A program made the position numbers and the translations under genes. The notes under the pieces are model-generated. The model made no database searches. It was not told the DNA's origin and was given only the letters and a program-made list of their open reading frames with translations. Shown here piece by piece: positions 1 through 64,000 of a stretch of 64,000 nucleotides of DNA (position 1 is its first letter; the number at the start of each line of letters is the position of its first letter). Origin of the DNA: an uncultured Paracoccaceae bacterium (GTDB taxonomy: Bacteria; Pseudomonadota; Alphaproteobacteria; Rhodobacterales; Rhodobacteraceae); assembly GCA_947503765.1 (NCBI GenBank), contig CANNFA010000001.1, forward strand, positions 186,001 to 250,000, in the 5' to 3' direction.

Positions 1-1237
1 GGCCATTGCGAGCGCCGGTGGAAAGCGCCGAGGTGATCGAGGCCGGAACCGAGATCACCAGCGCACAGGGGCAGCCGATCAGCAAGAGCGCCAGCGCCCG
101 GTAGATCCAGTCGCCCCAGGCCAACCCGAAGGCCAGCGGCGGGACGATGGCCACCAGGACCGCGACCCCGACCACGGCGGGCATGTAGACCCGGCTGAAC
201 CGGTCGATGAAACGCTCGGTCGGGGCGCGGGCGCTCTCGGCCTCCTGCACGAGGCGCACGATGCGGGCGATGGTGTTGTCCTCGGCCGCCCTGGTGACCC
301 GCACACGCAGCACCGCCTCGGCATTGATCGACCCGGCGAAAACCTCGGCGCCCGGCTCCTTCAGGCTCGGGACACTCTCGCCCGTCACGGGGCTTTCGTC
401 GACGCCGGAAATGCCCTCGGTCACCTCGCCGTCGCAGGGCACGCGGTCGCCGGGGCGGACCTGCACAACCTGCCCAACGCGGAGTTTTTCTGCCGGCACC
501 TCCCGCGTCTTGCCGTCCGCCTCAAGCCGCGCGGTCTTTGGCACGAGTTTCGACAGCGCCCGGATGCTGTCACGCGCCTTGCCGGCCGAGACGCCTTCCA
601 GCAATTCCCCCACGGCGAAGAGAAAGACGACGAGCGCGGCCTCTTCCGGCTCGCCGATCACCAGCGCGCCGCCGGCGGCGATGGTCATCAGCATCTCGAT
701 CGTGAAGGGCATGCCCGCGCGGGTCATGGCGAACGCCCTCTGCGCCACGGGAACGAGGCCGATCAGCGTGGCGAGGACGAAGGCCCAATGAGAGGTTTCG
801 GCCGGAAAGACGAGGCGCGACGCCCAGGCCGCGGCGAGCAATGCGCCGGTGCCAAGCACCAGCCGGCCCTTGGCGGTCTGGTACCACGGCGGGGCCGCCA
901 TATCCTGGGGCGGGGCCGCGTCTTGCTCCTCCGGCTCCGGAATTTCCGCGGCATCCGGAAACGCCCCCTCTGGCAGGATGAAGCCGCCCTCGGGCTTCTC
1001 CGGCCGCGCACCCTTGGGCGCGATGCCGAAGCCGACCCGGCGCACGGCTTTCTCGATGCTCTCGGACGATATCTGCGTCTCGTCCAGCGTCAGCCGCAGC
1101 CGCTCGGCCATCAGCGCGACGTCTACATCCGCGACGCCGGGCAGACGCTCGACCGCGCCGCGCACCTTTGCCGCGCAGGCTCCGCAATCCATGCCCGTCA
1201 CGCGCCATTCGCGTTGTGCTGCGTTGCCGTCCGGCAT
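1..1237 (-). CDS. Zn/Cd/Pb-type P1B-ATPase, 3' part outside window
   Basis: Heavy-metal exporting P-type ATPase of the inner membrane, 412 codons visible. I translated it directly because it runs off the window edge. Seen: an N-terminal HMA domain with GMDCGAC (C18, C21), an acidic/proline linker, membrane helices, the actuator motif PVTGES, and the ion-binding CPC (C389-P-C391) shortly before the edge. The phosphorylation site DKTGT must lie outside. The ATG at 1237 is chosen because it is in frame with the HMA motif; an ATG at 1250 is in another frame. Family knowledge: a CPC motif with one HMA domain fits ZntA/CadA/PbrA exporters. The divergent MerR gene with a divalent-type cysteine and the MerR-type promoter before this gene support Zn, Cd or Pb. 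The exact metal cannot be told. Confidence 0.9.
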   Translation of the reverse strand, partial: MPDGNAAQREWRVTGMDCGACAAKVRGAVERLPGVADVDVALMAERLRLTLDETQISSESIEKAVRRVGFGIAPKGARPEKPEGGFILPEGAFPDAAEIPEPEEQDAAPPQDMAAPPWYQTAKGRLVLGTGALLAAAWASRLVFPAETSHWAFVLATLIGLVPVAQRAFAMTRAGMPFTIEMLMTIAAGGALVIGEPEEAALVVFLFAVGELLEGVSAGKARDSIRALSKLVPKTARLEADGKTREVPAEKLRVGQVVQVRPGDRVPCDGEVTEGISGVDESPVTGESVPSLKEPGAEVFAGSINAEAVLRVRVTRAAEDNTIARIVRLVQEAESARAPTERFIDRFSRVYMPAVVGVAVLVAIVPPLAFGLAWGDWIYRALALLLIGCPCALVISVPASITSALSTGARNG

Positions 1238-1271
1238 GAGGATGCTCCATTGTGATTCCCGGTCGGATTTC

Positions 1272-1302
1272 GATATACGATCTACAGCTACTGTAGGTTC
1301 AA
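1272..1302 (-). promoter_or_regulatory. MerR-type promoter/operator of the Zn/Cd/Pb ATPase
   Basis: On the minus strand a -35 TTGAAC (1297-1302) and a -10 TATATC (1272-1277) are separated by 19 bp. The spacer holds a perfect dyad CTACAG-CTA-CTGTAG (1282-1296). Overlong spacers with a central dyad are the hallmark of promoters twisted open by MerR-family activators, and this dyad resembles ZntR/PbrR/CadR sites. It lies about 35 bp upstream of the ATPase start and between the two divergent genes, so it may also control the regulator. Confidence 0.85.
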
Positions 1303-1382
1303 GCCCTGTCGGGCGGTTTTCCGTATTGCCGCCCCCGGTGGGAGCACGCGGCCGCAGCGCTCGACCCATGAGGAGACCACCC

Positions 1383-1796
1383 ATGCTTTCGATCGGCACC
1401 CTGGGAAAGCGGACCGGCACCAAGGTGCAGACGATCCGCTACTACGAACAGATCGGGCTGATGCCCGAACCCGGCCGGACCGAAGGCGGCCAGCGCCGCT
1501 ACGAGGACGCGGAGCTTGACCGCCTGGCCTTCATCCGCCACTCCCGCGAGCTCGGGTTTTCCCTGGAGGCGATCCGGGAGCTGCTGGATCTCTCGGACAA
1601 CCCGGAACGCTCCTGCGCCCAGATCGACGCGGTCGCCCAGAAACAGCTCCACAAGGTCGAGGCCCGGATCGCCCGGCTCGAGGCTCTCCGCATCGAACTG
1701 CGCCGCATGATCGGCGAGTGCCACGCCGACCGGGTCGCCGATTGCCGCATCCTGGAAGTGCTGCGCGACCACGAGGAATGCCTGTCCGAGCACTGA
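1383..1796 (+). CDS. MerR-family regulator, divalent-metal type (ZntR/CadR/PbrR-like)
   Basis: 137-residue metal-sensing transcription activator. The N-terminal winged helix-turn-helix carries TVQTIRYYEQIGL-type MerR residues, followed by a long dimerisation helix and a C-terminal metal loop. C78 sits where divalent-metal sensors such as ZntR have their dimer-helix cysteine; C113 and C121 form the loop, and an extra C133 lies near the end. The ATG at 1383 is chosen because GAGGAGA stands about 7 nt upstream; the reading frame is open much further upstream, but that part has no such site. It is divergent from the metal ATPase and faces a MerR-type promoter, so it very likely activates that gene. 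Confidence 0.92.
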   Translation: MLSIGTLGKRTGTKVQTIRYYEQIGLMPEPGRTEGGQRRYEDAELDRLAFIRHSRELGFSLEAIRELLDLSDNPERSCAQIDAVAQKQLHKVEARIARLEALRIELRRMIGECHADRVADCRILEVLRDHEECLSEH

Positions 1797-1867
1797 ACGC
1801 CGGACATATCATGCCCGGAAGTCGCACGGGCAGAGCCGGGGAGCCGCCGGGCGCAGGTTCACAAAGG

Positions 1868-1894
1868 GCAACGGGCCCGCCGGCGCCGTTTTCC
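1868..1894 (+). terminator. Possible terminator after the MerR gene
   Basis: Between the convergent merR-like and copZ-like genes an inverted repeat AACGG/CCGTT (1870-1874 and 1886-1890) with a GC-rich interior is followed by a short T run. It is a weak intrinsic terminator at best. The rest of 1797-1896 shows nothing recognisable. Confidence 0.4.
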
Positions 1895-1896
1895 TG

Positions 1897-2103
1897 TCAG
1901 GTCGCGGCCGGGGCTGTCACATCGTACCCGGCATTCCGAATGGCATCGGACAGGGCTTGCTCGCTCAGCGCGCTTTCGACCTCGACGACATGGGTGCCAA
2001 GATCGCACGAAACCCGGGCGGCCGGGTCGATTGCCTTGATCGCCTTTTCGATGGCGGCGGTGCAGTGCCCGCAGCTCATGTCCGGAACGCTCAGTCTGGT
2101 CAT
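1897..2103 (-). CDS. copZ: Small heavy-metal-associated (HMA) copper chaperone
   Basis: 68-residue single-domain metallochaperone of the CopZ/Atx1 type, cytoplasmic, expected to carry Cu(I) to CopA. Seen: the metal site MSCGHC (C11, C14) and a ferredoxin-like length and pattern. The His in the CxxC is common in bacterial copper chaperones. The ATG at 2103 has AAAGGAG 6 nt upstream; a longer upstream extension is open but lacks such a site. It is divergent from copA, and the gap holds one CueR-like box facing each gene, so the two are probably co-induced by copper. Confidence 0.9.
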   Translation of the reverse strand: MTRLSVPDMSCGHCTAAIEKAIKAIDPAARVSCDLGTHVVEVESALSEQALSDAIRNAGYDVTAPAAT

Positions 2104-2136
2104 CTCTGTCTCCTTTGAATGGCCCCGAGGTGAGGT

Positions 2137-2157
2137 CTTCCACCGCGGGAAGGTCAA
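2137..2157 (-). promoter_or_regulatory. CueR-like box facing the chaperone gene
   Basis: On the minus strand TTGACC (2152-2157) is followed directly by the dyad CTTCC-N6-GGAAG (2137-2152), the core of CueR/HmrR copper operators. The spacer is one base shorter than in the copA site and no clear -10 is visible. It is therefore a plausible but imperfect copper-responsive promoter. Confidence 0.6.
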
Positions 2158-2186
2158 GGCCGGGGCGGAAAATTTTTCGCCGCCCA

Positions 2187-2217
2187 TTGACCTTCCAGCA
2201 AGTGGAACCCCTATCTA
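2187..2217 (+). promoter_or_regulatory. CueR-type promoter/operator of copA
   Basis: -35 TTGACC (2187-2192), a 19-bp spacer containing the dyad TTCCA-N5-TGGAA (2193-2207), and -10 TATCTA (2212-2217). This is the classical copper-responsive MerR-family promoter, 27 bp before the copA start. Confidence 0.88.
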
Positions 2218-2244
2218 CGGGGCGAACACAGTCAGGAGTCCGCC

Positions 2245-4752
2245 ATGCCAGCCCCGCAACCCCTTCGGCTTTCCGTGCAGAACATGTCCTGCGCTTCCTG
2301 CGTCGGACGGGTCGAGCGGACCCTGTCCGCGCTGGCCGGTGTGGATGACGTGCATGTGAACCTCGCCAACGAGACGGTACAGGCGCAGATCGACGCGCCC
2401 GCGCGGATTTCCGAAGTCATGGCGGCGCTCGATGATGCGGGCTATCCGGCGCGGACGCAGGATGTGCGCCTGAACGTGGCGTCGATGTCCTGCGCCTCCT
2501 GCGTGGGGCGCGTGGACAAGGCGCTGGCGGCGGTGCCGGGCGTGCTGGACGTCAACGTGAACCTCGCCTCGGAAACCGCAACGGTCACCTATGCCGAGGG
2601 CGCCGTGGCGCTTGCGGATCTGCTGAACGCGGCCGAGCAGGCGGGCTATCCGGCGGAACCCGCAGAGGATACCGCCCCCGAGGACCGCAGCGCCCGCAAG
2701 GACAGCGAGGCGCGGGCGATGGCCCGGAAAACCGTGCTGGCCGGCGTGTTTGCCCTGCCCGTCTTCCTGCTGGAGATGGGGGCGCATGTGATCCCCGGCG
2801 TGCACGGGCTGATCGGGCGGACCATCGGCCACGAGACAAGCTGGATGATCCAGTTCGTGCTGACCACCATCGTCCTGGCATGGCCGGGGCGGGCCTTCTA
2901 CACCAAGGGGTTCCCGGCCCTCTTCAAGGGTGCGCCGGACATGAACAGCCTTGTCGCGGTCGGCACCTCGGCCGCCTATCTCTATTCGCTGGTGGCGCTC
3001 TTCGCCCCCGATCTGCTGCCCGAAGCCTCGCGCGCCGTCTATTTCGAGGCGGCGGCGGTGATCGTCGTGCTGATCCTTCTGGGCCGCTGGATGGAGGCGC
3101 GCGCCAAGGGCCGCACCGGGGCCGCGATCCAGAAACTGCTGGGGCTTCAGGCACGCACCGCGCGGGTTCTTGTGGACGGCGAGCCGCAGGACGTGGCCAT
3201 CGAACGCATTCGCACCGGCGACATCCTCGTCGTTCGGCCCGGCGAGCGGATCGCGGTGGACGGCGAGGTGACCGAAGGCAGCGCCCATGTTGATGAAAGC
3301 ATGATCACCGGCGAGCCGGTGCCGGTGGCCAAGGGCACAGGCGATCCGGTCACCGGCGGCACGGTCAATGGCACCGGCGCGTTCCAGTTTCGCGCCACGC
3401 GCGTCGGCGCCGATACCACGCTGGCGCAGATCATCCGCATGGTCGAACAGGCGCAGGGCGCCAAGCTGCCGATCCAGGGCATGGTGGACCGGATCACGCT
3501 GTGGTTCGTGCCTGCGGTGATGGCCTTCGCGGCGCTGACCGTTCTGGTCTGGCTGGTCGTCGGCCCCTCGCCCGCGCTGTCCTATGCGCTGGTGGCGGGC
3601 GTGTCGGTGCTGATCATTGCCTGCCCCTGCGCGATGGGCCTGGCCACGCCGACCTCGATCATGGTCGGCACCGGACGCGCCGCCGAGATGGGGGTGCTGT
3701 TTCGCAAGGGCGATGCGCTGCAACAATTGTCCGGCGTCGGGGTCGTGGCGGTCGACAAGACCGGCACCGTCACCGAAGGCCGGCCGGAGCTGACCGACAT
3801 GGTGCTGTCGGACGGGTTCGACCGGGACGAGGTTCTGGCGCTTGTGGCCGCGGTCGAGGAACAGTCCGAGCATCCGATCGCCGATGCCATCGTGCGCGCG
3901 GCGCGGGTCGAGAACCTGGCGCGGCATGATGTCGACAGCTTCACGTCGATCACCGGGCACGGCGTTCGTGCGCAGGTCGCCGGGCGCGATGTCCTGGTCG
4001 GTGCAGACCGGCTGATGACCCGCGAAGGGCTCGAGATCGGCGGCCTCGCCGATGCGGAAAGGCGCCTTGCCGAACAGGGCCGCACCGCGCTGTTCGCCGC
4101 CGTGGACGGGCGCGTGGCCGCGGTGATCGCCGTCGCCGATCCGGTGAAGCCGTCCAGCGCGGCCGCCATCGCGGCACTGCACGATCTGGGGCTCAAGGTC
4201 GCCATGATCACCGGCGACAAGCGCGAGACGGCGGATGCCATCGCACGCGAGACCGGTATCGACCAGGTGATCGCCGGCGTGTTGCCCGACGGCAAGGTCG
4301 CGGCGCTGGACGATCTGCGGGATGGCGGGCGGCAGGTGGCCTTTGTCGGGGACGGCATCAACGACGCCCCGGCGCTTGCCCATGCGGATGTCGGCATCGC
4401 CATCGGCACCGGCACGGATGTCGCCATCGAATCCGCCGATGTGGTTCTGATGTCGGGCGATCTGCGCGGCGTGGTGAACGCCTACCAGGTGTCGATCCGA
4501 ACGATGCGCAACATCCGGCAGAACCTGTTCTGGGCCTTCGGCTACAACGTGGCGCTGATCCCGGTGGCGGCCGGCGTGCTTTATCCGCTGTTCGGCCTGC
4601 TCCTGTCGCCGGTGCTGGCTGCCGGGGCGATGGCGCTGTCGTCGGTCTTCGTGCTGACCAACGCGCTCAGGCTGCGGCGCATATCCCCCGCGATGGACGA
4701 GACGAAGACGGCCCGCCCCGCGGCGCGTCTTTCCCCTGCCCCGGCCGAATAA
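2245..4752 (+). CDS. copA: Cu(I)-exporting P1B-ATPase CopA
   Basis: 835-residue copper exporter of the inner membrane. Seen in order: two N-terminal HMA domains, each with MSCASC (first pair C16/C19); membrane helices; actuator TGE (355-357); ion channel CPC (C460-P-C462); phosphorylation motif DKTGT with D504; the nucleotide-domain SEHP histidine H543; and the hinge [10 protein letters not shown]. Two HMA domains plus CPC are typical of Cu(I) pumps. It is preceded by a CueR-type promoter and followed 13 bp later by cueR, so the two are probably co-transcribed. Length and motifs are complete. Confidence 0.96.
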
Positions 4753-4765
4753 GGAGGATTTCGAG

Positions 4766-5185
4766 ATGAACATCGGCGATGTCGCGCAGCTTTCCGGCCT
4801 GCCGGCCAAGACGATCCGCTATTACGAGGATATCGGACTGGTCAAGCCGCTCCGCAGTGCCAATGGCTATCGCAGCTTCCGCGACTGCGACGTGCACAAG
4901 CTGGCCTTTCTGGGCCGCGCCCGCGCGCTGGGATTCAGCATCGAGGATTGCCGCAATCTGCTGAAACTCTACGAGGACGACCACCGCACCAGCGCCGAGG
5001 TCAAGCAGATCGCCGAAATGCACCTGGGCCGGATCGACCAGAAGATCACCGAGCTGACGGAGATGCGCGCGACGCTTGCGCATCTGGTCAATGCCTGCGC
5101 CGGAGACAACCGGCCCGACTGCCCGATCCTGGCCGATCTTGCACCGAAACAGGACGAAAACGCGCTGCTGGATCAGCCCGGTTAG
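4766..5185 (+). CDS. cueR: Copper-responsive MerR-family regulator CueR/HmrR
   Basis: 139-residue MerR-family activator. Seen: an N-terminal TIRYYEDIGL helix-turn-helix, a dimer helix, and a metal loop with C111 and C119. The dimer-helix position that is Cys in divalent sensors is Ser here (S76 region), as expected for Cu(I)/Ag(I) sensing. A strong AAGGAGG stands before the ATG. It follows copA closely and should act on the two CueR-like boxes at 2137-2217. Confidence 0.93.
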   Translation: MNIGDVAQLSGLPAKTIRYYEDIGLVKPLRSANGYRSFRDCDVHKLAFLGRARALGFSIEDCRNLLKLYEDDHRTSAEVKQIAEMHLGRIDQKITELTEMRATLAHLVNACAGDNRPDCPILADLAPKQDENALLDQPG

Positions 5186-5462
5186 GGCATGTTTCGGCCG
5201 GTCGAATTCAGGCACCTACCCGAACCGGGTTGAGCGCCCCCTCTCTGGGCCCGCCAGGCGCATGGCATCGGCGGCAGGACTGCCGGCTTTGCGCCGGGGC
5301 CGGGGCGATCCTTCCTGCCCTGGCACCGCGAAAATGCCCGACCTTGTCGGCTGCAAGGGGATTTCTTGCGGAACCCCGGAACCATCCAGCGCTGGAAGGT
5401 GGTTGTGCGGGAAAGTGGCCGGCCAGAGGCCCGAAATCTTTCGCGTCCGAGAAAGGATGATC
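5186..5462. other. Intergenic stretch between cueR and the DUF305 gene
   Basis: About 277 bp with no convincing gene. It contains a perfect 12-bp palindrome TCCAGCGCTGGA (5385-5396) that resembles half of a CueR box, but no matching -35/-10 pair is obvious. It may hold the promoter of the next gene. Confidence 0.4.
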
Positions 5463-6344
5463 ATGTCATACTGGAGATTTGCCGCAATGATCGCGACCTC
5501 GACGGTCGTGATGTTCATTCTGATGTATCTCAACACCTATCTCTGGGCGCATGTCTTCTGGTCCGAGACGCGGGCCTACATGGCGGTCCTGATGGGCGCG
5601 ACGATGGCGATCATCATGCTGGCCTTCATGCTGTCGATGTATTCCAGCAAGGCGATCAACGCCGCCATCTTCGCCGGCGCGGTCCTGGCCTTCGCCGGCT
5701 CTCTGTGGCTGGTGCGCAGCCAGGTGACGGTGGGCGATACCAGCTTCATGCGCGCGATGATCCCGCATCATTCCATCGCCATCATGACGTCGAGCCGGGC
5801 CAATATCGAGGATGCCCGCGTGCGCAAGCTGGCCGATGAAATCATCTATGCGCAGGACAAGGAAATCGCCGAGATGCGGTATCTTGTCGACGAGATCGAG
5901 GCATCGGGCGTGATGCCGCGATCGCAAGAGACTCCCGCCGGTAACGTCATGGATCTCGAGCAGGCGCTTTCCACGGCCGATATCGCGGTTCTCGATCCGG
6001 GGTTCATGACCGAAGCGGAGATCGCCCGCCTGTTCCCCGACGGCCCCGCCTGCACCTTCGCCTATACCTCGGACAGTCCCGCGGTCCTCGCGCTCGGGCC
6101 GGCCGATGACGGGATGGCCGGCCTTGTGAAGCTCAGCGGCGATCTGGTGCGGCTGGACCTGCAAGCGGGCGGCGACATCGCGGCCGGCGCCGCGCCGCGC
6201 ACCGAGGGCCTTGCCATGCAGGTCAGCGCGCCGGGCGGCGGTGCCCTGAACGCGGCCGGAGCCATGCAGGAGGCCGATCTGACCCTCGAGCTGGATGCCG
6301 GCCTGAGCGCCGGGTTCCGCGGCTTCTACCGCTGTGCGGGATAG
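5463..6344 (+). CDS. DUF305-domain membrane protein with extra C-terminal domain
   Basis: 293-residue protein. Three hydrophobic helices in the first 85 residues are followed by a DUF305 segment with FMRAMIPHHSIAIM and a pattern of paired His and Met; DUF305 proteins are often linked to copper handling. The last ~110 residues (from about 185) form a second, polar region that I do not recognise. The start at 5463 is preferred over the ATG two codons upstream because AAAGGA lies at proper distance only for 5463. Its position after copA-cueR suggests a role in metal tolerance, by inference only. Confidence 0.75.
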   Translation: MSYWRFAAMIATSTVVMFILMYLNTYLWAHVFWSETRAYMAVLMGATMAIIMLAFMLSMYSSKAINAAIFAGAVLAFAGSLWLVRSQVTVGDTSFMRAMIPHHSIAIMTSSRANIEDARVRKLADEIIYAQDKEIAEMRYLVDEIEASGVMPRSQETPAGNVMDLEQALSTADIAVLDPGFMTEAEIARLFPDGPACTFAYTSDSPAVLALGPADDGMAGLVKLSGDLVRLDLQAGGDIAAGAAPRTEGLAMQVSAPGGGALNAAGAMQEADLTLELDAGLSAGFRGFYRCAG

Positions 6345-6487
6345 TCCTTGTTGCCCGGCGGCAATATGGCCAGACTGGGCAAGGTGATGAAGACGGCATG
6401 ATGGCATCCTCGGAACGAATGGCGGTCATGCCAAAGGGGGAAAGCTTGGGGAACGTCCCGCGCGGGGCGTGAACGGAGGCCGGGACG

Positions 6488-6832
6488 ATGACCCAGATCG
6501 CGATGCCGATCGTTGTTACGCTTCTTGCCGTCGTCTTCGCGGTGGCAATGCAGCGGATCGGCCCGCAAACCGGCGCGACCTGGCCGCAGCGCGCGCCCTT
6601 TCTGGGGGGCGGCCAACCCGAAACCCACGCCTGGCAGCGGTTTCACGTCCGCTATTACCCGATGACGCTGCTGTTCATCGCCTTCGAGATGGAGATGATG
6701 TTCATGTATCCTTGGGCGGTGGTCTATGTCGAAACCGGGCTGACGGCGCTGGCCGAGATGGGCATGTTCCTGGGGATCCTGTCGGTCGGCATCCTCTATG
6801 GCTGGCGCGAGGGGGTGTTCCGGTGGCAATGA
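6488..6832 (+). CDS. Complex I-like subunit A (NuoA/ND3 homologue)
   Basis: 114 residues, three predicted membrane helices. The helix 2 segment FEMEMMFMYPWAVV matches the conserved NuoA/ND3 motif (usually FDxExxFLFPWA). GGAGG precedes the ATG. It opens an eight-gene operon whose other members resemble NuoH, J, K, L, M and N. Homology to NuoA is clear; a role in NADH oxidation is doubtful because the catalytic subunits are absent from the operon. Confidence 0.88.
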   Translation: MTQIAMPIVVTLLAVVFAVAMQRIGPQTGATWPQRAPFLGGGQPETHAWQRFHVRYYPMTLLFIAFEMEMMFMYPWAVVYVETGLTALAEMGMFLGILSVGILYGWREGVFRWQ

Positions 6833-7701
6833 CCCTGCTGTCCGCGCTGGCCCGCCGCGCCGAGATCCCGGTCTTTGCCGTGATCGGGACGCGGGGGCTG
6901 GGCCTCGCCGAAAGCCTGCGGCGCCGGCCCGGCCTGCGGCTGGTGGACAGCCCGCGCCATGCCCGCGTGCTGCTGGTTGCCGGTGCCGTGGACGGCGCGC
7001 AGAAACAGGCGCTGGAAAGGCTGCACGCGCAGCTTCCCGCGCCGCGCGGGACGGTCTGGTGGCAGGCCGAGCCCCTGTTCGCGCGGGGCGAGGTCGTGAC
7101 GGGCGACGACCCGATGCCGGCGATCCGGGCGGCGGCAAGCGCCGACGATCCCGACCAGCGCCCCGACGTGCCGCCGCATCCGTGGCAGGGGATCGGCCCG
7201 CATGGCCACGGCGGCCGCGGCATGATGGGCGGCAATCCCTACGGCCGCCCGATGGCGATGACGGCGGATGACATCCGCGACGGGCTGGCGCTGGACGCCT
7301 ATAGCGCGCGGTTCGGCCCGTTCCTGCCGATGCTGCCGCCGGGGCTGGCGCTGGACCTGACCTTGCAGGGCGACGTGATCGTGTCGGCGGATGTGGCGTC
7401 GGCGCCGTTCGAGCAGGGGCCGCAGGGCGACGCCCCGGATCTGTGCGCCGCGCGGATGCTGCGGCTGATGGGGATCGGGCCGATTGCGGCGCGGGCGCGT
7501 GGCGCTCTGCTGGCGCTGCCCCAGGGGTCGGGGATGCGCCGGCGGCTGGCAGCGTGGCTGCGCGGCGAACAGGTGAGCGAGACGCCGGATCCGCTGCCCG
7601 CCGCGCTGCCGGGGTTGGAATGGGCCGAGGCGGTGCTGTGGCTCGCAAGCTTTCCGCCCTCGCGCCTGCGCGCTGCCTGCATGGAAAGGCACGCCGCATG
7701 A
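6829..7701 (+). CDS. Degenerate NuoB/NuoD-like soluble subunit of the orphan complex
   Basis: 290 residues, mostly hydrophilic. Residues ~30-75 (SPRHARVLLVAGAV, then a helix and LPAPRG) follow the NuoB fold pattern, but the four cysteines that bind cluster N2 are missing; the whole protein has only two Cys, near the C-terminus. A Gly/His/Met-rich linker (HPWQGIGPHGHGGRGMMGG) follows. Then comes a segment PPGLALDLTLQGDVIVSAD that resembles the start of NuoD, without its HRG motif. The ATG at 6829 overlaps the stop of the A gene by 4 bp. I infer a structural Q-module remnant that joins to the membrane arm. The comparison with NuoB/NuoD is from memory of motifs, not a computed alignment. Confidence 0.65.
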   Translation: MTLLSALARRAEIPVFAVIGTRGLGLAESLRRRPGLRLVDSPRHARVLLVAGAVDGAQKQALERLHAQLPAPRGTVWWQAEPLFARGEVVTGDDPMPAIRAAASADDPDQRPDVPPHPWQGIGPHGHGGRGMMGGNPYGRPMAMTADDIRDGLALDAYSARFGPFLPMLPPGLALDLTLQGDVIVSADVASAPFEQGPQGDAPDLCAARMLRLMGIGPIAARARGALLALPQGSGMRRRLAAWLRGEQVSETPDPLPAALPGLEWAEAVLWLASFPPSRLRAACMERHAA

Positions 7702-8591
7702 TCGTCGCCACGCTTGCCTTGCTGCTGGCGCTGCCGCCTCTGATCTGGGCGGCCGCCATGTTCGACCGGATCGGCACCGGGCGGGGCGCCATCGTCATGG
7801 GCCCGATCCGCAACGGCGCCGCCCTGATGCTGCGCCCGAATACCGAAACCGAGGCGCCGGACCGGCTGAACCGGCTGCTGGCGCCCGGCTGGTACCTGGC
7901 GCTGGCGCTGGTCGGGTTGTCGGTGGTGCCGCTGGCGCCGGGGATCGTCGCAACCGACCTTTCCACCGGCCTCGTGCTCTGGGGCGCCTGCGAGGCGCTG
8001 ACGGTGGTGGTCGTGTTCCTGCATGGCTGGTCGCCCAACGCGCCGCTGCCCCTGATCGGGGCCTACCGCTATGTCGCCATCGGCCTGCCGGCGATGCTGC
8101 TGTCGATGTTCGTGCTGATCGGCGCGGCGCTGCCGGCGGAATCTTTGTCGGTCGTGGAGGTCGTCGAGGCGCAGCGGGGTCTGTGGAACGTGGTGCGCCA
8201 ACCGCTTGGCCTGCCGCTGTTCATGGCGCTGGGGCTGGCGATCACCCTGCGCGGGCCGTTCGATTATGCGGACGGGGCGGAACTCGCCGGCGGCACCAGC
8301 GCCGAGGAAAGCGGCCCGGCGCTGGCGCTATGGCAGTTTGCACGCGCCTCGATGCTGGTGGCATTCTCGGCCATGGCGGCGGCGGCCTTTCTCGGCGGCC
8401 ATCTGGGGCCGGTGCTGCCGGGGCCGGTCTGGCTGCTGCTCAAGACGCTGGCCGTGATGGCGGCGACCGTGGCCGCCGGACGGTTCTTCGCGCGGATGCC
8501 CCCCGCGCGGATGCTGACCTTCCTCTGGGTCGTGTTGCTGCCGCTCTCCTTCGTCAGTCTGGCGCTCGTCGGGGTGGAGGTGCTGGAATGA
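7698..8591 (+). CDS. Complex I-like subunit H (NuoH/ND1 homologue)
   Basis: 297-residue polytopic membrane protein, about eight helices. Seen: GWSPNAPLPLIGAYR (NuoH: GWSSxxKxxxLGxxR) and PFDYADGAEL (NuoH: PFDLPEAExEL). The glutamate normally found just after the first motif (SxEV region) is replaced by AIGLP here. The length is a little short of usual NuoH (~325). ATGA overlap with the previous gene shows tight co-translation. Confidence 0.85.
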   Translation: MIVATLALLLALPPLIWAAAMFDRIGTGRGAIVMGPIRNGAALMLRPNTETEAPDRLNRLLAPGWYLALALVGLSVVPLAPGIVATDLSTGLVLWGACEALTVVVVFLHGWSPNAPLPLIGAYRYVAIGLPAMLLSMFVLIGAALPAESLSVVEVVEAQRGLWNVVRQPLGLPLFMALGLAITLRGPFDYADGAELAGGTSAEESGPALALWQFARASMLVAFSAMAAAAFLGGHLGPVLPGPVWLLLKTLAVMAATVAAGRFFARMPPARMLTFLWVVLLPLSFVSLALVGVEVLE

Positions 8592-9193
8592 CCGATGCGC
8601 TCTTCCTCGCGCTTTCGGCGCTGGCGATCTGGTCGGGATGGCGGGTGTTCCGCGTCGATTCCATGGTGCGCGCCTCGTTCCAGCTGATGGTGTCCTTCAT
8701 CGCCGTCGGCCTGATCGCGGTGCTGCTGGCCGCGCCCTATATCGGCATCGCCACGATCTTCATGATGGCGGTCGAGATGATGGTCATGGCGCTGTTCATG
8801 GTGATGTTCATGATGAACCCGGCGGGCCTCAATCCGATGGTGATGGTGCATCAGCACCGCTTTTCCGTCGCCGCGGGGAGCCTTGCCTTTGCCGGGCTGT
8901 CGGCGGCAGTGCTGCTGTCGGACCTGCCGGTGCGGCCCGTGCCCGAGGGGGCCGAGGTGGTGCGCGATCTGGGCCACGAACTGCTCGGCCCGTCGATGCT
9001 GATCTTCGAGACGGCGGGGGTCACGCTGCTGGCCACGATGATCGGCGCGGTCGTGCTGTCGGCGCATTCCGGGCGCTATGGCGCGTCGGATGCCGGATCG
9101 CGGCCGCCCGGCCTGACCCCCGGCGGCGCGCCGGCGGGGCGCAAGCCCGAGGGCGGCGGCGGGCATCACCACCACCACCACGGGGGGCATTGA
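8588..9193 (+). CDS. Complex I-like subunit J with C-terminal His tract
   Basis: 201 residues with five hydrophobic helices of NuoJ/ND6 type. Helix 3, the pi-bulge helix in complex I, reads IATIFMMAVEMMVMALF with a membrane glutamate where classical NuoJ has VYxGAV. The C-terminus is a Gly/Pro-rich tail ending in GGGHHHHHHGGH, a natural six-histidine run that could bind metal. ATGA overlap with the H gene. Family assignment rests on position in the operon and hydrophobic pattern more than on motif identity. Confidence 0.8.
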   Translation: MTDALFLALSALAIWSGWRVFRVDSMVRASFQLMVSFIAVGLIAVLLAAPYIGIATIFMMAVEMMVMALFMVMFMMNPAGLNPMVMVHQHRFSVAAGSLAFAGLSAAVLLSDLPVRPVPEGAEVVRDLGHELLGPSMLIFETAGVTLLATMIGAVVLSAHSGRYGASDAGSRPPGLTPGGAPAGRKPEGGGGHHHHHHGGH

Positions 9194-9194
9194 G

Positions 9195-9500
9195 ATGACG
9201 CTGGTTTCCGTCCTGATCGTGGCCGCCGCGCTGATCGGCATCGGGCTTTATGGCGCGCTGTCGCAGCAAAGCTTCGTCATGCTGATGATGGGGCTGGAGC
9301 TGATGCTGAACGGCGCGATCCTGGCCGTCATCGGCTTCTGGGCATTCTCGCTTGGCGGCGCGCCCGAGGGACAGCTTCTGGCGATCATCGTCATGGCGGT
9401 GATGGCGGTCGAGATGGCGGTCGGCTTTGCGCTGGTCGTCGCGGTCTACCGCAAGCGGCAGGCGGACATGACCGAAAGCCTGAAGACGATGAGGCATTGA
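9195..9500 (+). CDS. Complex I-like subunit K (NuoK/ND4L homologue)
   Basis: 101 residues, three membrane helices. Both intramembrane glutamates of NuoK are kept: GLELML in helix 2 and AVEMAVG in helix 3. Length is normal for the family. It starts 2 nt after the J gene and shares one base with the next start. In complex I, NuoK links the E-channel to the antiporter-like subunits. Confidence 0.9.
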   Translation: MTLVSVLIVAAALIGIGLYGALSQQSFVMLMMGLELMLNGAILAVIGFWAFSLGGAPEGQLLAIIVMAVMAVEMAVGFALVVAVYRKRQADMTESLKTMRH

Positions 9501-11473
9501 TGCTGTTCGCGCTGCCCCTGTTTCCGGCGCTGGCCGGGCTGGCGATCTGGGCGCAAGGCGACGGGTCGCGCCTGCGCCTTGGTCTGATCGCAGGCGGCAC
9601 GGCAGTTGTGACGCTGGCGCTGGCGGTGCTGGCCGCCGCAGAGGGCTGGCAGGGCAGCTTTGTCTGGGGCGCCGGGCTGGAGTTGCGGCTGGCGCTGACG
9701 CCGCTATCGGCCGCCGTGGCGATCACCGTGCCGGTGGTGGCGCTGGCGGTTCTGGTTTTCGCCGCCGCGCATGAGGAAGGACGCGGGCCGGCGCGGCTGC
9801 TGGGCCTGATGTTGATATTCACCGGCGCGATGCTGCTCACTGTCACCGCCGCCGACCTGCTGTCGCTGCTGATCGGCTGGGAGGTGATGGGGTTCTGTTC
9901 CTGGGCGCTGATCGGCCACCTTTGGCGCGAGCGCGCGAACATGGCTTCGGGGCGCTATGCCTTCGTGACCACGCGGCTGGGCGATCTGGGCCTGTTCATC
10001 GCGCTGATGGCGACATGGAGCGGCGCGGGCACGCTCGATTACGCCGCGCTCGGGCGGCTGGACGGCACGGCGCTGGCGCTGACCGCCTTCGGCGTGCTGG
10101 TCGCCGCCGGGGCCAAGGCGGGGCAAGGGCCGTTCGCGGCCTGGCTGTTCCGCGCGATGGACGGGCCGTCCTCGGTCTCGGCGCTGCTGCATGCGGCGAC
10201 GATGGTCGCGGCGGGGGCCTATCTGCTGGCGCGGCTGCATCCGTGGCTAAGCGGTGTGCCGGGCTGGAGCGGCACCGTCATCGCGCTTGGTCTCGTCACG
10301 GCGCTGGCAGGCGGCGCGGTGGCGGTGATGCAGGGGCACGCGAAGAAACTGCTCGCCGCCTCGACCTCGGCGCAGCTGGGGCTGATGTTCGTGGCGGTCG
10401 GCACAGGCTATCCCGGCATCGCGGCGGTGCATCTGGTGACGCATGCCGCGCTCAAGGCGCCGCTGTTCCTGTCGGCCGGGGTTGCCGGGAAGGCGGCCGG
10501 AACCTACCGGCTGCGCGACATGGGGTTCGGACGCACGCTGCCGTGGGCGGCGGGGCTGACCGCGCTGGCGGCCCTGGCGCTGGCCGCCGTGCCGCCGCTG
10601 GGCGCCGCCTGGAGCAAGGAGCAGATCGCGGCCGCCGCCAGCCATCAAAACCTGTGGCTGGGCCTTGCCGTGATGGTCGCGGGCGCGCTTTCCGCCGCCT
10701 ATGCCGCGCGGTTCTGGTGGCTGGCCTACGGGCCGGGGGACGCCGAACCCGCGGCCGGGCCGCGCTGGCTTGAGATCGCCGCGCTCGGTGCGCTGGTACT
10801 GGCCTGCGCCGGCCTTGGCCTGCTGTGGCTGCCCGCCGTTCAGGACGCGCTGCCGATCCGCCTGCCCGAGGGCACGCCGCTGGAGATCGCGGCCTCGCTG
10901 GCGCTGGTCGCCATCGGCCTACTAGCCGGGCTGACACTGGCGCGGCGCGCGGACGCGCCGGAGCCGCAGGCCGCCGACTGGCTGGGCCTGCCCGCGCTGA
11001 TCGGGCACGGCATCGTGGTGCCGTTCGAGCGGCTGGCCCATCTTGCCGCGCGCGCCGACGATGCGGTGCTGGACGCGATCCCGCGCGGCGCGGCTTGGGC
11101 GGCGATCCGTGTTGCGCGCGGCTGGCGCTGGCTGGACAGGGCCGGGCCGGATGCCGTTCCGCGCGGCGCGGCGGGCGCGACCCGGATGCTGGCGCGGGGC
11201 GGGCGCGGTTTCGGCGGGTTGGCACAGGCCGACCAGGGCGCGCTCGACGCCGCGATCTGGCGAATTGCCGACGCCACGCGCGCCCTCGCCCGGCTGTCCG
11301 ATCATCCGGGCGAGACGCTGACCGACGGGCTGCCCGAAGGCGCCGCGCGCATCACCGGGCGCAGCGGCGCCGATGCGCGGCGGCTGCAGACCGGGCTATC
11401 GCACCATTACTATGCCATCTTCACCATCGGCGCGTTGCTGGCCATCCTGTTTCTGATCTTCGGAAAGCTCTGA
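9500..11473 (+). CDS. Complex I-like subunit L (NuoL/ND5, antiporter-like)
   Basis: 657-residue antiporter-like membrane subunit. The helix 5 glutamate (E128 in LIGWEVMG) and the helix 7 lysine (K206 in GAKAGQGPFAAWL) are present, as is VSALLHAATMV. A long C-terminal part ends in a last hydrophobic helix, consistent with the lateral helix and anchor of NuoL. The ATG at 9500 is chosen; a TTG one codon upstream is possible. Of the three antiporter-like subunits in this operon this one keeps the classical charge pair. Confidence 0.9.
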   Translation: MLFALPLFPALAGLAIWAQGDGSRLRLGLIAGGTAVVTLALAVLAAAEGWQGSFVWGAGLELRLALTPLSAAVAITVPVVALAVLVFAAAHEEGRGPARLLGLMLIFTGAMLLTVTAADLLSLLIGWEVMGFCSWALIGHLWRERANMASGRYAFVTTRLGDLGLFIALMATWSGAGTLDYAALGRLDGTALALTAFGVLVAAGAKAGQGPFAAWLFRAMDGPSSVSALLHAATMVAAGAYLLARLHPWLSGVPGWSGTVIALGLVTALAGGAVAVMQGHAKKLLAASTSAQLGLMFVAVGTGYPGIAAVHLVTHAALKAPLFLSAGVAGKAAGTYRLRDMGFGRTLPWAAGLTALAALALAAVPPLGAAWSKEQIAAAASHQNLWLGLAVMVAGALSAAYAARFWWLAYGPGDAEPAAGPRWLEIAALGALVLACAGLGLLWLPAVQDALPIRLPEGTPLEIAASLALVAIGLLAGLTLARRADAPEPQAADWLGLPALIGHGIVVPFERLAHLAARADDAVLDAIPRGAAWAAIRVARGWRWLDRAGPDAVPRGAAGATRMLARGGRGFGGLAQADQGALDAAIWRIADATRALARLSDHPGETLTDGLPEGAARITGRSGADARRLQTGLSHHYYAIFTIGALLAILFLIFGKL

Positions 11474-11474
11474 C

Positions 11475-12953
11475 ATGCTGACATTCGCCATCCTGCTGCC
11501 CTTTGCCGCCGCTGCCCTGCTGGCTTTCGCACCGGTATCGGCGGGCGCCTCACGCGCCATCGCTATCGCCACGGCGGGGTTGTCGCTGCTGGTGCTGGTC
11601 GTCGTCTGGGCGGGCTTCACCCCCGGCGCCGGGTTCCAGGCGGTGCAGGAGGCACCTTGGATCCCCGCGCTTGGCGTTGCCTGGCGAGTCGGCGTCGACG
11701 GCATCTCGCTGCCGCTGGCGCTGATGAGCGGGCTTCTGTTCGTCGCCTCCATCGCCTGGCCGATGGAGCGCGACGTGAACGCGCGGCAATATTACGCGTG
11801 GTTCCTGTTTCTCGAAGGCGCGTCGCTGGGCCTGTTCCTGACGCTCGATCTGCTGCTTTTCTACGTGTTCTTCGATCTCAGCCTTGTCGGCATGTATTTC
11901 CTGATCGGCCGCTGGGGACACGGGAACGCGCAGCGCGCGGCGCTCAAGTTCTTTCTCTACACGCTGGCCGGCTCGCTGCTGATCCTGCTGGCGATCATCG
12001 CGCTTGTCCTTATGACCGATCCGCTGACCTTCGACATGCGCGATCTGATCGCGGCGCAGCCCGTGGCCGGGATGGACCTGCGCGCCGGCCTGATCCTGCT
12101 GGGCTTCGTCATCGGCTTTGCGATCAAGACGCCGCTTTTCCCGGTGCATACCTGGCTGCCGCCCGCGCATGTGGACGCGCCGGGGCCGGCCTCGGCGATC
12201 CTGGCGGGCGTGCTGCTCAAGATGGGGACCTACGGGCTGGTGCGGATCGCGATGCAGATGATGCGCGAGACCTTCGCCGCCTGGGCGCTGGCGATCGGCA
12301 TCCTCGCGCTGATCTCGATCATCTGGGGGTCCATCGTCGCCTTCGCGCAGGAGAACTTCAAGCGCCGCATCGCCTATACCTCCGTGAACCACATGGGGTA
12401 TGCGGTGCTGGGCATCGCCGTGGCGGGATCCGCCGTGACGGGGCACGAGGCCGCGCGCGATCTGGCGCTGACCGGTGCGATGGTCGAGATGGTGGCGCAT
12501 GGCCTGATTACCGGCGCGCTGTTCCTGATTGCGGGCGCATTCTGGGCGCGCACGCAGGAATACGAGTTGGGCCATTATGGCGGGCTGGCGTCGGGTGCGC
12601 CGCGCATGATGGCGGCGATGGGGCTGGCCAGCTTTGCCTCGCTCGGCCTGCCGGGACTGGCCGGGTTCGTGGCCGAGGTGCAGATCTTCATCGGGGCGTT
12701 TGCCATCTGGCCGTGGCTGGCGGCGCTGGCGCTGCTGGGTCTGATCGTCACGGCGGCGCTGTTCCTGGGCATGCTGCAACGGATATTCTTCGGCGACCGG
12801 CCGCCCGCGCTCGACGGCTTCACCGACCTCACGCGAACCGAAATCGGTATCCTCGCCGCCCTTCTGGTGCTTGTCGTTCTGATCGGGGTCTGGCCCGCCT
12901 GGCTGCTGGACATGATCGGTGCCGGAAGCGCGCTGGCCTTCGGGGGCGGCTGA
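11475..12953 (+). CDS. Complex I-like subunit M (NuoM/ND4, antiporter-like)
   Basis: 492-residue membrane protein. The segment FAIKTPLFPVHTWLPPAHVDAP with K218 and the following ILAGVLLKMGTYG are classical NuoM. The helix 5 position that is normally Glu is Asp (D134 in VFFDLSLVGMYFLIG). It starts 1 nt after the L gene. Expected to be an ion-translocating unit in the membrane arm. Confidence 0.9.
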   Translation: MLTFAILLPFAAAALLAFAPVSAGASRAIAIATAGLSLLVLVVVWAGFTPGAGFQAVQEAPWIPALGVAWRVGVDGISLPLALMSGLLFVASIAWPMERDVNARQYYAWFLFLEGASLGLFLTLDLLLFYVFFDLSLVGMYFLIGRWGHGNAQRAALKFFLYTLAGSLLILLAIIALVLMTDPLTFDMRDLIAAQPVAGMDLRAGLILLGFVIGFAIKTPLFPVHTWLPPAHVDAPGPASAILAGVLLKMGTYGLVRIAMQMMRETFAAWALAIGILALISIIWGSIVAFAQENFKRRIAYTSVNHMGYAVLGIAVAGSAVTGHEAARDLALTGAMVEMVAHGLITGALFLIAGAFWARTQEYELGHYGGLASGAPRMMAAMGLASFASLGLPGLAGFVAEVQIFIGAFAIWPWLAALALLGLIVTAALFLGMLQRIFFGDRPPALDGFTDLTRTEIGILAALLVLVVLIGVWPAWLLDMIGAGSALAFGGG

Positions 12954-12954
12954 G

Positions 12955-14352
12955 ATGCCGGTCGCCGATCTTGGCCCCGAGATCGCGTTGATCGCGGGTG
13001 CCATCGCGGCATTGCTGCTGGCGATGGTGCTGCCGCAGCAAAGGCTGGGATGGTGTCTGGCCCCTGCCCTTGTCGCACTTGCGGTCGCGGCGTTCTGGGC
13101 GCTGGCGCAGGCGGACGCGGTGCGGCTGACCTTTTCGGGCACCTGGGCGCTGGACGGCGTGACGCTCTGGGCGCGGGGGATGATCGTGGCAGGGACGGCG
13201 CTATGCCTGATCCTTGCGCCGCGCTGGTTCGCACAGGACCGGCGGCACGGCGAATTCTACACCATGACGCTGTTTTCCGCGCTTGGCGCCGTCGCGATGG
13301 CGGGCGCGGCGGATCTCATGCAGCTTGTCATGGCGGTGCTGCTGTCGTCGGTCACGGGCTATGTTCTGGCCGCCTGGCACCGCGACTGGGCGCTGTCGGT
13401 CGAGGCGGGGATGAAGTATTTCCTGATCGGCGCGCTGGCCAATGCGCTGCTGGTGATCGGCGTGATCCTGTTGATGGGCATGGCGGGAACCAGCGATTAC
13501 GCGGCGCTGAAAGGCGCGGATGTCTCGTCGCCCCTGGCGCTGACCGGCCTTGCGCTGATCGTGTCGGGCCTTGCCTTCAAGCTGGGCGCGGTGCCGGGCC
13601 ATGCCTGGATGCCCGACGTGGCCGAGGGCGCGCCGGTCCCGGCGGCGGCGTTCCTGACCGTGGTGCCCAAGATCGGCGCGGCTTTGGCGCTGTACCGGCT
13701 GGTGCATCTGTTCCCGGACGCCGAGATGCTGCGCCCGCTGATCGCGGCGCTGTCGGTTCTGACGATGACCCTCGGCAACCTCGCCGCCCTTTGGCAGACC
13801 GATGTGCGCCGCCTGATCGGCTGGTCGTCGGTGTCGCAATCGGGCTATGCGCTGATGGCCGTGACGGTGGCGGACCTCAGCCCGGACGCGCTGCCGTCGC
13901 TGCTGTGGTTCCTGGCCGCCTATGCGCTGGCCAACGTGACCGCCTTCGCCGTCATCGCGCATCTGCGCGGGCGCACGGCGCTGGCCGATTACGCGGGGCT
14001 CGCGCGCGCCCGGCCCGGCATGGCGGCGGCGCTGATCGTGGCGTTCCTGTCGCTGGTCGGCATCCCGCCGCTGATCGGGTTCATGGGCAAGCTGGGCCTG
14101 TTCATCGCCACGATCGACGGCGGCTATGCATGGCTGGCTCTGGCGGCGGTGCTGAACACGGTGGTGTCGCTGTTCTACTATGCGCGGGTGATCGCACCGA
14201 TGTATTTCGCCGCCCCGCAAGGCGCCGCGCCGACCATCCTGGGCTGGCAAAGCGGCGCGGCGGCGGTGCTTGGCACGGCGGCGCTGATCGGGCTGGGGAT
14301 CGTCAGCGGCCCGTTTCTTGACAGCGCCATCGCGGTCATCGTCCTGCCCTGA
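12955..14352 (+). CDS. Complex I-like subunit N (NuoN/ND2, antiporter-like)
   Basis: 465-residue membrane protein, last gene of the operon. Seen: EAGMKYFLIGALANALL and FKLGAVPGHAWMPDVAEGAPVP with K209, both NuoN signatures. The helix 5 glutamate found in NuoN (LxLGLELQSL) reads VMAVLLSSV here, placing Leu129 at that position. The ATG at 12955, just after the M stop, is chosen over an upstream GTG inside the M gene. Confidence 0.88.
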   Translation: MPVADLGPEIALIAGAIAALLLAMVLPQQRLGWCLAPALVALAVAAFWALAQADAVRLTFSGTWALDGVTLWARGMIVAGTALCLILAPRWFAQDRRHGEFYTMTLFSALGAVAMAGAADLMQLVMAVLLSSVTGYVLAAWHRDWALSVEAGMKYFLIGALANALLVIGVILLMGMAGTSDYAALKGADVSSPLALTGLALIVSGLAFKLGAVPGHAWMPDVAEGAPVPAAAFLTVVPKIGAALALYRLVHLFPDAEMLRPLIAALSVLTMTLGNLAALWQTDVRRLIGWSSVSQSGYALMAVTVADLSPDALPSLLWFLAAYALANVTAFAVIAHLRGRTALADYAGLARARPGMAAALIVAFLSLVGIPPLIGFMGKLGLFIATIDGGYAWLALAAVLNTVVSLFYYARVIAPMYFAAPQGAAPTILGWQSGAAAVLGTAALIGLGIVSGPFLDSAIAVIVLP

Positions 14353-14404
14353 AGGCCGGCGCCCCCCGCCCGGCCTTACCGGCACGAAGCGGCACGGTGC
14401 CGGT
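14352..14404 (+). terminator. Tandem hairpins after the complex I-like operon
   Basis: Two adjacent inverted repeats follow the stop codon: AAGGCCGG/CCGGCCTT (14352-14359 and 14370-14377) and ACCGGCAC/GTGCCGGT (14378-14385 and 14397-14404). There is no T tract, so they may slow decay or terminate in both directions between convergent genes. Confidence 0.5.
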
Positions 14405-14440
14405 GTCGCCGCCGCGGCCCTCGGGCCGGGCCATGCCGCG

Positions 14441-14902
14441 TCAGGCGAGGCGGTCCTTGACCATCGGGCCGATGCGCCCGAAATCCATCTGGCCGGAATA
14501 CTTCGCCTTCAGCGCGCCCATCACCCGGCCCATGTCGCGGATCGAGTTCGCCTCGGTGCTGCGGATCGCCTTGTCGACCGCCGCGCGCACCTCGTCCTCG
14601 GACAGCTGGCGGGGCAGGAATTCCTCGATCACCGCGATCTCCGCCTGTTCGCGTTCGGCCAGGTCCAGCCGGCCACCTTCCTCGTAGGCGCGGGCACTTT
14701 CGCGGCGCTGCTTGACCATCTTGCCGAGGATGCCCAGCACCTCGTCATCGGCGACGCTGCCGCCAGCCTCGCCCTCGCCGCGCGCCGCGATCTCGCGGTC
14801 CTTGATGGCGGCATTGATCAGCCGCAGCGTCGAAAGCCGCGCCGCGTCCTTGCTTTTCATCGCCTCTTTCAGCGCCGTACCGATCCGGGTGCGCATGTCC
14901 AT
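14441..14902 (-). CDS. GatB/YqeY domain-containing protein
   Basis: 153-residue YqeY-family protein, a helical domain homologous to the tRNA-binding tail of GatB. Seen: LREAMK-like start (LKEAMKSKDAARLSTLRL), DDEVLGILGKMVKQRRES, and a C-terminal DMGRVMGALKAKYSGQMDF typical of the family. The ATG at 14902 is the first that fits the family start. It is divergent from carA, a frequent arrangement. The precise role is not known; family members may act in tRNA-related quality control. Confidence 0.88.
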   Translation of the reverse strand: MDMRTRIGTALKEAMKSKDAARLSTLRLINAAIKDREIAARGEGEAGGSVADDEVLGILGKMVKQRRESARAYEEGGRLDLAEREQAEIAVIEEFLPRQLSEDEVRAAVDKAIRSTEANSIRDMGRVMGALKAKYSGQMDFGRIGPMVKDRLA

Positions 14903-15163
14903 TGCGGCGGCCCTTTCCCCTTGGAGGTTTCGCAAGCGCCCAACATATCCAACGCGCGCGGGCGGCGCAACCGGCGCCCTCGCGGCGCAAGTCATTGAAA
15001 ACACGTCGCAACGCGATTCTCCTGCCGGCATCCCGGGCGCCAGGGCCGCCTGTTCGGCGCGGCGCGCACTGCCGGGGCCGGGCGCCCCGCCACCGCCCGA
15101 TGATGCCTTGAAACTGGCCGCCCGCCCGCCTAGTTTCGCGCCGATCACGGACAAGGAGTCGTC
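14903..15163. other. Divergent intergenic region yqeY-carA
   Basis: About 260 bp without a gene. It holds the candidate carA promoter listed separately. A minus-strand promoter for yqeY was not recognised. Confidence 0.5.
15108..15136 (+). promoter_or_regulatory. Candidate carA promoter
   Basis: TTGAAA (15108-15113), 17-bp spacer, TAGTTT (15131-15136), lying 28 bp before the carA ATG, with a purine-rich AAGGAG as ribosome site in between. It is a good housekeeping-type match. Confidence 0.6.
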
Positions 15164-16336
15164 ATGCCCCTCTCGCGCGGACCGGATAACGCCACCGCCT
15201 GCCTCGCGCTTGCCGATGGCACGCTTTTCTTCGGCCGGGGCTTTGGCGCGCCGGGACAGACCGAGGCGGAGCTGTGCTTCAACACCGCGATGACCGGCTA
15301 CCAGGAGATTCTGACCGACCCGTCCTATGCCGGACAGGTCGTCACCTTCACCTTTCCGCATGTCGGCAATGTCGGCGTCACGCCCGAGGATGACGAATCC
15401 GCCGATCCGGTGGCCGAGGGGCTGGTGGTGCGCTGGGATCCCACCGAGCCGTCGAACTGGCGCGCGGCCGAGGACCTGTCCGGCTGGCTGGCGCGGCGCG
15501 GGCGGATCGGGATCGGCGGCGTGGACACCCGCAGGCTGACCCGCGCGATCCGCCGGCTGGGGGCGCCGCATGTCGCGCTGGCCCACAACCCCGAGGGGAT
15601 GTTCGACACCGATGCGCTGATTGCCGCGGCGCGCGGCTTTGCCGGGCTGACCGGCAAGGATCTGGCGCGCGAGGTGACCTGCACGCAATCCTACCGCTGG
15701 AACGAAACCCGCTGGGCCTGGCCGGACGGCTACGGCACCCGCACCGGGCCGGGCCACAAGGTGGTGGCGCTGGATTACGGGGCAAAGCGCAACATCCTGC
15801 GCAGCCTCGCCTCAACGGGATGCGACGTGACGGTCCTGCCCGCCACCGCCACCGCCGAAGAGGTGCTGGCCCATGCGCCCGAGGGGCTGTTCCTGTCGAA
15901 CGGGCCGGGCGATCCGGCGGCGACGGGCGCCTATGCGGTGCCGATGCTGCAAACGCTGATGGACAGGACGGATCTGCCGATCTTCGGCATCTGCCTTGGC
16001 CACCAGATGCTGGCGCTCGCACTGGGCGCGAAGACCGTCAAGATGAACCACGGCCACCACGGCGCCAACCACCCGGTCAAGGATCTGGAAACCGGCCGGG
16101 TCGAGATCACGTCGATGAACCACGGCTTCACCGTCGATGGCCAGACCCTGCCCGGCGATGTGGTGGAAACCCATGTGTCGCTGTTCGATGGAACGAATTG
16201 CGGCATCCGCCACCGCGAGCGGCCGATCTTCTCGGTGCAGTACCACCCCGAGGCCAGCCCCGGCCCGCAGGACAGCACCTACCTGTTCGAACGCTTTGCC
16301 GCGGCAATGCAGGCGCGCAGCACGGCCCCCGCCTGA
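15164..16336 (+). CDS. carA: Carbamoyl-phosphate synthase small subunit
   Basis: 390-residue glutaminase subunit that feeds ammonia from glutamine to CarB for arginine and pyrimidine synthesis, cytoplasmic. Seen: N-terminal CarA domain (GTGYQEILTDPSYAGQ-like, here MTGYQEILTDPSYAGQ) and a C-terminal class I glutamine amidotransferase with nucleophile C277 in FGICLGHQM and H361/E363 in QYHPE. AAGGAG precedes the ATG. carB is not in the window. Full length for the family. Confidence 0.97.
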   Translation: MPLSRGPDNATACLALADGTLFFGRGFGAPGQTEAELCFNTAMTGYQEILTDPSYAGQVVTFTFPHVGNVGVTPEDDESADPVAEGLVVRWDPTEPSNWRAAEDLSGWLARRGRIGIGGVDTRRLTRAIRRLGAPHVALAHNPEGMFDTDALIAAARGFAGLTGKDLAREVTCTQSYRWNETRWAWPDGYGTRTGPGHKVVALDYGAKRNILRSLASTGCDVTVLPATATAEEVLAHAPEGLFLSNGPGDPAATGAYAVPMLQTLMDRTDLPIFGICLGHQMLALALGAKTVKMNHGHHGANHPVKDLETGRVEITSMNHGFTVDGQTLPGDVVETHVSLFDGTNCGIRHRERPIFSVQYHPEASPGPQDSTYLFERFAAAMQARSTAPA

Positions 16337-16343
16337 GCCGCGT

Positions 16344-17240
16344 TCAGGGCCGGTCGAGCACGATGTCGGGCACGATCCCGCTGCGCGCGATGGCATCCGG
16401 CACCGACTGGCCGGCCAGGAACCCGTACCCCGCCACCAGCGCCGAGGCGATCCCGTAGCTGCGCGCACCCAGGATGTCGGTGTGCAGGCTGTCGCCGACC
16501 ATGACGATGCGCGCCCGGTCCACCGCCGGGCCCAGCCGCGCGGCGGCGTGATCGAACATGTTGGCGAAGGGTTTGCCGAAAAAGCGCGGCGCGATGCCGG
16601 GCAGCGCGGCGAGGCGGTGCGCGTAATGCCCCGGCTCGATGGAAAAGCCGTCCGCGCGCGGCGCGACCAGATCGGGGTTGCCGACCCAGACCGGGCGCGG
16701 CCGGTCGCGCAGGGCGGCCTCCAGCCGGGCCTGGCGATCCTCGGTCCAGCCGGCGCTGCCCAGCAGCACGAAATCCTCGGCCGTATCGTAGGGGTCGGGA
16801 TCGTCGCCAAGATAGCGGGGGTCCAGATCGTCCAGATCGTTTTCCTGAAGCTCGGGCACCGCCATGACGCCCAGGCGGCGCGGCGGACCCGCACGCAGCG
16901 CGTCCAGCAGCACGCCCCGGCTCGACACCACGTCCTCGGGCGCGAAACGGAAACCGAGCCGCGCGTATTTCTGCACCAGCTGCGCCCGCGGCGTCGAGGC
17001 GGCATTGGTCAGCACCATCACCCGCTTGCCCGCCGCCTGCAACGCTTTCACCCGCTCCGGCGCGCCGGGGATCGCGTCCTCGCCGATGTTCAGCACCCCG
17101 AACGCATCCAGAAAGAAAACGTCGAACGCATCGGCGATGGCACCGAGATCGGGCGCGGTGCGCGGCGGACCGGCAGGGACCGCGTCCGGCAGGCGGTGGC
17201 GCGCGGCTTCGTATTCCGCGAAGGCCTGGCTCACGTCCAT
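16344..17240 (-). CDS. HAD-superfamily class IIA (NagD-like) phosphatase
   Basis: 298 residues. Seen: an N-terminal motif I FFLDAFGVLN (the second Asp of the usual DxD is Phe, as in the DxWG variants of this subfamily), motif II LTNAAS, and motifs III/IV with FFGKPFANMF and MVGDSLHTDILGA. A cap domain lies between. It follows the two PhnE-like permease genes by 5 nt, so it is probably the last gene of the phosphonate-type transport operon and may dephosphorylate a product of the imported compound. The substrate is unknown. It is convergent with carA. Confidence 0.8.
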   Translation of the reverse strand: MDVSQAFAEYEAARHRLPDAVPAGPPRTAPDLGAIADAFDVFFLDAFGVLNIGEDAIPGAPERVKALQAAGKRVMVLTNAASTPRAQLVQKYARLGFRFAPEDVVSSRGVLLDALRAGPPRRLGVMAVPELQENDLDDLDPRYLGDDPDPYDTAEDFVLLGSAGWTEDRQARLEAALRDRPRPVWVGNPDLVAPRADGFSIEPGHYAHRLAALPGIAPRFFGKPFANMFDHAAARLGPAVDRARIVMVGDSLHTDILGARSYGIASALVAGYGFLAGQSVPDAIARSGIVPDIVLDRP

Positions 17241-17245
17241 CCGTT

Positions 17246-18061
17246 TCAAATGATCGCGCCCCGCACCTTGGCCGACACCCATTCGCTGATCACCACGGCC
17301 AGCAGGATCACCAGCAGGATCAGGCTGACCTGCGGCCAGGCCAGCACGTTCAGCGACGATTGCAGTTGCAGGCCGATCCCGCCGGCCCCGACCAGGCCCA
17401 GCACCGTCGATTCGCGGATGTTGATGTCCCAGCGGAACACGGCGATGCCGGCGAAGGCGGGCAGGATCTGCGGCACGATCCCGTAGGCCATGACCTGCCA
17501 GCGGCTGGCGCCGGTGGCGGTGACGGCCTCGACCTGGGACTCGTCGATCTCCTCGATCGCCTCGTAGAGCAGCTTGGCGCAGAACCCGATGGAGCGGATG
17601 GCGATGGCCACCACCCCGGCCAGCACGCCCGGCCCGATGATGGCGATCAGCAGCAGCGCCCAGATCAGCGAGTTGATCGAGCGGGTCGAGACGATGATCA
17701 GCAGCGCCAGCGGCCGGATGATGAAGCGCGACGGCGTGGTGTTGCGGGCGGCCAGGAACGCCACCGGCACCGCGATGCACAGCGAGATCATCGTGCCCAG
17801 CGTGGCGATGTTCAGCGTGTCCCAGATCGGCCGGCCAAGCTGGGTGATGTATTCCCATTTCGGCGGCGTCGCGCGGGTCCAGATGTCGTTGGCGATGCGA
17901 GGCGCGTCCCAGACGAAGAACCAGGTGGTCGCGTCCGAGATCTGCTTCCAGCAATACAGGAAGACCGCCGTGCCGATCAGCCACATGCCCCAGCGCAGCA
18001 GCGTCTGGGTGCGGTCGCGGCGGCGCCAGATCTGTCCGCCGTTGCTTTCGATCACCGGCAT
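17246..18061 (-). CDS. phnE: Phosphonate-type ABC transporter permease (PhnE-like, second)
   Basis: 271-residue inner-membrane permease with about six helices. Seen: the EAA loop region EAVTATGASRWQVMAYGIVPQ and the PhnE end motif [15 protein letters not shown]. It abuts the other permease gene end to start, so the two form a heterodimeric channel with PhnC and PhnD. Substrate class (phosphonate, phosphite or phosphate ester) is inferred from the family only. Confidence 0.92.
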   Translation of the reverse strand: MPVIESNGGQIWRRRDRTQTLLRWGMWLIGTAVFLYCWKQISDATTWFFVWDAPRIANDIWTRATPPKWEYITQLGRPIWDTLNIATLGTMISLCIAVPVAFLAARNTTPSRFIIRPLALLIIVSTRSINSLIWALLLIAIIGPGVLAGVVAIAIRSIGFCAKLLYEAIEEIDESQVEAVTATGASRWQVMAYGIVPQILPAFAGIAVFRWDINIRESTVLGLVGAGGIGLQLQSSLNVLAWPQVSLILLVILLAVVISEWVSAKVRGAII

Positions 18062-18892
18062 CTACTGCACCCTTCCGCGGATCAGGCCCGACAGGTATTC
18101 CAGCCCCATGACGATCACGATGATGATGATCAGGATCGCCGCGGCGGTGTCGTATTCATAGCGGTCGAAGGCGGTGTTCAGCGTCGCGCCGATGCCGCCC
18201 GCGCCGACCAGCCCCAGGATGGCGCTTTCGCGGAAATTGATGTCGAGCCGGTACATCGACAACCCGATAAGACGTGGCATTACCTGCGGTTGCACGCCGT
18301 AATTGATCCATTGCATCCAGCTTGCGCCCGAGGCGCGGATCGCCTCTGCCTGCACGCGGTCCATGCTCTCGATATCCTCGGCCAGCAGTTTCGACAGGAA
18401 CCCGATGGTGGCGAAGGACAGGGTGAAGAACCCCGCCAGCGGGCCGAAGCCGAAGATCGCCACCAGCAGGATCGCGACGATGATTTCCTGCAGCGCGCGG
18501 CTGACCGCGACGATGCCGCGGCAGATCATGTAGACCGGCAGCGGCGCGATGTTGCGCGCCGCGCCCAGCCCGATGGGAATGGAAATGGCGATGCCCACGA
18601 CCGAGGCGGCCACGGTCATGATGATCGATTCGATCATCCCCTCGCGGATGTCGGCGAAGCGGGTCACGAAATCGGGCGTGGTGAAGGCCAGCACGAATTG
18701 CCAGCCGCGGTCGAGCCCCTCGTAGACGCGGTGCCAGTCGACCGGGATGGTCAGGAACGCGGCCACCAGGTAGACCGCCAGGCCGATCCCCAGCGTCCAG
18801 CGCAGCCAGGGCCGCGCGATCAGGTGCGGTTTGCGCCAGCGGCGGCCCAGCATGTCGTCGAGCTCGCGGTGGGCGGGATGGGCGGCACTCAT
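18062..18892 (-). CDS. phnE: Phosphonate-type ABC transporter permease (PhnE-like, first)
   Basis: 276-residue permease. Seen: [21 protein letters not shown] (EAA loop) and [18 protein letters not shown]. Its start overlaps the phnC stop by 4 bp (ATGA), and the reading frame runs far upstream inside phnC, so the start at 18892 is set by that overlap. It pairs with the downstream permease. Confidence 0.92.
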
Positions 18893-19680
18893 TGCGCGGC
18901 CACCTCCTCGTCGTCGTCGGCCTTCTGGATCGTCGCTTCCCAGTCCTCCTCGCCGTAGATCGCGGTCAGCACGTCGGGCGACAGCGCGTCGGGCTTGCCG
19001 TCGAACTCGATCGCGCCCAGCCGCAACCCGATCACCCGCTGCACGAAACGCTGCGCCAGCGCCACGTCGTGGATGTTGATGATCGCGGCCAGGCCGCGTT
19101 CGGCGCACAGCTCGCAGATCAGCCGCATGATCTGCCGGCTGGTCTTGGGATCGAGCGACGCGGTGGGTTCATCCACCAGCAGCAGGTCGGGCTGCTGGAT
19201 CAGCGCGCGGCAGATGCCGACCCGCTGGCGCTGTCCGCCCGACAATTCGTCAGCGCGCTTGTCGGCCATGTGCAAGAGGCCCACGCGGTCCAGCAGGCGG
19301 AACGCCTCGTCCACGTCCTTTTGCGGATAGCGCCGGGTGAAGGACCGCCAGAAGCCGACATAGCCCAGCCGCCCGGACAGCACGTTTTCCATCACCGTCA
19401 GCCGCTCGACCAGCGCATATTCCTGAAAGATCATGCCCATCCGCCGGCGCGCGCGGCGCAGCGCGCCCTGCCCCAGCGCGCTGAGTTCGGTATCGCCCAG
19501 CCAGACCTTGCCGCCGGTGGGTTCCACCAGCCGGTTGATGCAGCGGATCAGCGTGGACTTGCCCGCGCCGGACGGGCCGATCAGCGCCAGAACCTGGCCC
19601 TGGGGCACCTCCAGATCGACCGATTTCAACGCCTGGTCGCCGGTCTTGTAGGTCTTGACGAGGTTTTCAAGCCGCAGCAT
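18889..19680 (-). CDS. phnC: Phosphonate-type ABC transporter ATPase PhnC
   Basis: 263-residue ATP-binding subunit. Walker [10 protein letters not shown], signature [15 protein letters not shown], Walker [13 protein letters not shown] and the switch histidine in NIHDVALAQ are all intact. GGGAG stands before the ATG. It lies between phnD and the permease genes in one operon. Confidence 0.95.
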
Positions 19681-19768
19681 GAACGCTCCCTGCCTTGCGG
19701 CGCTGGATGTGGGGAATTCGGGATCGGGCGGCCCGATGCGGGGCCGCCCGACCGGATCGAAACGAGCC

Positions 19769-20740
19769 TTACTGGCAGGCGTAGCTGACGTCGTTGGCGG
19801 CGTCGATCTTGCGGATCACTTCCCAGTTGTCCTGATAGGTGATCGGGATGAACTGCGCCTCGCCGTTCTTCTCGAACTCCTCCTGCAGGCTGGTGCCTTC
19901 CCATTCGAAGTTGAAGAACGCGTCCTGGATCTGCTGCTGCAATTCCGGCTTCAGGTTGTAGACCGTGCCGTAGCCGGTGGTCGGGAAGGTCTGCGACTTG
20001 TAGATCGACACGATGTCGTCGGCGCTGACCACGTCGCGCTCGATCATCCGGCCCATGACCGAATTGGCGATCGCGGCGGCGGCGTAATCCTGGTTGGCCA
20101 CGCCGAGGACCGAGTTGTCATGCTTGCCCGAGAACACCGCCTCGAAGTCGCGGTCGGGGATCAGGTCGTAATCGGCCTTGAGGATCGCCGAGGGCGCCTT
20201 GAAGCCGGAATTCGACGTGGGCGCGGTGAAGGCCAGCTGCTTGCCTTCCAGATCGGCCATGTCCTCGATGCCGGATCCGGGATAGGTGATGATCTCCATC
20301 TCGTAGCCGAAGCTGCCATCCTCGGACGCCATGATGGTAAACGGGCGGAAGCCCGCGCAATTCACCGCCAGCGGGTTCGAGCCGGTGTTGAAGCCGGCAA
20401 TGTGCAGCCGACCGGACCGCATCGCCTCGATCTGCGCGGCGTTCGACTGGACCGGGAAGAAGGCGACCTTCTTGCCGGTCTGTTCCTCCAGGTAGGTCAG
20501 GAAATCGGCCCAGGCGGTCTTGTAGACGGCCGGATCCTCCACCGGGGTATAGGCGAAGACCAGCGTGTCCGGGTCGATAAGCTGGCTTTCATCCTCGGGG
20601 ATGTCGGCGATCAGGTCGCCATCCGCGTCGCAATAGCGTTCGTCGAGATCGCCGCGCGGGCAATCCTGTGCCATCGCCGGCGACCACGCAAAGGCCGCAA
20701 GCACCGTTCCCAGGACAATGGGGCTGGTTGTGGTTTTCAT
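19769..20740 (-). CDS. phnD: Phosphonate-type ABC transporter binding protein PhnD
   Basis: 323-residue periplasmic binding protein. A Sec signal peptide ends near AWSPAMA (residue ~24). The mature part has [19 protein letters not shown] and [19 protein letters not shown], typical PhnD ligand-binding segments. Two cysteines near the mature N-terminus could pair. The ATG at 20740 has GGAG upstream; the open frame continues upstream into the deoR gene but without a signal peptide. Heads the transport genes downstream of the DeoR gene. Confidence 0.93.
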
Positions 20741-20816
20741 GGATACTCCTCCCTTCGTTGGGCGTTTTGCCCGTTTAGTTCTTTCCTCCGTCCCGAACCC
20801 GCGCGGCGCGGCGGCC

Positions 20817-21617
20817 TCAGCCCGCCAGCTGCACGTCGACCCCCGCCTGCCGCATCGCGCGGGCCAGATCGGCAGGCGGCGCCCGGTCGACCACCACCGA
20901 GGTGATCTCTTCCAGGGCGCCCACGACACTTAGCGCGGCGGTGCCGAACTTGTCACTGTCGACCAGCAGATGCGCCTCGCGGCAGCGCCGGAGCATCGCG
21001 CGCTTGACGGCGGCAAAGCCGCGGACGGTTTCCGACACCCCGGCCTCGGACAGCGCCGAGGCGCCGATCAGGCAGCGGTCGGCCTGCATCCGGTCCAGGA
21101 ATTCCAGCGTGTCCGCCCCGGTCACCGCCGCCTCCGACGGCAGGTAGTCGCCGGGGCACAGGATGACGTCGGCGGCCCCGCCCGATCCCAGCGTCATCGC
21201 CACCGTCAGGCTGTTGGTGATCGCCGTGCAGGGCGTGCCGGCATAGGCCAGGAACCGGGCCATCTGCACCGTGGTGGAGCCCGAATCGATCATCACCGAA
21301 TCGCCGGGCCGCACCAGCGCCGCCGCCGCGCGGCCGATCGCCTCGCGCTCGGACTGCCGGGCGCGGCTGCGCTCGCTCAGGTCGGGATAATGCGCATGTG
21401 CCACCGAGGCGCCGCCGTGATCGCGCGCGATCAGCCCGTCGCGCGACAGCTTGTCCATGTCGCGGCGCACCGTCTCGGTCGAGACGCCGAACCTCTGCGC
21501 CATCTCGGCGATGCGGACATGCGGCCGCAATTGCAGCTCCAGCAGGATCTGCTCGCGCCTTTGCGACTTGCGAAGCCGCGCGCGCGGAATGTCCTGGCTG
21601 TCCTCCACCACGTCCAT
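20817..21617 (-). CDS. DeoR-family transcriptional regulator of the phn-type operon
   Basis: 266 residues. N-terminal DeoR helix-turn-helix (RREQILLELQLRPHVRIAEMAQRFGVSTETVRRDMDKL) followed by a sugar-phosphate-isomerase-like sensor domain (MIDSGSTTVQMARFL, GADTLEFLDRMQADRCLIGASALSEAGV). DeoR sensors usually bind a phosphorylated ligand, which suits an organophosphate transport operon. It sits 76 bp upstream of phnD on the same strand and is divergent from the Na/Pi transporter gene. The ATG at 21617 was chosen by domain length and a G-rich site before it. Confidence 0.9.
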   Translation of the reverse strand: MDVVEDSQDIPRARLRKSQRREQILLELQLRPHVRIAEMAQRFGVSTETVRRDMDKLSRDGLIARDHGGASVAHAHYPDLSERSRARQSEREAIGRAAAALVRPGDSVMIDSGSTTVQMARFLAYAGTPCTAITNSLTVAMTLGSGGAADVILCPGDYLPSEAAVTGADTLEFLDRMQADRCLIGASALSEAGVSETVRGFAAVKRAMLRRCREAHLLVDSDKFGTAALSVVGALEEITSVVVDRAPPADLARAMRQAGVDVQLAG

Positions 21618-21883
21618 GGCACCCCCTTCGGCACCCAGTGTTAACGGCGCGATCCGCCGGACGGCAAGGGAATTTTCGAGGGATATTCCACATTTTCCGC
21701 GCGGATTTGTTGCACTGCCCCGGAATAGATGGTGATACTGCCGCAAATGCAATTTTTCCCGAAGGATCCCGCGCCGCCGCGACCGGGCCGCGATGTGTCC
21801 CCGGTGCCGGGCCGGTTCCGGGCGCCGAAAGCCGCCGCGATCCGGCCCTGCCCGGGCCGGCAGGCAGGCCCGGAGGGGCAGCA
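21618..21883. other. Divergent intergenic region deoR - Na/Pi transporter
   Basis: About 266 bp without a gene. An AT-rich core at ~21670-21760 probably holds promoters for both directions and a DeoR operator, but I could not fix -35/-10 boxes with confidence. The last 80 bp are GC-rich and lead to GGAGGGG before the next start. Confidence 0.45.
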
Positions 21884-23560
21884 ATGATCGTCTTCCTGTT
21901 GCATCTGGCGGGCGCCGCGGCACTGCTGATCTGGTCGGTCCGGCTGATCCGCACCGGGGTCGAGCGGGCCTTTCTGCCGCAATTGCGGCTGGTCCTGCGC
22001 CGGTCCGAGAAAAGCCGCGTGCTGGCGGCGGGCAGCGGGCTTTTGTCGGCGCTCCTGCTGCAAAGCTCGACCGCGGTCGCGCTGATCGTGGCGGGGTTCA
22101 CCATTTCGGGCGGGCTGGCGGCGCTGACCGGCGTCGCGATCCTGCTGGGGGCCGATCTCGGCTCGGCCATCGCGGCGCAGATCCTGCTGCTGCGCGCCAG
22201 CTGGCTCGAGCCGCTGCTGCTGCTGGTCGGCACCGTCCTGTTCCTGCGCGCGCGCAGCCGCCGCATCAAGCAGGGCGGCCGCATCCTGATCGGGCTGGCG
22301 CTGGTCTTTGCCTCGCTCGACATGATCCAGGCGGCGACCGATCCGCTGAAAAGCAACGAACTCGTCGCGCAGATCGTCGCGCATCTCGACGGCGACCTGG
22401 TATCGGCCTTCGCGATCGGGGCGATCCTGGCCTATGCGGTGCATTCCAGCCTGGCCGCGGTGCTGATGTTCGTCACCTTCGTCGGCGCCGGCGTTCTGTC
22501 GGTGACGGCCGGCGCGGCGCTGGTGCTGGGCGCGAACCTGGGCGGCGCGGTGATCCCGCTGGTCCTGACCTTCACCATGCCGCCCGCCGCGCGGCGCGTG
22601 GTGGTCACGAACCTGGTGCTGCGCGGCGGCGGGGCGCTGGCGGTACTGGCGGCGCTGATGGCCTGGCCGGTGGACCTGTCGCTGCTGGGCGCGGATGCCG
22701 GGCGGCAGGTGATCAACCTGCACCTCGCCTTCAACCTCGGCATCGTGGCGATCGGCCTGCCGCTTTGCGCGCCGCTGACCCGGCTGGTCGCGCTGGTGCT
22801 GGCCGACCGGCAGGGCAGCTCCGCCGGGATGCGGCCGCCGACCCTCGACCCCGGCGCGCTGGATCAGCCCGACCGGGCGCTGGCGGGCGTGGCGCGCGAG
22901 ACGCTGCGCATGGCCGAAACGGTGGCCGCGATGCTGCGCCCGGCGCTGGCGCTTTACCGCAGTTGGGACAGCGCCAGCGCCGAGACCATCGAACGCGCCG
23001 AGACGGATCTCGACCGGATGCATTTCCAGATGAAGATCTACATCGCCGAATTGCACGAGCGGCGCCTGACCGGGCCGCAATCGCGCCGCGCGATGGATTT
23101 CGCGGCCATTGCCAACAACCTCGAGGATGCCGGCGACCAGATCTCGACCAACATGGTGGACATGGCGCGGCGCATGCATTCCGAGGGCCTGAGCTTTTCC
23201 GCAGACGGCTGGCGCGATCTGTCGGATTTTCACGACCGGGTTCTGTCCAACGCATATCTTGCGCTCGACGTGCTGATGGCCGCCGAGCCCGACGTGGCGC
23301 GGCAATTGCTTGAGGAAAAGGACCACATCAGGCGGCTGGAGCGCGATCTTCAGGCGCGGCACCTGGAGCGGCTGCGCACCGGCAGCGCCGAGACGCTGGA
23401 GACGAGCAACATGCACCAGGAAACGCTGCGCGCGCTGAAACAGGTGAACACCGCGCTGTGCTTCGTCGCCTATCCCATCGCCGAGGATGCGGGCGACCTG
23501 CTGTCGAGCCGCCTGGCCGGCAGCGACGCGCGCGGCGACGAGGGCGATGCCAAGGTCTGA
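21884..23560 (+). CDS. Na/Pi-cotransporter II-related protein with PhoU-like domain
   Basis: 558 residues. The N-terminal two thirds hold two inverted repeats of membrane helices with the QSSTA motif (LLLQSSTAVALIVAG) and its partner (YAVHSSLAAVLMFVTF); these are the NptA/YjbB phosphate-transport signatures. The C-terminal ~200 residues form a soluble PhoU-like helical bundle (ETDLDRMHFQMKIYIAEL, IANNLEDAGDQISTNM). YjbB-type proteins are thought to export phosphate. Divergent from the phn-type operon, it may vent phosphate released from imported organophosphate; that link is inference. Confidence 0.88.
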   Translation: MIVFLLHLAGAAALLIWSVRLIRTGVERAFLPQLRLVLRRSEKSRVLAAGSGLLSALLLQSSTAVALIVAGFTISGGLAALTGVAILLGADLGSAIAAQILLLRASWLEPLLLLVGTVLFLRARSRRIKQGGRILIGLALVFASLDMIQAATDPLKSNELVAQIVAHLDGDLVSAFAIGAILAYAVHSSLAAVLMFVTFVGAGVLSVTAGAALVLGANLGGAVIPLVLTFTMPPAARRVVVTNLVLRGGGALAVLAALMAWPVDLSLLGADAGRQVINLHLAFNLGIVAIGLPLCAPLTRLVALVLADRQGSSAGMRPPTLDPGALDQPDRALAGVARETLRMAETVAAMLRPALALYRSWDSASAETIERAETDLDRMHFQMKIYIAELHERRLTGPQSRRAMDFAAIANNLEDAGDQISTNMVDMARRMHSEGLSFSADGWRDLSDFHDRVLSNAYLALDVLMAAEPDVARQLLEEKDHIRRLERDLQARHLERLRTGSAETLETSNMHQETLRALKQVNTALCFVAYPIAEDAGDLLSSRLAGSDARGDEGDAKV

Positions 23561-23617
23561 ACCGTTGGCATGGCGTTCATGTAAGCAATATTACTATTTG
23601 CGCATGAAATGGGTTTT

Positions 23618-23646
23618 TTGCGTATTTTTGACGCTCTATATTATAC
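23618..23646 (+). promoter_or_regulatory. Candidate promoter of the ureidoglycine aminohydrolase gene
   Basis: TTGCGT (23618-23623), 17-bp spacer, TTATAC (23641-23646), in an unusually AT-rich patch (23580-23690) within the 225-bp gap before the gene. Other registers are possible. The remaining gap sequence shows nothing else recognisable. Confidence 0.45.
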
Positions 23647-23785
23647 ATTTCGAACAATTGCTCCGCATGGCACCGATTATCGCATAAAAGCTGAAAGACC
23701 TGTTGCCCGGCCCGCCGTGGTCGAAACCGGAATCAATGCCCATAAATACCAAAGCAGTTTCGCCGCCCACGATCACGGAGACGTC

Positions 23786-24655
23786 ATGACCGCCACCTAC
23801 TTTGCCCCGACCGGGGGGCATCCGCCGCAGACCGACCTGCTGACGGATCGCGCCATGTTCACCGACGCCTACGCGGTGATCCCCAAGGGCACGATGCGCG
23901 ACATCGTCACCAGCCTTCTGCCGTTCTGGGACGCGACCCGGCTCTGGGTTCTGTCGCGGCCCCTCAGCGGCTTTGCCGAGACGTTCTCGCAATACATCAT
24001 GGAGGTGCAGCCCGGCGGCGGATCGGACCGGCCGGAAACCGATCCGGGCGCGGAAGGCGTGCTGTTCGTGGTCGCGGGCGAGGCGCAACTGCACGCGGCG
24101 GGCAGCGACCATGCCCTGACCCCCGGCGGCTATGCCTTCCTGCCGGCCGGTACCGACTGGCAGCTGCGCAATCGCGGCGACGAGGTGCTCCGCTTTCACT
24201 GGATCCGCAAGGCCTATGAGCCGGTGGAGGGCCTGCCCCATCCCGACGTGATCGTCGCCAACGAGCATGACATCGCGCCCACGCCCATGCCCGGCACGGA
24301 CGGCAAATGGGCCACCACCCGCTTTGTCGATCCCGAGGATCTGCGCCACGACATGCATGTGACGGTGGTCACGCTTCAACCCGGCGCGGTCATCCCCTTT
24401 GCCGAAACCCATGTGATGGAGCACGGTCTTTACGTTCTGGAAGGAAAGGCGGTGTACCGTCTGAACCAGGACTGGGTCGAGGTCGAGGCGGGCGATTACA
24501 TGTGGCTGCGCGCGTTCTGCCCGCAGGCGTGCTATGCCGGCGGGCCGGGGCGGTTCCGCTACCTGCTCTACAAGGACGTGAACCGCCACATGACGCTGCG
24601 CCCGGCGCAGGGGTTTGCCGCGCCGGCGGCACGGCTCAGCCAGGCGGCGGAATAG
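23786..24655 (+). CDS. allE: (S)-ureidoglycine aminohydrolase, bicupin
   Basis: 289-residue Mn-dependent bicupin (AllE/YlbA) that converts (S)-ureidoglycine to ureidoglycolate and ammonia in allantoin breakdown. The C-terminal cupin carries the metal ligands E207, H209 and H213 (ETHVMEH), and the N-terminal cupin VLFVVAGEAQLH. The ATG at 23786 has CGGAG upstream and matches the family start. Its product is the substrate of ureidoglycolate lyase (32462-32953), giving glyoxylate for the adjacent bhc genes. It overlaps the end of bhcR by 20 bp on the opposite strand. Confidence 0.92.
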   Translation: MTATYFAPTGGHPPQTDLLTDRAMFTDAYAVIPKGTMRDIVTSLLPFWDATRLWVLSRPLSGFAETFSQYIMEVQPGGGSDRPETDPGAEGVLFVVAGEAQLHAAGSDHALTPGGYAFLPAGTDWQLRNRGDEVLRFHWIRKAYEPVEGLPHPDVIVANEHDIAPTPMPGTDGKWATTRFVDPEDLRHDMHVTVVTLQPGAVIPFAETHVMEHGLYVLEGKAVYRLNQDWVEVEAGDYMWLRAFCPQACYAGGPGRFRYLLYKDVNRHMTLRPAQGFAAPAARLSQAAE

Positions 24656-25487
24656 CCGGGCCGCCGATCGCGGCGGTCAGCTCGGCCGCCGCGCGCATCA
24701 CGGCGCGGGCCAGCGCACCCGTCTCGTCCGCGCCCATGCGGATCGACGGGCCGGACACCGAAATCCCCGCCACCGCCTCGGCATGCACGTCGCGCACCGG
24801 CGCGGCGATGCAGCGCATGCCGGGGTTCTTTTCCTCTTCGTCGATGGCATAGCCGCGCGCGCGGATCTCGGCCAGATCGCCCCGCAGAGACGCGGCGGTG
24901 CCATGCGTTTGCGGCGTGAACACCGCCAGGTCCGGCCCGCCCAGCAGCCGCAGCAGCCGCTCCTCGGGCATTTCCGACAGCAGCGCCTTGCCGATCCCCG
25001 ACGCGTGCAGCGGCGACAGCGTCCCGGGCGGAAAGAAGGCGCGGATGCTTGCATGGGATTCGACCTGGCTGACGAACAGCACCGCATCGGCCTGCACCAC
25101 GCCCAGGTTTGCCGTCTCGCCCGTCTCCTCCATCAGGCGGCGCAGCACCGGGCGGGCGCGATCCACCAGGCTGGTGCGGCGCAGGAACCGCGCGCCGATC
25201 ACATAGGCATTGGGGCCGACATGCCAAAGCTGCTCGGCCGCGTCGAATTCCACCAGTCGCCGCCCCTCCAGTGTCACCAGGATCCGGTAGATCGTGGCCG
25301 GCGACTGCTCGAGATCGGCGGCAAGGCCCGACAGGGTGCAGCCCGGTTGCCGGCTGAGATACTCGAAGACCTGCATCGCGCGGTCGAGCGACTTGATCGT
25401 GTTCTGCGCCGTGCTGTCATGCCAGCCGCGCGGCCGCCCGCGGGCGCGGCGCTGCGGGGTTTCGGGCGGATTGTTCGGATTATCCAT
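24636..25487 (-). CDS. bhcR: IclR-family regulator of the BHA cycle, BhcR
   Basis: 283 residues. N-terminal winged helix-turn-helix (SLDRAMQVFEYLSRQPGCTLSGLAADLEQSPATIYRIL), then an IclR effector domain (ANLGVVQADAVLFVSQVES, LSPLHASGIGKALLSEM). Divergent from bhcA, the same layout as bhcR in Paracoccus denitrificans, where the regulator is known to respond to glyoxylate. The gene name rests on context and family. The start at 25487 fits the domain. Confidence 0.9.
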   Translation of the reverse strand: MDNPNNPPETPQRRARGRPRGWHDSTAQNTIKSLDRAMQVFEYLSRQPGCTLSGLAADLEQSPATIYRILVTLEGRRLVEFDAAEQLWHVGPNAYVIGARFLRRTSLVDRARPVLRRLMEETGETANLGVVQADAVLFVSQVESHASIRAFFPPGTLSPLHASGIGKALLSEMPEERLLRLLGGPDLAVFTPQTHGTAASLRGDLAEIRARGYAIDEEEKNPGMRCIAAPVRDVHAEAVAGISVSGPSIRMGADETGALARAVMRAAAELTAAIGGPAIPPPG

Positions 25488-25517
25488 AAAATGCCTTGCG
25501 ATTTACATGAATTATCA

Positions 25518-25594
25518 TTTCACGATATGAAAAAAGCAAGTCTCTGACAAGACACCCCTTTTCATCCCCGCCCCCGAAATGAAAAACCCGTTCA
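25518..25594. promoter_or_regulatory. Candidate BhcR operator sites
   Basis: The 168-bp divergent gap holds two 15-bp inverted repeats: TTTCA-N5-TGAAA (25518-25532) and TGAA-N7-TTCA (25580-25594). IclR-family operators are short palindromes of this size. The promoters themselves are not clear to me. Confidence 0.4.
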
Positions 25595-25655
25595 AAAAAA
25601 TGGCCGCGCCGGTGCCGGCGGTCTATGCTGCCCGAGACAGTCAGAGGAGACGGCC

Positions 25656-26846
25656 ATGAGCTTTCAGAATCCAGTCTTCATTCCGGGGCCGACCAACATC
25701 CCCGAGGTGCTTCGCAAGGCGTGCGACATGCCCACCATCGACCACCGCTCGCCGCTGTTCGGGCAGATCCTGCACCCGGCGCGGGACGGCGTGCGGCAGG
25801 TGCTGAAAAGCGACGCGGCCGAGGTGTTCATCTTTCCGTCCACCGGCACCGGCGGCTGGGAAACCGCGCTGACCAATTGCCTGTCGGCGGGCGACAAGGT
25901 TCTGGCCGCACGAAACGGCATGTTCAGCCACCGCTGGATCGACATGTGCCAGCGCCACGGCCTCGATGTCGAGGTGGTCGAAACCCCCTGGGGCGACGGG
26001 CTGCCGGCGGACCGCTATGCCGAGATCCTGGCCGCCGACAACGCGCATCAGATCAAGGCGGTTCTGGCCACCCATAACGAGACGGCGACGGGCGTGCGTT
26101 CGGACATCGGCGCGGTGCGCCGGGCACTGGACGCGGCCGGCCATCCGGCGCTGCTGTTCGTCGATGGCGTCTCCTCGATCGGGTCGATGGATTTTAGGTT
26201 CGACGAGTGGGGCGTGGACGTTGCCGTCACCGGCTCGCAAAAGGGCTTCATGCTGCCGGCCGGGCTGGCGATCCTCGGCTTCAGCGCGCGGGCGATGGAG
26301 GCGACGAAGACCGCCACCCTGCCGTGCACCTTCTTCGACGTGCACGACATGGCCAAGGGCTATGCGAACAACGCCTATCCCTACACGCCCGCCGTGGGCC
26401 TCCTGAACGGGCTGAACCTGTCCTGCGCGATGCTGCTGGCCGAGGGGCTGGAAAACGTGTTCGCCCGTCACCACCGCATCGCCGAAGGCGTGCGCGCCGC
26501 CGTCGCCGCCTGGGGGCTGGACCTGTGCGCGACCGCGCCCGAGCTTTATTCCGACACGGTCAGCGCGATCCGCACGCCCAAGGGGTTCGACGCGACCCGC
26601 ATCGTTACCCATGCCGCCGAGACCTACGGCGTCGCCTTCGGCGTGGGCCTTGGCGAAGTGGCCGGCAAGGTGTTCCGCATCGGCCATCTGGGCAGCCTGA
26701 CCGACGTGATGGCGCTGTCGGGCATCGCCACGGCGGAAATGTGCATGGCCGATCTGGGGCTGGACATCACGCTTGGATCGGGCGTCGCGGCGGCGCAGGA
26801 CTACTACCGCAGCAATCCGGCGCGCACGATGAAGGCGGCCGCGTGA
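25656..26846 (+). CDS. bhcA: Aspartate-glyoxylate aminotransferase BhcA
   Basis: 396-residue PLP enzyme of the serine-glyoxylate/alanine-glyoxylate aminotransferase family. It transfers the amino group of aspartate to glyoxylate, giving glycine and oxaloacetate, first step of the BHA cycle. Seen: N-terminal FIPGPTNIPEVLRKACDMP, the PLP aspartate region LFVDGVSSIGSMDF and the PLP lysine K196 in GSQKGFM. AGAGGAG precedes the ATG. First gene of the bhcABCD operon; its stop overlaps bhcB by one base pair set (TGATG). Confidence 0.95.
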   Translation: MSFQNPVFIPGPTNIPEVLRKACDMPTIDHRSPLFGQILHPARDGVRQVLKSDAAEVFIFPSTGTGGWETALTNCLSAGDKVLAARNGMFSHRWIDMCQRHGLDVEVVETPWGDGLPADRYAEILAADNAHQIKAVLATHNETATGVRSDIGAVRRALDAAGHPALLFVDGVSSIGSMDFRFDEWGVDVAVTGSQKGFMLPAGLAILGFSARAMEATKTATLPCTFFDVHDMAKGYANNAYPYTPAVGLLNGLNLSCAMLLAEGLENVFARHHRIAEGVRAAVAAWGLDLCATAPELYSDTVSAIRTPKGFDATRIVTHAAETYGVAFGVGLGEVAGKVFRIGHLGSLTDVMALSGIATAEMCMADLGLDITLGSGVAAAQDYYRSNPARTMKAAA

Positions 26847-27814
26847 TGAAGGATGCCGCGATGGAAATCCCCACCTATGACGACATGCTGGCCGCGCATG
26901 ACCGCATCCGCCCGCATATCCGGCGCACGCCGGTCCTGACCTCCGACTACCTGAACGACCGCACCGGCGCCGCGCTGTTCTTCAAATGCGAGAACCTGCA
27001 GGAACCGGGCGCCTTCAAGGTGCGCGGCGCCGCCAATGCGGTGTTCGGTCTGGACGAGGACACGGCAAGGCGCGGCGTGGCGACCCATTCCTCGGGCAAC
27101 CATGCCTCCTGCCTCAGCTATGCGGCGATGCTGCGCGGCATTCCGTGCAACGTGGTGATGCCGCATACCGCGCCGCAGGCCAAGAAGGACAATGTGCGCC
27201 GCTATGGCGGCAAGATCACCGAATGCGCGCCCTCGACCAGCGCGCGCGAGGAAACCTTCGCAAGGGTGCAGGCCGAAACCGGCAGCGATTTCGTGCATCC
27301 CTACAACGATCCGCGCGTGATCGCCGGCCAGGGCACCTGTTCGCGCGAATTGATGGAACAGACGGACGGGCTGGACATGGTCGTCGCCCCGATCGGCGGC
27401 GGCGGCATGATCTCGGGCACCTGCCTGACGCTGGCCACGCTGGCCCCGGAATGCCGGGTGATCGCCGCCGAGCCGGAACAGGCCGACGACGCTGCCCGCA
27501 GCTTTCGCGCCGGGCATATCATCGCCGATGACGCGCCCGAAACAATCGCCGACGGGCTGAAGGTGCCGCTGAAAGATCTGACCTGGCATTTCGTATCATC
27601 CCATGTGACCGACATCCTGACCGCGAGCGAGCAGGAAATCGTCGATGCGATGGAACTGACCTGGAAATACCTGCGCGTGGTGATGGAACCGTCAAGCGCC
27701 GTTCCGTTGGCCACGATCCTGAAGAACCCCGAGCTTTTCGCCGGCAAGCGCGTCGGCATCGTCATCACCGGCGGCAATGTCGACCTGTCCCGCCTGCCCT
27801 GGACCGCCGCCTGA
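26846..27814 (+). CDS. bhcB: Beta-hydroxyaspartate dehydratase BhcB
   Basis: 322-residue PLP enzyme of the threonine/serine dehydratase fold. It removes water from beta-hydroxyaspartate to give iminosuccinate. Seen: PLP lysine K58 in GAFKVRGA, SSGNHASCLSYAA (phosphate-binding) and the GGGGM loop. The ATG at 26846 overlaps the bhcA stop; an in-frame ATG at 26861 is possible but less likely from family length. Confidence 0.94.
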   Translation: MKDAAMEIPTYDDMLAAHDRIRPHIRRTPVLTSDYLNDRTGAALFFKCENLQEPGAFKVRGAANAVFGLDEDTARRGVATHSSGNHASCLSYAAMLRGIPCNVVMPHTAPQAKKDNVRRYGGKITECAPSTSAREETFARVQAETGSDFVHPYNDPRVIAGQGTCSRELMEQTDGLDMVVAPIGGGGMISGTCLTLATLAPECRVIAAEPEQADDAARSFRAGHIIADDAPETIADGLKVPLKDLTWHFVSSHVTDILTASEQEIVDAMELTWKYLRVVMEPSSAVPLATILKNPELFAGKRVGIVITGGNVDLSRLPWTAA

Positions 27815-27829
27815 CCCGAAACCCGCCCC

Positions 27830-27896
27830 GCGCCCCTTCTTCGGTTTTTCAAATATCCCGGGGGGAGGCCGCAGGCCGGGGGGCAGAGCCCCCTTA
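27830..27896 (+). repeat. Rhodobacterales-type interspersed hairpin repeat
   Basis: The 98-bp gap between bhcB and bhcC contains a CCTTCTTCGG-TTTTTCAAATATCCC core followed by GC-rich inverted repeats (GGCC-gca-GGCC and GGGGGC-agag-CCCCC near 27877-27893). I know this pattern as a dispersed intergenic element in Paracoccus/Rhodobacter-like genomes, from memory only. It may act as a partial terminator or mRNA-stability element inside the bhc operon. Confidence 0.6.
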
Positions 27897-27912
27897 CCGA
27901 ACGGAGACACGA

Positions 27913-29076
27913 ATGAAGGACCTCACCGATCTCGACCGCTTCGACGTCGGCTTCGACATCCCCGCCAAGCCGGGCATGGACGCGGCCGACATCCAGACCC
28001 CGTGCCTCTTGCTCGACCTCGACGCGCTGGAACGCAACATCCGCAAGATGGGCGATTACGCCCGCGCGCACGGCATGCGCCACCGGGTGCATGGCAAGAT
28101 GCACAAGTCGGTGGACGTGGCGAAATTGCAGGAACGGCTGGGCGGCGCGGTCGGCGTCTGCTGCCAGAAGGTGTCCGAGGCCGAGGTATTCGTGCGCGGC
28201 GGCATCCGCGACGTGCTGGTCTCCAACGAGGTGCGCGACCCGGCCAAGATCGACCGGCTGGCGCGGCTGCCGAAGCTGGGCAGCGACATCATCGTCTGCG
28301 TCGACGACGTGGCCAACGTGGCCGAGCTTTCGGCGGCGGCGCAAAGGCACGGCACGCTGCTGAACGTCTTCGTCGAGATCGATTGCGGCGCCGGGCGCTG
28401 CGGCGTGACTACGACGCAAGCCGTGCTGGAGATCGCGCGCGAGGCCGCGGCGGCGCCGAACCTGCATTTCAAGGGTCTTCAGGCCTACCAGGGCGCGATG
28501 CAGCACCTGGACAGCTACGCGGCGCGCAAGGAAAAGCTGGAGGCCGCCATCGCCCAGGTCTCGGACGCGGTCGAGGCGCTGAAGGCCGAGGGGCTGACGC
28601 CGGAGCTGGTCTCGGGCGGCGGGACCGGCAGCTATTACTTCGAAAGCAATTCGGGCGTCTACAACGAGCTGCAATGCGGATCCTACGCCTTCATGGATGC
28701 CGATTACGGCCGCATCCAGGACAAGGACGGCAACCGCATCGACCAGGGCGAATGGGAAAACGCGTTCTTCATCCTCACCCAGGTGATGAGCCACGCCAAG
28801 CCCGACAAGGCGATCTGCGACGCGGGCCTGAAAGCGCAGTCGATGGATAGCGGTCTGCCCTTCATCTACGGGCGCAGCGATGTCGAATACGTCAAATGCT
28901 CGGACGAACATGGCGTGATCGCGGACCCGGACGGCGTGCTGAAGGTCGGCGAAAAGCTGCGCCTGGTGCCCGGCCATTGCGACCCCACCGCCAACGTGCA
29001 CGACTGGTATGTCGGCGTGCGGGGCGGCAAGGTCGAGGTGGTCTGGCCGGTCTCGGCCCGCGGCAAGGCGTATTGA
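27913..29076 (+). CDS. bhcC: Beta-hydroxyaspartate aldolase BhcC
   Basis: 387-residue PLP enzyme of the D-threonine aldolase (fold III) family. It joins glycine and glyoxylate to beta-hydroxyaspartate. Seen: HGKMHKS near residues 60-66 with the likely PLP lysine K62, EIDCGAGRCGV, GLQAYQGAMQHL and a C-terminal metal-binding HCDPTANVHDW (His and Asp). GGAG precedes the ATG. Third gene of the operon. Confidence 0.95.
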   Translation: MKDLTDLDRFDVGFDIPAKPGMDAADIQTPCLLLDLDALERNIRKMGDYARAHGMRHRVHGKMHKSVDVAKLQERLGGAVGVCCQKVSEAEVFVRGGIRDVLVSNEVRDPAKIDRLARLPKLGSDIIVCVDDVANVAELSAAAQRHGTLLNVFVEIDCGAGRCGVTTTQAVLEIAREAAAAPNLHFKGLQAYQGAMQHLDSYAARKEKLEAAIAQVSDAVEALKAEGLTPELVSGGGTGSYYFESNSGVYNELQCGSYAFMDADYGRIQDKDGNRIDQGEWENAFFILTQVMSHAKPDKAICDAGLKAQSMDSGLPFIYGRSDVEYVKCSDEHGVIADPDGVLKVGEKLRLVPGHCDPTANVHDWYVGVRGGKVEVVWPVSARGKAY

Positions 29077-29128
29077 GCCGCACCTTGTTCCGCGGGTCCG
29101 ACTCTGGGGAGGGGTCGGGACAAGTCGT

Positions 29129-29164
29129 CCGTGTGTAGGCCGCCCCGCCGGCAGCGGCACACGG
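29129..29164 (+). repeat. Hairpin between bhcC and bhcD
   Basis: Inverted repeat CCGTGT (29129-29134)/ACACGG (29159-29164) with an inner stem GCCGC (29139-29143)/GCGGC (29154-29158). It lies 27 bp before the bhcD start and could modulate read-through or stability. No T tract follows, so full termination is unlikely. Confidence 0.5.
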
Positions 29165-29190
29165 AAGCACGAAATTTCAGGGGAAATACC

Positions 29191-30156
29191 ATGCTGATCG
29201 TACCCGAACGTGAAATCGCGGACCTGATGACGCGGCAGGCGGCCTTCGACGCGGTCGAGCGGGTATTCGCCGCGATGGCGCGCAGCGACGCGTATAATTT
29301 CCCGGTGATCCGCGAGGCGATCGGCCATGAGGACGCGCTTTACGGGTTCAAGGGCGGGTTCGACCGCACCGGCGGGGCGCTGGGGCTGAAGGCCGGGGGC
29401 TACTGGCCGAACAACCTCGAACGGCACGGCATCATCAACCACCAGTCCACCGTTTTCCTGTTCGATCCCGATACCGGGCGGGTGCGCGCGGTGGTGGGGG
29501 GCAACCTGCTGACCGCCCTGCGCACCGCCGCCGCCTCCTCGGTCTCGATCCGGCACCTGGCGCGCGAGGATGCGAAGGTGATCGGCATGGTCGGCGCCGG
29601 GCATCAGGCGGCGTTCCAGCTGCGCGCCGCGCTGGAGCAGCGCCGGTTCGAGAAGGTGATCGGCTGGAACCTGCATCCCGAGATGCTGCCCAATATCGGG
29701 AAAGTCGCGGCCGAGGCCGGCCTGCCCTTCGAGGCGGTGGATCTGGACGGGATGCGCGACGCGGATGTGATCGTGACGATCACCTCGTCCTTCGAGGCGA
29801 TCCTTGGCGCCGATCAGGTCAGCCCCGGCTGTCATATCGCCTGCATGGGCACGGATACGAAGGGCAAACAGGAACTCGCGCCGGATCTGCTGGCCCGGGC
29901 AAGCGTCTTTACCGACGAGGTCGCACAATCGGTGTCCATCGGCGAGGCGCAGCATGCCATCGTCGCCGGGCTGATAACCGAGGCGGACATCACCCAGCTT
30001 GGCGCGGTGATCAATGGCAGCCATCGCGGCCGGCGCTCGGACGACGAGATCACGCTGTTCGACGGCACCGGCGTCGGCTTGCAGGATCTCGCCGTCGCGG
30101 CCTCGGTCGTGGCTCTGGCGGTCGAAAACGGCGTGGCGATCGAGGTCGATTTCTGA
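29191..30156 (+). CDS. bhcD: Iminosuccinate reductase BhcD
   Basis: 321-residue NAD(P)-dependent enzyme of the ornithine cyclodeaminase/mu-crystallin family. It reduces iminosuccinate to L-aspartate and closes the BHA cycle. Seen: LRTAAASSVSIRHLA, the Rossmann motif GMVGAGHQAAFQ, and ACMGTDTKGKQEL. AGGGGA stands before the ATG at 29191. Last gene of the bhc operon. Confidence 0.94.
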   Translation: MLIVPEREIADLMTRQAAFDAVERVFAAMARSDAYNFPVIREAIGHEDALYGFKGGFDRTGGALGLKAGGYWPNNLERHGIINHQSTVFLFDPDTGRVRAVVGGNLLTALRTAAASSVSIRHLAREDAKVIGMVGAGHQAAFQLRAALEQRRFEKVIGWNLHPEMLPNIGKVAAEAGLPFEAVDLDGMRDADVIVTITSSFEAILGADQVSPGCHIACMGTDTKGKQELAPDLLARASVFTDEVAQSVSIGEAQHAIVAGLITEADITQLGAVINGSHRGRRSDDEITLFDGTGVGLQDLAVAASVVALAVENGVAIEVDF

Positions 30157-30236
30157 AGGCACCCCGGCTTGTCTTTGCAGCCGCCCGGATCATCCGCTAG
30201 GATCGGCCTTGCAACCGCAACACCGCGCGGGTTCCC

Positions 30237-30887
30237 ATGTCCGACGACGACGAGTCCTCCGATCCCTGTTTCGCCCATCTCCTGGTGGACGGCCACCCGG
30301 TCGATCCGGGCACCGCGCGCGATGTGGCGCGGTTCCGCCGCGCCGAGCGCGAGCGGCTTTATGCGGCGCGCCGCACCCTGCCCTCCGACGAGCGCGCCGC
30401 GCTGACCGCATCGCTGCACGAGGCCCTGTCCGCACATCTGACCCCTACCCCCGGCATGAGGATCGCCGCCTATTGGCCGATCAGGGGGGAGCCGGACCTG
30501 CGCGCCTGGATGAAGGACGCGGCCGAAGCGGGGGCCGAGATCCTGCTGCCGCTGGTCGAGGAAAAGAACGCGCCGCTGGTATTCCGCCGCTGGTGGCCCG
30601 GCTGCCCGATGCGGCGCGGCGCCTGGAACATCCCCGAGCCGGACGGGACAGACGTGGCGGTGCCGGATGTGGTGATCTCTCCGCTGGTGGGGGTCGATGA
30701 CGCGCTGTACCGGCTGGGCAATGGCGGCGGCTATTACGACCGGACGCTGGCGCGGCTCGATCCCCCCGCACGGGTGATCGGCGTCGGATTTCCGTTCTGC
30801 CGGATCGCCACGATCTTTCCCATGCCGTGGGATGTTCCGATGGACAGCGTGGTTCTGGCGGACGGACAGGTGATGCGGCGCGGCTGA
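30237..30887 (+). CDS. 5-formyltetrahydrofolate cyclo-ligase
   Basis: 216-residue enzyme that turns 5-formyl-THF into 5,10-methenyl-THF with ATP. Seen: the C-terminal ATP/substrate motif RLGNGGGYYDRTLA and the N-terminal RFRRAERERLYAARRTL basic region. The 80-bp gap before it shows no 6S RNA, which in some proteobacteria precedes this gene. Independent of the bhc genes in function, though one-carbon and glycine metabolism are linked. Confidence 0.93.
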   Translation: MSDDDESSDPCFAHLLVDGHPVDPGTARDVARFRRAERERLYAARRTLPSDERAALTASLHEALSAHLTPTPGMRIAAYWPIRGEPDLRAWMKDAAEAGAEILLPLVEEKNAPLVFRRWWPGCPMRRGAWNIPEPDGTDVAVPDVVISPLVGVDDALYRLGNGGGYYDRTLARLDPPARVIGVGFPFCRIATIFPMPWDVPMDSVVLADGQVMRRG

Positions 30888-30923
30888 AGCGCGGCGCGTC
30901 CTGACATCCTCCGCACATGAAAA

Positions 30924-30944
30924 GGCCCGCCGCAAGGGCGGGCC
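30924..30944 (-). terminator. Intrinsic terminator of the purine permease gene
   Basis: Perfect 8-bp stem GGCCCGCC/GGCGGGCC with a 5-nt loop; on the minus strand it is followed by TTTT. It lies between the convergent folate and permease genes and may serve both. Confidence 0.75.
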
Positions 30945-30969
30945 GTTCCCCTGGGTTGCGCCGCTTGCC

Positions 30970-32406
30970 TCAGACGCGGTCGTCCGCCGCCAGCGAGCCC
31001 TTGCCATGCCCGGCCATGCCGCCCGAGACTTCATCGGTCGCCTCGTCGGCCAGATGCTCGGGCAGGATCAGGTTCAGCACGATGGCGATCAGCGCCGCCG
31101 GCAGCAGGCCCGAGGTCAGCAGGATGCGCGCCGTGTCGCCCATGTGCTGGACCGCCCCCGGCTCGAGCTGCAGGCCAAGGCCGACCGACAGCGAGATGGC
31201 GAAGATCACCATGTTGCGCCGGTTCCAGGCCACGTCCGACAGCATCGAGATCCCCGAGGCCACGACCATGCCGAACATCACGATCACGCCGCCGCCCAGC
31301 ACCTCGATCGGCACGGTGCGGATCACGCCGCCGACCTTGGGCACCAGCCCGCAGACGATCAGGAAGATCGCGCCCCAGGTCACGACATGGCGGCTCATGA
31401 CACCGGTCATGGCGATCAGGCCGACATTCTGGCTGAACGAGGTGTTCGGGAAACCGCCGAAGCAGCCGGCGATGGCGGTGCCCAGACCGTCGGCATAGGT
31501 CGCACCCTGGATTTCGGTGTCCGTCGCCTCGCGCCCGGCGCCGCCCTTGGTGATGCCCGACACGTCGCCCACGGTTTCCACCGCCGACACGAAGGCCATC
31601 AGGCAGAAGCCGATGATCGCCGCCGCGCTCAGCTCGAAGCCGTATTTGAACGGCTGCGGCAGGGCGAAGGCGGCGGAGTTCTCCCACGAGCCGCTGATCG
31701 CCGACAGGGGCAGCATGCCCACCGCGATGGCATAGACATAGCCCGCGACCAGCCCGATCAGCACCGCCGAAACCGACAGCATCCCGCGGGTGAAGAATTT
31801 CAGCCCCAGCGTCACGATGATGACCAGCAGCGCCGCCGACCAGTTCAGCAGGCTGCCGTATTCCGGCGTGCCCACCGCCGGAACCCCGCCGGCCGCGTAC
31901 TGGATGCCGGTCTTGACCAGCGCGAGGCCGATCATCGTGACGACAAGGCCGGTGACCAGCGGCGGCAGCGCAAAGCGGATCTTGCCGATGAAGGTGCCCA
32001 GCAGCGCGTGAAACAGCCCGCCGATGATGACCCCGGTGAACAACGCGGCCAGCGCATCGACGCCCTTGCCGGCGACCAACGGGATCATGATCGGCAGGAA
32101 GGCAAAGGACGTGCCCTGCACGATGGGCAGCGCCGCGCCGACCGGGCCGATGGTCAGCGTCTGCAACAGCGTGGCGATGCCCGCGAACAGCATCGACATC
32201 TGGATGAGATACAGCAATTCGGGAAAGTCCGGGCTGTTCGAGCCGAAGCCGAAGCCCGCCGCACCCGCAACGATGATCGCCGGTGTCACGTTCGACACGA
32301 ACATCGCCAGCACATGCTGGATGCCCAGCGGAATGGCGCGGTGCAGCGCCGGGGTGTAATTCGGATCGCGAAGCTGCTCCGGCGTTCCGATGGATCCGTA
32401 GCTCAT
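30970..32406 (-). CDS. NCS2-family purine (uracil-xanthine type) permease
   Basis: 478-residue inner-membrane nucleobase symporter with about 14 helices. Seen: ALPIVQGTSFAFLP in the helix 3 region, the NCS2 segment ETVGDVSGITKGGAGREATDTEIQGATYADGLGT, and FPNTSFSQNVGLIAMTGVMSR. GGAGGACAG precedes the ATG. The position next to allA, puuE and uraH suggests urate, xanthine or allantoin as substrate; NCS2 members of this type commonly carry xanthine or urate. Confidence 0.92.
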   Translation of the reverse strand: MSYGSIGTPEQLRDPNYTPALHRAIPLGIQHVLAMFVSNVTPAIIVAGAAGFGFGSNSPDFPELLYLIQMSMLFAGIATLLQTLTIGPVGAALPIVQGTSFAFLPIMIPLVAGKGVDALAALFTGVIIGGLFHALLGTFIGKIRFALPPLVTGLVVTMIGLALVKTGIQYAAGGVPAVGTPEYGSLLNWSAALLVIIVTLGLKFFTRGMLSVSAVLIGLVAGYVYAIAVGMLPLSAISGSWENSAAFALPQPFKYGFELSAAAIIGFCLMAFVSAVETVGDVSGITKGGAGREATDTEIQGATYADGLGTAIAGCFGGFPNTSFSQNVGLIAMTGVMSRHVVTWGAIFLIVCGLVPKVGGVIRTVPIEVLGGGVIVMFGMVVASGISMLSDVAWNRRNMVIFAISLSVGLGLQLEPGAVQHMGDTARILLTSGLLPAALIAIVLNLILPEHLADEATDEVSGGMAGHGKGSLAADDRV

Positions 32407-32461
32407 GGTGACTGTCCTCCCGGTATGGTGTTGCTGCCGGCCTCCCCTTGCCGGCAAAGGT

Positions 32462-32953
32462 CTATTCCGGCCCGACGCGGTAGGGCGCGTCGAACCAGTG
32501 CTCTTCAAGGTTCGGCCCCGCGCCGATCCGGTCGATCACGGCGAAAAGGCCCGGCGCGTGCAGCGGCGTCAGCACGCCGTGCCAGGTGCCGCGGTGGAAA
32601 TTGATCGCCTGTCCCGGCGCGGTGCGGAACGCGCGCGGCGTGCCGGGGACGCCGCCCGCATCGGGCGCCACGATCACGAGAAACGGATCATGGCTCATCG
32701 GCACGAAGCACTGGCTGCCGTCGGGGTGCCGCTCGACCATGTCGAGGGTCAGCGGCAGGTGGCGCGGCTCGGCCTTGAACAGGCTGATGCCCGCGCGCCC
32801 GCCATCGCCGAAATCCAGCGTGGCAAGGTCGTGGAAGCGGCCGCAGAGACCCTGGTTGATGATCTTGTCGGGCTCGCCCGCCGCCTCCAGCACATCGCCG
32901 AACGGCGCGAAGACGGCGGGGCGGAGCGATTCGATGACGATGTCGCGGGTCAT
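32462..32953 (-). CDS. allA: Ureidoglycolate lyase
   Basis: 163-residue AllA-family cupin-like enzyme that splits ureidoglycolate into glyoxylate and urea. Seen: FAPFGDVLE, the Phe-His pair in GRFHDLA, HPDGSQCFVPM and NFHRGTWHGVLTPL. Its start overlaps the stop of the allantoinase/decarboxylase gene by 4 bp. It supplies the glyoxylate used by the bhc operon 3 kb away. Confidence 0.94.
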   Translation of the reverse strand: MTRDIVIESLRPAVFAPFGDVLEAAGEPDKIINQGLCGRFHDLATLDFGDGGRAGISLFKAEPRHLPLTLDMVERHPDGSQCFVPMSHDPFLVIVAPDAGGVPGTPRAFRTAPGQAINFHRGTWHGVLTPLHAPGLFAVIDRIGAGPNLEEHWFDAPYRVGPE

Positions 32954-34362
32954 GCGCCCAGCTTTTCGATCAGCCGCAATTCGGCGATGCGTTCCACCTG
33001 GCGGCAGGCCTCGGCGAACTCGGTCTCGCGGTCATTGTCCAGCCGGCGGCGGAAGGCGTCCATGATCGACACCTTGGTGTTGTCGCGCACCGCGATGATG
33101 AACGGAAAGCCGAATTTCGCGGTGTAGGCGTCGTTCAGCGCGGTGAAATCGGCGCGTTCCGCGTCGGTCAGCGCATCGAGCCCGACCGACGCCTGTTCGG
33201 CCGTCGATTCCGCCGTCAGACGTTTCGCCGCCGCCAGCTTGCCGGCAAGATCCGGGTGCGCGGTCAGAACGCCGAGGCGCTGTGCGTCGCTGGCGGTGCG
33301 GAACACGCGGGCCAGCGCCAGGTGGACGCCGCGTGCGGTGTCGTGGGTCGGCCCCAGCTCCAGCGCGTGGGCGCCCTCGGCGATCCAGGGGCTGTGCTCG
33401 AACACGCCGCCGAATTCGCGCACGAAGGTGTCGCGGTCCATCTCGGACGGGCGCGGGCGCGTGGAGGGCGGATGCGTGTTCGCCCAGTGCTCCGCGATCT
33501 CGAGGCGGGTGGCGAACCACACGCCGTCATGGGAGCGGAAATGATCGAGCGCGCGCTTCAGCGCCGCCGCCCGGCCGGGCCGGCCGATCAGCCGGCAATG
33601 CAGGCCGATCGACAGCATCTTCGGCGCGCCGGCCGCGCCTTCGGCGTAAAGGAAATCGAAACTGTCCTTGAGGTAGGATTCGAACTGATCGCCATTGGTG
33701 AACCCGGCCTGGATGCCGAACCGCATGTCGTTGCAATCCATCGTGTAGGGCACGATCAGCTGGTCGTGCCCGCCGGTGCGGACCCAGTAGGGCAGATCGT
33801 CGGCATAGCTGTCGGCGACATAGGCGAATTGCCCGGTCTCGGCGGCCAGCCGCACCGTGGCATTGGAACAGCGCCCGGTATACCAGCCGCGCGGCGGGGT
33901 GCCGACCACCTCGGTATGCAGGCGGATCGCCTCGGCGATCTGCGCGCGCTCCTCCGCCTCCGGCATGTCCTTGTGTTCGATCCATTTCAGCCCGTGGCTG
34001 GCGATTTCCCAGCCGGCGGACTTCATCGCGGCAAGCTGTTCGGGGGCGCGGGCCAGCGCGGTGGCCACGCCGTAGACGGTGACCGGCAGGTCGCCCAGCA
34101 TCCGGTGCAGCCGCCAGAACCCGGCGCGCGCGCCGTATTCATAGATCGATTCCATGTTCCAGTGGCGCTGCCCCGGCCAGGGCTGCGCGCCGGTAATCTC
34201 GGACAGGAACGCCTCGGAGGCGGCATCGCCGTGCAAGATGCAATTCTCGCCGCCCTCCTCGTAGTTGAGAACGATCTGCACGGCGATCTTCGCCCCGCCC
34301 GGCCAGTCGGCGGCGGGCGGGGTCGGGCCGTATCCGGTCATGTCGCGGGGATAGCGGGTCAC
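32950..34362 (-). CDS. Bifunctional allantoinase PuuE / OHCU decarboxylase UraD
   Basis: 470-residue fusion. Residues ~1-305 are the polysaccharide-deacetylase-like allantoinase PuuE (VQIVLNYEEGGENCILHGD, HGLKWIEH, GLHCRLIGRPGR); residues ~315-470 are 2-oxo-4-hydroxy-4-carboxy-5-ureidoimidazoline decarboxylase (FGGVFEHSPWIAEGAH, catalytic HPDLAGKLA, the STAEQASVGLD motif). Together they take OHCU to allantoin and on to allantoate. Such fusions are known in bacteria. Start at 34362 gives the family N-terminus YPRDMTGYG. Confidence 0.95.
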   Translation of the reverse strand: MTRYPRDMTGYGPTPPAADWPGGAKIAVQIVLNYEEGGENCILHGDAASEAFLSEITGAQPWPGQRHWNMESIYEYGARAGFWRLHRMLGDLPVTVYGVATALARAPEQLAAMKSAGWEIASHGLKWIEHKDMPEAEERAQIAEAIRLHTEVVGTPPRGWYTGRCSNATVRLAAETGQFAYVADSYADDLPYWVRTGGHDQLIVPYTMDCNDMRFGIQAGFTNGDQFESYLKDSFDFLYAEGAAGAPKMLSIGLHCRLIGRPGRAAALKRALDHFRSHDGVWFATRLEIAEHWANTHPPSTRPRPSEMDRDTFVREFGGVFEHSPWIAEGAHALELGPTHDTARGVHLALARVFRTASDAQRLGVLTAHPDLAGKLAAAKRLTAESTAEQASVGLDALTDAERADFTALNDAYTAKFGFPFIIAVRDNTKVSIMDAFRRRLDNDRETEFAEACRQVERIAELRLIEKLGA

Positions 34363-34457
34363 GTTGCGGGCCTTTCGCGTATTCGGGTTGCTTGTATTCC
34401 AAAATAATCAGATTGTTTTTCAAATTATTCCGAAAGGAGCCTTCGGAGCGGCGCTCT

Positions 34458-34487
34458 TTGCCGGAGGGGCGCGATTGCCCCTATAAC
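34458..34487 (+). promoter_or_regulatory. Candidate uraH promoter
   Basis: TTGCCG (34458-34463), 18-bp spacer, TATAAC (34482-34487), 40 bp before the uraH ATG. The 165-bp divergent gap also has an AT-rich patch (34390-34432) containing TTGTATTCCAAAATAA, likely the promoter/operator of the opposite gene. Confidence 0.5.
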
Positions 34488-34527
34488 CGGGCCGGTACCT
34501 GCAACGCCGATCAAGGGGGTCTGCCGA

Positions 34528-34884
34528 ATGGCTGGATATCTGACGACACATGTTCTGGACACCGCGCGGGGCTGCCCGGCCGAGGGGATAAGGATCGAGC
34601 TTTACCGGCTGGACGGTGCGGGCCGCGAAAAGATCGCCGAGACGCGCACCAACGATGACGGGCGCACCGACAGCCCGATCCTGCCCGAGGCGGAGTTCGC
34701 CGCCGGCACCTACGAGCTGGTGTTCCACGCGGGCGACTACCTGCGCGAGACGGGCCAGGCACAGGGCGAGATCCTGTTCCTCGACCAGGTGCCGATCCGG
34801 TTCGGCATGGCGGATGCTTCGGCGCATTACCATGTGCCGTTGCTGCTGTCGGCGCATGGCATGAGCACCTATCGCGGCAGCTGA
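34528..34884 (+). CDS. uraH: 5-hydroxyisourate hydrolase
   Basis: 118-residue transthyretin-related enzyme that opens 5-hydroxyisourate to OHCU. Seen: N-terminal [14 protein letters not shown], the [11 protein letters not shown] segment, HYHVPLLLS and the diagnostic C-terminal YRGS. Its 3' end overlaps the convergent LysR gene by 16 bp. Acts between PuuD and UraD. Confidence 0.96.
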
Positions 34885-35801
34885 GCCGCGCGTTCGCTGT
34901 CCTGCACCACCGCGCCGATCCGGTCGATCACGAATTCCATGAACAATCGCGTCTTCGGATCCTGCCGCCGCCGGTGGGTGAACAGGCACGCCATCTGGAT
35001 CGGCTCGGGCGGGGTGGCGGTGGCCACCGGCACCAGCCGGCCGCTGCGCAGATGCCCGGCCACCTCGAAGACCGGCTTCATCGCGATGCCGTGCCCCTCC
35101 AGCGCCCAGTCGATCAGCACATCGCCATCGTCGGATTCGTAGCGTCCCGCGACGCGGTAGCGTTTCGGCCCGTCCGGGGTCTGCAGCCGCCACTGGAATT
35201 CCGTCGCGCCGGGAAAGCGCAGGCTCAGGCATTCATGGCCGTTCGCGACCAGGTCCGCGCCAGAGGCCGGGCAGCCATGCGCCGCGATGTAGGACGGCGC
35301 GGCGCAGAGCACGCGCTGCACGTCGGCGATCTTGCGGATCCGCAGGTTGCTGTCCTCGGGCTGGCCGAGGAAGAACGCCAGATCCAGCCCCTCCGACGTC
35401 AAGTCCACCTTTCGGTCGGTCAGGCGCAGCCGCACGCTGACCTCGGGGTAGCGTTTCAGGAATTCGGGCACCTGCGGCGCGATCAGCCGCCGCCCGACCC
35501 CCAGGGGCGCCGCCACCGACAGCGCGCCGCGCGGATTGTCGGTGATGTCGACCACCTGCGCCTCGGCATTGTCCACCGCCTCGAGGATCTCGCAGGCGCC
35601 GCCGTAGAACGCCTTGCCCTGCTCGGTCGGGGTCAGGTTGCGCGTCGTGCGCTGGAACAGGCGCACGCCCAGATGCTCCTCGAGCTGCGAGATCCGCGAG
35701 GATGTCACCGCCGGCGAGATCCGCAGGTCGCGCCCGGCCGCCGACATGCTGCCAAGCTCGTAGACACGCACGAAGGTGCGGATATTGTCGAGATAGGACA
35801 T
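34869..35801 (-). CDS. LysR-family regulator of urate degradation
   Basis: 310 residues. N-terminal helix-turn-helix ([40 protein letters not shown]) and a periplasmic-binding-like effector domain. The start at 35801 gives a normal LysR N-terminus. Divergent from puuD with a 98-bp gap that contains T-N11-A-like sequences, so it probably controls puuD and perhaps uraH. The ligand is unknown; urate or a product is a natural guess. Confidence 0.88.
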
Positions 35802-35899
35802 TGTTCCGATTTTTTTGATACTGCTTGGTAATCGGACGCAATACACGAACAATCCCAAGCCGCATAGTCTGCGCGGCATCGAAACAGGGAGAATCGGCA

Positions 35900-37132
35900 A
35901 TGTATGATCTGGCGATCATGTGGGACTGGGCCGGATTCGCGGTTCGCTGGCTGCACGTCATCACCGCGATCGCGTGGATCGGCTCGTCCTTCTACTTCAT
36001 CGCGCTCGACCTCGGGCTGCGCAAGGTGCCGCACCTGCCGGTCGGCGCGCATGGCGAGGAATGGCAGGTCCATGGCGGCGGCTTCTACCACATCCAGAAA
36101 TACCTGGTCGCGCCCGAGACGATGCCCGACCACCTGACCTGGTTCAAATGGGAAAGCTATTCCACCTGGCTGTCGGGCGCGGCGATGCTGATGATCGTCT
36201 ACTGGGTCGGCGGCGAGCTGTTCCTGCTCGATCCGACCAAGGTCGATCTGGCGCTGTGGCAGGGCATCGCGATCTCCGCCGGCTCGCTGACCATCGGCTG
36301 GCTGTTCTACGATTTCCTGTGCAAGTCGCCGCTGGGCGAGCGGCCGACGACGCTGATGCTGCTGCTGTTCGTGCTGCTGGTGGCGATGTCCTGGGGGTAC
36401 GATCAGATCTTCACCGGCCGCGCCGCGCTGCTGCATCTGGGCGCGTTCACCGCGACGATCATGACGGCGAACGTGTTCTTCATCATCATGCCGAACCAGC
36501 GGATCGTGGTGAAGGATTTGCAGGAGGGCCGCACGCCCGACCCGAAATACGGCAAGATCGCCAAGCTGCGCTCGACCCACAACAACTATCTGACGCTGCC
36601 GGTCGTGTTCCTGATGCTGTCGAACCATTACCCGCTGGCCTTCGCCACGGAATGGAGCTGGATCATCGCATCGCTGGTGTTCCTGATGGGGGTGACGATC
36701 CGGCATTATTTCAACTCGCTGCACGCGCGAAAGGGCAACCCGCACTGGACCTGGGGCGTCACCGCGGCGCTGTTCGTGACCATCGCCTGGCTGTCCACCG
36801 CGCCGATGATGGACAGCTACGAGGAATCGGAGGCGCGCGCGCTGACCCCGCATGAACAGGTCTTTGCCGATGCCGCGGGGTTCGAGGATGCCTATTACGC
36901 GGTGGTCGGCAATTGCTCGATGTGCCATGCGCGGGAACCCGGCTGGGACGGGATGCACTGGCCGCCCAAGGGCGTCGTGCTGGAGACCGAGGCCGACGTG
37001 GCCCGCCACGCGCGGCAGATCTACCTGCAAGCCGGCGTCAGCCACGCCATGCCGCCGCCCAACGCCATCGAGATGGACACCGAATACCGCCGGCAGATCG
37101 TCAGCTGGTTCCGCGCCGCGTCGAACGGCTGA
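35900..37132 (+). CDS. puuD: Membrane urate hydroxylase PuuD with cytochrome c domain
   Basis: 410-residue inner-membrane protein that oxidises urate to 5-hydroxyisourate without oxygen as direct oxidant. About eight helices in residues 1-310 (DUF989 region: WLHVITAIAWIGSSFYFIALD, HGGGFYHIQKYLVAP) are followed by a class I cytochrome c tail with heme motif C339-S-M-C342-H343 and a distal Met in HAMPPPNA. The heme tail passes electrons to the respiratory chain. Full length for PuuD. Confidence 0.95.
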   Translation: MYDLAIMWDWAGFAVRWLHVITAIAWIGSSFYFIALDLGLRKVPHLPVGAHGEEWQVHGGGFYHIQKYLVAPETMPDHLTWFKWESYSTWLSGAAMLMIVYWVGGELFLLDPTKVDLALWQGIAISAGSLTIGWLFYDFLCKSPLGERPTTLMLLLFVLLVAMSWGYDQIFTGRAALLHLGAFTATIMTANVFFIIMPNQRIVVKDLQEGRTPDPKYGKIAKLRSTHNNYLTLPVVFLMLSNHYPLAFATEWSWIIASLVFLMGVTIRHYFNSLHARKGNPHWTWGVTAALFVTIAWLSTAPMMDSYEESEARALTPHEQVFADAAGFEDAYYAVVGNCSMCHAREPGWDGMHWPPKGVVLETEADVARHARQIYLQAGVSHAMPPPNAIEMDTEYRRQIVSWFRAASNG

Positions 37133-37135
37133 CCG

Positions 37136-37873
37136 CTAGCGCCGCCCCGCCGGCGGCAGCAGGCCGGCCTTGTCCAGAACGTCCAGCATCGCCGCTGCGC
37201 CGGCCTCGGCATCACCGATCGCGGCGCCGCCGGTTTCGGTAGCGGCGGCCGGGCCGATCGGCGGCGGCATCCGGCGCGCGGGCCGTGGCGGGATGTCGTG
37301 GCGCGCGTCGTGCGGTGCGTCGGCGGCGTGGCGGGTGCACAGCGCGGCGGGATCGCGGATCAGCCGGCCCAGCGCGGCCGGCGGCGCGGCGGCACTGGCC
37401 ACCAGGATCGCCCGGTCCGGCAGCGCGATCACTTGCCGGGTGCCCGGCCCGGCCCGGCGTATCGCCACCAGCGCCCCGCCCTCGCGCCGCAGCGCCAGGC
37501 ATTCGTCCAGCACCGGCAGGCCCAGCGCGGCGCCCAGCAGGTAGGGGACCATGCCGCTGCCCTCGCCCGTCTCGGCGCGCGGGCCGGTCAGGATCAGCCC
37601 CGCGCCCTGCCCCGCCAGTGCCCCCGACAAGGCCGCGGCCAGCGCCGGGACGGGATCGTCCTCGGCCCCGATCTCCAGCAGATCGAGCCGCGCCGCGCCC
37701 AGCCCGAGCCCCCGCGCCAGCATCGCCCCCGCGCCCCCGCCGGCATGCAGCAGGCGCGGCGTCAGCCCGGCCCGCTGCGCCATCGACACGGCCGCCGCCT
37801 CGGCGGGGCCGGTGCGGGCGCGGCCGCTGACCGGGTTGCGCCCCGGCGCCAGAAGCACGGTGCAGCCGGTCAT
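37136..37873 (-). CDS. etfB: Electron transfer flavoprotein beta-type subunit
   Basis: 245-residue ETF-beta-like subunit, shorter in identity to housekeeping EtfB but with the GPAEAAAVSMAQRAG and GMVPYLLGAALGLPV segments of the family. Very Ala/Arg-rich. Start overlaps the alpha-subunit stop by 4 bp. Last gene of the operon that begins with the FrlD-like kinase; with EtfA it should accept electrons from the DgcA-like flavoenzyme and hand them to the DgcB-like protein. Confidence 0.85.
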   Translation of the reverse strand: MTGCTVLLAPGRNPVSGRARTGPAEAAAVSMAQRAGLTPRLLHAGGGAGAMLARGLGLGAARLDLLEIGAEDDPVPALAAALSGALAGQGAGLILTGPRAETGEGSGMVPYLLGAALGLPVLDECLALRREGGALVAIRRAGPGTRQVIALPDRAILVASAAAPPAALGRLIRDPAALCTRHAADAPHDARHDIPPRPARRMPPPIGPAAATETGGAAIGDAEAGAAAMLDVLDKAGLLPPAGRR

Positions 37874-38901
37874 CTCCGCGCCTCCAGAAGGCGCAGAAGC
37901 GCGCGCATCACCTCGCCTGTATCGGCGGTCACGGCAAGGTCGGCGCGCTTGATCATCGCCGCGCCTGCATCGGTGTTGACCGCGATCACGCGCTTGCAAT
38001 CCTCGATCCCCTGAAGGTGCTGCACCGCGCCCGAAATCCCCAGCGCGACATAGCCGCGCGGCGCGACCAGCGTGCCCGAGGCGCCGACCTGCCGGTCGCG
38101 CGGCAGGCGGCCCGCATCGCACACCACGCGGCTGCCCCCCTCGGTCGCGCCCAATCCCCCGGCCAGCCTGTGGAACAGATCCCAATCCGTCACCCCGGCT
38201 CCGGCAGAGAGGATCAGCTCGGCATCCTCCAGCGGCAGGCTCCGCACGTCGATCTGCTCGGATCGCAGGATGGGCGGCGCGGCATCCGCCTTTACCGCGC
38301 GCAAGGCCAGCGGTTCCGCCGCGCCCGCCTCGATGTCCGGCGCGGGGCGGAACCTGTCCGGCGCGGCGATCAGCAGCGGGGCCAGGTCGCGCGCCCGTTC
38401 CGCCGCGCCGCCGTTTTCCGCGCAGATGCAGGCCCCCGCCTCGATCCGGCAGACATTGGCGCGCAGCGAAAGCTGCGCCTTGGCCGCCAGCCGCCGCAAA
38501 CCCTGCGCCGCCGCGCTGCCGTCCATCGCCACCACGTGGCTCAGACCGCCCGCGTCCATCGCCGCCGCCAGCGTCGCGGCGATGTCTTCGGGCGCGTTCA
38601 GCGGCATTGCCGCGACCCGGTCCACCCCGAGCGCGCCCAGCCCGTCCAGCGGCGCATCCGCAAGGCACAGCGCCAGCACCCCGTGGCCCGAAGCCGCCGC
38701 GATGTCCCGCGCAGCGGCGAGCACCTGCTCGTCGCGCCCGGTCGGCTTGCCCGCCTCGCCCGTCAGCAGCGCGGCGACCAGCGGCGTGCCCTCGGCGATG
38801 ACGCGCGCGGGCGCGGCGGCGGGTGCCCCGGACGCCTCGGGCGCGCGGCGGCGCATCGAGGCGCGGTCGCGCGGGTTGCGGCGGATGCGCTCGGCGCTCA
38901 T
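37870..38901 (-). CDS. etfA: Electron transfer flavoprotein alpha-type subunit
   Basis: 343 residues. The C-terminal FAD domain has RQVGASGTLVAPRGYVALGISGAVQHLQGIEDCKRVIAVNTDAGAAM in the register of EtfA, ending with EVMRALL; read in pieces this is the EtfA signature. The N-terminal ~30 residues are a basic, Ala/Pro-rich extension. 4-bp overlaps with both neighbours show translational coupling. Confidence 0.9.
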   Translation of the reverse strand: MSAERIRRNPRDRASMRRRAPEASGAPAAAPARVIAEGTPLVAALLTGEAGKPTGRDEQVLAAARDIAAASGHGVLALCLADAPLDGLGALGVDRVAAMPLNAPEDIAATLAAAMDAGGLSHVVAMDGSAAAQGLRRLAAKAQLSLRANVCRIEAGACICAENGGAAERARDLAPLLIAAPDRFRPAPDIEAGAAEPLALRAVKADAAPPILRSEQIDVRSLPLEDAELILSAGAGVTDWDLFHRLAGGLGATEGGSRVVCDAGRLPRDRQVGASGTLVAPRGYVALGISGAVQHLQGIEDCKRVIAVNTDAGAAMIKRADLAVTADTGEVMRALLRLLEARR

Positions 38902-40790
38902 CGGGCGGCCTCCTGCCCGGCCGCGATGCGGTCCCACAGCAATTCGGCGATGTCGCGCACCTCGGGGCGCGCACCGCTCACGCCTTCGAGCATCTGCGTG
39001 CAATAGGGACAGGCCGCCGCGACGATGCCGGCGCCGGTCGCCCGCGCCTGGTCCATGCGGATGTCGGGGATCCGCGCCTTGCCGGGAATGTCCGCCGCCG
39101 GCGCGCCGCCGCCGCCCCCGCAACAGCGCGAGGCGCGGCCACTCTCGGCCATCTCGGCGGTCTCGACCCCAAGCCGCGCCAGCAGGCTGCGCGGTGCATC
39201 CGTCTCGCCCAGGTAGCGGCCCAGATAGCACGGATCGTGATAGGTCACGCGCGCGGCCTGTCCCGGTCCCGGCGGGGGCAGCGTGAGCGCGCCGGTGGCG
39301 GCAAGCTGTTCCAGCAATTGCGTGTGGTGCAGCACCGGTGGCATGGGCCCGAAGGCCGGGTATTCGCGCGACAGGCAATGCACCGCGTGGGGATCGGCGC
39401 TGACGATCCGGCCGATCCGGCGCGCGGACAGCTCGGCCATGTTCGCCCGTGCCAGCGCCTCGAACGTCGCCTCGTCACCCAGCCGCCGGGCCAGATCGCC
39501 GCTGTCCCGCTCGGCCGCGCCCAGCACCGCCACGTCCACCCCGGCATGGGTCAGAAGCCGCACCAGCGCGCGCAGCGTCGCCTGGCTGCGCAGCTCGAAC
39601 GCGCTGTCCCCGGCCCAGAGCAGGACATCGCAGGTGCCGCCCTCCTCCAGCACCCGCAGATCCAGATCCACCGCCCAGTCATAGCGATCTTCCAGCGCGC
39701 GGTGCGCGGCGGTGTCGGTCTCGCGCAGGGCCAGCAGCGTGGTGGTCACGCCGCCGGGCGCCGTGCCGCGGTCCAGCACCTCGGACCGGCGCAGGTCGAC
39801 CACCGCATCGACATGTTCGATCAGCATCGGGCACGCCTCGACACAGGCGCGGCAGGTGGTGCAGGACCACAGCGCCTCGGGCGCGACCGGCCCGGCGCCG
39901 AGGTCCGGCACCAGATCGTCCAGCGGCAGCGTCTCCTGCGCGGGGGGATGCGGAGCGCCGGCATACTCGGTGCCGATCCCGCCCGCGCCGAGCGCCACGG
40001 CGATGTCGTTGACCAGCTTGCGCGGGTTCAGCGGCTGACCGGCGGCAAAGGCGGGACAGGCGGCCTCGCACTTGCCGCACTGGATGCAGGCATCGAACAT
40101 TGCCAGACGGTTCCAGCCGAAATCTTCGGCGCAGGCGGGGCCGTGATGCCCGGCATCCTCGGGCACGGGGCGCAGGGCGGTGGCGGGCAGATCGTCCAGC
40201 CGTTCGGGCCGGGGATGCGCGACAAGATGCGCCACGCCCGCCACGGCGTGCCGCATCGGGCCGCGCGCCGCCTTCAGCACCAGCCAGCCCGCCGCGCCCG
40301 CCAGCAGCACAGCGCCGCTCCAGACGGCCCAGGTGCCCCAGGTGCCCCACCAGACGCCCAGCGCCGACAGGATCAGCCCGGCGTGGAAGGCCGCCAGCGC
40401 ATAGGGCAGCCGGTCGAAATCGCCGCCGGGCAGCCGTGCCGGGCGCCCAGATGCGCGGCGCGCGGCGTCGATGCCCGCGCCTGCCAGCGCAGCCGCGGAA
40501 GCCGCGACGACCAGCGCGGCAACGGGCGCGAGGCCGCTTGCCGCCTGAAGAAACGCCAGCAGGATCGCCGCCAGCGTGCCGCCCGCGACCAATGCGTGCA
40601 TCCGGGCCACGCGCGGCTCGCGCGCCATCACGTCATGCACCGAATGCAGGTAGGCGCGCGGCAGGCGCCGCAGCCCGGCGCGCAAGTCGACCCCCGCCGG
40701 GGCGCCGCGCGACCAGCGCCGCGCCAGCCGCAACGCCTGTGCCAGCAAGGCCAGGGCGGCGACAGCCAGGATCAGCGCGGCCAGTCCCAT
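38898..40790 (-). CDS. DgcB-like membrane Fe-S oxidoreductase (HdrD/CCG type)
   Basis: 630 residues. N-terminal ~190 residues hold several membrane helices; then two 4Fe-4S motifs (CIQCGKCEAACP and CTTCRACVEACP), and two CCG domains (YHDPCYLGRY ... SRCCGGGGG and the last ACPYC). This matches DgcB of dimethylglycine demethylation, thought to pass electrons from ETF to quinone. It starts 1 nt after the TRAP large permease stop and is coupled to EtfA, tying transport and oxidation in one operon. Confidence 0.88.
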   Translation of the reverse strand: MGLAALILAVAALALLAQALRLARRWSRGAPAGVDLRAGLRRLPRAYLHSVHDVMAREPRVARMHALVAGGTLAAILLAFLQAASGLAPVAALVVAASAAALAGAGIDAARRASGRPARLPGGDFDRLPYALAAFHAGLILSALGVWWGTWGTWAVWSGAVLLAGAAGWLVLKAARGPMRHAVAGVAHLVAHPRPERLDDLPATALRPVPEDAGHHGPACAEDFGWNRLAMFDACIQCGKCEAACPAFAAGQPLNPRKLVNDIAVALGAGGIGTEYAGAPHPPAQETLPLDDLVPDLGAGPVAPEALWSCTTCRACVEACPMLIEHVDAVVDLRRSEVLDRGTAPGGVTTTLLALRETDTAAHRALEDRYDWAVDLDLRVLEEGGTCDVLLWAGDSAFELRSQATLRALVRLLTHAGVDVAVLGAAERDSGDLARRLGDEATFEALARANMAELSARRIGRIVSADPHAVHCLSREYPAFGPMPPVLHHTQLLEQLAATGALTLPPPGPGQAARVTYHDPCYLGRYLGETDAPRSLLARLGVETAEMAESGRASRCCGGGGGAPAADIPGKARIPDIRMDQARATGAGIVAAACPYCTQMLEGVSGARPEVRDIAELLWDRIAAGQEAAR

Positions 40791-40791
40791 G

Positions 40792-42066
40792 TCAGTAGAT
40801 CAGCCCCGGCAGGAACGTCACCAGCGGCGGCACGAAGGTCAGCAGCATCAGCACCGCCACCAGCGCGCCGAGGAAGGGCAGCGATTCGCGGGTGAATTCC
40901 TCGATCGAGCAGCGGGTGATCGAGCAGACGGTGAACAGCACCGTGCCGACCGGCGGGGTGATCGAGCCGATGGTGGTGTTGAACACCAGCACGATGCCGA
41001 AATGCACCGGGTCCACGCCCAGCGAATTGATCACGTCCAAGAGGATCGGCGCGAGGATGATCATCAGCGCCAGCCCCTCCAGCAGGGTGCCGAGGAACAG
41101 CAGCATCACGTTGATGATCAGCAGCACGACATACTTGTTGTCCGATATCGACAGCAGCGTCTCGATCAGTTTCTGCGGCACCTGTTCCAGCGCCAGGATC
41201 ATCGACAGAACCCCGGCGCCGGCGACGATGAACAGCACGTTGGCCGTGGTCAGCGCGGATTCGCGCAAAAGCGCGTAGGTCTCGGTCCAGTGGAAGCCGC
41301 GATAGATCACCAGCCCCACCACCAGCGCGTAAAGCGCCGCGATCGCGCCCAGTTCCGTGGGCGTGAACCAGCCGCCGCGCAGCCCGACCAGCAGCAGCAC
41401 CGGCATCGCCAGAGCCCAGGCCGCCTGCCACGCGCGCGTGCCGATCTCGCGCATCGGCAGCCTGTGGCTGCGCTCCGGCTCGTAGCCGCGCCGCTTGGCG
41501 GTGAACCGCACGGTCAGCAGCAGCGCCACGGTGATGATCCCGGCCGGGATCACCCCGGCGGTGAACAGCTGGCCGATCGAGGTGTCGGTGAGCAGCCCGT
41601 AGATGATCAGCCCGATCGACGGCGGCATGATCGGCGCGATGGCCCCCGAGGCCGCGCTGATCACCGAGGCGAAGCCGTTGGAATAGCCGCGCTCGCGCAT
41701 GATCGGCGCGATGGTGCGCGCGTCGATGGCCGCATCGGCATTGGCCGAGCCGGACATCGCGCCCATGAACAGCGAATTCATCACCGCCACCTGCGCCAGC
41801 CCGCCATACCAGTGGCCGACCATGCTGTCGGCCAGCGCATAGAGCCGCCGCGCGATCCCGCCCCGCGCCATGGCGGCGCCGGCGAAGATGAAGAACGGCA
41901 CCGCCAGCAGCGGAAAGCTTTCCATCGAGGAGGCCATGCGCTGCGCGACGATGCTGGCCATCAGCGGGTTGAGGGTGAAATAGACCACCGATGCGCCGAG
42001 GATGACGAACGCGATGGGAACGCCCAGCACCAGCAGCAGGGCGAAGGCGACGGATGAAAGGATCAT
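40792..42066 (-). CDS. TRAP transporter large permease DctM-type
   Basis: 424-residue inner-membrane protein with about 12 helices. Seen: SGSANADAAIDARTIAPIMRERGYSNGFASVISAASG in the TRAP large subunit register and PVGTVLFTVCSI. Start overlaps the small permease stop by 4 bp. With DctQ and the binding protein it forms a Na+-driven importer; substrate inferred only from the operon (an amine, betaine or glycated amino acid). Confidence 0.94.
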   Translation of the reverse strand: MILSSVAFALLLVLGVPIAFVILGASVVYFTLNPLMASIVAQRMASSMESFPLLAVPFFIFAGAAMARGGIARRLYALADSMVGHWYGGLAQVAVMNSLFMGAMSGSANADAAIDARTIAPIMRERGYSNGFASVISAASGAIAPIMPPSIGLIIYGLLTDTSIGQLFTAGVIPAGIITVALLLTVRFTAKRRGYEPERSHRLPMREIGTRAWQAAWALAMPVLLLVGLRGGWFTPTELGAIAALYALVVGLVIYRGFHWTETYALLRESALTTANVLFIVAGAGVLSMILALEQVPQKLIETLLSISDNKYVVLLIINVMLLFLGTLLEGLALMIILAPILLDVINSLGVDPVHFGIVLVFNTTIGSITPPVGTVLFTVCSITRCSIEEFTRESLPFLGALVAVLMLLTFVPPLVTFLPGLIY

Positions 42067-42560
42067 TGGGCGTCTCCGTCCGTGGATGGGGTGCCGGACG
42101 GCTTGCGCAGCAGCTGGTAAAGCTGGATCAGCTGGATCACGATCACCAGGCCCAGCGCCAGCGCCAGCCCCGCCGAGACGATCCATTTCGGCCAGCCGAG
42201 GGCCACGAACTTGGTGAAGCGCGCAGTCTGGACCTGGGCGATCGCGGCGCGCAGCACCTCGAAAGAGATCGCGATGATCGCCAGATGCGTCAGCGCCGTC
42301 GCGCCCTTGCGCAGCCGCCTCGGCAGCCGGTCGACGAAGAACTGCACACCGAAAAGCTGGTGGTTCAGTGCGGTGCCGACAATGCCGAACCACACCAAGA
42401 AGGCCAGGGCGACGATGGCCAGATCGTGCGAGACGCGGATCGAATCCGCGAGGAACAACCGGGCGAAGACATCGCCGCTGACCGCGAGCAGCACCACCGC
42501 CAGAAAGGCGGCCGGCAGTACCGACCCGAACAGATCCAGCACGGATTTCAAGGCCCGCAT
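42063..42560 (-). CDS. TRAP transporter small permease DctQ-type
   Basis: 165 residues, four membrane helices, with RVSHDLAIVALAFLVWFGIVGTA typical of DctQ. It lies between the binding protein and the large permease. Length is normal. The gap before it carries a duplicated hairpin (see repeat). Confidence 0.9.
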   Translation of the reverse strand: MRALKSVLDLFGSVLPAAFLAVVLLAVSGDVFARLFLADSIRVSHDLAIVALAFLVWFGIVGTALNHQLFGVQFFVDRLPRRLRKGATALTHLAIIAISFEVLRAAIAQVQTARFTKFVALGWPKWIVSAGLALALGLVIVIQLIQLYQLLRKPSGTPSTDGDAQ

Positions 42561-42574
42561 CGCATTCCTCCCCT

Positions 42575-42644
42575 GTATCCGGCGCCGCCCCGCGGGCAGC
42601 GCCGGGTCAGCCCGTATCCGGCGCCGCCCGCGGGGCGGCGCCGG
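42575..42644 (-). repeat. Tandem duplicated hairpin between dctP and dctQ
   Basis: Two copies of a GTATCCGGCGCCGCCC unit lie in tandem (from 42575 and 42614). The second makes a perfect 12-bp stem (42618-42629/42633-42644); the first makes a 7-bp outer stem (42579-42585/42599-42605). Placed just after the binding-protein gene, it may stabilise that part of the mRNA so that more binding protein than permease is made. Confidence 0.65.
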
Positions 42645-42651
42645 TTTCGCG

Positions 42652-43653
42652 TCAGGCGCCGGTCGCGGCGGCGCGGATGCTCTCGTAAAGCCCGTCCGGC
42701 CAATCGTTCCAGAAGCTCGACGTGGCCTCGCGGTAGGCGGGCAGATCGGCCTCGTGGAAGGTGACGCCGGCGGCCTCGAACTCGGCCTGGATCTCCTTTT
42801 GCAGATCCTCGGACATCTTCGTCAGCTCCTGCCCGCCCTTGCGGAATTCCTCCATCAGGATGGCGCGGTCGCCCTCGGACAGCGCCTGGTAGGCCGCCTC
42901 GCTCATCACCCAGCCGGTGAACAGGTTGAAATGGCCGGTCAGCGTGATGTGCTTGGCCACCTCGTACCACTTGCTTGCGCGCAGCCCGGTCAGCGGCGAT
43001 TCGGCCGCCGTCACCACGCCCTGCGCCAGCGCCGAATAGGCCTCGGCCGCCTCGACGGTGGTGGCGACGACGCCCAGCGGCTCGAACGTGTTCAGCCAGG
43101 TGTCGACCGGCGGCACCCGCATCCGCACGCCTTCCAGGTCGGACGGGTTCGGATAGGGGGCATCGCCGATCATGTGCCGCGCGCCGTCCAGCCAGTTCAG
43201 CGCGACGACGCGGATCCCGGCCTTTTCGGCCAGCTGGTCGTAATAGCCCTGCATCAGGTCGGAAAATGCCAGACGCTCGGCCTCTTCGTTGTCGGCCACG
43301 ACGAACGGGCCCTCGACGGCGGCAAGCTCGGGCACGCCGAACTGGCCCATGAAGCTGGCCGACGTATAGGTGATGATCGGCTGGCCCTGGCTGGCCTGTT
43401 CCAGCGAATCGGTGGTGGTGCCCAGCTGCGCGGACGGGAATACCTGGAACGCGACGCGCCCCTCGGTGCGGTCTGTGATGCGCTTGCCGACCTCTTCGGC
43501 CAGCTGGACCGCCAGGTTGGTCGGCGGGTTCACCGAGGCGATGCGCAGCGTCGCCGATTGCGCCAGCGCGCCGGCCGCCGAAAGCGCCACCGGCGAGGCG
43601 GCCATCATCGCCAAGAGGCCGCGGCGGTTCAGGGTGGATGCGGGTCGTGTCAT
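42652..43653 (-). CDS. TRAP transporter solute-binding protein DctP-type
   Basis: 333-residue periplasmic protein. The N-terminus LNRRGLLAMMAAS is a Tat-like signal with twin arginines, cleaved near GALAQ. The mature part has SASFMGQFGVPELAAVEGPFV and GVRMRVPPVDTWLNTFEPLG with the TRAP ligand arginine region. AGGAGAG precedes the ATG. Second in line after the DgcA-like gene. Confidence 0.93.
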   Translation of the reverse strand: MTRPASTLNRRGLLAMMAASPVALSAAGALAQSATLRIASVNPPTNLAVQLAEEVGKRITDRTEGRVAFQVFPSAQLGTTTDSLEQASQGQPIITYTSASFMGQFGVPELAAVEGPFVVADNEEAERLAFSDLMQGYYDQLAEKAGIRVVALNWLDGARHMIGDAPYPNPSDLEGVRMRVPPVDTWLNTFEPLGVVATTVEAAEAYSALAQGVVTAAESPLTGLRASKWYEVAKHITLTGHFNLFTGWVMSEAAYQALSEGDRAILMEEFRKGGQELTKMSEDLQKEIQAEFEAAGVTFHEADLPAYREATSSFWNDWPDGLYESIRAAATGA

Positions 43654-43726
43654 GTCTGTCTCTCCTGTCGTTGCATTCAGTGTCGTTGGTTGCCGTGGCC
43701 CGGTTGGCCCGGACTCGGTGTTGTCG

Positions 43727-45760
43727 TTACAATGTCCGCACCAGCCTTGCGGCGTCGTAGATCGCGGCGTGGGTGTTGCGCGCGACCAGCGCGTCGCCGA
43801 TGCGGTAGAGCGCGAAGGCCCCGTCCGGGTTGGCGTTCACATCCTGCGCCCGCCCCTCGATCAGCGCGGTCTGGTCCACTTCGCCCAGGTTGCGCGATGC
43901 ATCCCGCAGCGCGTCGTAGATGCCGGAGCGCGGGCGGGTGCCGTATTCATGGACGATCTGGTCCACCTCGCGCTCTTCCTCGGCTCCGGTATAAAGGTTG
44001 GTCAGCACCGCGATCAGCGCATTGCCGTCCCGGTAGGCGCCCGAAAGCTGCATGTTGGGCGTCAGGATCGCGTTGTGATCGTACAGGCTTTTGACATAGG
44101 CGACATGCAGCAGCGCGCCGGTTTCTTCCCCGGGGGCGCGGTCGGCGCTGACCAGTTCCACGTTCAGCCCGCGCCGCGCGACCAGGTCGGCACAGCCGAT
44201 ACCCGTCATCAGCCCCATCTCGTCGTAGATCAGCACCTCGCCATGCGGCGCGACCTTGCCCGACAGGATGTCCCAGGCGGGGGTGCACAGATCCGCGCCC
44301 TCGAAATCGGGGCCGATCGGGTCGCCGCCGGTGGCGATGAACACCGCGTCCGGCTCCAGCGCGCGGATGTCTTCGGCGGTGGCCTCGCAGCCCAGCCGGA
44401 TATCCGCGCCGCCCTTGCGCACCTGCGCCTCCAGCCAGCGGACAATGCCGGCCAGGTTCTCGCGCTGCGGCACGCGGGCGGCAAGGTTGAGCTGCCCGCC
44501 GAACGCCGCGTCCCGCTCGAAGATCGTCACCTCGTGGCCGCGCTGGATCGCGGCGCGCGCCGCCTCCAGCCCGCCGGGGCCGCCGCCCGCGATCACCACG
44601 CGCTTGCGCGTCTCGGCGCGGGGCAGGATGTGTGGCAGCGTGCGCTCGCGCCCCGTCGCGGCGTTCTGGATGCAAAGACCGGTATGGCCGCCGAAATCGG
44701 CGCAGTAATTCGCGCCGACGCATTGGCGGATGTCGTCCTCGCGGCCCTCGCGCATCTTGGCGACGATATGCGGATCGGCGATGTGGCCGCGCGTCATGGC
44801 GACGGCATCGACATGCCCGTCGGCCACGGCGCGCGCGGCGGTGGTCACGTCGCGGATCGCCGAAGCATGGAAGACCGGAATATCCACCTGCGCCTTCACG
44901 CCGCTGGCCAGGTGCAGGAACGGTGCCGAGGGCCAGGTCATGTCGGGCAGCATCCGCGCCAGATCGGGCTGGGTGTCGCCGGTCGCCTGGTAGATCGACA
45001 GGAAATCGACTAGCCCGGATTCCGCGAAAAGCTGCGACACTTCAAGGCATTCGGACGCCCCCATGCCGCCCTTCTGCATCTCGTCGCCGGACAGGCGGAT
45101 GCCGATCACGAAATCGTCGCCCACCGTCTCGCGGATGTCCTGCAAGACCTCCAGCGGGAACCGCGCGCGGTTCTCCAGCGATCCGCCATAGGCGTCGGTG
45201 CGCTTGTTGGTCACCGGCGACAGGAACGAATCCAGAAGCTGGTGCGCCGCCATCAGCAATTCGACACCGTCCAGCCCGCCGGTCTTGGCGCGCCGTGCTG
45301 CGTTGGTGAAATTGCCCCGGATACGGGCGAAATCGAACGGCTCCATCTCCTTGGCGAAGGAGCGGTGCGCGATCTCGCGCGAATAGGACGGGGCGACCAT
45401 CGGCAGCGCGTTGGTCGAGCGCCAGTGCCCGCGCCGGCCCATATGGGTGATCTGCACCATCACCGCCGCGCCGTGGCCCTTTACCGTTTCGGCCATGCGT
45501 TCCAGATGCGGGATCACGCGGTCCCCGCTCATGTCGATCTGGCTGAAGGCCAGCGGCGATTCGGGCGCGATGGAGGACGACCCGCCGAAGATCGTCAGCC
45601 CGATCCCGCCCTTTGCCTTTTCGCCGTGATACAGCCGGTACGCCTCGGCCGGCATGCCGTTTTCCGCAAGGCCCGAGGCATGGCCGGTGCTGAACACCCG
45701 GTTGCGCAGGGTGATGTGCCGCAGCTTCAGCGGTTTGAGCAGGGCGGAAACGTCAGCCAT
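43727..45760 (-). CDS. DgcA-like FMN/FAD oxidoreductase (N-methyl amino acid demethylase type)
   Basis: 677 residues: an Old-Yellow-Enzyme TIM barrel with FMN site (res 1-~340; TGHASGLAENG, QITHMGRRG, DGVELLMAAHQLLDSFLSPVTNKRTDAYGGS) joined to a Fe-S segment and a Rossmann FAD/NAD domain (VVIAGGGPGGLEAARAA). Related enzymes demethylate dimethylglycine, N-methylproline or trimethylamine. In the Fe-S segment C347, C353 and C363 are present, but the second ligand position is Ala350. ETF and DgcB-like genes lie downstream in the same operon, which fits a demethylase feeding the quinone pool. True substrate unknown. Confidence 0.85.
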   Translation of the reverse strand: MADVSALLKPLKLRHITLRNRVFSTGHASGLAENGMPAEAYRLYHGEKAKGGIGLTIFGGSSSIAPESPLAFSQIDMSGDRVIPHLERMAETVKGHGAAVMVQITHMGRRGHWRSTNALPMVAPSYSREIAHRSFAKEMEPFDFARIRGNFTNAARRAKTGGLDGVELLMAAHQLLDSFLSPVTNKRTDAYGGSLENRARFPLEVLQDIRETVGDDFVIGIRLSGDEMQKGGMGASECLEVSQLFAESGLVDFLSIYQATGDTQPDLARMLPDMTWPSAPFLHLASGVKAQVDIPVFHASAIRDVTTAARAVADGHVDAVAMTRGHIADPHIVAKMREGREDDIRQCVGANYCADFGGHTGLCIQNAATGRERTLPHILPRAETRKRVVIAGGGPGGLEAARAAIQRGHEVTIFERDAAFGGQLNLAARVPQRENLAGIVRWLEAQVRKGGADIRLGCEATAEDIRALEPDAVFIATGGDPIGPDFEGADLCTPAWDILSGKVAPHGEVLIYDEMGLMTGIGCADLVARRGLNVELVSADRAPGEETGALLHVAYVKSLYDHNAILTPNMQLSGAYRDGNALIAVLTNLYTGAEEEREVDQIVHEYGTRPRSGIYDALRDASRNLGEVDQTALIEGRAQDVNANPDGAFALYRIGDALVARNTHAAIYDAARLVRTL

Positions 45761-45790
45761 CCTCGGCCTCCAATCGTGTGCCGCGCCGGG

Positions 45791-46657
45791 TCATGCGCGG
45801 ATCTTCCCGTCGCCCCGGTATATCTCGTCGAGGGTGCGAGCATGGGTTTCGTCGATCTGCATCGGCGCGGGATGGCCAAAACCGCCGGCATGGCCGCAGG
45901 TATCGGCCGCCTGCCGCGCCGCCGCCGGCAACAGAGCTTGCGGATCCTCGCCGCGCAGCAGCCCGACAAGGCAGCGCGCGATGAACGCATCCCCCGCGCC
46001 CAGCGTGTCGATCAGCTCGGCCGGCGCCGGCGGGGTGCGGTGCACGCCGTCCCTGCCCGCCAGCATCGCGCCGGCATCGCCGCGCGTCACCAGGCACCAC
46101 GCCGCCCCCGCCGCCAGCGTGTTCGTCATCAGCGTCTCGGCCTCCGGCTCTGGCAGGTCGGCGCCCGAGAAGCTGGCAAGAAAGCAGTGCGGCGCGATGG
46201 CGGCGATGCGCGCCTCGTCGCGGATCACGGCGAAGTCGAAGGACAGGCGCGTGCGGGCGGCGAAATCGGCAAGATGGGCGTCGACATGGCTGGAGCGGCC
46301 GGTATGCACGGCGTCCGCCGCCGCGATGGCGTCCAGATCGCCGGCGTCAGGCTCGATGATCGACACGCCCAGATCGGCGCGCAGGAATTCACGCTCGCCG
46401 TCCTTCGTGCCGATGACGCAGAACGCGGTGCGCCCCGGCAGGATGCGCAGGCGGGCGATGTCCACGTCTTCGGCGATCAGCGCCGCACGGATGTGCCGCC
46501 CGGCGGGATCGTCCGCCACCGCGCCGATATAGGCGCTGGAGGCGCCGGACCGGCGGGCCTGCACGGCGACGTTCAGCGCATTGCCGCCGGGAAACATCTG
46601 GTCCCGCCCGGCGTAGCAATCCACCACGTTGTCCCCGAATCCGACGATCTTCGGCAC
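45791..46657 (-). CDS. frlD: PfkB-family kinase, fructosamine/FrlD-like
   Basis: 288-residue carbohydrate kinase. Seen: N-terminal GFGDNVVDCYAGRDQMFPGGNALNVAV (substrate site) and the C-terminal PfkB signature DTLGAGDAFIARC with the catalytic Asp. This most resembles fructoselysine 6-kinase FrlD. The start is a GTG at 46657 with GGGAGGG 5 nt before it; an ATG at 46675 is the alternative. Divergent from a FrlB-like deglycase gene, which strongly supports phosphorylation of an Amadori compound at C6. First gene of the seven-gene dgc/TRAP operon (30 bp to the next gene). Confidence 0.8.
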   Translation of the reverse strand: MPKIVGFGDNVVDCYAGRDQMFPGGNALNVAVQARRSGASSAYIGAVADDPAGRHIRAALIAEDVDIARLRILPGRTAFCVIGTKDGEREFLRADLGVSIIEPDAGDLDAIAAADAVHTGRSSHVDAHLADFAARTRLSFDFAVIRDEARIAAIAPHCFLASFSGADLPEPEAETLMTNTLAAGAAWCLVTRGDAGAMLAGRDGVHRTPPAPAELIDTLGAGDAFIARCLVGLLRGEDPQALLPAAARQAADTCGHAGGFGHPAPMQIDETHARTLDEIYRGDGKIRA

Positions 46658-46748
46658 CGATCCCTCCCCGATCATTGCGCGCTCCGGGTCTCCTCGTCCC
46701 GGCTCGTGTGAGAACCTTCTCATTTCGCCGCACGCTCTGTCAAGCACG

Positions 46749-46794
46749 TTGACTCGGCGACAGGCGATCCGCTAAACATCATATAACGTCATAT
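46749..46794 (+). promoter_or_regulatory. Candidate frlB promoter and GntR operator
   Basis: TTGACT (46749-46754) with a weak TAAACA about 18 bp on, followed by direct repeats TCATAT (46779-46784 and 46789-46794) spaced one helical turn. The repeats sit just downstream of the presumed start and may be the site of the adjacent GntR regulator. Confidence 0.4.
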
Positions 46795-46816
46795 CTTGAA
46801 TCAGAAGGATCCCCGC

Positions 46817-47824
46817 ATGACCTTTCCAGAGGGTATCGACCCCGGCGTTCGCGCGGCGCTGACCGCGATCGGCAAGGGCCCGGTCGACCATGTGTTCTTC
46901 GTGGCCTGCGGCGGATCGCTGTCGATCATGCACCCGGCGAAATTCATGCTGGACCAGTATTCCGCCGCCCTGCCCTCGGACGTGTACAACGCCGCCGAGT
47001 TCACCCACCGCGCGCCGCGCCGGCTGACCGGCAACTCGCTGGTGATCCTGTGCTCGATGACCGGCACCACCCGCGAAACGGTGGCCGCGACCGAATTCGC
47101 CCGCGAGGCCGGGGCGCGAACCGTCGGGCTGACGGTCGATCCGGCCTCGCCGCTGGCGGCGGGCTGCGATCACACGATCACCTTCGAGGCGCCCTATACC
47201 ACCGGCGTTCCGATCGACGCGAAGGACAGCAACTACGCGCGCATCTACCAGCTGGTGATGGGCCTGGCGCAGATCTTCGACGGCGAAGGCAAGCTGGGCA
47301 CGCTGATCGACAGCCTGGAAAACCTGCAACCGGCGATCGACCGCGCGCAGACGGTGTTCGCGCCGCTGTTCGACGAATACGCGCCGCGATTCGCCCGCGA
47401 AGAGGTGGTCTATACCATGGCCAGCGGGGCCAGCTACGGCGCGGCCTATTCCTTTGCGATCTGCGTGCTGATGGAAATGCAGTGGATCAACAGCCAGGCG
47501 ATCCATGCCAACGAGTTCTTCCACGGCCCGTTCGAGGTGCTGGACGAGACGCGCGCCTTCATCCTGATGAAGGGGCTGGATTCGACCCGCCCGCTGGAGG
47601 ACCGGGCCGAGACCTTCCTGCACCGCTACGGCGCGAAGGAGAATATCCTGGTGCTTGACGCGAAATCGCTCGACCTGGACGGGATCGACCCCGAGTTTCG
47701 CGGCAACCTGGTGCCGCTGGTGTTCTTCGACACGCTGTGGCGCTTCGCCTACAAGCTGGCGGATCTGCGCAAGCACGAGATGCTGGAAGGCCGCCGCTAC
47801 ATGAAGAAACTGACGGATTACTAG
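46817..47824 (+). CDS. frlB: SIS-domain fructosamine-6-phosphate deglycase, FrlB-like
   Basis: 335 residues with two SIS domains (VFFVACGGSLSIMHPAKFML; VVYTMASGASYGAAYSFA) and the catalytic-region HANEFFHGPFEVLDE. FrlB splits fructoselysine 6-phosphate into lysine and glucose 6-phosphate. AAGGA precedes the ATG at 46817. Paired with the kinase on the other arm and followed by a GntR regulator as in known frl loci. Substrate could be another 6-phospho-Amadori compound. Confidence 0.85.
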   Translation: MTFPEGIDPGVRAALTAIGKGPVDHVFFVACGGSLSIMHPAKFMLDQYSAALPSDVYNAAEFTHRAPRRLTGNSLVILCSMTGTTRETVAATEFAREAGARTVGLTVDPASPLAAGCDHTITFEAPYTTGVPIDAKDSNYARIYQLVMGLAQIFDGEGKLGTLIDSLENLQPAIDRAQTVFAPLFDEYAPRFAREEVVYTMASGASYGAAYSFAICVLMEMQWINSQAIHANEFFHGPFEVLDETRAFILMKGLDSTRPLEDRAETFLHRYGAKENILVLDAKSLDLDGIDPEFRGNLVPLVFFDTLWRFAYKLADLRKHEMLEGRRYMKKLTDY

Positions 47825-47842
47825 GATGAAGGCCGCGCGCCG

Positions 47843-48553
47843 ATGACCCGGTTCGACCCGCTTGCGCCGCTTTACGCGCAGGTCCGGCAGACGCTGGAGG
47901 AACGCATCGGATCGGGCGCGTTGCAGGAGGGCGATTTCCTGCCGCCCGAGCCGCAGCTCTGCGCCGAGCTTGGCGTCAGCCGCATCACCCTGCGCCGCGC
48001 CGTGGGCGAGCTGTGCGAGGCCGGGCTGCTGGTGCGCCAGCAGGGGCGCGGCACGGTGGTGGCCCGCCGGAAGGTGCCGCTGACGCTGGTGTCGCTGTCG
48101 GGCTTCGCCGATGCCTTCGACGTGCCCGGACGGGCGCTGCGCCACGTCATCCTGGAGGCCGCGCCCGAGGCCGCCGACCCGCCCGCCGAGGCCATTCTCG
48201 GCGCCGCGCCGCTGGCCCGGCTGCTGCGGCTGATCACGCTGGACGGGCGCGCGCTGACGCTGGAGACGCTGCTGTTCGATCCCGAACGGCTGCCGGGCGT
48301 GTTCGGCCCGGTGGCGCGCGGCGCGTCGTTCTTCCAGACCCTGCGCCAGACCGGCGGCCCCGCGCCCGAGGCGGCGGAACGGCTGATCAATGTCGGCTTT
48401 GCCCAAAGCGCCGAGCGCCGGCATCTGAACATCCCGCAATCGCAGCCGGTGTTCCGCATCGACAAGACCATCCTGGACGCGAACGGCACCGCGCTGGCCG
48501 TCTCGCGGCTCGTGACGCCGGCCAACCAGGTGACCTATTCGCTCAGAAGCTGA
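47843..48553 (+). CDS. GntR/HutC-family regulator, FrlR-like
   Basis: 236 residues. N-terminal GntR helix-turn-helix (PLYAQVRQTLEERIGSGALQEGDFLPPEPQLCAELGVSRITLRRAVGEL) and a C-terminal UTRA effector domain (LIRLITLDGRAL-like, FRIDKTILDANG). Lies 18 bp after frlB in the same orientation. HutC-type members often bind sugar phosphates, so a 6-phospho-Amadori effector is plausible. Confidence 0.88.
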   Translation: MTRFDPLAPLYAQVRQTLEERIGSGALQEGDFLPPEPQLCAELGVSRITLRRAVGELCEAGLLVRQQGRGTVVARRKVPLTLVSLSGFADAFDVPGRALRHVILEAAPEAADPPAEAILGAAPLARLLRLITLDGRALTLETLLFDPERLPGVFGPVARGASFFQTLRQTGGPAPEAAERLINVGFAQSAERRHLNIPQSQPVFRIDKTILDANGTALAVSRLVTPANQVTYSLRS

Positions 48554-48569
48554 CCGCGAAGGAGACATC

Positions 48570-49505
48570 ATGCAACTCATCACCGCAGACAGGGTCCACG
48601 ACCTGCTGGACTACCCCTACCTGATCGACGCGCTGCACCGCGCCCATCGCGGCGCGATGCCCGAGGCGCAGAACATGGTGCAATCCGAGCCGGAGGTCGG
48701 CGACAACCAGTTCGTCACGCTGGTCGGCTGGAAACGGGATGCGGCGATCGTGGTCAAGATGGTCGGCGTGTTCCCCGGCAACCTGCAACTGGCCCCGCCG
48801 CAGGCATCGGTGCAGGGGCTGGTCGCGCTGTTCGATGCCGGCACCGGCACCCCGCGTCTGGTCGCGGACGGCGAGGCGATGACGTTCCGCAAGACCGCCG
48901 CCGATTCCGGGCTGGGATCGCTGCTGCTGGCGCGCGAGGATGCCGAAACGCTGCTGATCGTCGGTGCCGGCGGGCTGGCGCCGCATGTTCTGGCCGCGCA
49001 CCGGGCCGCGCGCCCCTCGATCCGGCGGGTGCTGATCTGGAACCGCACGCCTGCGCGGGCCGAGGCGCTGGCCGCCCGCACCGATATTCCCGGCGTAAGC
49101 GTCAGCGCCACCGCCGATCTGGACGCCGCCACCGCCGAGGCCGACATCATCTCCTGCGTGACGATGGCGCGGGCGCCGCTGGTCAAGGGGGCGCTGCTGA
49201 AACCCGGCGCGCATCTCGACCTGGTGGGCGCCTACCTGCCCGACATGCGCGAGGCCGACGACGACGCGATGCGGCGCGGCAGCATCTTCGTCGACACGCG
49301 GTCGGGGATGGACGGCTCGGGCGAGTTGGCATTGCCGGTCGCCGCGGGCGTCATCGGCTGGGACGCGGTGCGCGCCGATCATTTCGACCTGGCCTCGGGG
49401 CGGCATCCGGGGCGCGGCGCGCCAGAGGAGATCACCGTGTGCAAGAATGTCGGAGGCGGCCATCTCGACCTGTTCGCGGCCGAGGCGCTGATGGCGCGGC
49501 TCTGA
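48570..49505 (+). CDS. Ornithine cyclodeaminase/mu-crystallin-family enzyme
   Basis: 311-residue NAD(P)-dependent protein with MVQSEPEVGDNQFVTLVGW, a Rossmann GAGGLAPHVLAAH, and KNVGGGHLDLFAAE. Family members include cyclodeaminases, ketimine reductases and imino acid reductases. It lies 16 bp after the GntR gene in the frlB operon. A ketimine reductase acting on a cyclic imine from lysine or proline metabolism would fit the neighbourhood; that is inference. It is distinct from bhcD in sequence. Confidence 0.8.
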   Translation: MQLITADRVHDLLDYPYLIDALHRAHRGAMPEAQNMVQSEPEVGDNQFVTLVGWKRDAAIVVKMVGVFPGNLQLAPPQASVQGLVALFDAGTGTPRLVADGEAMTFRKTAADSGLGSLLLAREDAETLLIVGAGGLAPHVLAAHRAARPSIRRVLIWNRTPARAEALAARTDIPGVSVSATADLDAATAEADIISCVTMARAPLVKGALLKPGAHLDLVGAYLPDMREADDDAMRRGSIFVDTRSGMDGSGELALPVAAGVIGWDAVRADHFDLASGRHPGRGAPEEITVCKNVGGGHLDLFAAEALMARL

Positions 49506-49617
49506 CCGCGGCAGGCGGCGGGATGCGCGCTTTTTTCCCTCGCACAGCGCGCCGGCCGGCGCTATCACCGCCCGCAACGCGCACCGCAAGGGGCGGGCGC
49601 GAGTGCAGGACGGTGCT

Positions 49618-50715
49618 GTGAGCGGGACGCGCAAGGCCACGATCACGGATGTCGCCCGGCTGGCCGGGGTCAGCACGGCGACGGCCGGGCGGGTTCTGGG
49701 CGGCTATGGCTATTCCAGCAGCGAAAAGCGCGAAAAAGTGCTGAAGGCCGCCGAAGAGCTTGGCTACCGGCCGAACCAGCTGGCCCGCAGCCTGATCACC
49801 GGGCGCACCCGCACCATCGGCTTCGTCGCGGGCGACATTCAAAGCCCGTTCTACGCGAAGATCCTGCGCGGTGTGTCGGACGTGGCGGGGGACAGGGATT
49901 TCGGGCTGCTGATCACCAACAGCGACGAAACCGTGGCCGAGGAAATGCACGCCGTGCGGCTGTTGCACGAAAAGCAGGTGGACGGCATGGTCGTGTCGCC
50001 CTGCGACACGCTGGGCGCGGATCATCTGCGCGCCGCGGCCGAGGCGATGCCGCTGGTGCTGATCGACCGCGAGGTGGCGGGCCTCGACGTGGACACTGTG
50101 GGCGTCGACAATGTCGGCGCGGCGCGCGGCGGCGTGGCGCGGCTGATCGCGGCGGGGCACCGGCGGATCGGCATGGTGGCCGAGCTTCTGGCGGGGCAGC
50201 CGGACGGGATCGCGGCGTTCCTGGACGCCGTGCGCGGCGGGACGCGGCCGGATCCGGTGGCGCTTTATCCCAGCTGGCAGCGGCTTCTGGGCTATATCGA
50301 CGCGCATGACGCCGCCGGGATCGCGGTGGATCCGGGCCTGATCGCGCAGGTCGGCAGCTATTCGGCCGAAGCGGCGGAGCCGCAGGTGCTGCGGCTGCTG
50401 GACGCGCCCGAGCGGCCGACCGCGCTGTTCACCGCCGACGGGGTGATGACCGCGGCGACGATGGCCGCGATCGGCGCGCGCGGGCTGTCGATCCCGCAGG
50501 ACATCTCGCTGGTCGGGTTCGACGATCTCGACTGGATGAGCTTTGTCAGCCCCGGGATCGACGCGGTGGCCCAGCCCCGGCGGCAGCTTGGAAAGGCCGC
50601 CGCCAACATGCTGATCGAGCGGATCGAGGGGCTTGAGGTGGCGCCCCGGCGCCTGAAACTGGCCGCGCGCCAGGTGCAGCGCGGCTCGGTGCGCAAGCAG
50701 GACGGGGCGGGCTGA
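49618..50715 (+). CDS. LacI-family transcriptional regulator
   Basis: 365 residues. N-terminal LacI helix-turn-helix (ITDVARLAGVSTATAGRVLGGYGYSS), hinge YRPNQLARSLITGRTRTIGF and a sugar-binding-type effector domain. Two GTG starts are possible (49603 and 49618); the second has AGGA at good distance. It stands alone: its targets could be the frl/OCD genes upstream or sugar genes elsewhere. The 112-bp gap before it contains no clear promoter. Confidence 0.88.
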   Translation: MSGTRKATITDVARLAGVSTATAGRVLGGYGYSSSEKREKVLKAAEELGYRPNQLARSLITGRTRTIGFVAGDIQSPFYAKILRGVSDVAGDRDFGLLITNSDETVAEEMHAVRLLHEKQVDGMVVSPCDTLGADHLRAAAEAMPLVLIDREVAGLDVDTVGVDNVGAARGGVARLIAAGHRRIGMVAELLAGQPDGIAAFLDAVRGGTRPDPVALYPSWQRLLGYIDAHDAAGIAVDPGLIAQVGSYSAEAAEPQVLRLLDAPERPTALFTADGVMTAATMAAIGARGLSIPQDISLVGFDDLDWMSFVSPGIDAVAQPRRQLGKAAANMLIERIEGLEVAPRRLKLAARQVQRGSVRKQDGAG

Positions 50716-50967
50716 GCGCGAAGCGCCGGACAGGCCCGCGGCGCGGCCGCCCCTGGGGGGGCGCAGCACGACCTCTGAGCGATGCGATTTATCGCGGTTT
50801 CCGGCCGAACGTCCGTTCAGCGCGGGCGGCAGACCATGCGCCCGCCCATCGGGAGGGGCGGGCGCGCCGCAGGCTGGTCGCCCGCGCCCGGCCCCTAACG
50901 CACGTGCATCACCGCCGCGCGGCACGCCGGGCGGAGCACTGAACACTTCATCCGCCCATGGCGATTT
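50716..50967. other. Intergenic stretch with a short duplicated gene end
   Basis: About 250 bp between the LacI gene and the convergent oxidase gene. It holds no gene that I can support. A 17-bp sequence (50904-50920) repeats exactly the 3' coding end of the oxidase (50977-50993), in the same frame and at the same distance to a TAG stop. Confidence 0.55.
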
Positions 50968-52230
50968 CTAGATCGTGTGCATCACCGCCGCGCCCGCCTC
51001 GTAATAGGCCGTGCGCAGGGCGACGAACCGCTCGGCATGCGAGTCCACGGGCGCGACCGGCAGGCCGTCCATCTCGCCCGTCAGCAGCGCATCGGCGGCG
51101 GCCGCGCCGAACACCGTGCCGGGGCCGATCCCGCGCCCGGAATAGCCGAAACAGGCAAGCCCCGTGGCGCCGAACCGCGCGATCCTTGGCACATGGTCCG
51201 AGGTCATGGCGATGCGCCCGGTCCACACATGCTCGAACGGCGTTCCGGCAAGGCGCGGGAACAGCCGTTCGAGCCGCCGGCGCGCAAAACGGGCATGAAC
51301 CCGCCCCGCCGGTCCGCCCGCATCGCCGATCGCACCGACGATCAGCCGCCCGGCCACGTCGAGCCGGAACGCGTTCATCACCAGCGCGGTATCCCAGCAC
51401 CCCTCGCCGCCCTCCAGGATCCCGGCGCGGACCGCCTCGGGCAGCGGCGCGGTGGCGAATTGCGAGAAGTTGACCGGCACAAAGCGCGGCCGGAACGGCG
51501 CGTCCAGCCCGGCATGATACGCATTGGTGGCCAGCAGCACCGCGCCCGCGCGCACCCGGTGTCCGTTCGCGGTGACGGTCCAGCCGTCCTTCTCGCGGTG
51601 CAGCGCGGCGGCGGGGCTATGTGCGTGCAACTGCGCGCCCGCCGCCTGCGCGGCGCGGCCAAGGCCAAGGCAATAGGCCAGCGGCTGCACCGTGCCCGCG
51701 CGCGGATCGAACAGCGCGCCGCAATAGGCCTCCGTGCCGGTGCGGGCGCGGGTTTCCCCGGCATCCAGCAGGCGGATCGGCGCGCCGTGGCGGTTGCCCT
51801 GCCGGTGCCGGTTCTCCAGATCCGTCAGGCCCGCCGGCGCATGGGCGCAGTGCAGCGTGCCGCCGCGCACCGCCTCGCAGTCGATTCCGTGACGCTCGAT
51901 CAGGCCGAACACCCGGTCCGGCGCCTCGGCCAGCACCGCGATCAGGCGGCCGCCCGCCTCCTGCCCCATCGCGGCGATGATGTCGTCGGGCGGCAGCCAC
52001 AGGCCCGCATTGACCAGTCCGACATTGCGGCCCGACCCGCCATGGCCGATCCCCTCGGCTTCCAGCAGGACGACCGACGCACCCTGCTCCGCCGCCCGAA
52101 GCGCGGCGGCGCAGCCGGTGAACCCGCCGCCGATCACCGCCAGATCGACGGTTGCGTCAGCGGCGAGCGGCGGCGCGTCGACCCGTTCGCGGGCGCTGGC
52201 GGCCCACAGGTTGCCGGGATCAGATGTCAA
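50968..52230 (-). CDS. amaA: FAD-dependent amine/amino acid oxidase (DAO family; pipecolate oxidase-like)
   Basis: 420 residues. N-terminal NLWAASA then the FAD motif VIGGGFTGCAAALRAAEQG, GHGGSGRNVGLVNAGLWL and a C-terminal CFGYSGRGIGPGTVFG. It overlaps the ALDH7-like gene by 11 bp; that pairing is the amaA-amaB pair of lysine/pipecolate breakdown. The TTG at 52230 is used because family members keep the NLW segment; no ATG lies near. Gene name is by context, and the substrate could be pipecolate, sarcosine-like or another secondary amine. Confidence 0.75.
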   Translation of the reverse strand: MTSDPGNLWAASARERVDAPPLAADATVDLAVIGGGFTGCAAALRAAEQGASVVLLEAEGIGHGGSGRNVGLVNAGLWLPPDDIIAAMGQEAGGRLIAVLAEAPDRVFGLIERHGIDCEAVRGGTLHCAHAPAGLTDLENRHRQGNRHGAPIRLLDAGETRARTGTEAYCGALFDPRAGTVQPLAYCLGLGRAAQAAGAQLHAHSPAAALHREKDGWTVTANGHRVRAGAVLLATNAYHAGLDAPFRPRFVPVNFSQFATAPLPEAVRAGILEGGEGCWDTALVMNAFRLDVAGRLIVGAIGDAGGPAGRVHARFARRRLERLFPRLAGTPFEHVWTGRIAMTSDHVPRIARFGATGLACFGYSGRGIGPGTVFGAAAADALLTGEMDGLPVAPVDSHAERFVALRTAYYEAGAAVMHTI

Positions 52231-53719
52231 ACCTGACCCCCTGCGCCAGCGGCAGTTCGGCCGAGTAGTTCACCGTGCTGGTCTGCCGGCGCATGTAGCC
52301 TTTCCACGCATCCGATCCGCTTTCACGCCCGCCGCCGGTGGCCTTCTCGCCGCCGAAGGCACCGCCGATCTCGGCGCCCGAGGGGCCGATATTGACGTTG
52401 GCAATGCCGCAATCGGACCCGGCGGCGGACAGGAAGGTTTCCGCCTCGCGCACATCCAGCGTGAAAATGCAGGACGACAGGCCCTGCGGCACGTCGTTGT
52501 GCATCGCGATCGCCTCGTCCAGCGTGTCATAGCCCATGACATAGAGGATCGGCGCGAAGTTCTCGGTGCGCACGGTATCGGTCTGCTCGGGCATCTCGAC
52601 GATGGCGGGGCTGACATAGGCGCCGCCCTTGGGCACGCCCTCCGTCACCGCCGCGCCGCCGTGGACGCGGCCGCCTTCGGATGCCGCATCCTTCAGCGTC
52701 TTCATCATGTTGTCGCGCGCCGCCGCATCGATCAGCGGGCCGACCAGCGTGCCCTCCTTGCGCGGATCGCCGATCGGCAGCGTCTTGTAGGCGGCGACCA
52801 GCTTTGCGGTCAGATCGTCCTTGATCGACTTGTGCACGATCAGCCGGCGCAGCGAGGTACAGCGCTGGCCCGCCGTGCCGACCGCCGAGAACACGATGGC
52901 GCGGATCGCCATGTCCAGATCGGCCGAGGGGGCGACGATCATCGCGTTGTTGCCGCCCAGCTCCAGGATCGGCTTGCCGAACCGCGCCATGACCTTGGGG
53001 CCGACGATCTCGCCCATCCGGGTCGATCCGGTGGCCGAGATCACCGGCACGTCGCGCGAGGAGACCAGCGCCTCGCCGATCTCGGGGCCGCCGATGGCCA
53101 GCTGAACCAGCCCGTCCGGCGCATCGCCGAACCGGTCCAGCGCACGGCCGAGGATCTTCAGGCAGGCCATGGCGGTCAGCGGGGTCTTTTCCGACGGCTT
53201 CCAGATCACCGGATCGCCGCAGGCCAGCGCGATGGCGGCGTTCCAGGCCCAGGGCGCGACCGGAAAGTTGAAGGCGGTGATGACGCCAACGGGGCCGGCC
53301 GGATGCCAGGTTTCCGCCATCCGGTGGCCGGGGCGTTCGGACGCGATGGTCAGCCCGTAAAGCTGCCGCGACAGGCCCACGGCGAAGTCGCAGATGTCGA
53401 TCATCTCCTGCACTTCGCCCAGCCCTTCGGAGGTGATCTTGCCCGCCTCCAGCGTGACGATGGCGCCCAGCTCGCCCTTGGAGGCGCGCAGTTCCTCGCC
53501 GAACAGGCGCACCAGCTCGCCGCGGCGCGGGCCGGGCGTGGTGCGCCAGGTGCGGAATGCCGCCTGCGCGCGGGCGATGATGCCGGGCATGTCGGCGGCA
53601 TCGGTTTCGTGGACGCGGGCGATCTCGGCGCCGTCGATGGGCGAGCGCACGGCAAGCATGCCGCCGGTCAGGTCTGCATCGGTCAGGCCAAGGGCCTTGA
53701 GCGGGTCGGACTGGGTCAT
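52220..53719 (-). CDS. amaB: ALDH7-family (antiquitin-like) aldehyde dehydrogenase
   Basis: 499 residues. Complete ALDH with ELGGNNA (general-base Glu), the nucleophile C287 in GQRCTSLRR, and the ALDH7 signature GGEKATGGGRESGSDAWKGYMRR. ALDH7/AmaB oxidises 2-aminoadipate semialdehyde (in balance with piperideine-6-carboxylate), a step of lysine breakdown. AGGAGAG precedes the ATG at 53719. Co-transcribed with the oxidase and divergent from a LysR gene. Confidence 0.9.
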   Translation of the reverse strand: MTQSDPLKALGLTDADLTGGMLAVRSPIDGAEIARVHETDAADMPGIIARAQAAFRTWRTTPGPRRGELVRLFGEELRASKGELGAIVTLEAGKITSEGLGEVQEMIDICDFAVGLSRQLYGLTIASERPGHRMAETWHPAGPVGVITAFNFPVAPWAWNAAIALACGDPVIWKPSEKTPLTAMACLKILGRALDRFGDAPDGLVQLAIGGPEIGEALVSSRDVPVISATGSTRMGEIVGPKVMARFGKPILELGGNNAMIVAPSADLDMAIRAIVFSAVGTAGQRCTSLRRLIVHKSIKDDLTAKLVAAYKTLPIGDPRKEGTLVGPLIDAAARDNMMKTLKDAASEGGRVHGGAAVTEGVPKGGAYVSPAIVEMPEQTDTVRTENFAPILYVMGYDTLDEAIAMHNDVPQGLSSCIFTLDVREAETFLSAAGSDCGIANVNIGPSGAEIGGAFGGEKATGGGRESGSDAWKGYMRRQTSTVNYSAELPLAQGVRFDI

Positions 53720-53823
53720 CGGTCTCTCCTGGCTGGGTGCGCGGGCGCGGCACGGGGCGGCGCGGGCGTTCATGCATGTCACATCTGGCCTTTCCCTGCC
53801 GGTTGGCAAGAGCGGCCTCATTG

Positions 53824-53892
53824 GCACGATATTTACGCCGCTCGGCGCATCGTGCATAACGAGAAAAACTCGACCAGATTGAAGGTTTTCTC
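53824..53892. promoter_or_regulatory. Candidate LysR operator region
   Basis: The 175-bp divergent gap has two inverted repeats: GCACGAT/ATCGTGC (53824-53830 and 53849-53855) and GAGAAAA/TTTTCTC (53861-53867 and 53886-53892). They are good candidates for binding of the adjacent LysR protein. The second reaches the start codon region of that gene, suggesting autoregulation. Confidence 0.5.
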
Positions 53893-53894
53893 AA

Positions 53895-54782
53895 ATGATC
53901 GCACCGCGCCGGTTCCTGCCGTCGATGGCGTCGCTGCTGGCCTTCGAGGCGGTCGAGCGGCTGGGCAGCGCCACCGCCGCCGCCGAGGAACTGTCCCTGA
54001 CCCATTCGGCGATCAGCCGGCAGCTCAAGGTGCTGGAAGGGCAGCTTGGCCAGACGCTGCTGCGCCGCGAGCGGCACGGGCTGAGCGTGACGCCGGCCGG
54101 GCGCGACTATGCCGTCACGGTGCGCGATATCCTGAACGAATTGTCGCGCGCCTCGCTGAAACTCAAGGCGAACCCGGCGGGCGGCAGCCTGAACCTGGCG
54201 ATCCTGCCCGCCTTCGGGATGCACTGGCTGGCGCCGCGGCTGCGCGCCTTTGCCGGGGTGCACCGCGATGTCACGGTGAACCTGTCCACCCGGCTCGGCC
54301 CGTTCGAGTTCGGCCGCGAGCGGTTCGACGCGGCGATCCATTTCGGGCAGCGCGACTGGCAGGGCGTCGCCTATCTGGAACTGGCGCAGGAACGGGTGGC
54401 CCCGGTCTGCGCGCCGGGTCTGATGCCGCGCGCGGCGGCGCGTCCCGGCGCGCTGCTCGATCTGCCGCTTCTGCACCTCGAAAGCCGCCCCAGCGCCTGG
54501 GAGGAATGGTTCGAGACGCAAGGCTGCGCGGCGGGCGGGCTGAAGGGCATGATGTTCGACCAGTTCGCCACCATGGCCGAGGCGGCGCGGCTGGGCTTCG
54601 GACTGGCGCTGCTGCCCGATTACATGGCCGAGGCCGAGATCGCGGGCGGCCGGATGATCCGCGCCTGGCCGGGGGCGGTGCGCCAGGCGGGGCGGTATTA
54701 CCTGGTGTGGCCCGAGCGGACCGAGATGCGCGCGCCGCTGCGCCGGCTGATCGGCTGGCTGGAGCAGGACCTGGCCGGGTGA
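53895..54782 (+). CDS. LysR-family (GcvA-like) regulator of the lysine/pipecolate genes
   Basis: 295 residues. Helix-turn-helix FEAVERLGSATAAAEELSLTHSAISRQLKVLEGQLGQTLLRR and a GcvA-type effector domain (STRLGPFEFGRERFDAAIHFG). Divergent from amaB. The ribosome site is weak (AAGG about 12 nt upstream). Expected to activate the oxidase/dehydrogenase pair. Confidence 0.88.
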   Translation: MIAPRRFLPSMASLLAFEAVERLGSATAAAEELSLTHSAISRQLKVLEGQLGQTLLRRERHGLSVTPAGRDYAVTVRDILNELSRASLKLKANPAGGSLNLAILPAFGMHWLAPRLRAFAGVHRDVTVNLSTRLGPFEFGRERFDAAIHFGQRDWQGVAYLELAQERVAPVCAPGLMPRAAARPGALLDLPLLHLESRPSAWEEWFETQGCAAGGLKGMMFDQFATMAEAARLGFGLALLPDYMAEAEIAGGRMIRAWPGAVRQAGRYYLVWPERTEMRAPLRRLIGWLEQDLAG

Positions 54783-54880
54783 CCCTCGGCCCGGCGGCGG
54801 ATCGCCGGACAGCAGCCGGGCCATCGGCGCAATCCCCCCTCCCCGCGCGGCTCGCGTTCTGACCGGACGAGCGGATCCGG

Positions 54881-55765
54881 TCAGGGACTGCCGGTTTCGT
54901 CCCCGTCCGACATGTCCCAGCCCTGCGGCGGATCGCCCGACAGCAGCGCGGTCACCGCGGCGCCGGTCGCGGCGGTGTTCGCGGCGACAAGCTGCCCCTC
55001 GCGCATCAGCGGCGAATAGGGCGCGGCGGCGTCCACCTGCGCCCAGCCGCCGGCCTCTTGCAGGATAAGCTGCCCGGCGGCGTGGTCCCAGGGCTTGAGT
55101 TGCAGCGCGACAAGGAAATCGGCCTGCCCCGAGGCGAGCAGGCGGTAATCGTGGCACGAACAGCGCAGGTTGCGCACCTGCGCGACGGACCCGAACCGCG
55201 CGATGAACCCGGCCCGCCGCGCCGCGCCGCAGGTATCCAGCGGCAGCAGCCCCGTGGCGGCACCCAGCGGCCGGGCCGGCGCGACCGACAGGCGCGTGGG
55301 CGCGCGGCCGGGCGACGCGGCCCAGGCGCCCTGCCCGCGCCGCGCCATCATCCAGTCATCCACCACCGGATCGTAAAGCAGCCCGAACACGCATTCGCCG
55401 CGATGGGCAACTGCCAGGATCACGCCGAACACCGCGACCCCGGCCGCGAAATTGCCGGTGCCGTCGATCGGGTCGATGATCGCACACAGCCCGTCGCGGC
55501 CGATCCGCTCGATCACCGCCGGGTCGGCGGCAACCGCCTCTTCGCCGACGATGGCGGCGCCGGGCAGGATCTTCGCGATCGCCGCGCCGATGGCGATCTC
55601 GGCCGCGCGGTCGGCCACGGTCACCAGATCCCACGGATCGGATTTCGCGTCGATCTCGGACGGGGCGAGGTTGCGAAAGCGCGGCATGATCTCGGTGCGG
55701 GCGGCATCGCGTACCGCCTCGATCAGGTTGGCCGCGTCGCGGTCCGAAATGCCCGTCCCGGTCAT
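54881..55765 (-). CDS. Inositol monophosphatase-family phosphatase (HisN/SuhB type)
   Basis: 294-residue Mg-dependent phosphatase. Seen: GEEAV (metal Glu), DPIDGTGNF (metal Asp residues) and WDHAAGQLILQEAGG. Family members act on inositol phosphate, histidinol phosphate or nucleotide phosphates. It overlaps the phosphoesterase gene by 4 bp and ends the Ugp-type operon, so it may remove the phosphate left after cleavage of an imported phosphodiester. Confidence 0.85.
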   Translation of the reverse strand: MTGTGISDRDAANLIEAVRDAARTEIMPRFRNLAPSEIDAKSDPWDLVTVADRAAEIAIGAAIAKILPGAAIVGEEAVAADPAVIERIGRDGLCAIIDPIDGTGNFAAGVAVFGVILAVAHRGECVFGLLYDPVVDDWMMARRGQGAWAASPGRAPTRLSVAPARPLGAATGLLPLDTCGAARRAGFIARFGSVAQVRNLRCSCHDYRLLASGQADFLVALQLKPWDHAAGQLILQEAGGWAQVDAAAPYSPLMREGQLVAANTAATGAAVTALLSGDPPQGWDMSDGDETGSP

Positions 55766-56550
55766 TGCCGTCCACCCCCGGGTTTCCGCGTCGTCACCAC
55801 ATGATCGCCGCCGCTGCGAAACTCGTGGACGAAATAGGCATATTCCTCGTCGGTGCGGTAGAGCGGCGCGTTGCCGAAGGGCTTCTCGGCGCCGAACTGT
55901 CCCGCCGGGCTGCCCGCGACAAAGCAGGACGCGCCCTGCCAGCGCGCGGCGTAGGGCCGGTGGATATGGCCCGACAGCACGATCGGCGGCCGCGCCGCCC
56001 CGGCGACCAGCCGCGCCATCGCGTCCCGGTTTTCCAGCGCGGCGAACCCGTCGTATTCCGCGAGGCCGGGCAGGAACGGCGGGTGATGCATGACGATCAC
56101 CAGTTGCGACGGCGACGGCGCGGCCAGCTCCTGCGCCAGCAGGTCCAGCGTGGCCTCGCGCACCGCGCCGCCGACCGAGTTCTCGATGCAGGTATCGATG
56201 CCCAGCAGCCGGATCGCGCCCAGATCGACGCAGCGCCCCGTCAGGTCGCATTGCGCGAGGAAGGCCGACTGCGCCACGCTCGCGGCATAGGCGGCCGGCC
56301 CGTCATGGTTGCCCGGCACGGTGAACACCGGCAGACCCAGCCGCGACAGGATCCGCTCGACCTGGGCGAACGAAGCCGGGTCGGCATCGTCGGTCAGATC
56401 GCCCGACAGGACCACGAAATCGAGAATGTCGGAAATCGCGTCGATATCCGCCACGATGGCGCGCGCCACCTCGGCCACGTCATGGCGCAGGACGGGGTTG
56501 GACTCGGGCCGCTGGCTGAGGTGCAGATCGGAGATATGGGCGAAGCGCAT
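55762..56550 (-). CDS. Metallophosphoesterase (CpdA/GpdQ-like phosphodiesterase)
   Basis: 262 residues with the full binuclear metal set: HISDLHL, VVLSGDLTDD, VPGNHD, MHHPP and SGHIHRPY. This belongs to class III cyclic-nucleotide/glycerophosphodiester phosphodiesterases. Found between the ABC permease and the IMPase gene, it more likely acts on an imported phosphodiester than on cAMP. Start at 56550 gives the family N-terminus MRFAHISD. Confidence 0.87.
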   Translation of the reverse strand: MRFAHISDLHLSQRPESNPVLRHDVAEVARAIVADIDAISDILDFVVLSGDLTDDADPASFAQVERILSRLGLPVFTVPGNHDGPAAYAASVAQSAFLAQCDLTGRCVDLGAIRLLGIDTCIENSVGGAVREATLDLLAQELAAPSPSQLVIVMHHPPFLPGLAEYDGFAALENRDAMARLVAGAARPPIVLSGHIHRPYAARWQGASCFVAGSPAGQFGAEKPFGNAPLYRTDEEYAYFVHEFRSGGDHVVTTRKPGGGRQ

Positions 56551-56585
56551 CGGCGGCTCCCGGGTTGTGGCGGTTCGGCGCGGCG

Positions 56586-57410
56586 TCACTTGATGCCCGC
56601 ACGCATGAAATTGGCGACGAACTGCCGCTGGAAGATCAGGAAGGCGACGATCAGCGGCGCCGTGGTCATCAGCGTCGCGGCATTCACCAGCGACCATTCG
56701 ACCCCGGATTCGACGGTGGCAAAGACGCTGAGGCCCACCGTGACGGGGCGCACCTCGGGCGAGTTGGTGACGATCAGCGGCCACAGGAAGTTGTTCCAGT
56801 GAAAGCTGATCGAGACCAGACCGTAGGCCAGGTAGACCGGCTTGGCCAGCGGCACATAGACCGTCCACAGCACCCGCCACGCGCCCGCGCCCTCGATCTG
56901 CGCGGCCTCGTCCAGCGACTTCGGCACCGTCAGGAAGGTCTGGCGCAGCAGGAAGATCCCGAAGGCCGAGGTCAGGTAGGGCAGCGTGATGCCGACGATC
57001 GTGTCGATCATCCCGATGGTGTTGAGCGTGTTGTAATTCTCGACGATCAGGATCTCGGGCGAGATCAGCAATTGCACCATGACAAGGCTGAACAGCAGCC
57101 CCGCCCAGCGGAACCGGTAGCGCACGAAGGCATAGGCGACCAGCGTGCACAGGATCAGGTTGGCGACCAGCACGATGGTGATCAGGATCAGCGTGTTCAG
57201 GAAATACAGCGCGAAGGGCGCGGCCTGCCAGGCCTCGGCAAAGTTGGCGAGGGTCAGCGGTGCGTTCCACTGGAAGTTGGCCGAGAATTTCTCGGGGTGG
57301 AACGCGGTCCAGACCGAGTACAGGAACGGCAGCCCCCACACGGCGGCCAGCACCAGCGCGACGGTGGACAGCGCGATCCGGTTCAGCCCGCGGGACATGT
57401 CTGCGGTCAT
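56586..57410 (-). CDS. Ugp-type ABC transporter permease (UgpE-like)
   Basis: 274-residue inner-membrane permease, six helices, EAA loop EAAQIEGAGAWRVLWTVYVPLAKP and VTNSPEVRPVTVGLS. Its start overlaps the first permease by 4 bp. CUT1-type; substrates of this class are sugars, polyols or glycerophosphodiesters. Confidence 0.92.
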   Translation of the reverse strand: MTADMSRGLNRIALSTVALVLAAVWGLPFLYSVWTAFHPEKFSANFQWNAPLTLANFAEAWQAAPFALYFLNTLILITIVLVANLILCTLVAYAFVRYRFRWAGLLFSLVMVQLLISPEILIVENYNTLNTIGMIDTIVGITLPYLTSAFGIFLLRQTFLTVPKSLDEAAQIEGAGAWRVLWTVYVPLAKPVYLAYGLVSISFHWNNFLWPLIVTNSPEVRPVTVGLSVFATVESGVEWSLVNAATLMTTAPLIVAFLIFQRQFVANFMRAGIK

Positions 57411-58282
57411 TGGTAATGCGCCTTTCGGTCGAGGATCCAGAACTGCACTGCCGCCATCGCGCCCAGGATCACCACCATCAGCACGGTCAGCGTCGCGCCA
57501 TAGGCGAAATCGCGGTGCGCGAAGGTGACCTCGTAGATGTAGTAGAGCAGCAGCGCGCTCGAATTGTTCGGCCCGCCGCGGGTCATGACGATGATGTGGT
57601 CGACCAGCCGGAACGCGTTGATCAGCGCGTTCACCGCGACAAAGATCGTCGTCGGCCGCAGAAGCGGCAGCACCACGTCGAAGAACACGCGCACATGCCC
57701 CGCCCCTTCAAGCCGCGCCGCATCCTTCAGGTTCGCCGGCACCGCCTGAAGCGCGGCGAGGTAGAAGATCATGAACAGCCCCGCCTCCTTCCAGACGGCG
57801 ACCACCATCATCGAGGCAAGCGAGGTGTCGGTGCTGCCCAGGAAGTTGATCGGCGGCAGCCCGAACACCGACAGGATCTGCGAGGCAAGCCCGATGCCCG
57901 GCGCGTAGAAGAACAGCCAGATATTCGCCACCGCCACCATCGGCAGCATCGTCGGCATGAAGAACGACAGCCGCATCAGCCCGGTGGCCGGCAGTTTCGA
58001 GTTGACCAGCAGCGCCATGCCGATCGCCAGCCCGATCGCCAGCGGCACCGTGCCCAGCGCGTAGATCGCGCTGTTGGCCAGCACCTGCGCCAGACGGTCA
58101 TCCTCCATCATCGCGCGGTAATTGTCCCAGCCGACGAATTTCGACGGACGCCGGGACGAGCCGTTGTTCCAGAACGAATTGGCCAGCGCCCGCAGCGCCG
58201 GATAATGCGTGAACGCCACCAGCAGCGAACAGGGCAGCACCAGCAGCACGAAGGCCAGTCCGATGGGCAATCGCTTGTTCAT
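57407..58282 (-). CDS. Ugp-type ABC transporter permease (UgpA-like)
   Basis: 291-residue permease with EAA loop DAARLEGAGHVRVFFDVVLPLLRPT and MTRGGPNNSSALLLYYIYE, common in UgpA/MalF-like proteins. 80 bp separate it from the binding-protein gene. Partner of the following permease. Confidence 0.92.
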   Translation of the reverse strand: MNKRLPIGLAFVLLVLPCSLLVAFTHYPALRALANSFWNNGSSRRPSKFVGWDNYRAMMEDDRLAQVLANSAIYALGTVPLAIGLAIGMALLVNSKLPATGLMRLSFFMPTMLPMVAVANIWLFFYAPGIGLASQILSVFGLPPINFLGSTDTSLASMMVVAVWKEAGLFMIFYLAALQAVPANLKDAARLEGAGHVRVFFDVVLPLLRPTTIFVAVNALINAFRLVDHIIVMTRGGPNNSSALLLYYIYEVTFAHRDFAYGATLTVLMVVILGAMAAVQFWILDRKAHYQ

Positions 58283-58362
58283 TGGGGCGCCTTTCGTGTT
58301 GCGGGCTGGGCCGGGTCGATGCGCGCGCCCGAACCCTGTCCGGGCGCGCGGTTGTCAGGGTG

Positions 58363-59649
58363 CTAGCGGTAATCGCCCAGCACGTCGTCGGCCTTTTCCT
58401 GCGCCGCCTCGACGGCGGCGGCCGGGTCGGCATCGCCGGTGACGACGCTTTCGATCGCCTCGACAAGGAATTGCGTGACCTTGGCGCGCTGGAAGGTGGC
58501 AAACTCGCGCTCGGCATAGGGCAGCTGCTCCAGCGCGACGCGCGCCTGCGGCAGCTCGGCCACATATTCCTGCATGATCGGCAATTCCCACGCATCGGGG
58601 CGCGGCGCGACATAGCCGGTGGCGATGCTCCAGCGGGCGGCATTCTCGGGCGAGGTCATGAACTTCATGAAGTCGATCGCGGCCGCGCGTTCCTCGTCGG
58701 TGGCGTCCTTGAAGACGTAAAGGTTGCCGCCTCCGGCCGGCGCACCGGGCCCGTCACCGCCGGGCAGAAAGCCGACGCCCCAGTCGAAATCGGCGTTCTC
58801 GTTGATGAAGGCGAGGTTGCCGGTCGAGGTCCAGATCGATGCCGCCTGCCCTTCGAGGAACGCTTTGGGCGTGTCGCCCCAGGAAATGCCGCCGGGGGCC
58901 ATCACCTCTTCTTCCGCCAGTTCCAGCAGGAATTCCAGCGACGCGATGCTGGCCGGGCTGTCGATGCTGACCTCGGTGCCGCTGTCGGCGGACAGAACGT
59001 CGCCCTTCGACACCACCAGGCCGCCGAACATCCACGCGCCGGCAAGGCCCAGGTTGGGAATGCGCGTGCCCCATTGGGTGACGTTGCCGTTCGCGTCCTT
59101 GACGGTCAGCTTCTTGCCCATCTCGATCATCTCGTCCCAGGTCTCGGGCGGATCCTCGGGGTCGAGCCCGGCGGCACGGAAGGCGTCCTTGTTGTAATAG
59201 AAGACCGGCGTCGAGCGCTGGAACGGGATCGCGTAGGTCTTGCCCTCGAACCGGGCATCCTTCATGAACCCGGGGAAAAAGCTGTCCATCCACGCTTCGT
59301 CCTCTGGCGTGGTGGCGATGTCGGAAATGGCGACGATCACGTCCTCTTCCACCAGCGTGAAGATGTCGATGGCCAGCAGAACGGCCACCTGCGGCGGATT
59401 GCCGGCGGCGGCGGCGGTCAGCGCCTTGGTCGTGGTTTCCTCGTAATTGCCGGCATAGACCGGCTTGATCGTGTGTTCGGGGTTCTGCGCCGCCCATTCG
59501 GATGTCAGCTCGTCGATGGTGGCGACGGCGGGGGCGTTCACGCCGACCGGAAAGTAGAATTCCAGATCGGCGGCCGCCGCTGCCCCCGCGCCGAGGCCAA
59601 GCGCGCCGCCCAGTACCAGCGGCAGGGCCGAAGTTGTGTAAAGTCTCAT
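58363..59649 (-). CDS. Ugp-type ABC transporter solute-binding protein (UgpB-like)
   Basis: 428-residue periplasmic protein. Signal peptide of ~26 residues ending in AGAAAAA, then DLEFYFPVGVNAPAVATIDELTSEWAAQNPEH. UgpB proteins share this LxFYFPVxV start, so glycerol 3-phosphate or a glycerophosphodiester is a reasonable substrate. GAGGAG precedes the ATG at 59649. Confidence 0.88.
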   Translation of the reverse strand: MRLYTTSALPLVLGGALGLGAGAAAAADLEFYFPVGVNAPAVATIDELTSEWAAQNPEHTIKPVYAGNYEETTTKALTAAAAGNPPQVAVLLAIDIFTLVEEDVIVAISDIATTPEDEAWMDSFFPGFMKDARFEGKTYAIPFQRSTPVFYYNKDAFRAAGLDPEDPPETWDEMIEMGKKLTVKDANGNVTQWGTRIPNLGLAGAWMFGGLVVSKGDVLSADSGTEVSIDSPASIASLEFLLELAEEEVMAPGGISWGDTPKAFLEGQAASIWTSTGNLAFINENADFDWGVGFLPGGDGPGAPAGGGNLYVFKDATDEERAAAIDFMKFMTSPENAARWSIATGYVAPRPDAWELPIMQEYVAELPQARVALEQLPYAEREFATFQRAKVTQFLVEAIESVVTGDADPAAAVEAAQEKADDVLGDYR

Positions 59650-59696
59650 GGTGTCTCCTCCCAGGTGTTGTGGTTTGGCGCGCAATGCGCCGGTGG

Positions 59697-60773
59697 TCAG
59701 GCCGAAACCGGGATCGCGGTCCCGGTTTCCTTGGAAAACAGATGCGTGGCCGGCCGGTCCCAGCCCAGGGTGATCGTGTCGCCCTCCTGCGGCACCTCGG
59801 CGCCGGAATGCGACAGCACCAGCCGCGCGCCGGACGGGGTTTCGACATGGATCAGGAACACGCTGCCCTCGTATTCGACCGCCGCGACGCGGCCCGAGGC
59901 GGTGAAGTCCGCCCGCCCCGCCGCGCCCGGCACGACAAGGTGCAGCGCCTCGGGCCGAACGCCGAAGATGCAGCCTGCCAGATCGGCCGGCAGGCCGGCG
60001 GCGCCATCCCCCGGCGGGCGCACATCGGCGGCATCCAGCAGGTTGGTCGGCGGGGTGCCGATGAAACTGGCGGCGAACACGGTGGCGGGGGTGCGGTACA
60101 GCTCCATCGGGGTGCCGTGCTGCACGACGCGGCCGGCATTCATCAGCACCACGCTGTCGGACATCGACAGCGCCTCGCTCTGGTCGTGGGTGACGTAGAC
60201 GACGGTGATGCCCAGCTTCTTGTTGAGCGCGCGGATCTCGCTGCGGATCTCGACCCGAAGCTTGGCGTCGAGGTTCGACAGCGGCTCGTCCATCAGCACC
60301 AGCGGCCGCTCCGACACCAGCACCCTTGCCAGCGCCACGCGCTGCTGCTGGCCGCCGGACAATTGCGCCGGCTTGCGGTCCAGCAGATCGCCCAGCGCCA
60401 TCAGCTCGGCCACGCGGGCCAGCGCCTTTTGCTTGGCGGCCTTCGACACGCGGCGGATGCGCAGCCCGTAGGCGATGTTCTCGGCAACCGTCATGTGCGG
60501 GAACAGCGCGTAGTTCTGGAACACCATCCCGAGGTTGCGATCCGCCGCCGACACCCCCGACACGTCGCGCCCGCCGATCAGGATCTGCCCCGCACCGGCC
60601 TCGTCCAGCCCGGAAATGAGCCGCAGAAGCGTGCTTTTCCCGCAGCCCGAGGGGCCGAGCAGCGTCAGGAAACCACCCGGCTCGATGCCGAAACTCACGT
60701 CCTTCAGAACCTCGACCGGGCCCCAGCTCTTGCGGATGCCTCGGACCTCCAGCGATACCCCGGCCTGCGTCAT
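59697..60773 (-). CDS. Ugp-type ABC transporter ATPase (UgpC/MsmK-like)
   Basis: 358 residues. Walker A GPSGCGKST, signature LSGGQQQRVALARVL, Walker B LVLMDEPLSNLD, switch His in VTHDQ, and a C-terminal TOBE/regulatory domain (FGVRPEALHL). Overlaps the DeoR stop by 4 bp; first transport gene of the operon. Confidence 0.95.
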   Translation of the reverse strand: MTQAGVSLEVRGIRKSWGPVEVLKDVSFGIEPGGFLTLLGPSGCGKSTLLRLISGLDEAGAGQILIGGRDVSGVSAADRNLGMVFQNYALFPHMTVAENIAYGLRIRRVSKAAKQKALARVAELMALGDLLDRKPAQLSGGQQQRVALARVLVSERPLVLMDEPLSNLDAKLRVEIRSEIRALNKKLGITVVYVTHDQSEALSMSDSVVLMNAGRVVQHGTPMELYRTPATVFAASFIGTPPTNLLDAADVRPPGDGAAGLPADLAGCIFGVRPEALHLVVPGAAGRADFTASGRVAAVEYEGSVFLIHVETPSGARLVLSHSGAEVPQEGDTITLGWDRPATHLFSKETGTAIPVSA

Positions 60774-61561
60774 GCCAATACGATCTCCAGCTTTGTCGCG
60801 GACAGCCGCCCGAGGATGTCCCGGTTCAATTCCTGGTTGGTGACGATGCCGTCCAGTTCCTCGAACCCGGCGGTGCGCATGAACGCGGTGGTGTCGAACT
60901 TGCCGTGATCGGCGATGACGAAGTTGCGCCGCGACGACGCGATCGCCTCTTTCTGGACCTGGCTGTACGCCTCGTCGCGCACGGCGACGGTGCCGCGCGC
61001 AGTGTCGATGGCAGTGCAGCACAGGAACGCGATGTCGAAGCTCAGCGAGCGCAGGGCGGCGATGGCCAGCGCGCCGGTGAACGAATCGTTCACCTCGCGG
61101 TAGGCGCCGCCGATCACGAAGAACCGCTCGATCCGCTGGGCGCGCAGCCGCGACGCGACGCCAAGGCAGGTGGTCACATAGCAGCATTCGGGTTTCAGAT
61201 GCGCGTTGTCGGCGGCACACAGCGCCGTGGTGCCGGCATCAAGGAACACCACCTCGCCGCCCGCCAGCATGTCGATGGCGGCGCGGCCGATGCGGCGCTT
61301 TTCGTCCGGGCGCACCTGCATGCGCTGCTCGTTGGGGATGTCGGGCGGGATGTCGGGCGCGGGCGTGTCGCGCATCATCACGCCGCCATGGGTGCGGGTG
61401 ACGGCGCCGCTTTCGCCCAGCTTGCGCAGATCGCGCCGGATCGTCGCCTCGGACTTGCCGAACTGTTCGACCAGGTCGCGCACCGCCACCGCGCCGCGTT
61501 CCTCCACCAGTTCCGCGATCTTCTTGCGGCGCAGACCGGAGAGATGGGCGTTATCTGGCAT
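60770..61561 (-). CDS. DeoR-family regulator of the Ugp-type operon (GlpR-like)
   Basis: 263 residues. DeoR helix-turn-helix (RRKKIAELVEERGAVAVRDLVEQFGKSEATIRRDLRKL) and sensor domain with VFLDAGTTALCAADN. Two adjacent Cys pairs (ECCY, LCCT) are unusual but not diagnostic. Start at 61561 fits the domain; an upstream TTG extension is not likely. Likely repressor lifted by a phosphorylated product such as glycerol 3-phosphate. Confidence 0.88.
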   Translation of the reverse strand: MPDNAHLSGLRRKKIAELVEERGAVAVRDLVEQFGKSEATIRRDLRKLGESGAVTRTHGGVMMRDTPAPDIPPDIPNEQRMQVRPDEKRRIGRAAIDMLAGGEVVFLDAGTTALCAADNAHLKPECCYVTTCLGVASRLRAQRIERFFVIGGAYREVNDSFTGALAIAALRSLSFDIAFLCCTAIDTARGTVAVRDEAYSQVQKEAIASSRRNFVIADHGKFDTTAFMRTAGFEELDGIVTNQELNRDILGRLSATKLEIVLA

Positions 61562-61675
61562 GTGACCGTTTCTGATCGGGTTGGCGTGAAATGACGCAAG
61601 ACGCGCGAAATTGGGGCGGATGACCGGCAATCAGTCAGGTTCGAGCGTAGGCGATTCGCCGGATCCGATCAAGAA

Positions 61676-61695
61676 TGATCGAATGTGATCGAATG
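61676..61695 (-). promoter_or_regulatory. Tandem decamer, probable DeoR operator
   Basis: Two exact copies of TGATCGAATG stand head to tail (61676-61685, 61686-61695), preceded by a related CGATCAAGA. DeoR-family proteins often bind tandem direct repeats. It lies 115 bp upstream of the deoR start in an otherwise plain 146-bp gap. Confidence 0.6.
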
Positions 61696-61707
61696 CTTCC
61701 GGTCGGA

Positions 61708-62604
61708 TCAGCCCGACGCCGCGGGCAGCGGCTGCCAGGACAGCGTCAGTTCCAGCCGCAGCGCCGCGCCGGGGGCCAGCATCCGCAGCCCGGGCCGGCC
61801 GGGCAGGTTGTGGGCGTCGACCGGGTGGCTGACCGGCTCGAAACAGAAGAAATCGGCGGCTTCATCGGGCGAGTAGACGATGGCGGTGCCAAGGCCCGGC
61901 GCCGCGATGTCCAGCCGCATCCCCTGATCGGGCTGATGGATCGCCGCCTGCCCGTCCCAGCCGGTGAAGGCGTTGTTGATCCAGCCCCTGGGCAGGGCGC
62001 GCGGGGTGCTGAAATCCCAGTCCGGCATCTTCGCCGGCGGGATATGGCGGGTTGGCAGGTGGCGGTCATCCTCCAGCCACAGCCCGCTTGCCGCGAAGTG
62101 CAGGCGGGTGCCCGGAAGGCGCGGGAACCAGGGGTGAAACCCGCCTCCGAACGGCAGTTCGGGGCCGGCATTGGTCATCTCCAGCGCCACATCGAGGCCG
62201 TGCGGCGACAGCGCATAGACCGCTTCGGCGGCATAGCGGAACGGGCCGATGGCGCCATCCGCCAGCACCAGCCGCGCCCGCGCATCGGTCCGCTCGGCCA
62301 CCTGCCACGGCTTCTGAAAGGCGTCGCCGTGGATCGGCAGCGGCTCTCCGTCGAGATTGGGGGCGACGGGATGGAACCGTCCGTCCGGCCCGGTCACGCC
62401 GCCGCCCGAGACGCGGTTGGAAAACGGCGCGAGCAGGTTCATGCCCAGCCCGAACGGCCCCGCAGACGGCCCGGCCCAGGGGCGCAGAACCGGCACCAAT
62501 CCCCTGCCCGGCATATCGACGGCCAGATCGGCCACGCCGCCGCCGATATCCGGGGCAACGCCCAGCCGGGCGGCCCCGCTGCGCAGCTCCAGCCTGCCGT
62601 GCAT
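61708..62604 (-). CDS. Aldose 1-epimerase-like protein
   Basis: 298 residues of the galactose-mutarotase beta-supersandwich. Seen: FGLGMNLLAPFSNRVSGGG (substrate Arg), HGDAFQKPW (His), FGGGFHPWFPR (catalytic His) and FCFEPVSHPVDAHN (catalytic Glu). The ATG at 62604 has GGAGG at ideal distance; an ATG at 62634 overlaps the upstream stop and is the alternative. Forms a pair with the solute-binding-like gene. Sugar not known. Confidence 0.88.
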   Translation of the reverse strand: MHGRLELRSGAARLGVAPDIGGGVADLAVDMPGRGLVPVLRPWAGPSAGPFGLGMNLLAPFSNRVSGGGVTGPDGRFHPVAPNLDGEPLPIHGDAFQKPWQVAERTDARARLVLADGAIGPFRYAAEAVYALSPHGLDVALEMTNAGPELPFGGGFHPWFPRLPGTRLHFAASGLWLEDDRHLPTRHIPPAKMPDWDFSTPRALPRGWINNAFTGWDGQAAIHQPDQGMRLDIAAPGLGTAIVYSPDEAADFFCFEPVSHPVDAHNLPGRPGLRMLAPGAALRLELTLSWQPLPAASG

Positions 62605-62630
62605 CCTGCCCTCCTTGCCCCATGCGGCGC

Positions 62631-63749
62631 TCATGCGGCGCGGGTCGACCTGCCGAACGCCGCTGCCAGCGCATCGGCCGCATCCGCCGCGCTGCGCTGG
62701 CCCCGCATACACGCGGCCACGATATCCGACGCCGCCGGCTGGAACCCGACAGAGCCCGCGTGGCGCGGCCGGATCCACGCGCGTTCCAGCGTCTGCGCCG
62801 TGTCCGACCAGAACCCGTTGAACCGGGCATCCACGTCCGCATCCCGCTCCGCCCCGAGGCTGGAGGGCTGGCCGCCCGCCGGCGCCACGATGTCGCGCTG
62901 CCAGGCCCGCCCGGCCATGTTCGCCGCATAGGACGCCGCCAGTTCGGGTGTCTTGCAATGGCGCGAGACCGCCATGCCGGTGCCGCCCAAGGTGGTGCCC
63001 TGCGGCCCGCCCGGCCCCGGAAATTCGCCAAAGCGCAGCCGGTGCTGGCGGAACCCCTCAAGCCCGTAGGTGCTGTAGCCATAGGCGAGCGGGATCACGT
63101 CCGGGCCGGTCCCCGCCGCCAGCGCCTCATGCGCGGCGATCGGGTCCATTTCCCAGCTGTCCTGCGGCAGATGCGGGGCCAGCGCCGCCAAAAACTCCAG
63201 CGCCCGAACCATCGCGGCACGGTCCGGGGCGCCGGTTTCCGGGAACGGCGTCCCGGCATTCGCCATCAGGGTATAGAGCCCCATCAGCGCGTGCGGCGCA
63301 CGCAGCGGCAGCAGCACCCGGCCCGCGCGCGCAAGGTCCATCACCGCGTCCCAGGTCGCGGGCGCCCGGTCCAGCGCGCCGGGTCGCCAGACCAGCACCT
63401 GCGTCGCGGCATCGACCGGCAGCGCCCAGCTGCGCCGGTCCACGACATAGCTGTCCCAGACCACCGGCAGGCAATCGGCGCGCAGGGCCTCCAGCCGCTC
63501 GGCGGGCAGCAGATCCTGCATCGGGATCACCGCATCCGCCGCGATGGCATCGCCGATATGCGGATGGTCCATCACGATCAGATCGTAGCGTCGCGCCAGG
63601 CCGTCCAGCGGATATTGCTCGAAATCCTGAAGCGAGCGGCGGTCCCACTCCACCTGCACGCCGGGATCCTTCGCGGCGGCAGGCGCGGCGGCCAGAAGCG
63701 GATCCACCCCGCGCGGGTGGTCCCATGTCATGCCGGTCAGTCTGGTCAT
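62631..63749 (-). CDS. Solute-binding-protein homologue without signal peptide
   Basis: 372 residues. It begins directly with MTRLTGMTWDHPRGVDPL, the mature fold of an ABC extracellular binding protein family, with a typical hinge and PVVWDSYVVDRRSWALPVDAATQVLVWRP. No hydrophobic N-terminal stretch is seen and no upstream start supplies one. It may be a cytoplasmic sensor or be exported in another way. No matching permease lies nearby within the window. Followed by the epimerase-like gene. Confidence 0.75.
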   Translation of the reverse strand: MTRLTGMTWDHPRGVDPLLAAAPAAAKDPGVQVEWDRRSLQDFEQYPLDGLARRYDLIVMDHPHIGDAIAADAVIPMQDLLPAERLEALRADCLPVVWDSYVVDRRSWALPVDAATQVLVWRPGALDRAPATWDAVMDLARAGRVLLPLRAPHALMGLYTLMANAGTPFPETGAPDRAAMVRALEFLAALAPHLPQDSWEMDPIAAHEALAAGTGPDVIPLAYGYSTYGLEGFRQHRLRFGEFPGPGGPQGTTLGGTGMAVSRHCKTPELAASYAANMAGRAWQRDIVAPAGGQPSSLGAERDADVDARFNGFWSDTAQTLERAWIRPRHAGSVGFQPAASDIVAACMRGQRSAADAADALAAAFGRSTRAA

Positions 63750-64000
63750 TGCGCTTTCCCTTGCGACGTCTTCCTACAATCGGGATTTGCGCATTCCTGT
63801 CAAAGAGGTTTCGCCGGAACGCCGCCGGGGCCGCCCGGCCAGCCGCGCACCGCATGGGCCGCAGCGCATTGACAGGCGTTTTCCGCTGGTGAATGCTTGA
63901 CCCCATCGCGGCTTGCGTTCGGTTTTGAGAACGCTAACATCGCCGTGCAGGCCGGTCCGGGAGGATGGGATCGCGCCGCAGATACGGATCAGGCGACGGC
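63750..64000. other. Right-edge intergenic region
   Basis: About 250 bp with no supported gene. It holds an outward promoter and a LacI-type site (listed separately), pointing to a gene on the plus strand just beyond the window. Confidence 0.5.
63869..63939 (+). promoter_or_regulatory. Outward promoter and LacI-type operator at the right edge
   Basis: TTGACA (63869-63874), 17-bp spacer, AATGCT (63892-63897), followed by an imperfect LacI-type palindrome TGAGAACGCTAACA (63926-63939). The central ACG-CTA form is typical of LacI-family sites. The regulated gene would lie outside the window. Confidence 0.4.

Follow-up and report, generated by a model that had tools for sequence, protein, structure and literature searches.

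What does a complex I-like membrane arm do when no redox module accompanies it? The question is raised by eight intact, closely spaced open reading frames, in the order A-BD-H-J-K-L-M-N, at positions 6488-14352 of the window (the whole 64,000-nt stretch of DNA analysed here). All lie on the plus strand and encode (i) the NuoA-like subunit A (6488-6832; PF00507, 4.9e-25); (ii) BD, a fused NuoB-like and NuoD-like protein devoid of cofactor-binding residues (6829-7701); (iii) the NuoH-like subunit H, with altered quinone-side carboxylates (7698-8591; PF00146, 2.8e-39); (iv) the NuoJ-like subunit J, with a Met-rich TM3 and a His-rich C-terminus (8588-9193; PF00499, 3.2e-17); (v) the NuoK-like subunit K (9195-9500; PF00420, 3.8e-18); and (vi) the antiporter subunits L (NuoL-like, 9497-11473, ATG possibly at 9500; PF00361, 1e-43), M (NuoM-like, 11475-12953; PF00361, 3e-61) and N (NuoN-like, about 12955-14352, a GTG at 12919 being also possible; PF00361, 3e-54), whose assignment also relies on a tree. 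M scores 462 bits against TIGR01972, above the cut-off, and N 327 bits against TIGR01770, slightly below it. An earlier sequence-only reading had seen here an orphan membrane arm lacking a redox module, a description that the Pfam matches of A, H, J, K, L, M and N uphold. The same genome carries a separate housekeeping nuo locus on contig C3, where searches confirmed NuoB, E, H, I and three antiporter subunits (the remaining ORFs were assigned by order, and K is not among the called genes); the orphan block is therefore an additional set. Two more antiporter-type genes, of the Mrp type, lie on the same contig.

The gene order recurs in other genomes. A clade-limited scan, based on subunit H patterns of clade I, kept 80 of 108 loci, mainly from Alpha- and Gammaproteobacteria, with some Actinomycetota and one Chloroflexi bin; two further clades, II and III, are carried by plasmids and known from these and six loci. 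Many carriers are marine or halophilic, judging by name. The label that relatives carry is NADH-quinone oxidoreductase subunit, much as the sequence-only reading had supposed in suggesting that they may sit in databases as 'NADH dehydrogenase'. All eight genes evolve under purifying selection (dN/dS 0.02-0.29 against three relatives, computed with our own Nei-Gojobori script), which, together with the recurrence in 80 loci, indicates that the block results neither from chance nor from decay. In the linked regions searched, NuoC, E, F and I occur at none of the 80 loci; the redox-type matches there are one NuoG-like match (92 bits, locus L063) and two weak NuoB-like matches near 43 bits. NuoF is present in 22 of the 24 host genomes searched; 20 of these matches exceed the model's cut-off and 2 fall slightly short of it. 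Two draft hosts contain no NuoD beyond weak matches coinciding with the coordinates of the orphan BD, and their NuoF searches gave nothing close to the cut-off of the model; there the arm should not depend on the housekeeping complex I. A redox module linked to the cluster or lent by the host is thus unlikely, given the near-empty neighbourhoods of the 80 loci and these two NuoD-less drafts.

In a phylogenetic tree, a comparison that the sequence-only reading had proposed, each of the three antiporter subunits of the orphan cluster branches as the sister of its namesake (NuoL, NuoM or NuoN) and stands apart from Mrp and hydrogenase subunits; HyfB/D/F are set apart, and the genome's own MrpA and MrpD lie outside the orphan groups (locus L115 lacks N, and its M, labelled N in the tree, was reassigned by hand). 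An arm derived from Mrp or from a hydrogenase is ruled out by this tree. Like the orphan, the Mrp (CPA3) system consists of redox-free complex-I-type antiporter subunits, exchanging Na+ or K+ for H+, and its cation path is located at the site of the complex I E-channel, according to the accessible part of PMC7419157. Mrp differs in that the orphan possesses A, BD, H and three antiporter subunits, of which none groups with MrpA or MrpD, and no MrpE/F/G-like family was recognised among the recurrent neighbour families named by eye.

The protein that the sequence-only reading called "one soluble protein" proved to be a remnant of the peripheral arm. By Pfam, BD displays only a marginal NuoB match (PF01058, E 0.074, under the cut-off); hhalign, Foldseek and AlphaFold2 identify it as a NuoB/NuoD fusion remnant that folds as NuoB and NuoD pieces. 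The lack of redox cofactor residues stands, but a vestige of the peripheral arm, minus its cofactor-binding residues, is present after all. The hhalign match spans just a middle stretch of NuoB, and the NuoD match of the long BD form begins past residue 200 of the genome's own NuoD, beyond the quinone-site part. The catalytic Tyr of NuoD plays a role in that site. As judged by eye in the alignment, the quinone signature GPQHPxxHG of NuoD is replaced by GPFxPxxPPG in BD; His228 of NuoCD is given as a proton donor in the accessible part of PMC10212512. Among 76 BDs (the window's own and those from 75 of the 80 loci, leaving out three loci without BD and two with a BD shorter than 230 aa), there is no conserved Cys column, the commonest being filled in 23 of 76, so BD cannot carry cluster N2. 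The same observation, with the absence of NiFe-binding cysteines, distinguishes the orphan from group 4 [NiFe] hydrogenases (Hyf, Hyc, Mbh), which share its antiporter-like, NuoH-, NuoB- and NuoD-type subunits. What BD does conserve is a Met/Gly/His motif at residues about 121-152 (83-99% per position in the 76 proteins), comprising the segment GxGGxGMMGGxPYGRPMAM; the single-chain model shows this motif as disordered (pLDDT <50). An HMBD domain (PF19335, E down to 1e-75) is inserted in four of nine BDs scanned, all of clade II, and a CPM[HD] motif occurs in the BD of six more loci. In the window's form of BD, which has no HMBD, the Met/Gly/His motif would be the sole candidate for metal binding.

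Most of the proton-channel residues tested in the membrane subunits are invariant across phyla (copies shorter than 85% of the window length were dropped from this and the Met analysis, and five separately fetched loci excluded). In A, E67/E69 align with E. coli D79/E81; K retains E35/E73 (80/80); L has E129, K207, K320 and K374 (75/75, numbered from the start at 9497); M has D134, K218, K249, H306, H342 and E401 (72/72); and N keeps its four channel lysines (71/71). The changes affect (i) H, where E. coli E157 is replaced by M, I or L in 77 of 81 sequences, the E218 column is deleted and E241 becomes R, both in 81/81; (ii) L, where NuoL D303 is replaced by His in 72 of 75; and (iii) N, where E. 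coli E133, which we take to be the TM5 glutamate, is Leu in 71/71 and also non-Glu in clades II and III. The residue of MrpD that matches NuoN E133 helps hold Na+ in Mrp, according to the accessible part of PMC7419157, and this Na+-site glutamate has no counterpart in the orphan N. A coupling point is thus altered, and the analogy with Mrp is incomplete.

The E-channel subunits have gained methionines. The Met content is 8.2% in the orphan A vs 3.5% in housekeeping proteins (12 proteins), 8.5% vs 5.6% in J (39 proteins) and 9.5% vs 4.4% in K (18 proteins), whereas H, L, M and N fall below the housekeeping level. Met columns specific to the orphan amount to 21 of 416 in A/J/K, six of them in A and ten in J, vs 5 of 1914 in H/L/M/N (Fisher 3e-12; initially 22 vs 6, before removal of start-codon artefacts in K and N). 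Six members of clades II and III, which took no part in the column selection, display 16-18 of the 21, and none of the 21 is found in E. coli or in the housekeeping A and J of the window's genome (for K, the comparison was with E. coli alone). By published residue numbering, which is how we placed these methionines in the E-channel, NuoJ V58, Y59 and I63 are replaced by Met in the orphan J. V58 and Y59 belong to the modelled E-channel region, where I63 blocks a water wire (accessible part of PMC13324432), and Y59 occupies the position of E706, a key cation-site residue of Mrp, whose Na+ exit path coincides with the E-channel (accessible part of PMC7419157). The clustering of the J TM3 methionines on one helix face is not significant (p 0.15). 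The C-terminal tail of J is also rich in His, in 70 of 80 orphans vs 0 of 39 housekeeping proteins.

Directly upstream of the A-to-N block, the window contains CopZ-like, CopA-type, CueR-like and DUF305 genes. These are a CopZ-like HMA-domain gene (1897-2187, minus strand, L119:7897-8187; Pfam HMA, 1.6e-12) and, on the plus strand, a P1B-type (CopA-like) ATPase (2245-4752; E1-E2_ATPase, 1e-57; HMA, 9e-31 in two stretches, i.e. two HMA domains), a MerR-family (CueR-like) regulator (4766-5185; MerR-DNA-bind, 4e-20) and a DUF305 membrane protein with an uncertain start codon (5436-6344; DUF305, 2e-11). A second heavy-metal P-type ATPase gene, of which the window holds the N-terminal-coding part (1-1423, minus strand; E1-E2_ATPase, 6e-53; HMA, 1e-13), extends beyond the window edge on contig C1 (L119:4955-7423, window coordinates being L119 minus 6000). 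Between the CopZ-like and CopA-type genes lies a candidate CueR-type operator, ACCTTCCAGCAAGTGGAACCC (2190-2210, plus strand), with three mismatches to the CueR consensus; 1.2 such matches per window are expected by chance, so that it is the position alone that speaks for it.

This linkage to copper-resistance genes recurs and exceeds background. Copper genes flank 42 of the 80 orphan loci, a set that over-samples Halomonadaceae, and 37 of the 59 loci of at least 17 kb, as detected with a query set compiled after some of the neighbourhoods were known. They occur at 0 of 40 housekeeping nuoH regions, taken from the window's family and representing just 104 kb of flank, and at 0 of 40 arbitrarily placed 20-kb regions of the same family (Fisher 4e-10), control positions being placed by hand, non-randomly, several per genome. 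When 872 neighbour ORFs were clustered, the commonest families were mostly copper genes, plus EgtB/EgtD-like ones (names assigned by eye and by overlap with the locus search matches). Genes of cytochrome c type and of multicopper-oxidase type often lie nearby, and cusA-type genes adjoin 7 of the 80 loci, at the count threshold. A potassium-channel-type gene lies near 5 of the 80. The flanks of 22 of the 59 long loci are devoid of copper genes and share no common theme, no family occurring more than four times among 142 neighbour proteins (mechanical gene calling; 14 of 156 listed neighbour ORFs excluded). In annotated plasmid regions, copper or heavy-metal genes accompany the cluster in 11 of 14; those of Thioclava and Rhodococcus have no copper genes near it.

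Compared to complex I (NDH-1, NuoA-N), the orphan has homologous L, M, N, H, J, K and A, with the features of that membrane arm except NuoN E133, as well as NuoB/NuoD pieces in BD; it lacks linked NuoC, E, F and I, the N2 cysteines, the quinone site and the NuoN TM5 glutamate, and has acquired E-channel-subunit methionines and a copper context. The lost redox parts, these methionines and the frequent copper neighbours suggest that it may be an unrecognised proton-powered copper pump; the copper genes upstream, the HMBD in clade II BDs and the Met-rich A, J and K make Cu(I)/Ag(I) the likely coupled ion, another difference from Mrp. Our leading proposal, to which we give slightly less than even confidence, is that the cluster encodes a proton-driven Cu(I)/Ag(I) exporter working in an Mrp-like manner on a complex I scaffold. 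A complex I homologue would have lost its electron-transfer parts and then been refashioned into a copper-resistance system. Protons would flow in through L, M and N along the proton-motive force, and the shared hydrophilic axis would couple this flow to the export of a soft cation (Cu(I) being the likeliest, Ag(I) possible) through the former E-channel. Of the subunits forming that channel, namely H, A, J and K, the last three would line its walls with the conserved methionines. BD would cap the cytosolic side at the former quinone chamber, its GxGGxGMMGGxPYGRPMAM segment (the HMBD in the sister clade) gathering cytosolic copper and gating its entry. The overall action would resemble that of the Mrp Na+/H+ antiporter, copper taking the place of Na+, alongside the ATP-driven CopA. 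We infer metal binding, transport, its direction and its stoichiometry for the orphan complex; the outward direction is suggested by gene context. CusA (HME-RND) offers a precedent from another protein family and architecture: it uses the proton-motive force to move Cu(I) out along a relay of transmembrane methionines (accessible part of PMC8092243), as proposed here. That this would be a new class of metal pump, a complex I minus electrons whose E-channel has become a methionine relay and whose quinone chamber now takes in copper, we hold a shade more tentatively still. The ion antiporter envisaged by the sequence-only reading remains the best type of explanation, but that reading missed the copper genes, the HMBD of sister-clade BDs and the Met-rich E-channel subunits.

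An unlikely alternative is a copper-gated antiporter, in which BD senses cytosolic copper, and Na+/K+ and H+ are the ions moved, with the role of restoring pH, sodium balance or membrane potential when copper harms Fe-S enzymes. The cation/H+ exchange by Mrp (accessible part of PMC7419157), the retained channel residues of L and M, the marine or halophilic carriers and the occasional potassium-channel-type neighbour are consistent with it; however, it leaves unexplained the conserved methionines in A, J and K, beyond BD, and the window's genome already holds Mrp-type genes. Distinctly improbable is a copper redox pump, where Cu(I)/Cu(II) bound to BD replaces N2, exchanges electrons with quinone or a cytosolic donor and drives outward proton pumping. 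The complex I ancestry, the retained E-channel region and the cytochrome c-type and multicopper-oxidase-type neighbours would fit, but BD has no conserved cysteine, GPQHPxxHG is replaced (by eye), the NuoD match starts after the quinone-site part and H has lost its quinone-side residues. Similarly improbable is copper supply, with copper or silver moving inward or copper being passed to periplasmic cuproenzymes for maturation instead of detoxification: the same Met columns and copper neighbours would serve it, and sequence leaves the direction unfixed, yet the neighbours are resistance genes with CueR or 'metal-sensitive' regulators, and exporters. We strongly disfavour an alternative membrane arm for the host's NuoEFGI/C modules: NuoF does exist in most hosts searched (22/24), but BD cannot carry N2, two draft hosts lack NuoD and a canonical NuoF, linked redox-type matches in the 80 loci come down to the NuoG-like and two weak NuoB-like ones, and plasmids bear the cluster with no further nuo genes in the parts read around it. 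Finally, a decaying relic of a duplicated nuo operon, which the absent redox subunits might evoke, is refuted for the family by dN/dS values of 0.02-0.29, besides the channel residues kept across phyla and the new conserved features.

The central open question about complex I is how an event at its quinone or E-channel end can move protons at a distance of hundreds of angstroms. If the exporter proposal is correct, then a homologue with most of the proton side and a soft metal in place of electrons splits this problem in two, in a system amenable to ordinary antiporter assays, and would provide direct evidence that the complex I E-channel can be a cation path. It would also add a new type of machine to the known copper/silver exporters, borne by plasmids of Pseudomonadota and Actinomycetota and hidden under the database label 'NADH-quinone oxidoreductase'. 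The sequence-only reading knew of no assigned function, and in the open-licence literature we likewise found neither the cluster nor its copper link described. A complex I survey reports partial Nuo sets on plasmids, which may include some orphan clusters, and its accessible part proposes no separate family or function for them (PMC12361115); its main text contains the words 'copper' and 'metal' zero times and draws no plasmid-copper link. Named records with the cluster come from three phyla. In the Martelella plasmid, a DUF305 gene directly precedes A and the gene after the ATPase is annotated cueR. Note that a transposase gene follows BD in this copy; single copies such as this one look broken.

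The eight tightly coupled Nuo-like genes described by the sequence-only reading are borne out: A, BD, H, J, K, L, M and N follow one another, overlapping or abutting, on the + strand of the window (6488–14352). Seven of the products are clear matches to complex I membrane subunits, and the eighth, BD, matches NuoB only below threshold. Contig 3 of the same genome has a nuo locus of its own, along with Mrp-type genes, which makes this orphan set additional. The cluster is immediately preceded by a CopZ-like gene and by genes for a CopA-type ATPase, a CueR-like regulator and a DUF305 protein. The edge of the window runs through the gene of a second metal ATPase, and a DUF411 protein is encoded farther out, outside the window. 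The gene at 17246–18061 on the − strand, by eye a PhnE-type phosphonate ABC transporter permease, is unrelated to the cluster.

BD is the soluble protein of the set. By profile comparison, a stretch in its first third matches NuoB (prob 94, E about 1e-7), and the second half of the long form found in gammaproteobacteria matches NuoD (prob 96, E 5e-9); at the sequence level, profile comparison of the short, window-form BD did not reach NuoD. AlphaFold2 models of the two forms are confident (mean pLDDT 85 and 86), and every Foldseek match at an E limit of 0.001 is from a complex I structure: the window form gave 11 such matches, NuoB-type as judged by chain and length, and the long form gave 38, NuoD-type by the same criteria. 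On the strength of these matches, BD is a NuoB–NuoD fusion. No conserved cysteine column was found across 76 BD members. Most positions of the motif GxGGxGMMGGxPYGRPMAM, followed by RDGLxLD, are at least 95% conserved in these 76 proteins, the four methionines at 96–99%. The Met/Gly segment is predicted to be disordered in the single-chain model, and such disorder of BD alone would fit ordering by partners or metal. At the same junction, the BD proteins of clade II, one of two clades of relatives known mainly through plasmids (Sulfitobacter, Nitratireductor, Thioclava, Rubrobacter), carry 2–5 heavy-metal-binding domains, whose motif also occurs in six further loci from the window's family.

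The absence of a redox module, on which the sequence-only reading turned, extends to the relatives. A species-genome scan seeded with four H proteins of clade I, the window's group, gave 108 relatives, 80 of which were retained; J was present in 80 loci, K and L in 79 each, BD in 76, A and M in 74 each and N in 72, the missing subunits falling mostly in loci truncated at contig ends. Searches of these loci with the housekeeping proteins of the window's genome (E 1e-5) found NuoC, NuoD, NuoE, NuoF and NuoI in 0/80, NuoG in one (92 bits) and NuoB in two (about 43 bits). NuoF was detected in 22 of the 24 host genomes searched (20 above the cut-off, 2 just under). In the draft assemblies of Billgrantia antri and Halomonas korlensis, only weaker NuoF-type matches were found (435 and 279 bits versus a cut-off of 559), and NuoD gave nothing beyond weak matches (E 1e-4 and 3e-5), whose coordinates coincide with those of the orphan BD.

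The trees of L, M and N proposed along with that reading pair each protein with the matching Nuo subunit. In a FastTree analysis of the antiporter subunits (LG, 101 sequences, including two clade II members and one from clade III, the other mainly plasmid-borne clade), orphan L, M and N form one clade each (SH-like 0.97, 0.89 and 0.96), grouping with NuoL, NuoM and NuoN, respectively (0.97, 0.79 and 1.0), and clades I and III split from clade II identically in all three. The simplest account is that the set separated from complex I once and has since evolved as a whole. An Mrp or hydrogenase origin was rejected, MrpA, MrpD and HyfB/D/F lying outside the orphan/Nuo groups.

We compared, in E. 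coli numbering, channel residues whose functional roles are in part common background. Kept in every aligned orphan are (i) NuoL E144, K229, K342 and K399; (ii) NuoM K234, K265, H322, H348 and E407, with E144 replaced by D; (iii) NuoN K158, K217, K247 and K395; and (iv) NuoK E36 and E72. NuoA E81 is invariant, D79 is E in 74/75 orphans, and NuoH D79 is kept in 80/81. NuoN E133 is Leu in 71/71 orphans and NuoL D303 is His in 72/75; the 81 residues at NuoH E157 are M (36), I (33), L (8), E (3, including Arthrobacter) and Q (1). In NuoH, E218 is deleted, E241 is R, and the first loop has been lost in part. Given this pattern, L and M look complete, N retains its lysines but lacks E133 on the side that meets the E-channel, and the features of the quinone side have been lost.

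Compared with housekeeping copies, methionine content is up in A, J and K and down in H, L, M and N. Orphan-specific columns (methionine in 90% or more of the orphans but in less than 20% of housekeeping proteins) number 6 in A, 10 in J and 6 in K (416 residues), versus 2 in H, 0 in L, 2 in M and 2 in N (1914 residues). Once two columns that represent start codons are removed, the counts are 21 and 5. Six clade II/III members that had no part in the column selection share 16–18 of the 21, including all ten in J. None of the 21 occurs in A and J of E. coli or of the genome's own housekeeping set, nor in K, compared with E. coli only. Excerpts of PMC10212512 describe the E-channel as built by A/J/K and part of H. 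In orphan J, V58, Y59 and I63 of NuoJ are replaced by M59, M60 and M64; excerpts of PMC13324432 place V58 and Y59 within the modelled E-channel region and have I63 block its water wire in one state. A less tidy result is that the methionines of J TM3 show no significant preference for one face of the helix (p 0.15). A His-rich C-terminal tail is found on J in 70/80 orphans versus 0/39 housekeeping proteins; the His/Gly run of the window J (residues 185–200) is a natural His tag, mistaken for cloning tags in a phmmer search.

With fixed bit thresholds, at least one copper gene lies near 42/80 loci and near 37 of the 59 loci of at least 17 kb, leaving 22 long loci with none nearby; the query list was compiled after some neighbourhoods were known and hence was not blind. 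The identical list found copper genes in 0/40 housekeeping nuoH regions (flank only 104 kb in all) and in 0/40 hand-placed 20-kb regions (800 kb), all these controls being from one family, the window's. Clustering of 872 neighbour ORFs, in which families were named by eye on the basis of annotated relatives and of shared hits with the copper-gene search, gave multicopper-oxidase-type (21 loci), CopB-type (17), Cu-ATPase (13), MerR (13), cytochrome c (10) and CusA-type (8) families. Among 14 annotated plasmid regions, 11 contain copper/heavy-metal genes, two do not and one has only hypothetical proteins in its annotation.

The simplest machine compatible with these features would be a proton-driven soft-metal exporter, in which the antiporter subunits would let protons in, the methionine-rich E-channel would let Cu(I) or Ag(I) out, and BD would act as intake and gate. 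Its working mode is likened to those of Mrp and CusA, although the orphan set is a member of neither, and the redox-defining features of complex I are not found in it. For CusA, excerpts of PMC8092243 describe Cu(I) carried by a transmembrane methionine relay using the proton-motive force; for Mrp, excerpts of PMC7419157 have the Na+ exit path coincide with the E-channel, and the NuoJ Y59 position, now methionine, corresponds to E706, an essential Mrp residue at the cation site. Weaknesses of the exporter reading are the loss from N of the residue whose MrpD counterpart helps to hold Na+ and the 22/59 long loci devoid of a nearby copper gene. A copper-gated Na+ antiporter and a copper redox pump are possible alternatives, and transport could possibly run inward.

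Two further kinds of neighbour were observed. EgtB-like (12/80) and EgtD-like (11/80) genes lie just 3' of N in loci L090, L092, L100, L107, L110, L114 and other Halomonadaceae, and genes annotated egtB and egtD (ergothioneine synthesis) directly follow N on a Halomonas KO116 plasmid; a copper–thiol link is possible. A small cysteine-rich protein (7892–8233 in locus L097, with relatives; 8/80 loci at the count threshold) presumably resembles Csp/DUF326 copper-storage proteins.

Hosts in the scan include Roseovarius, Palleronia, Caenispirillum, Novosphingobium, Salinisphaera, Marinobacter, many Halomonadaceae, one Allopusillimonas, Actinomycetota bins and one Anaerolinea bin, that is, three phyla, the third resting on a single bin. 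Gene content was inspected for plasmid clusters of Arthrobacter FB24, Rhodococcus, Pseudonocardia, Mycobacterium avium and Rubrobacter tropicus; Gordonia and other plasmids are known by H matches alone. The cluster is uncommon: 11/295 genomes of the window's family have it, its own included (six of the 11 being clade II by motif), and 7/398 genomes at the phylum level (E 1e-10), two of these being short partial matches. The H protein of the betaproteobacterial Allopusillimonas ginsengisoli (locus L040) is 86% identical to the window H, closer than several from Rhodobacterales, which suggests recent transfer or a contaminated assembly. CP070277.1 and NZ_CP066787.1 share plasmid length (166348 bases) and BD fragment; filed as a Bacteroidota isolate and as Martelella lutilitoris, the plasmid bears one doubtful label, and the Bacteroidota one was excluded from the phylum count. 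Mycobacterium avium, M. intracellulare and M. paragordonae have plasmids with clade III relatives (L032 and five further records), and on the one mycobacterial plasmid inspected the cluster adjoins a heavy-metal ATPase. In Roseivivax marinus, two plasmids (NZ_CP090153.1 and NZ_CP090160.1) carry a BD match of the orphan family. Finally, on the Martelella mediterranea plasmid pMM259 (locus L025, 17675–20242) only A and a short BD are annotated, directly followed by an ISL3-family transposase gene; the copper genes surrounding this truncated cluster are still present.
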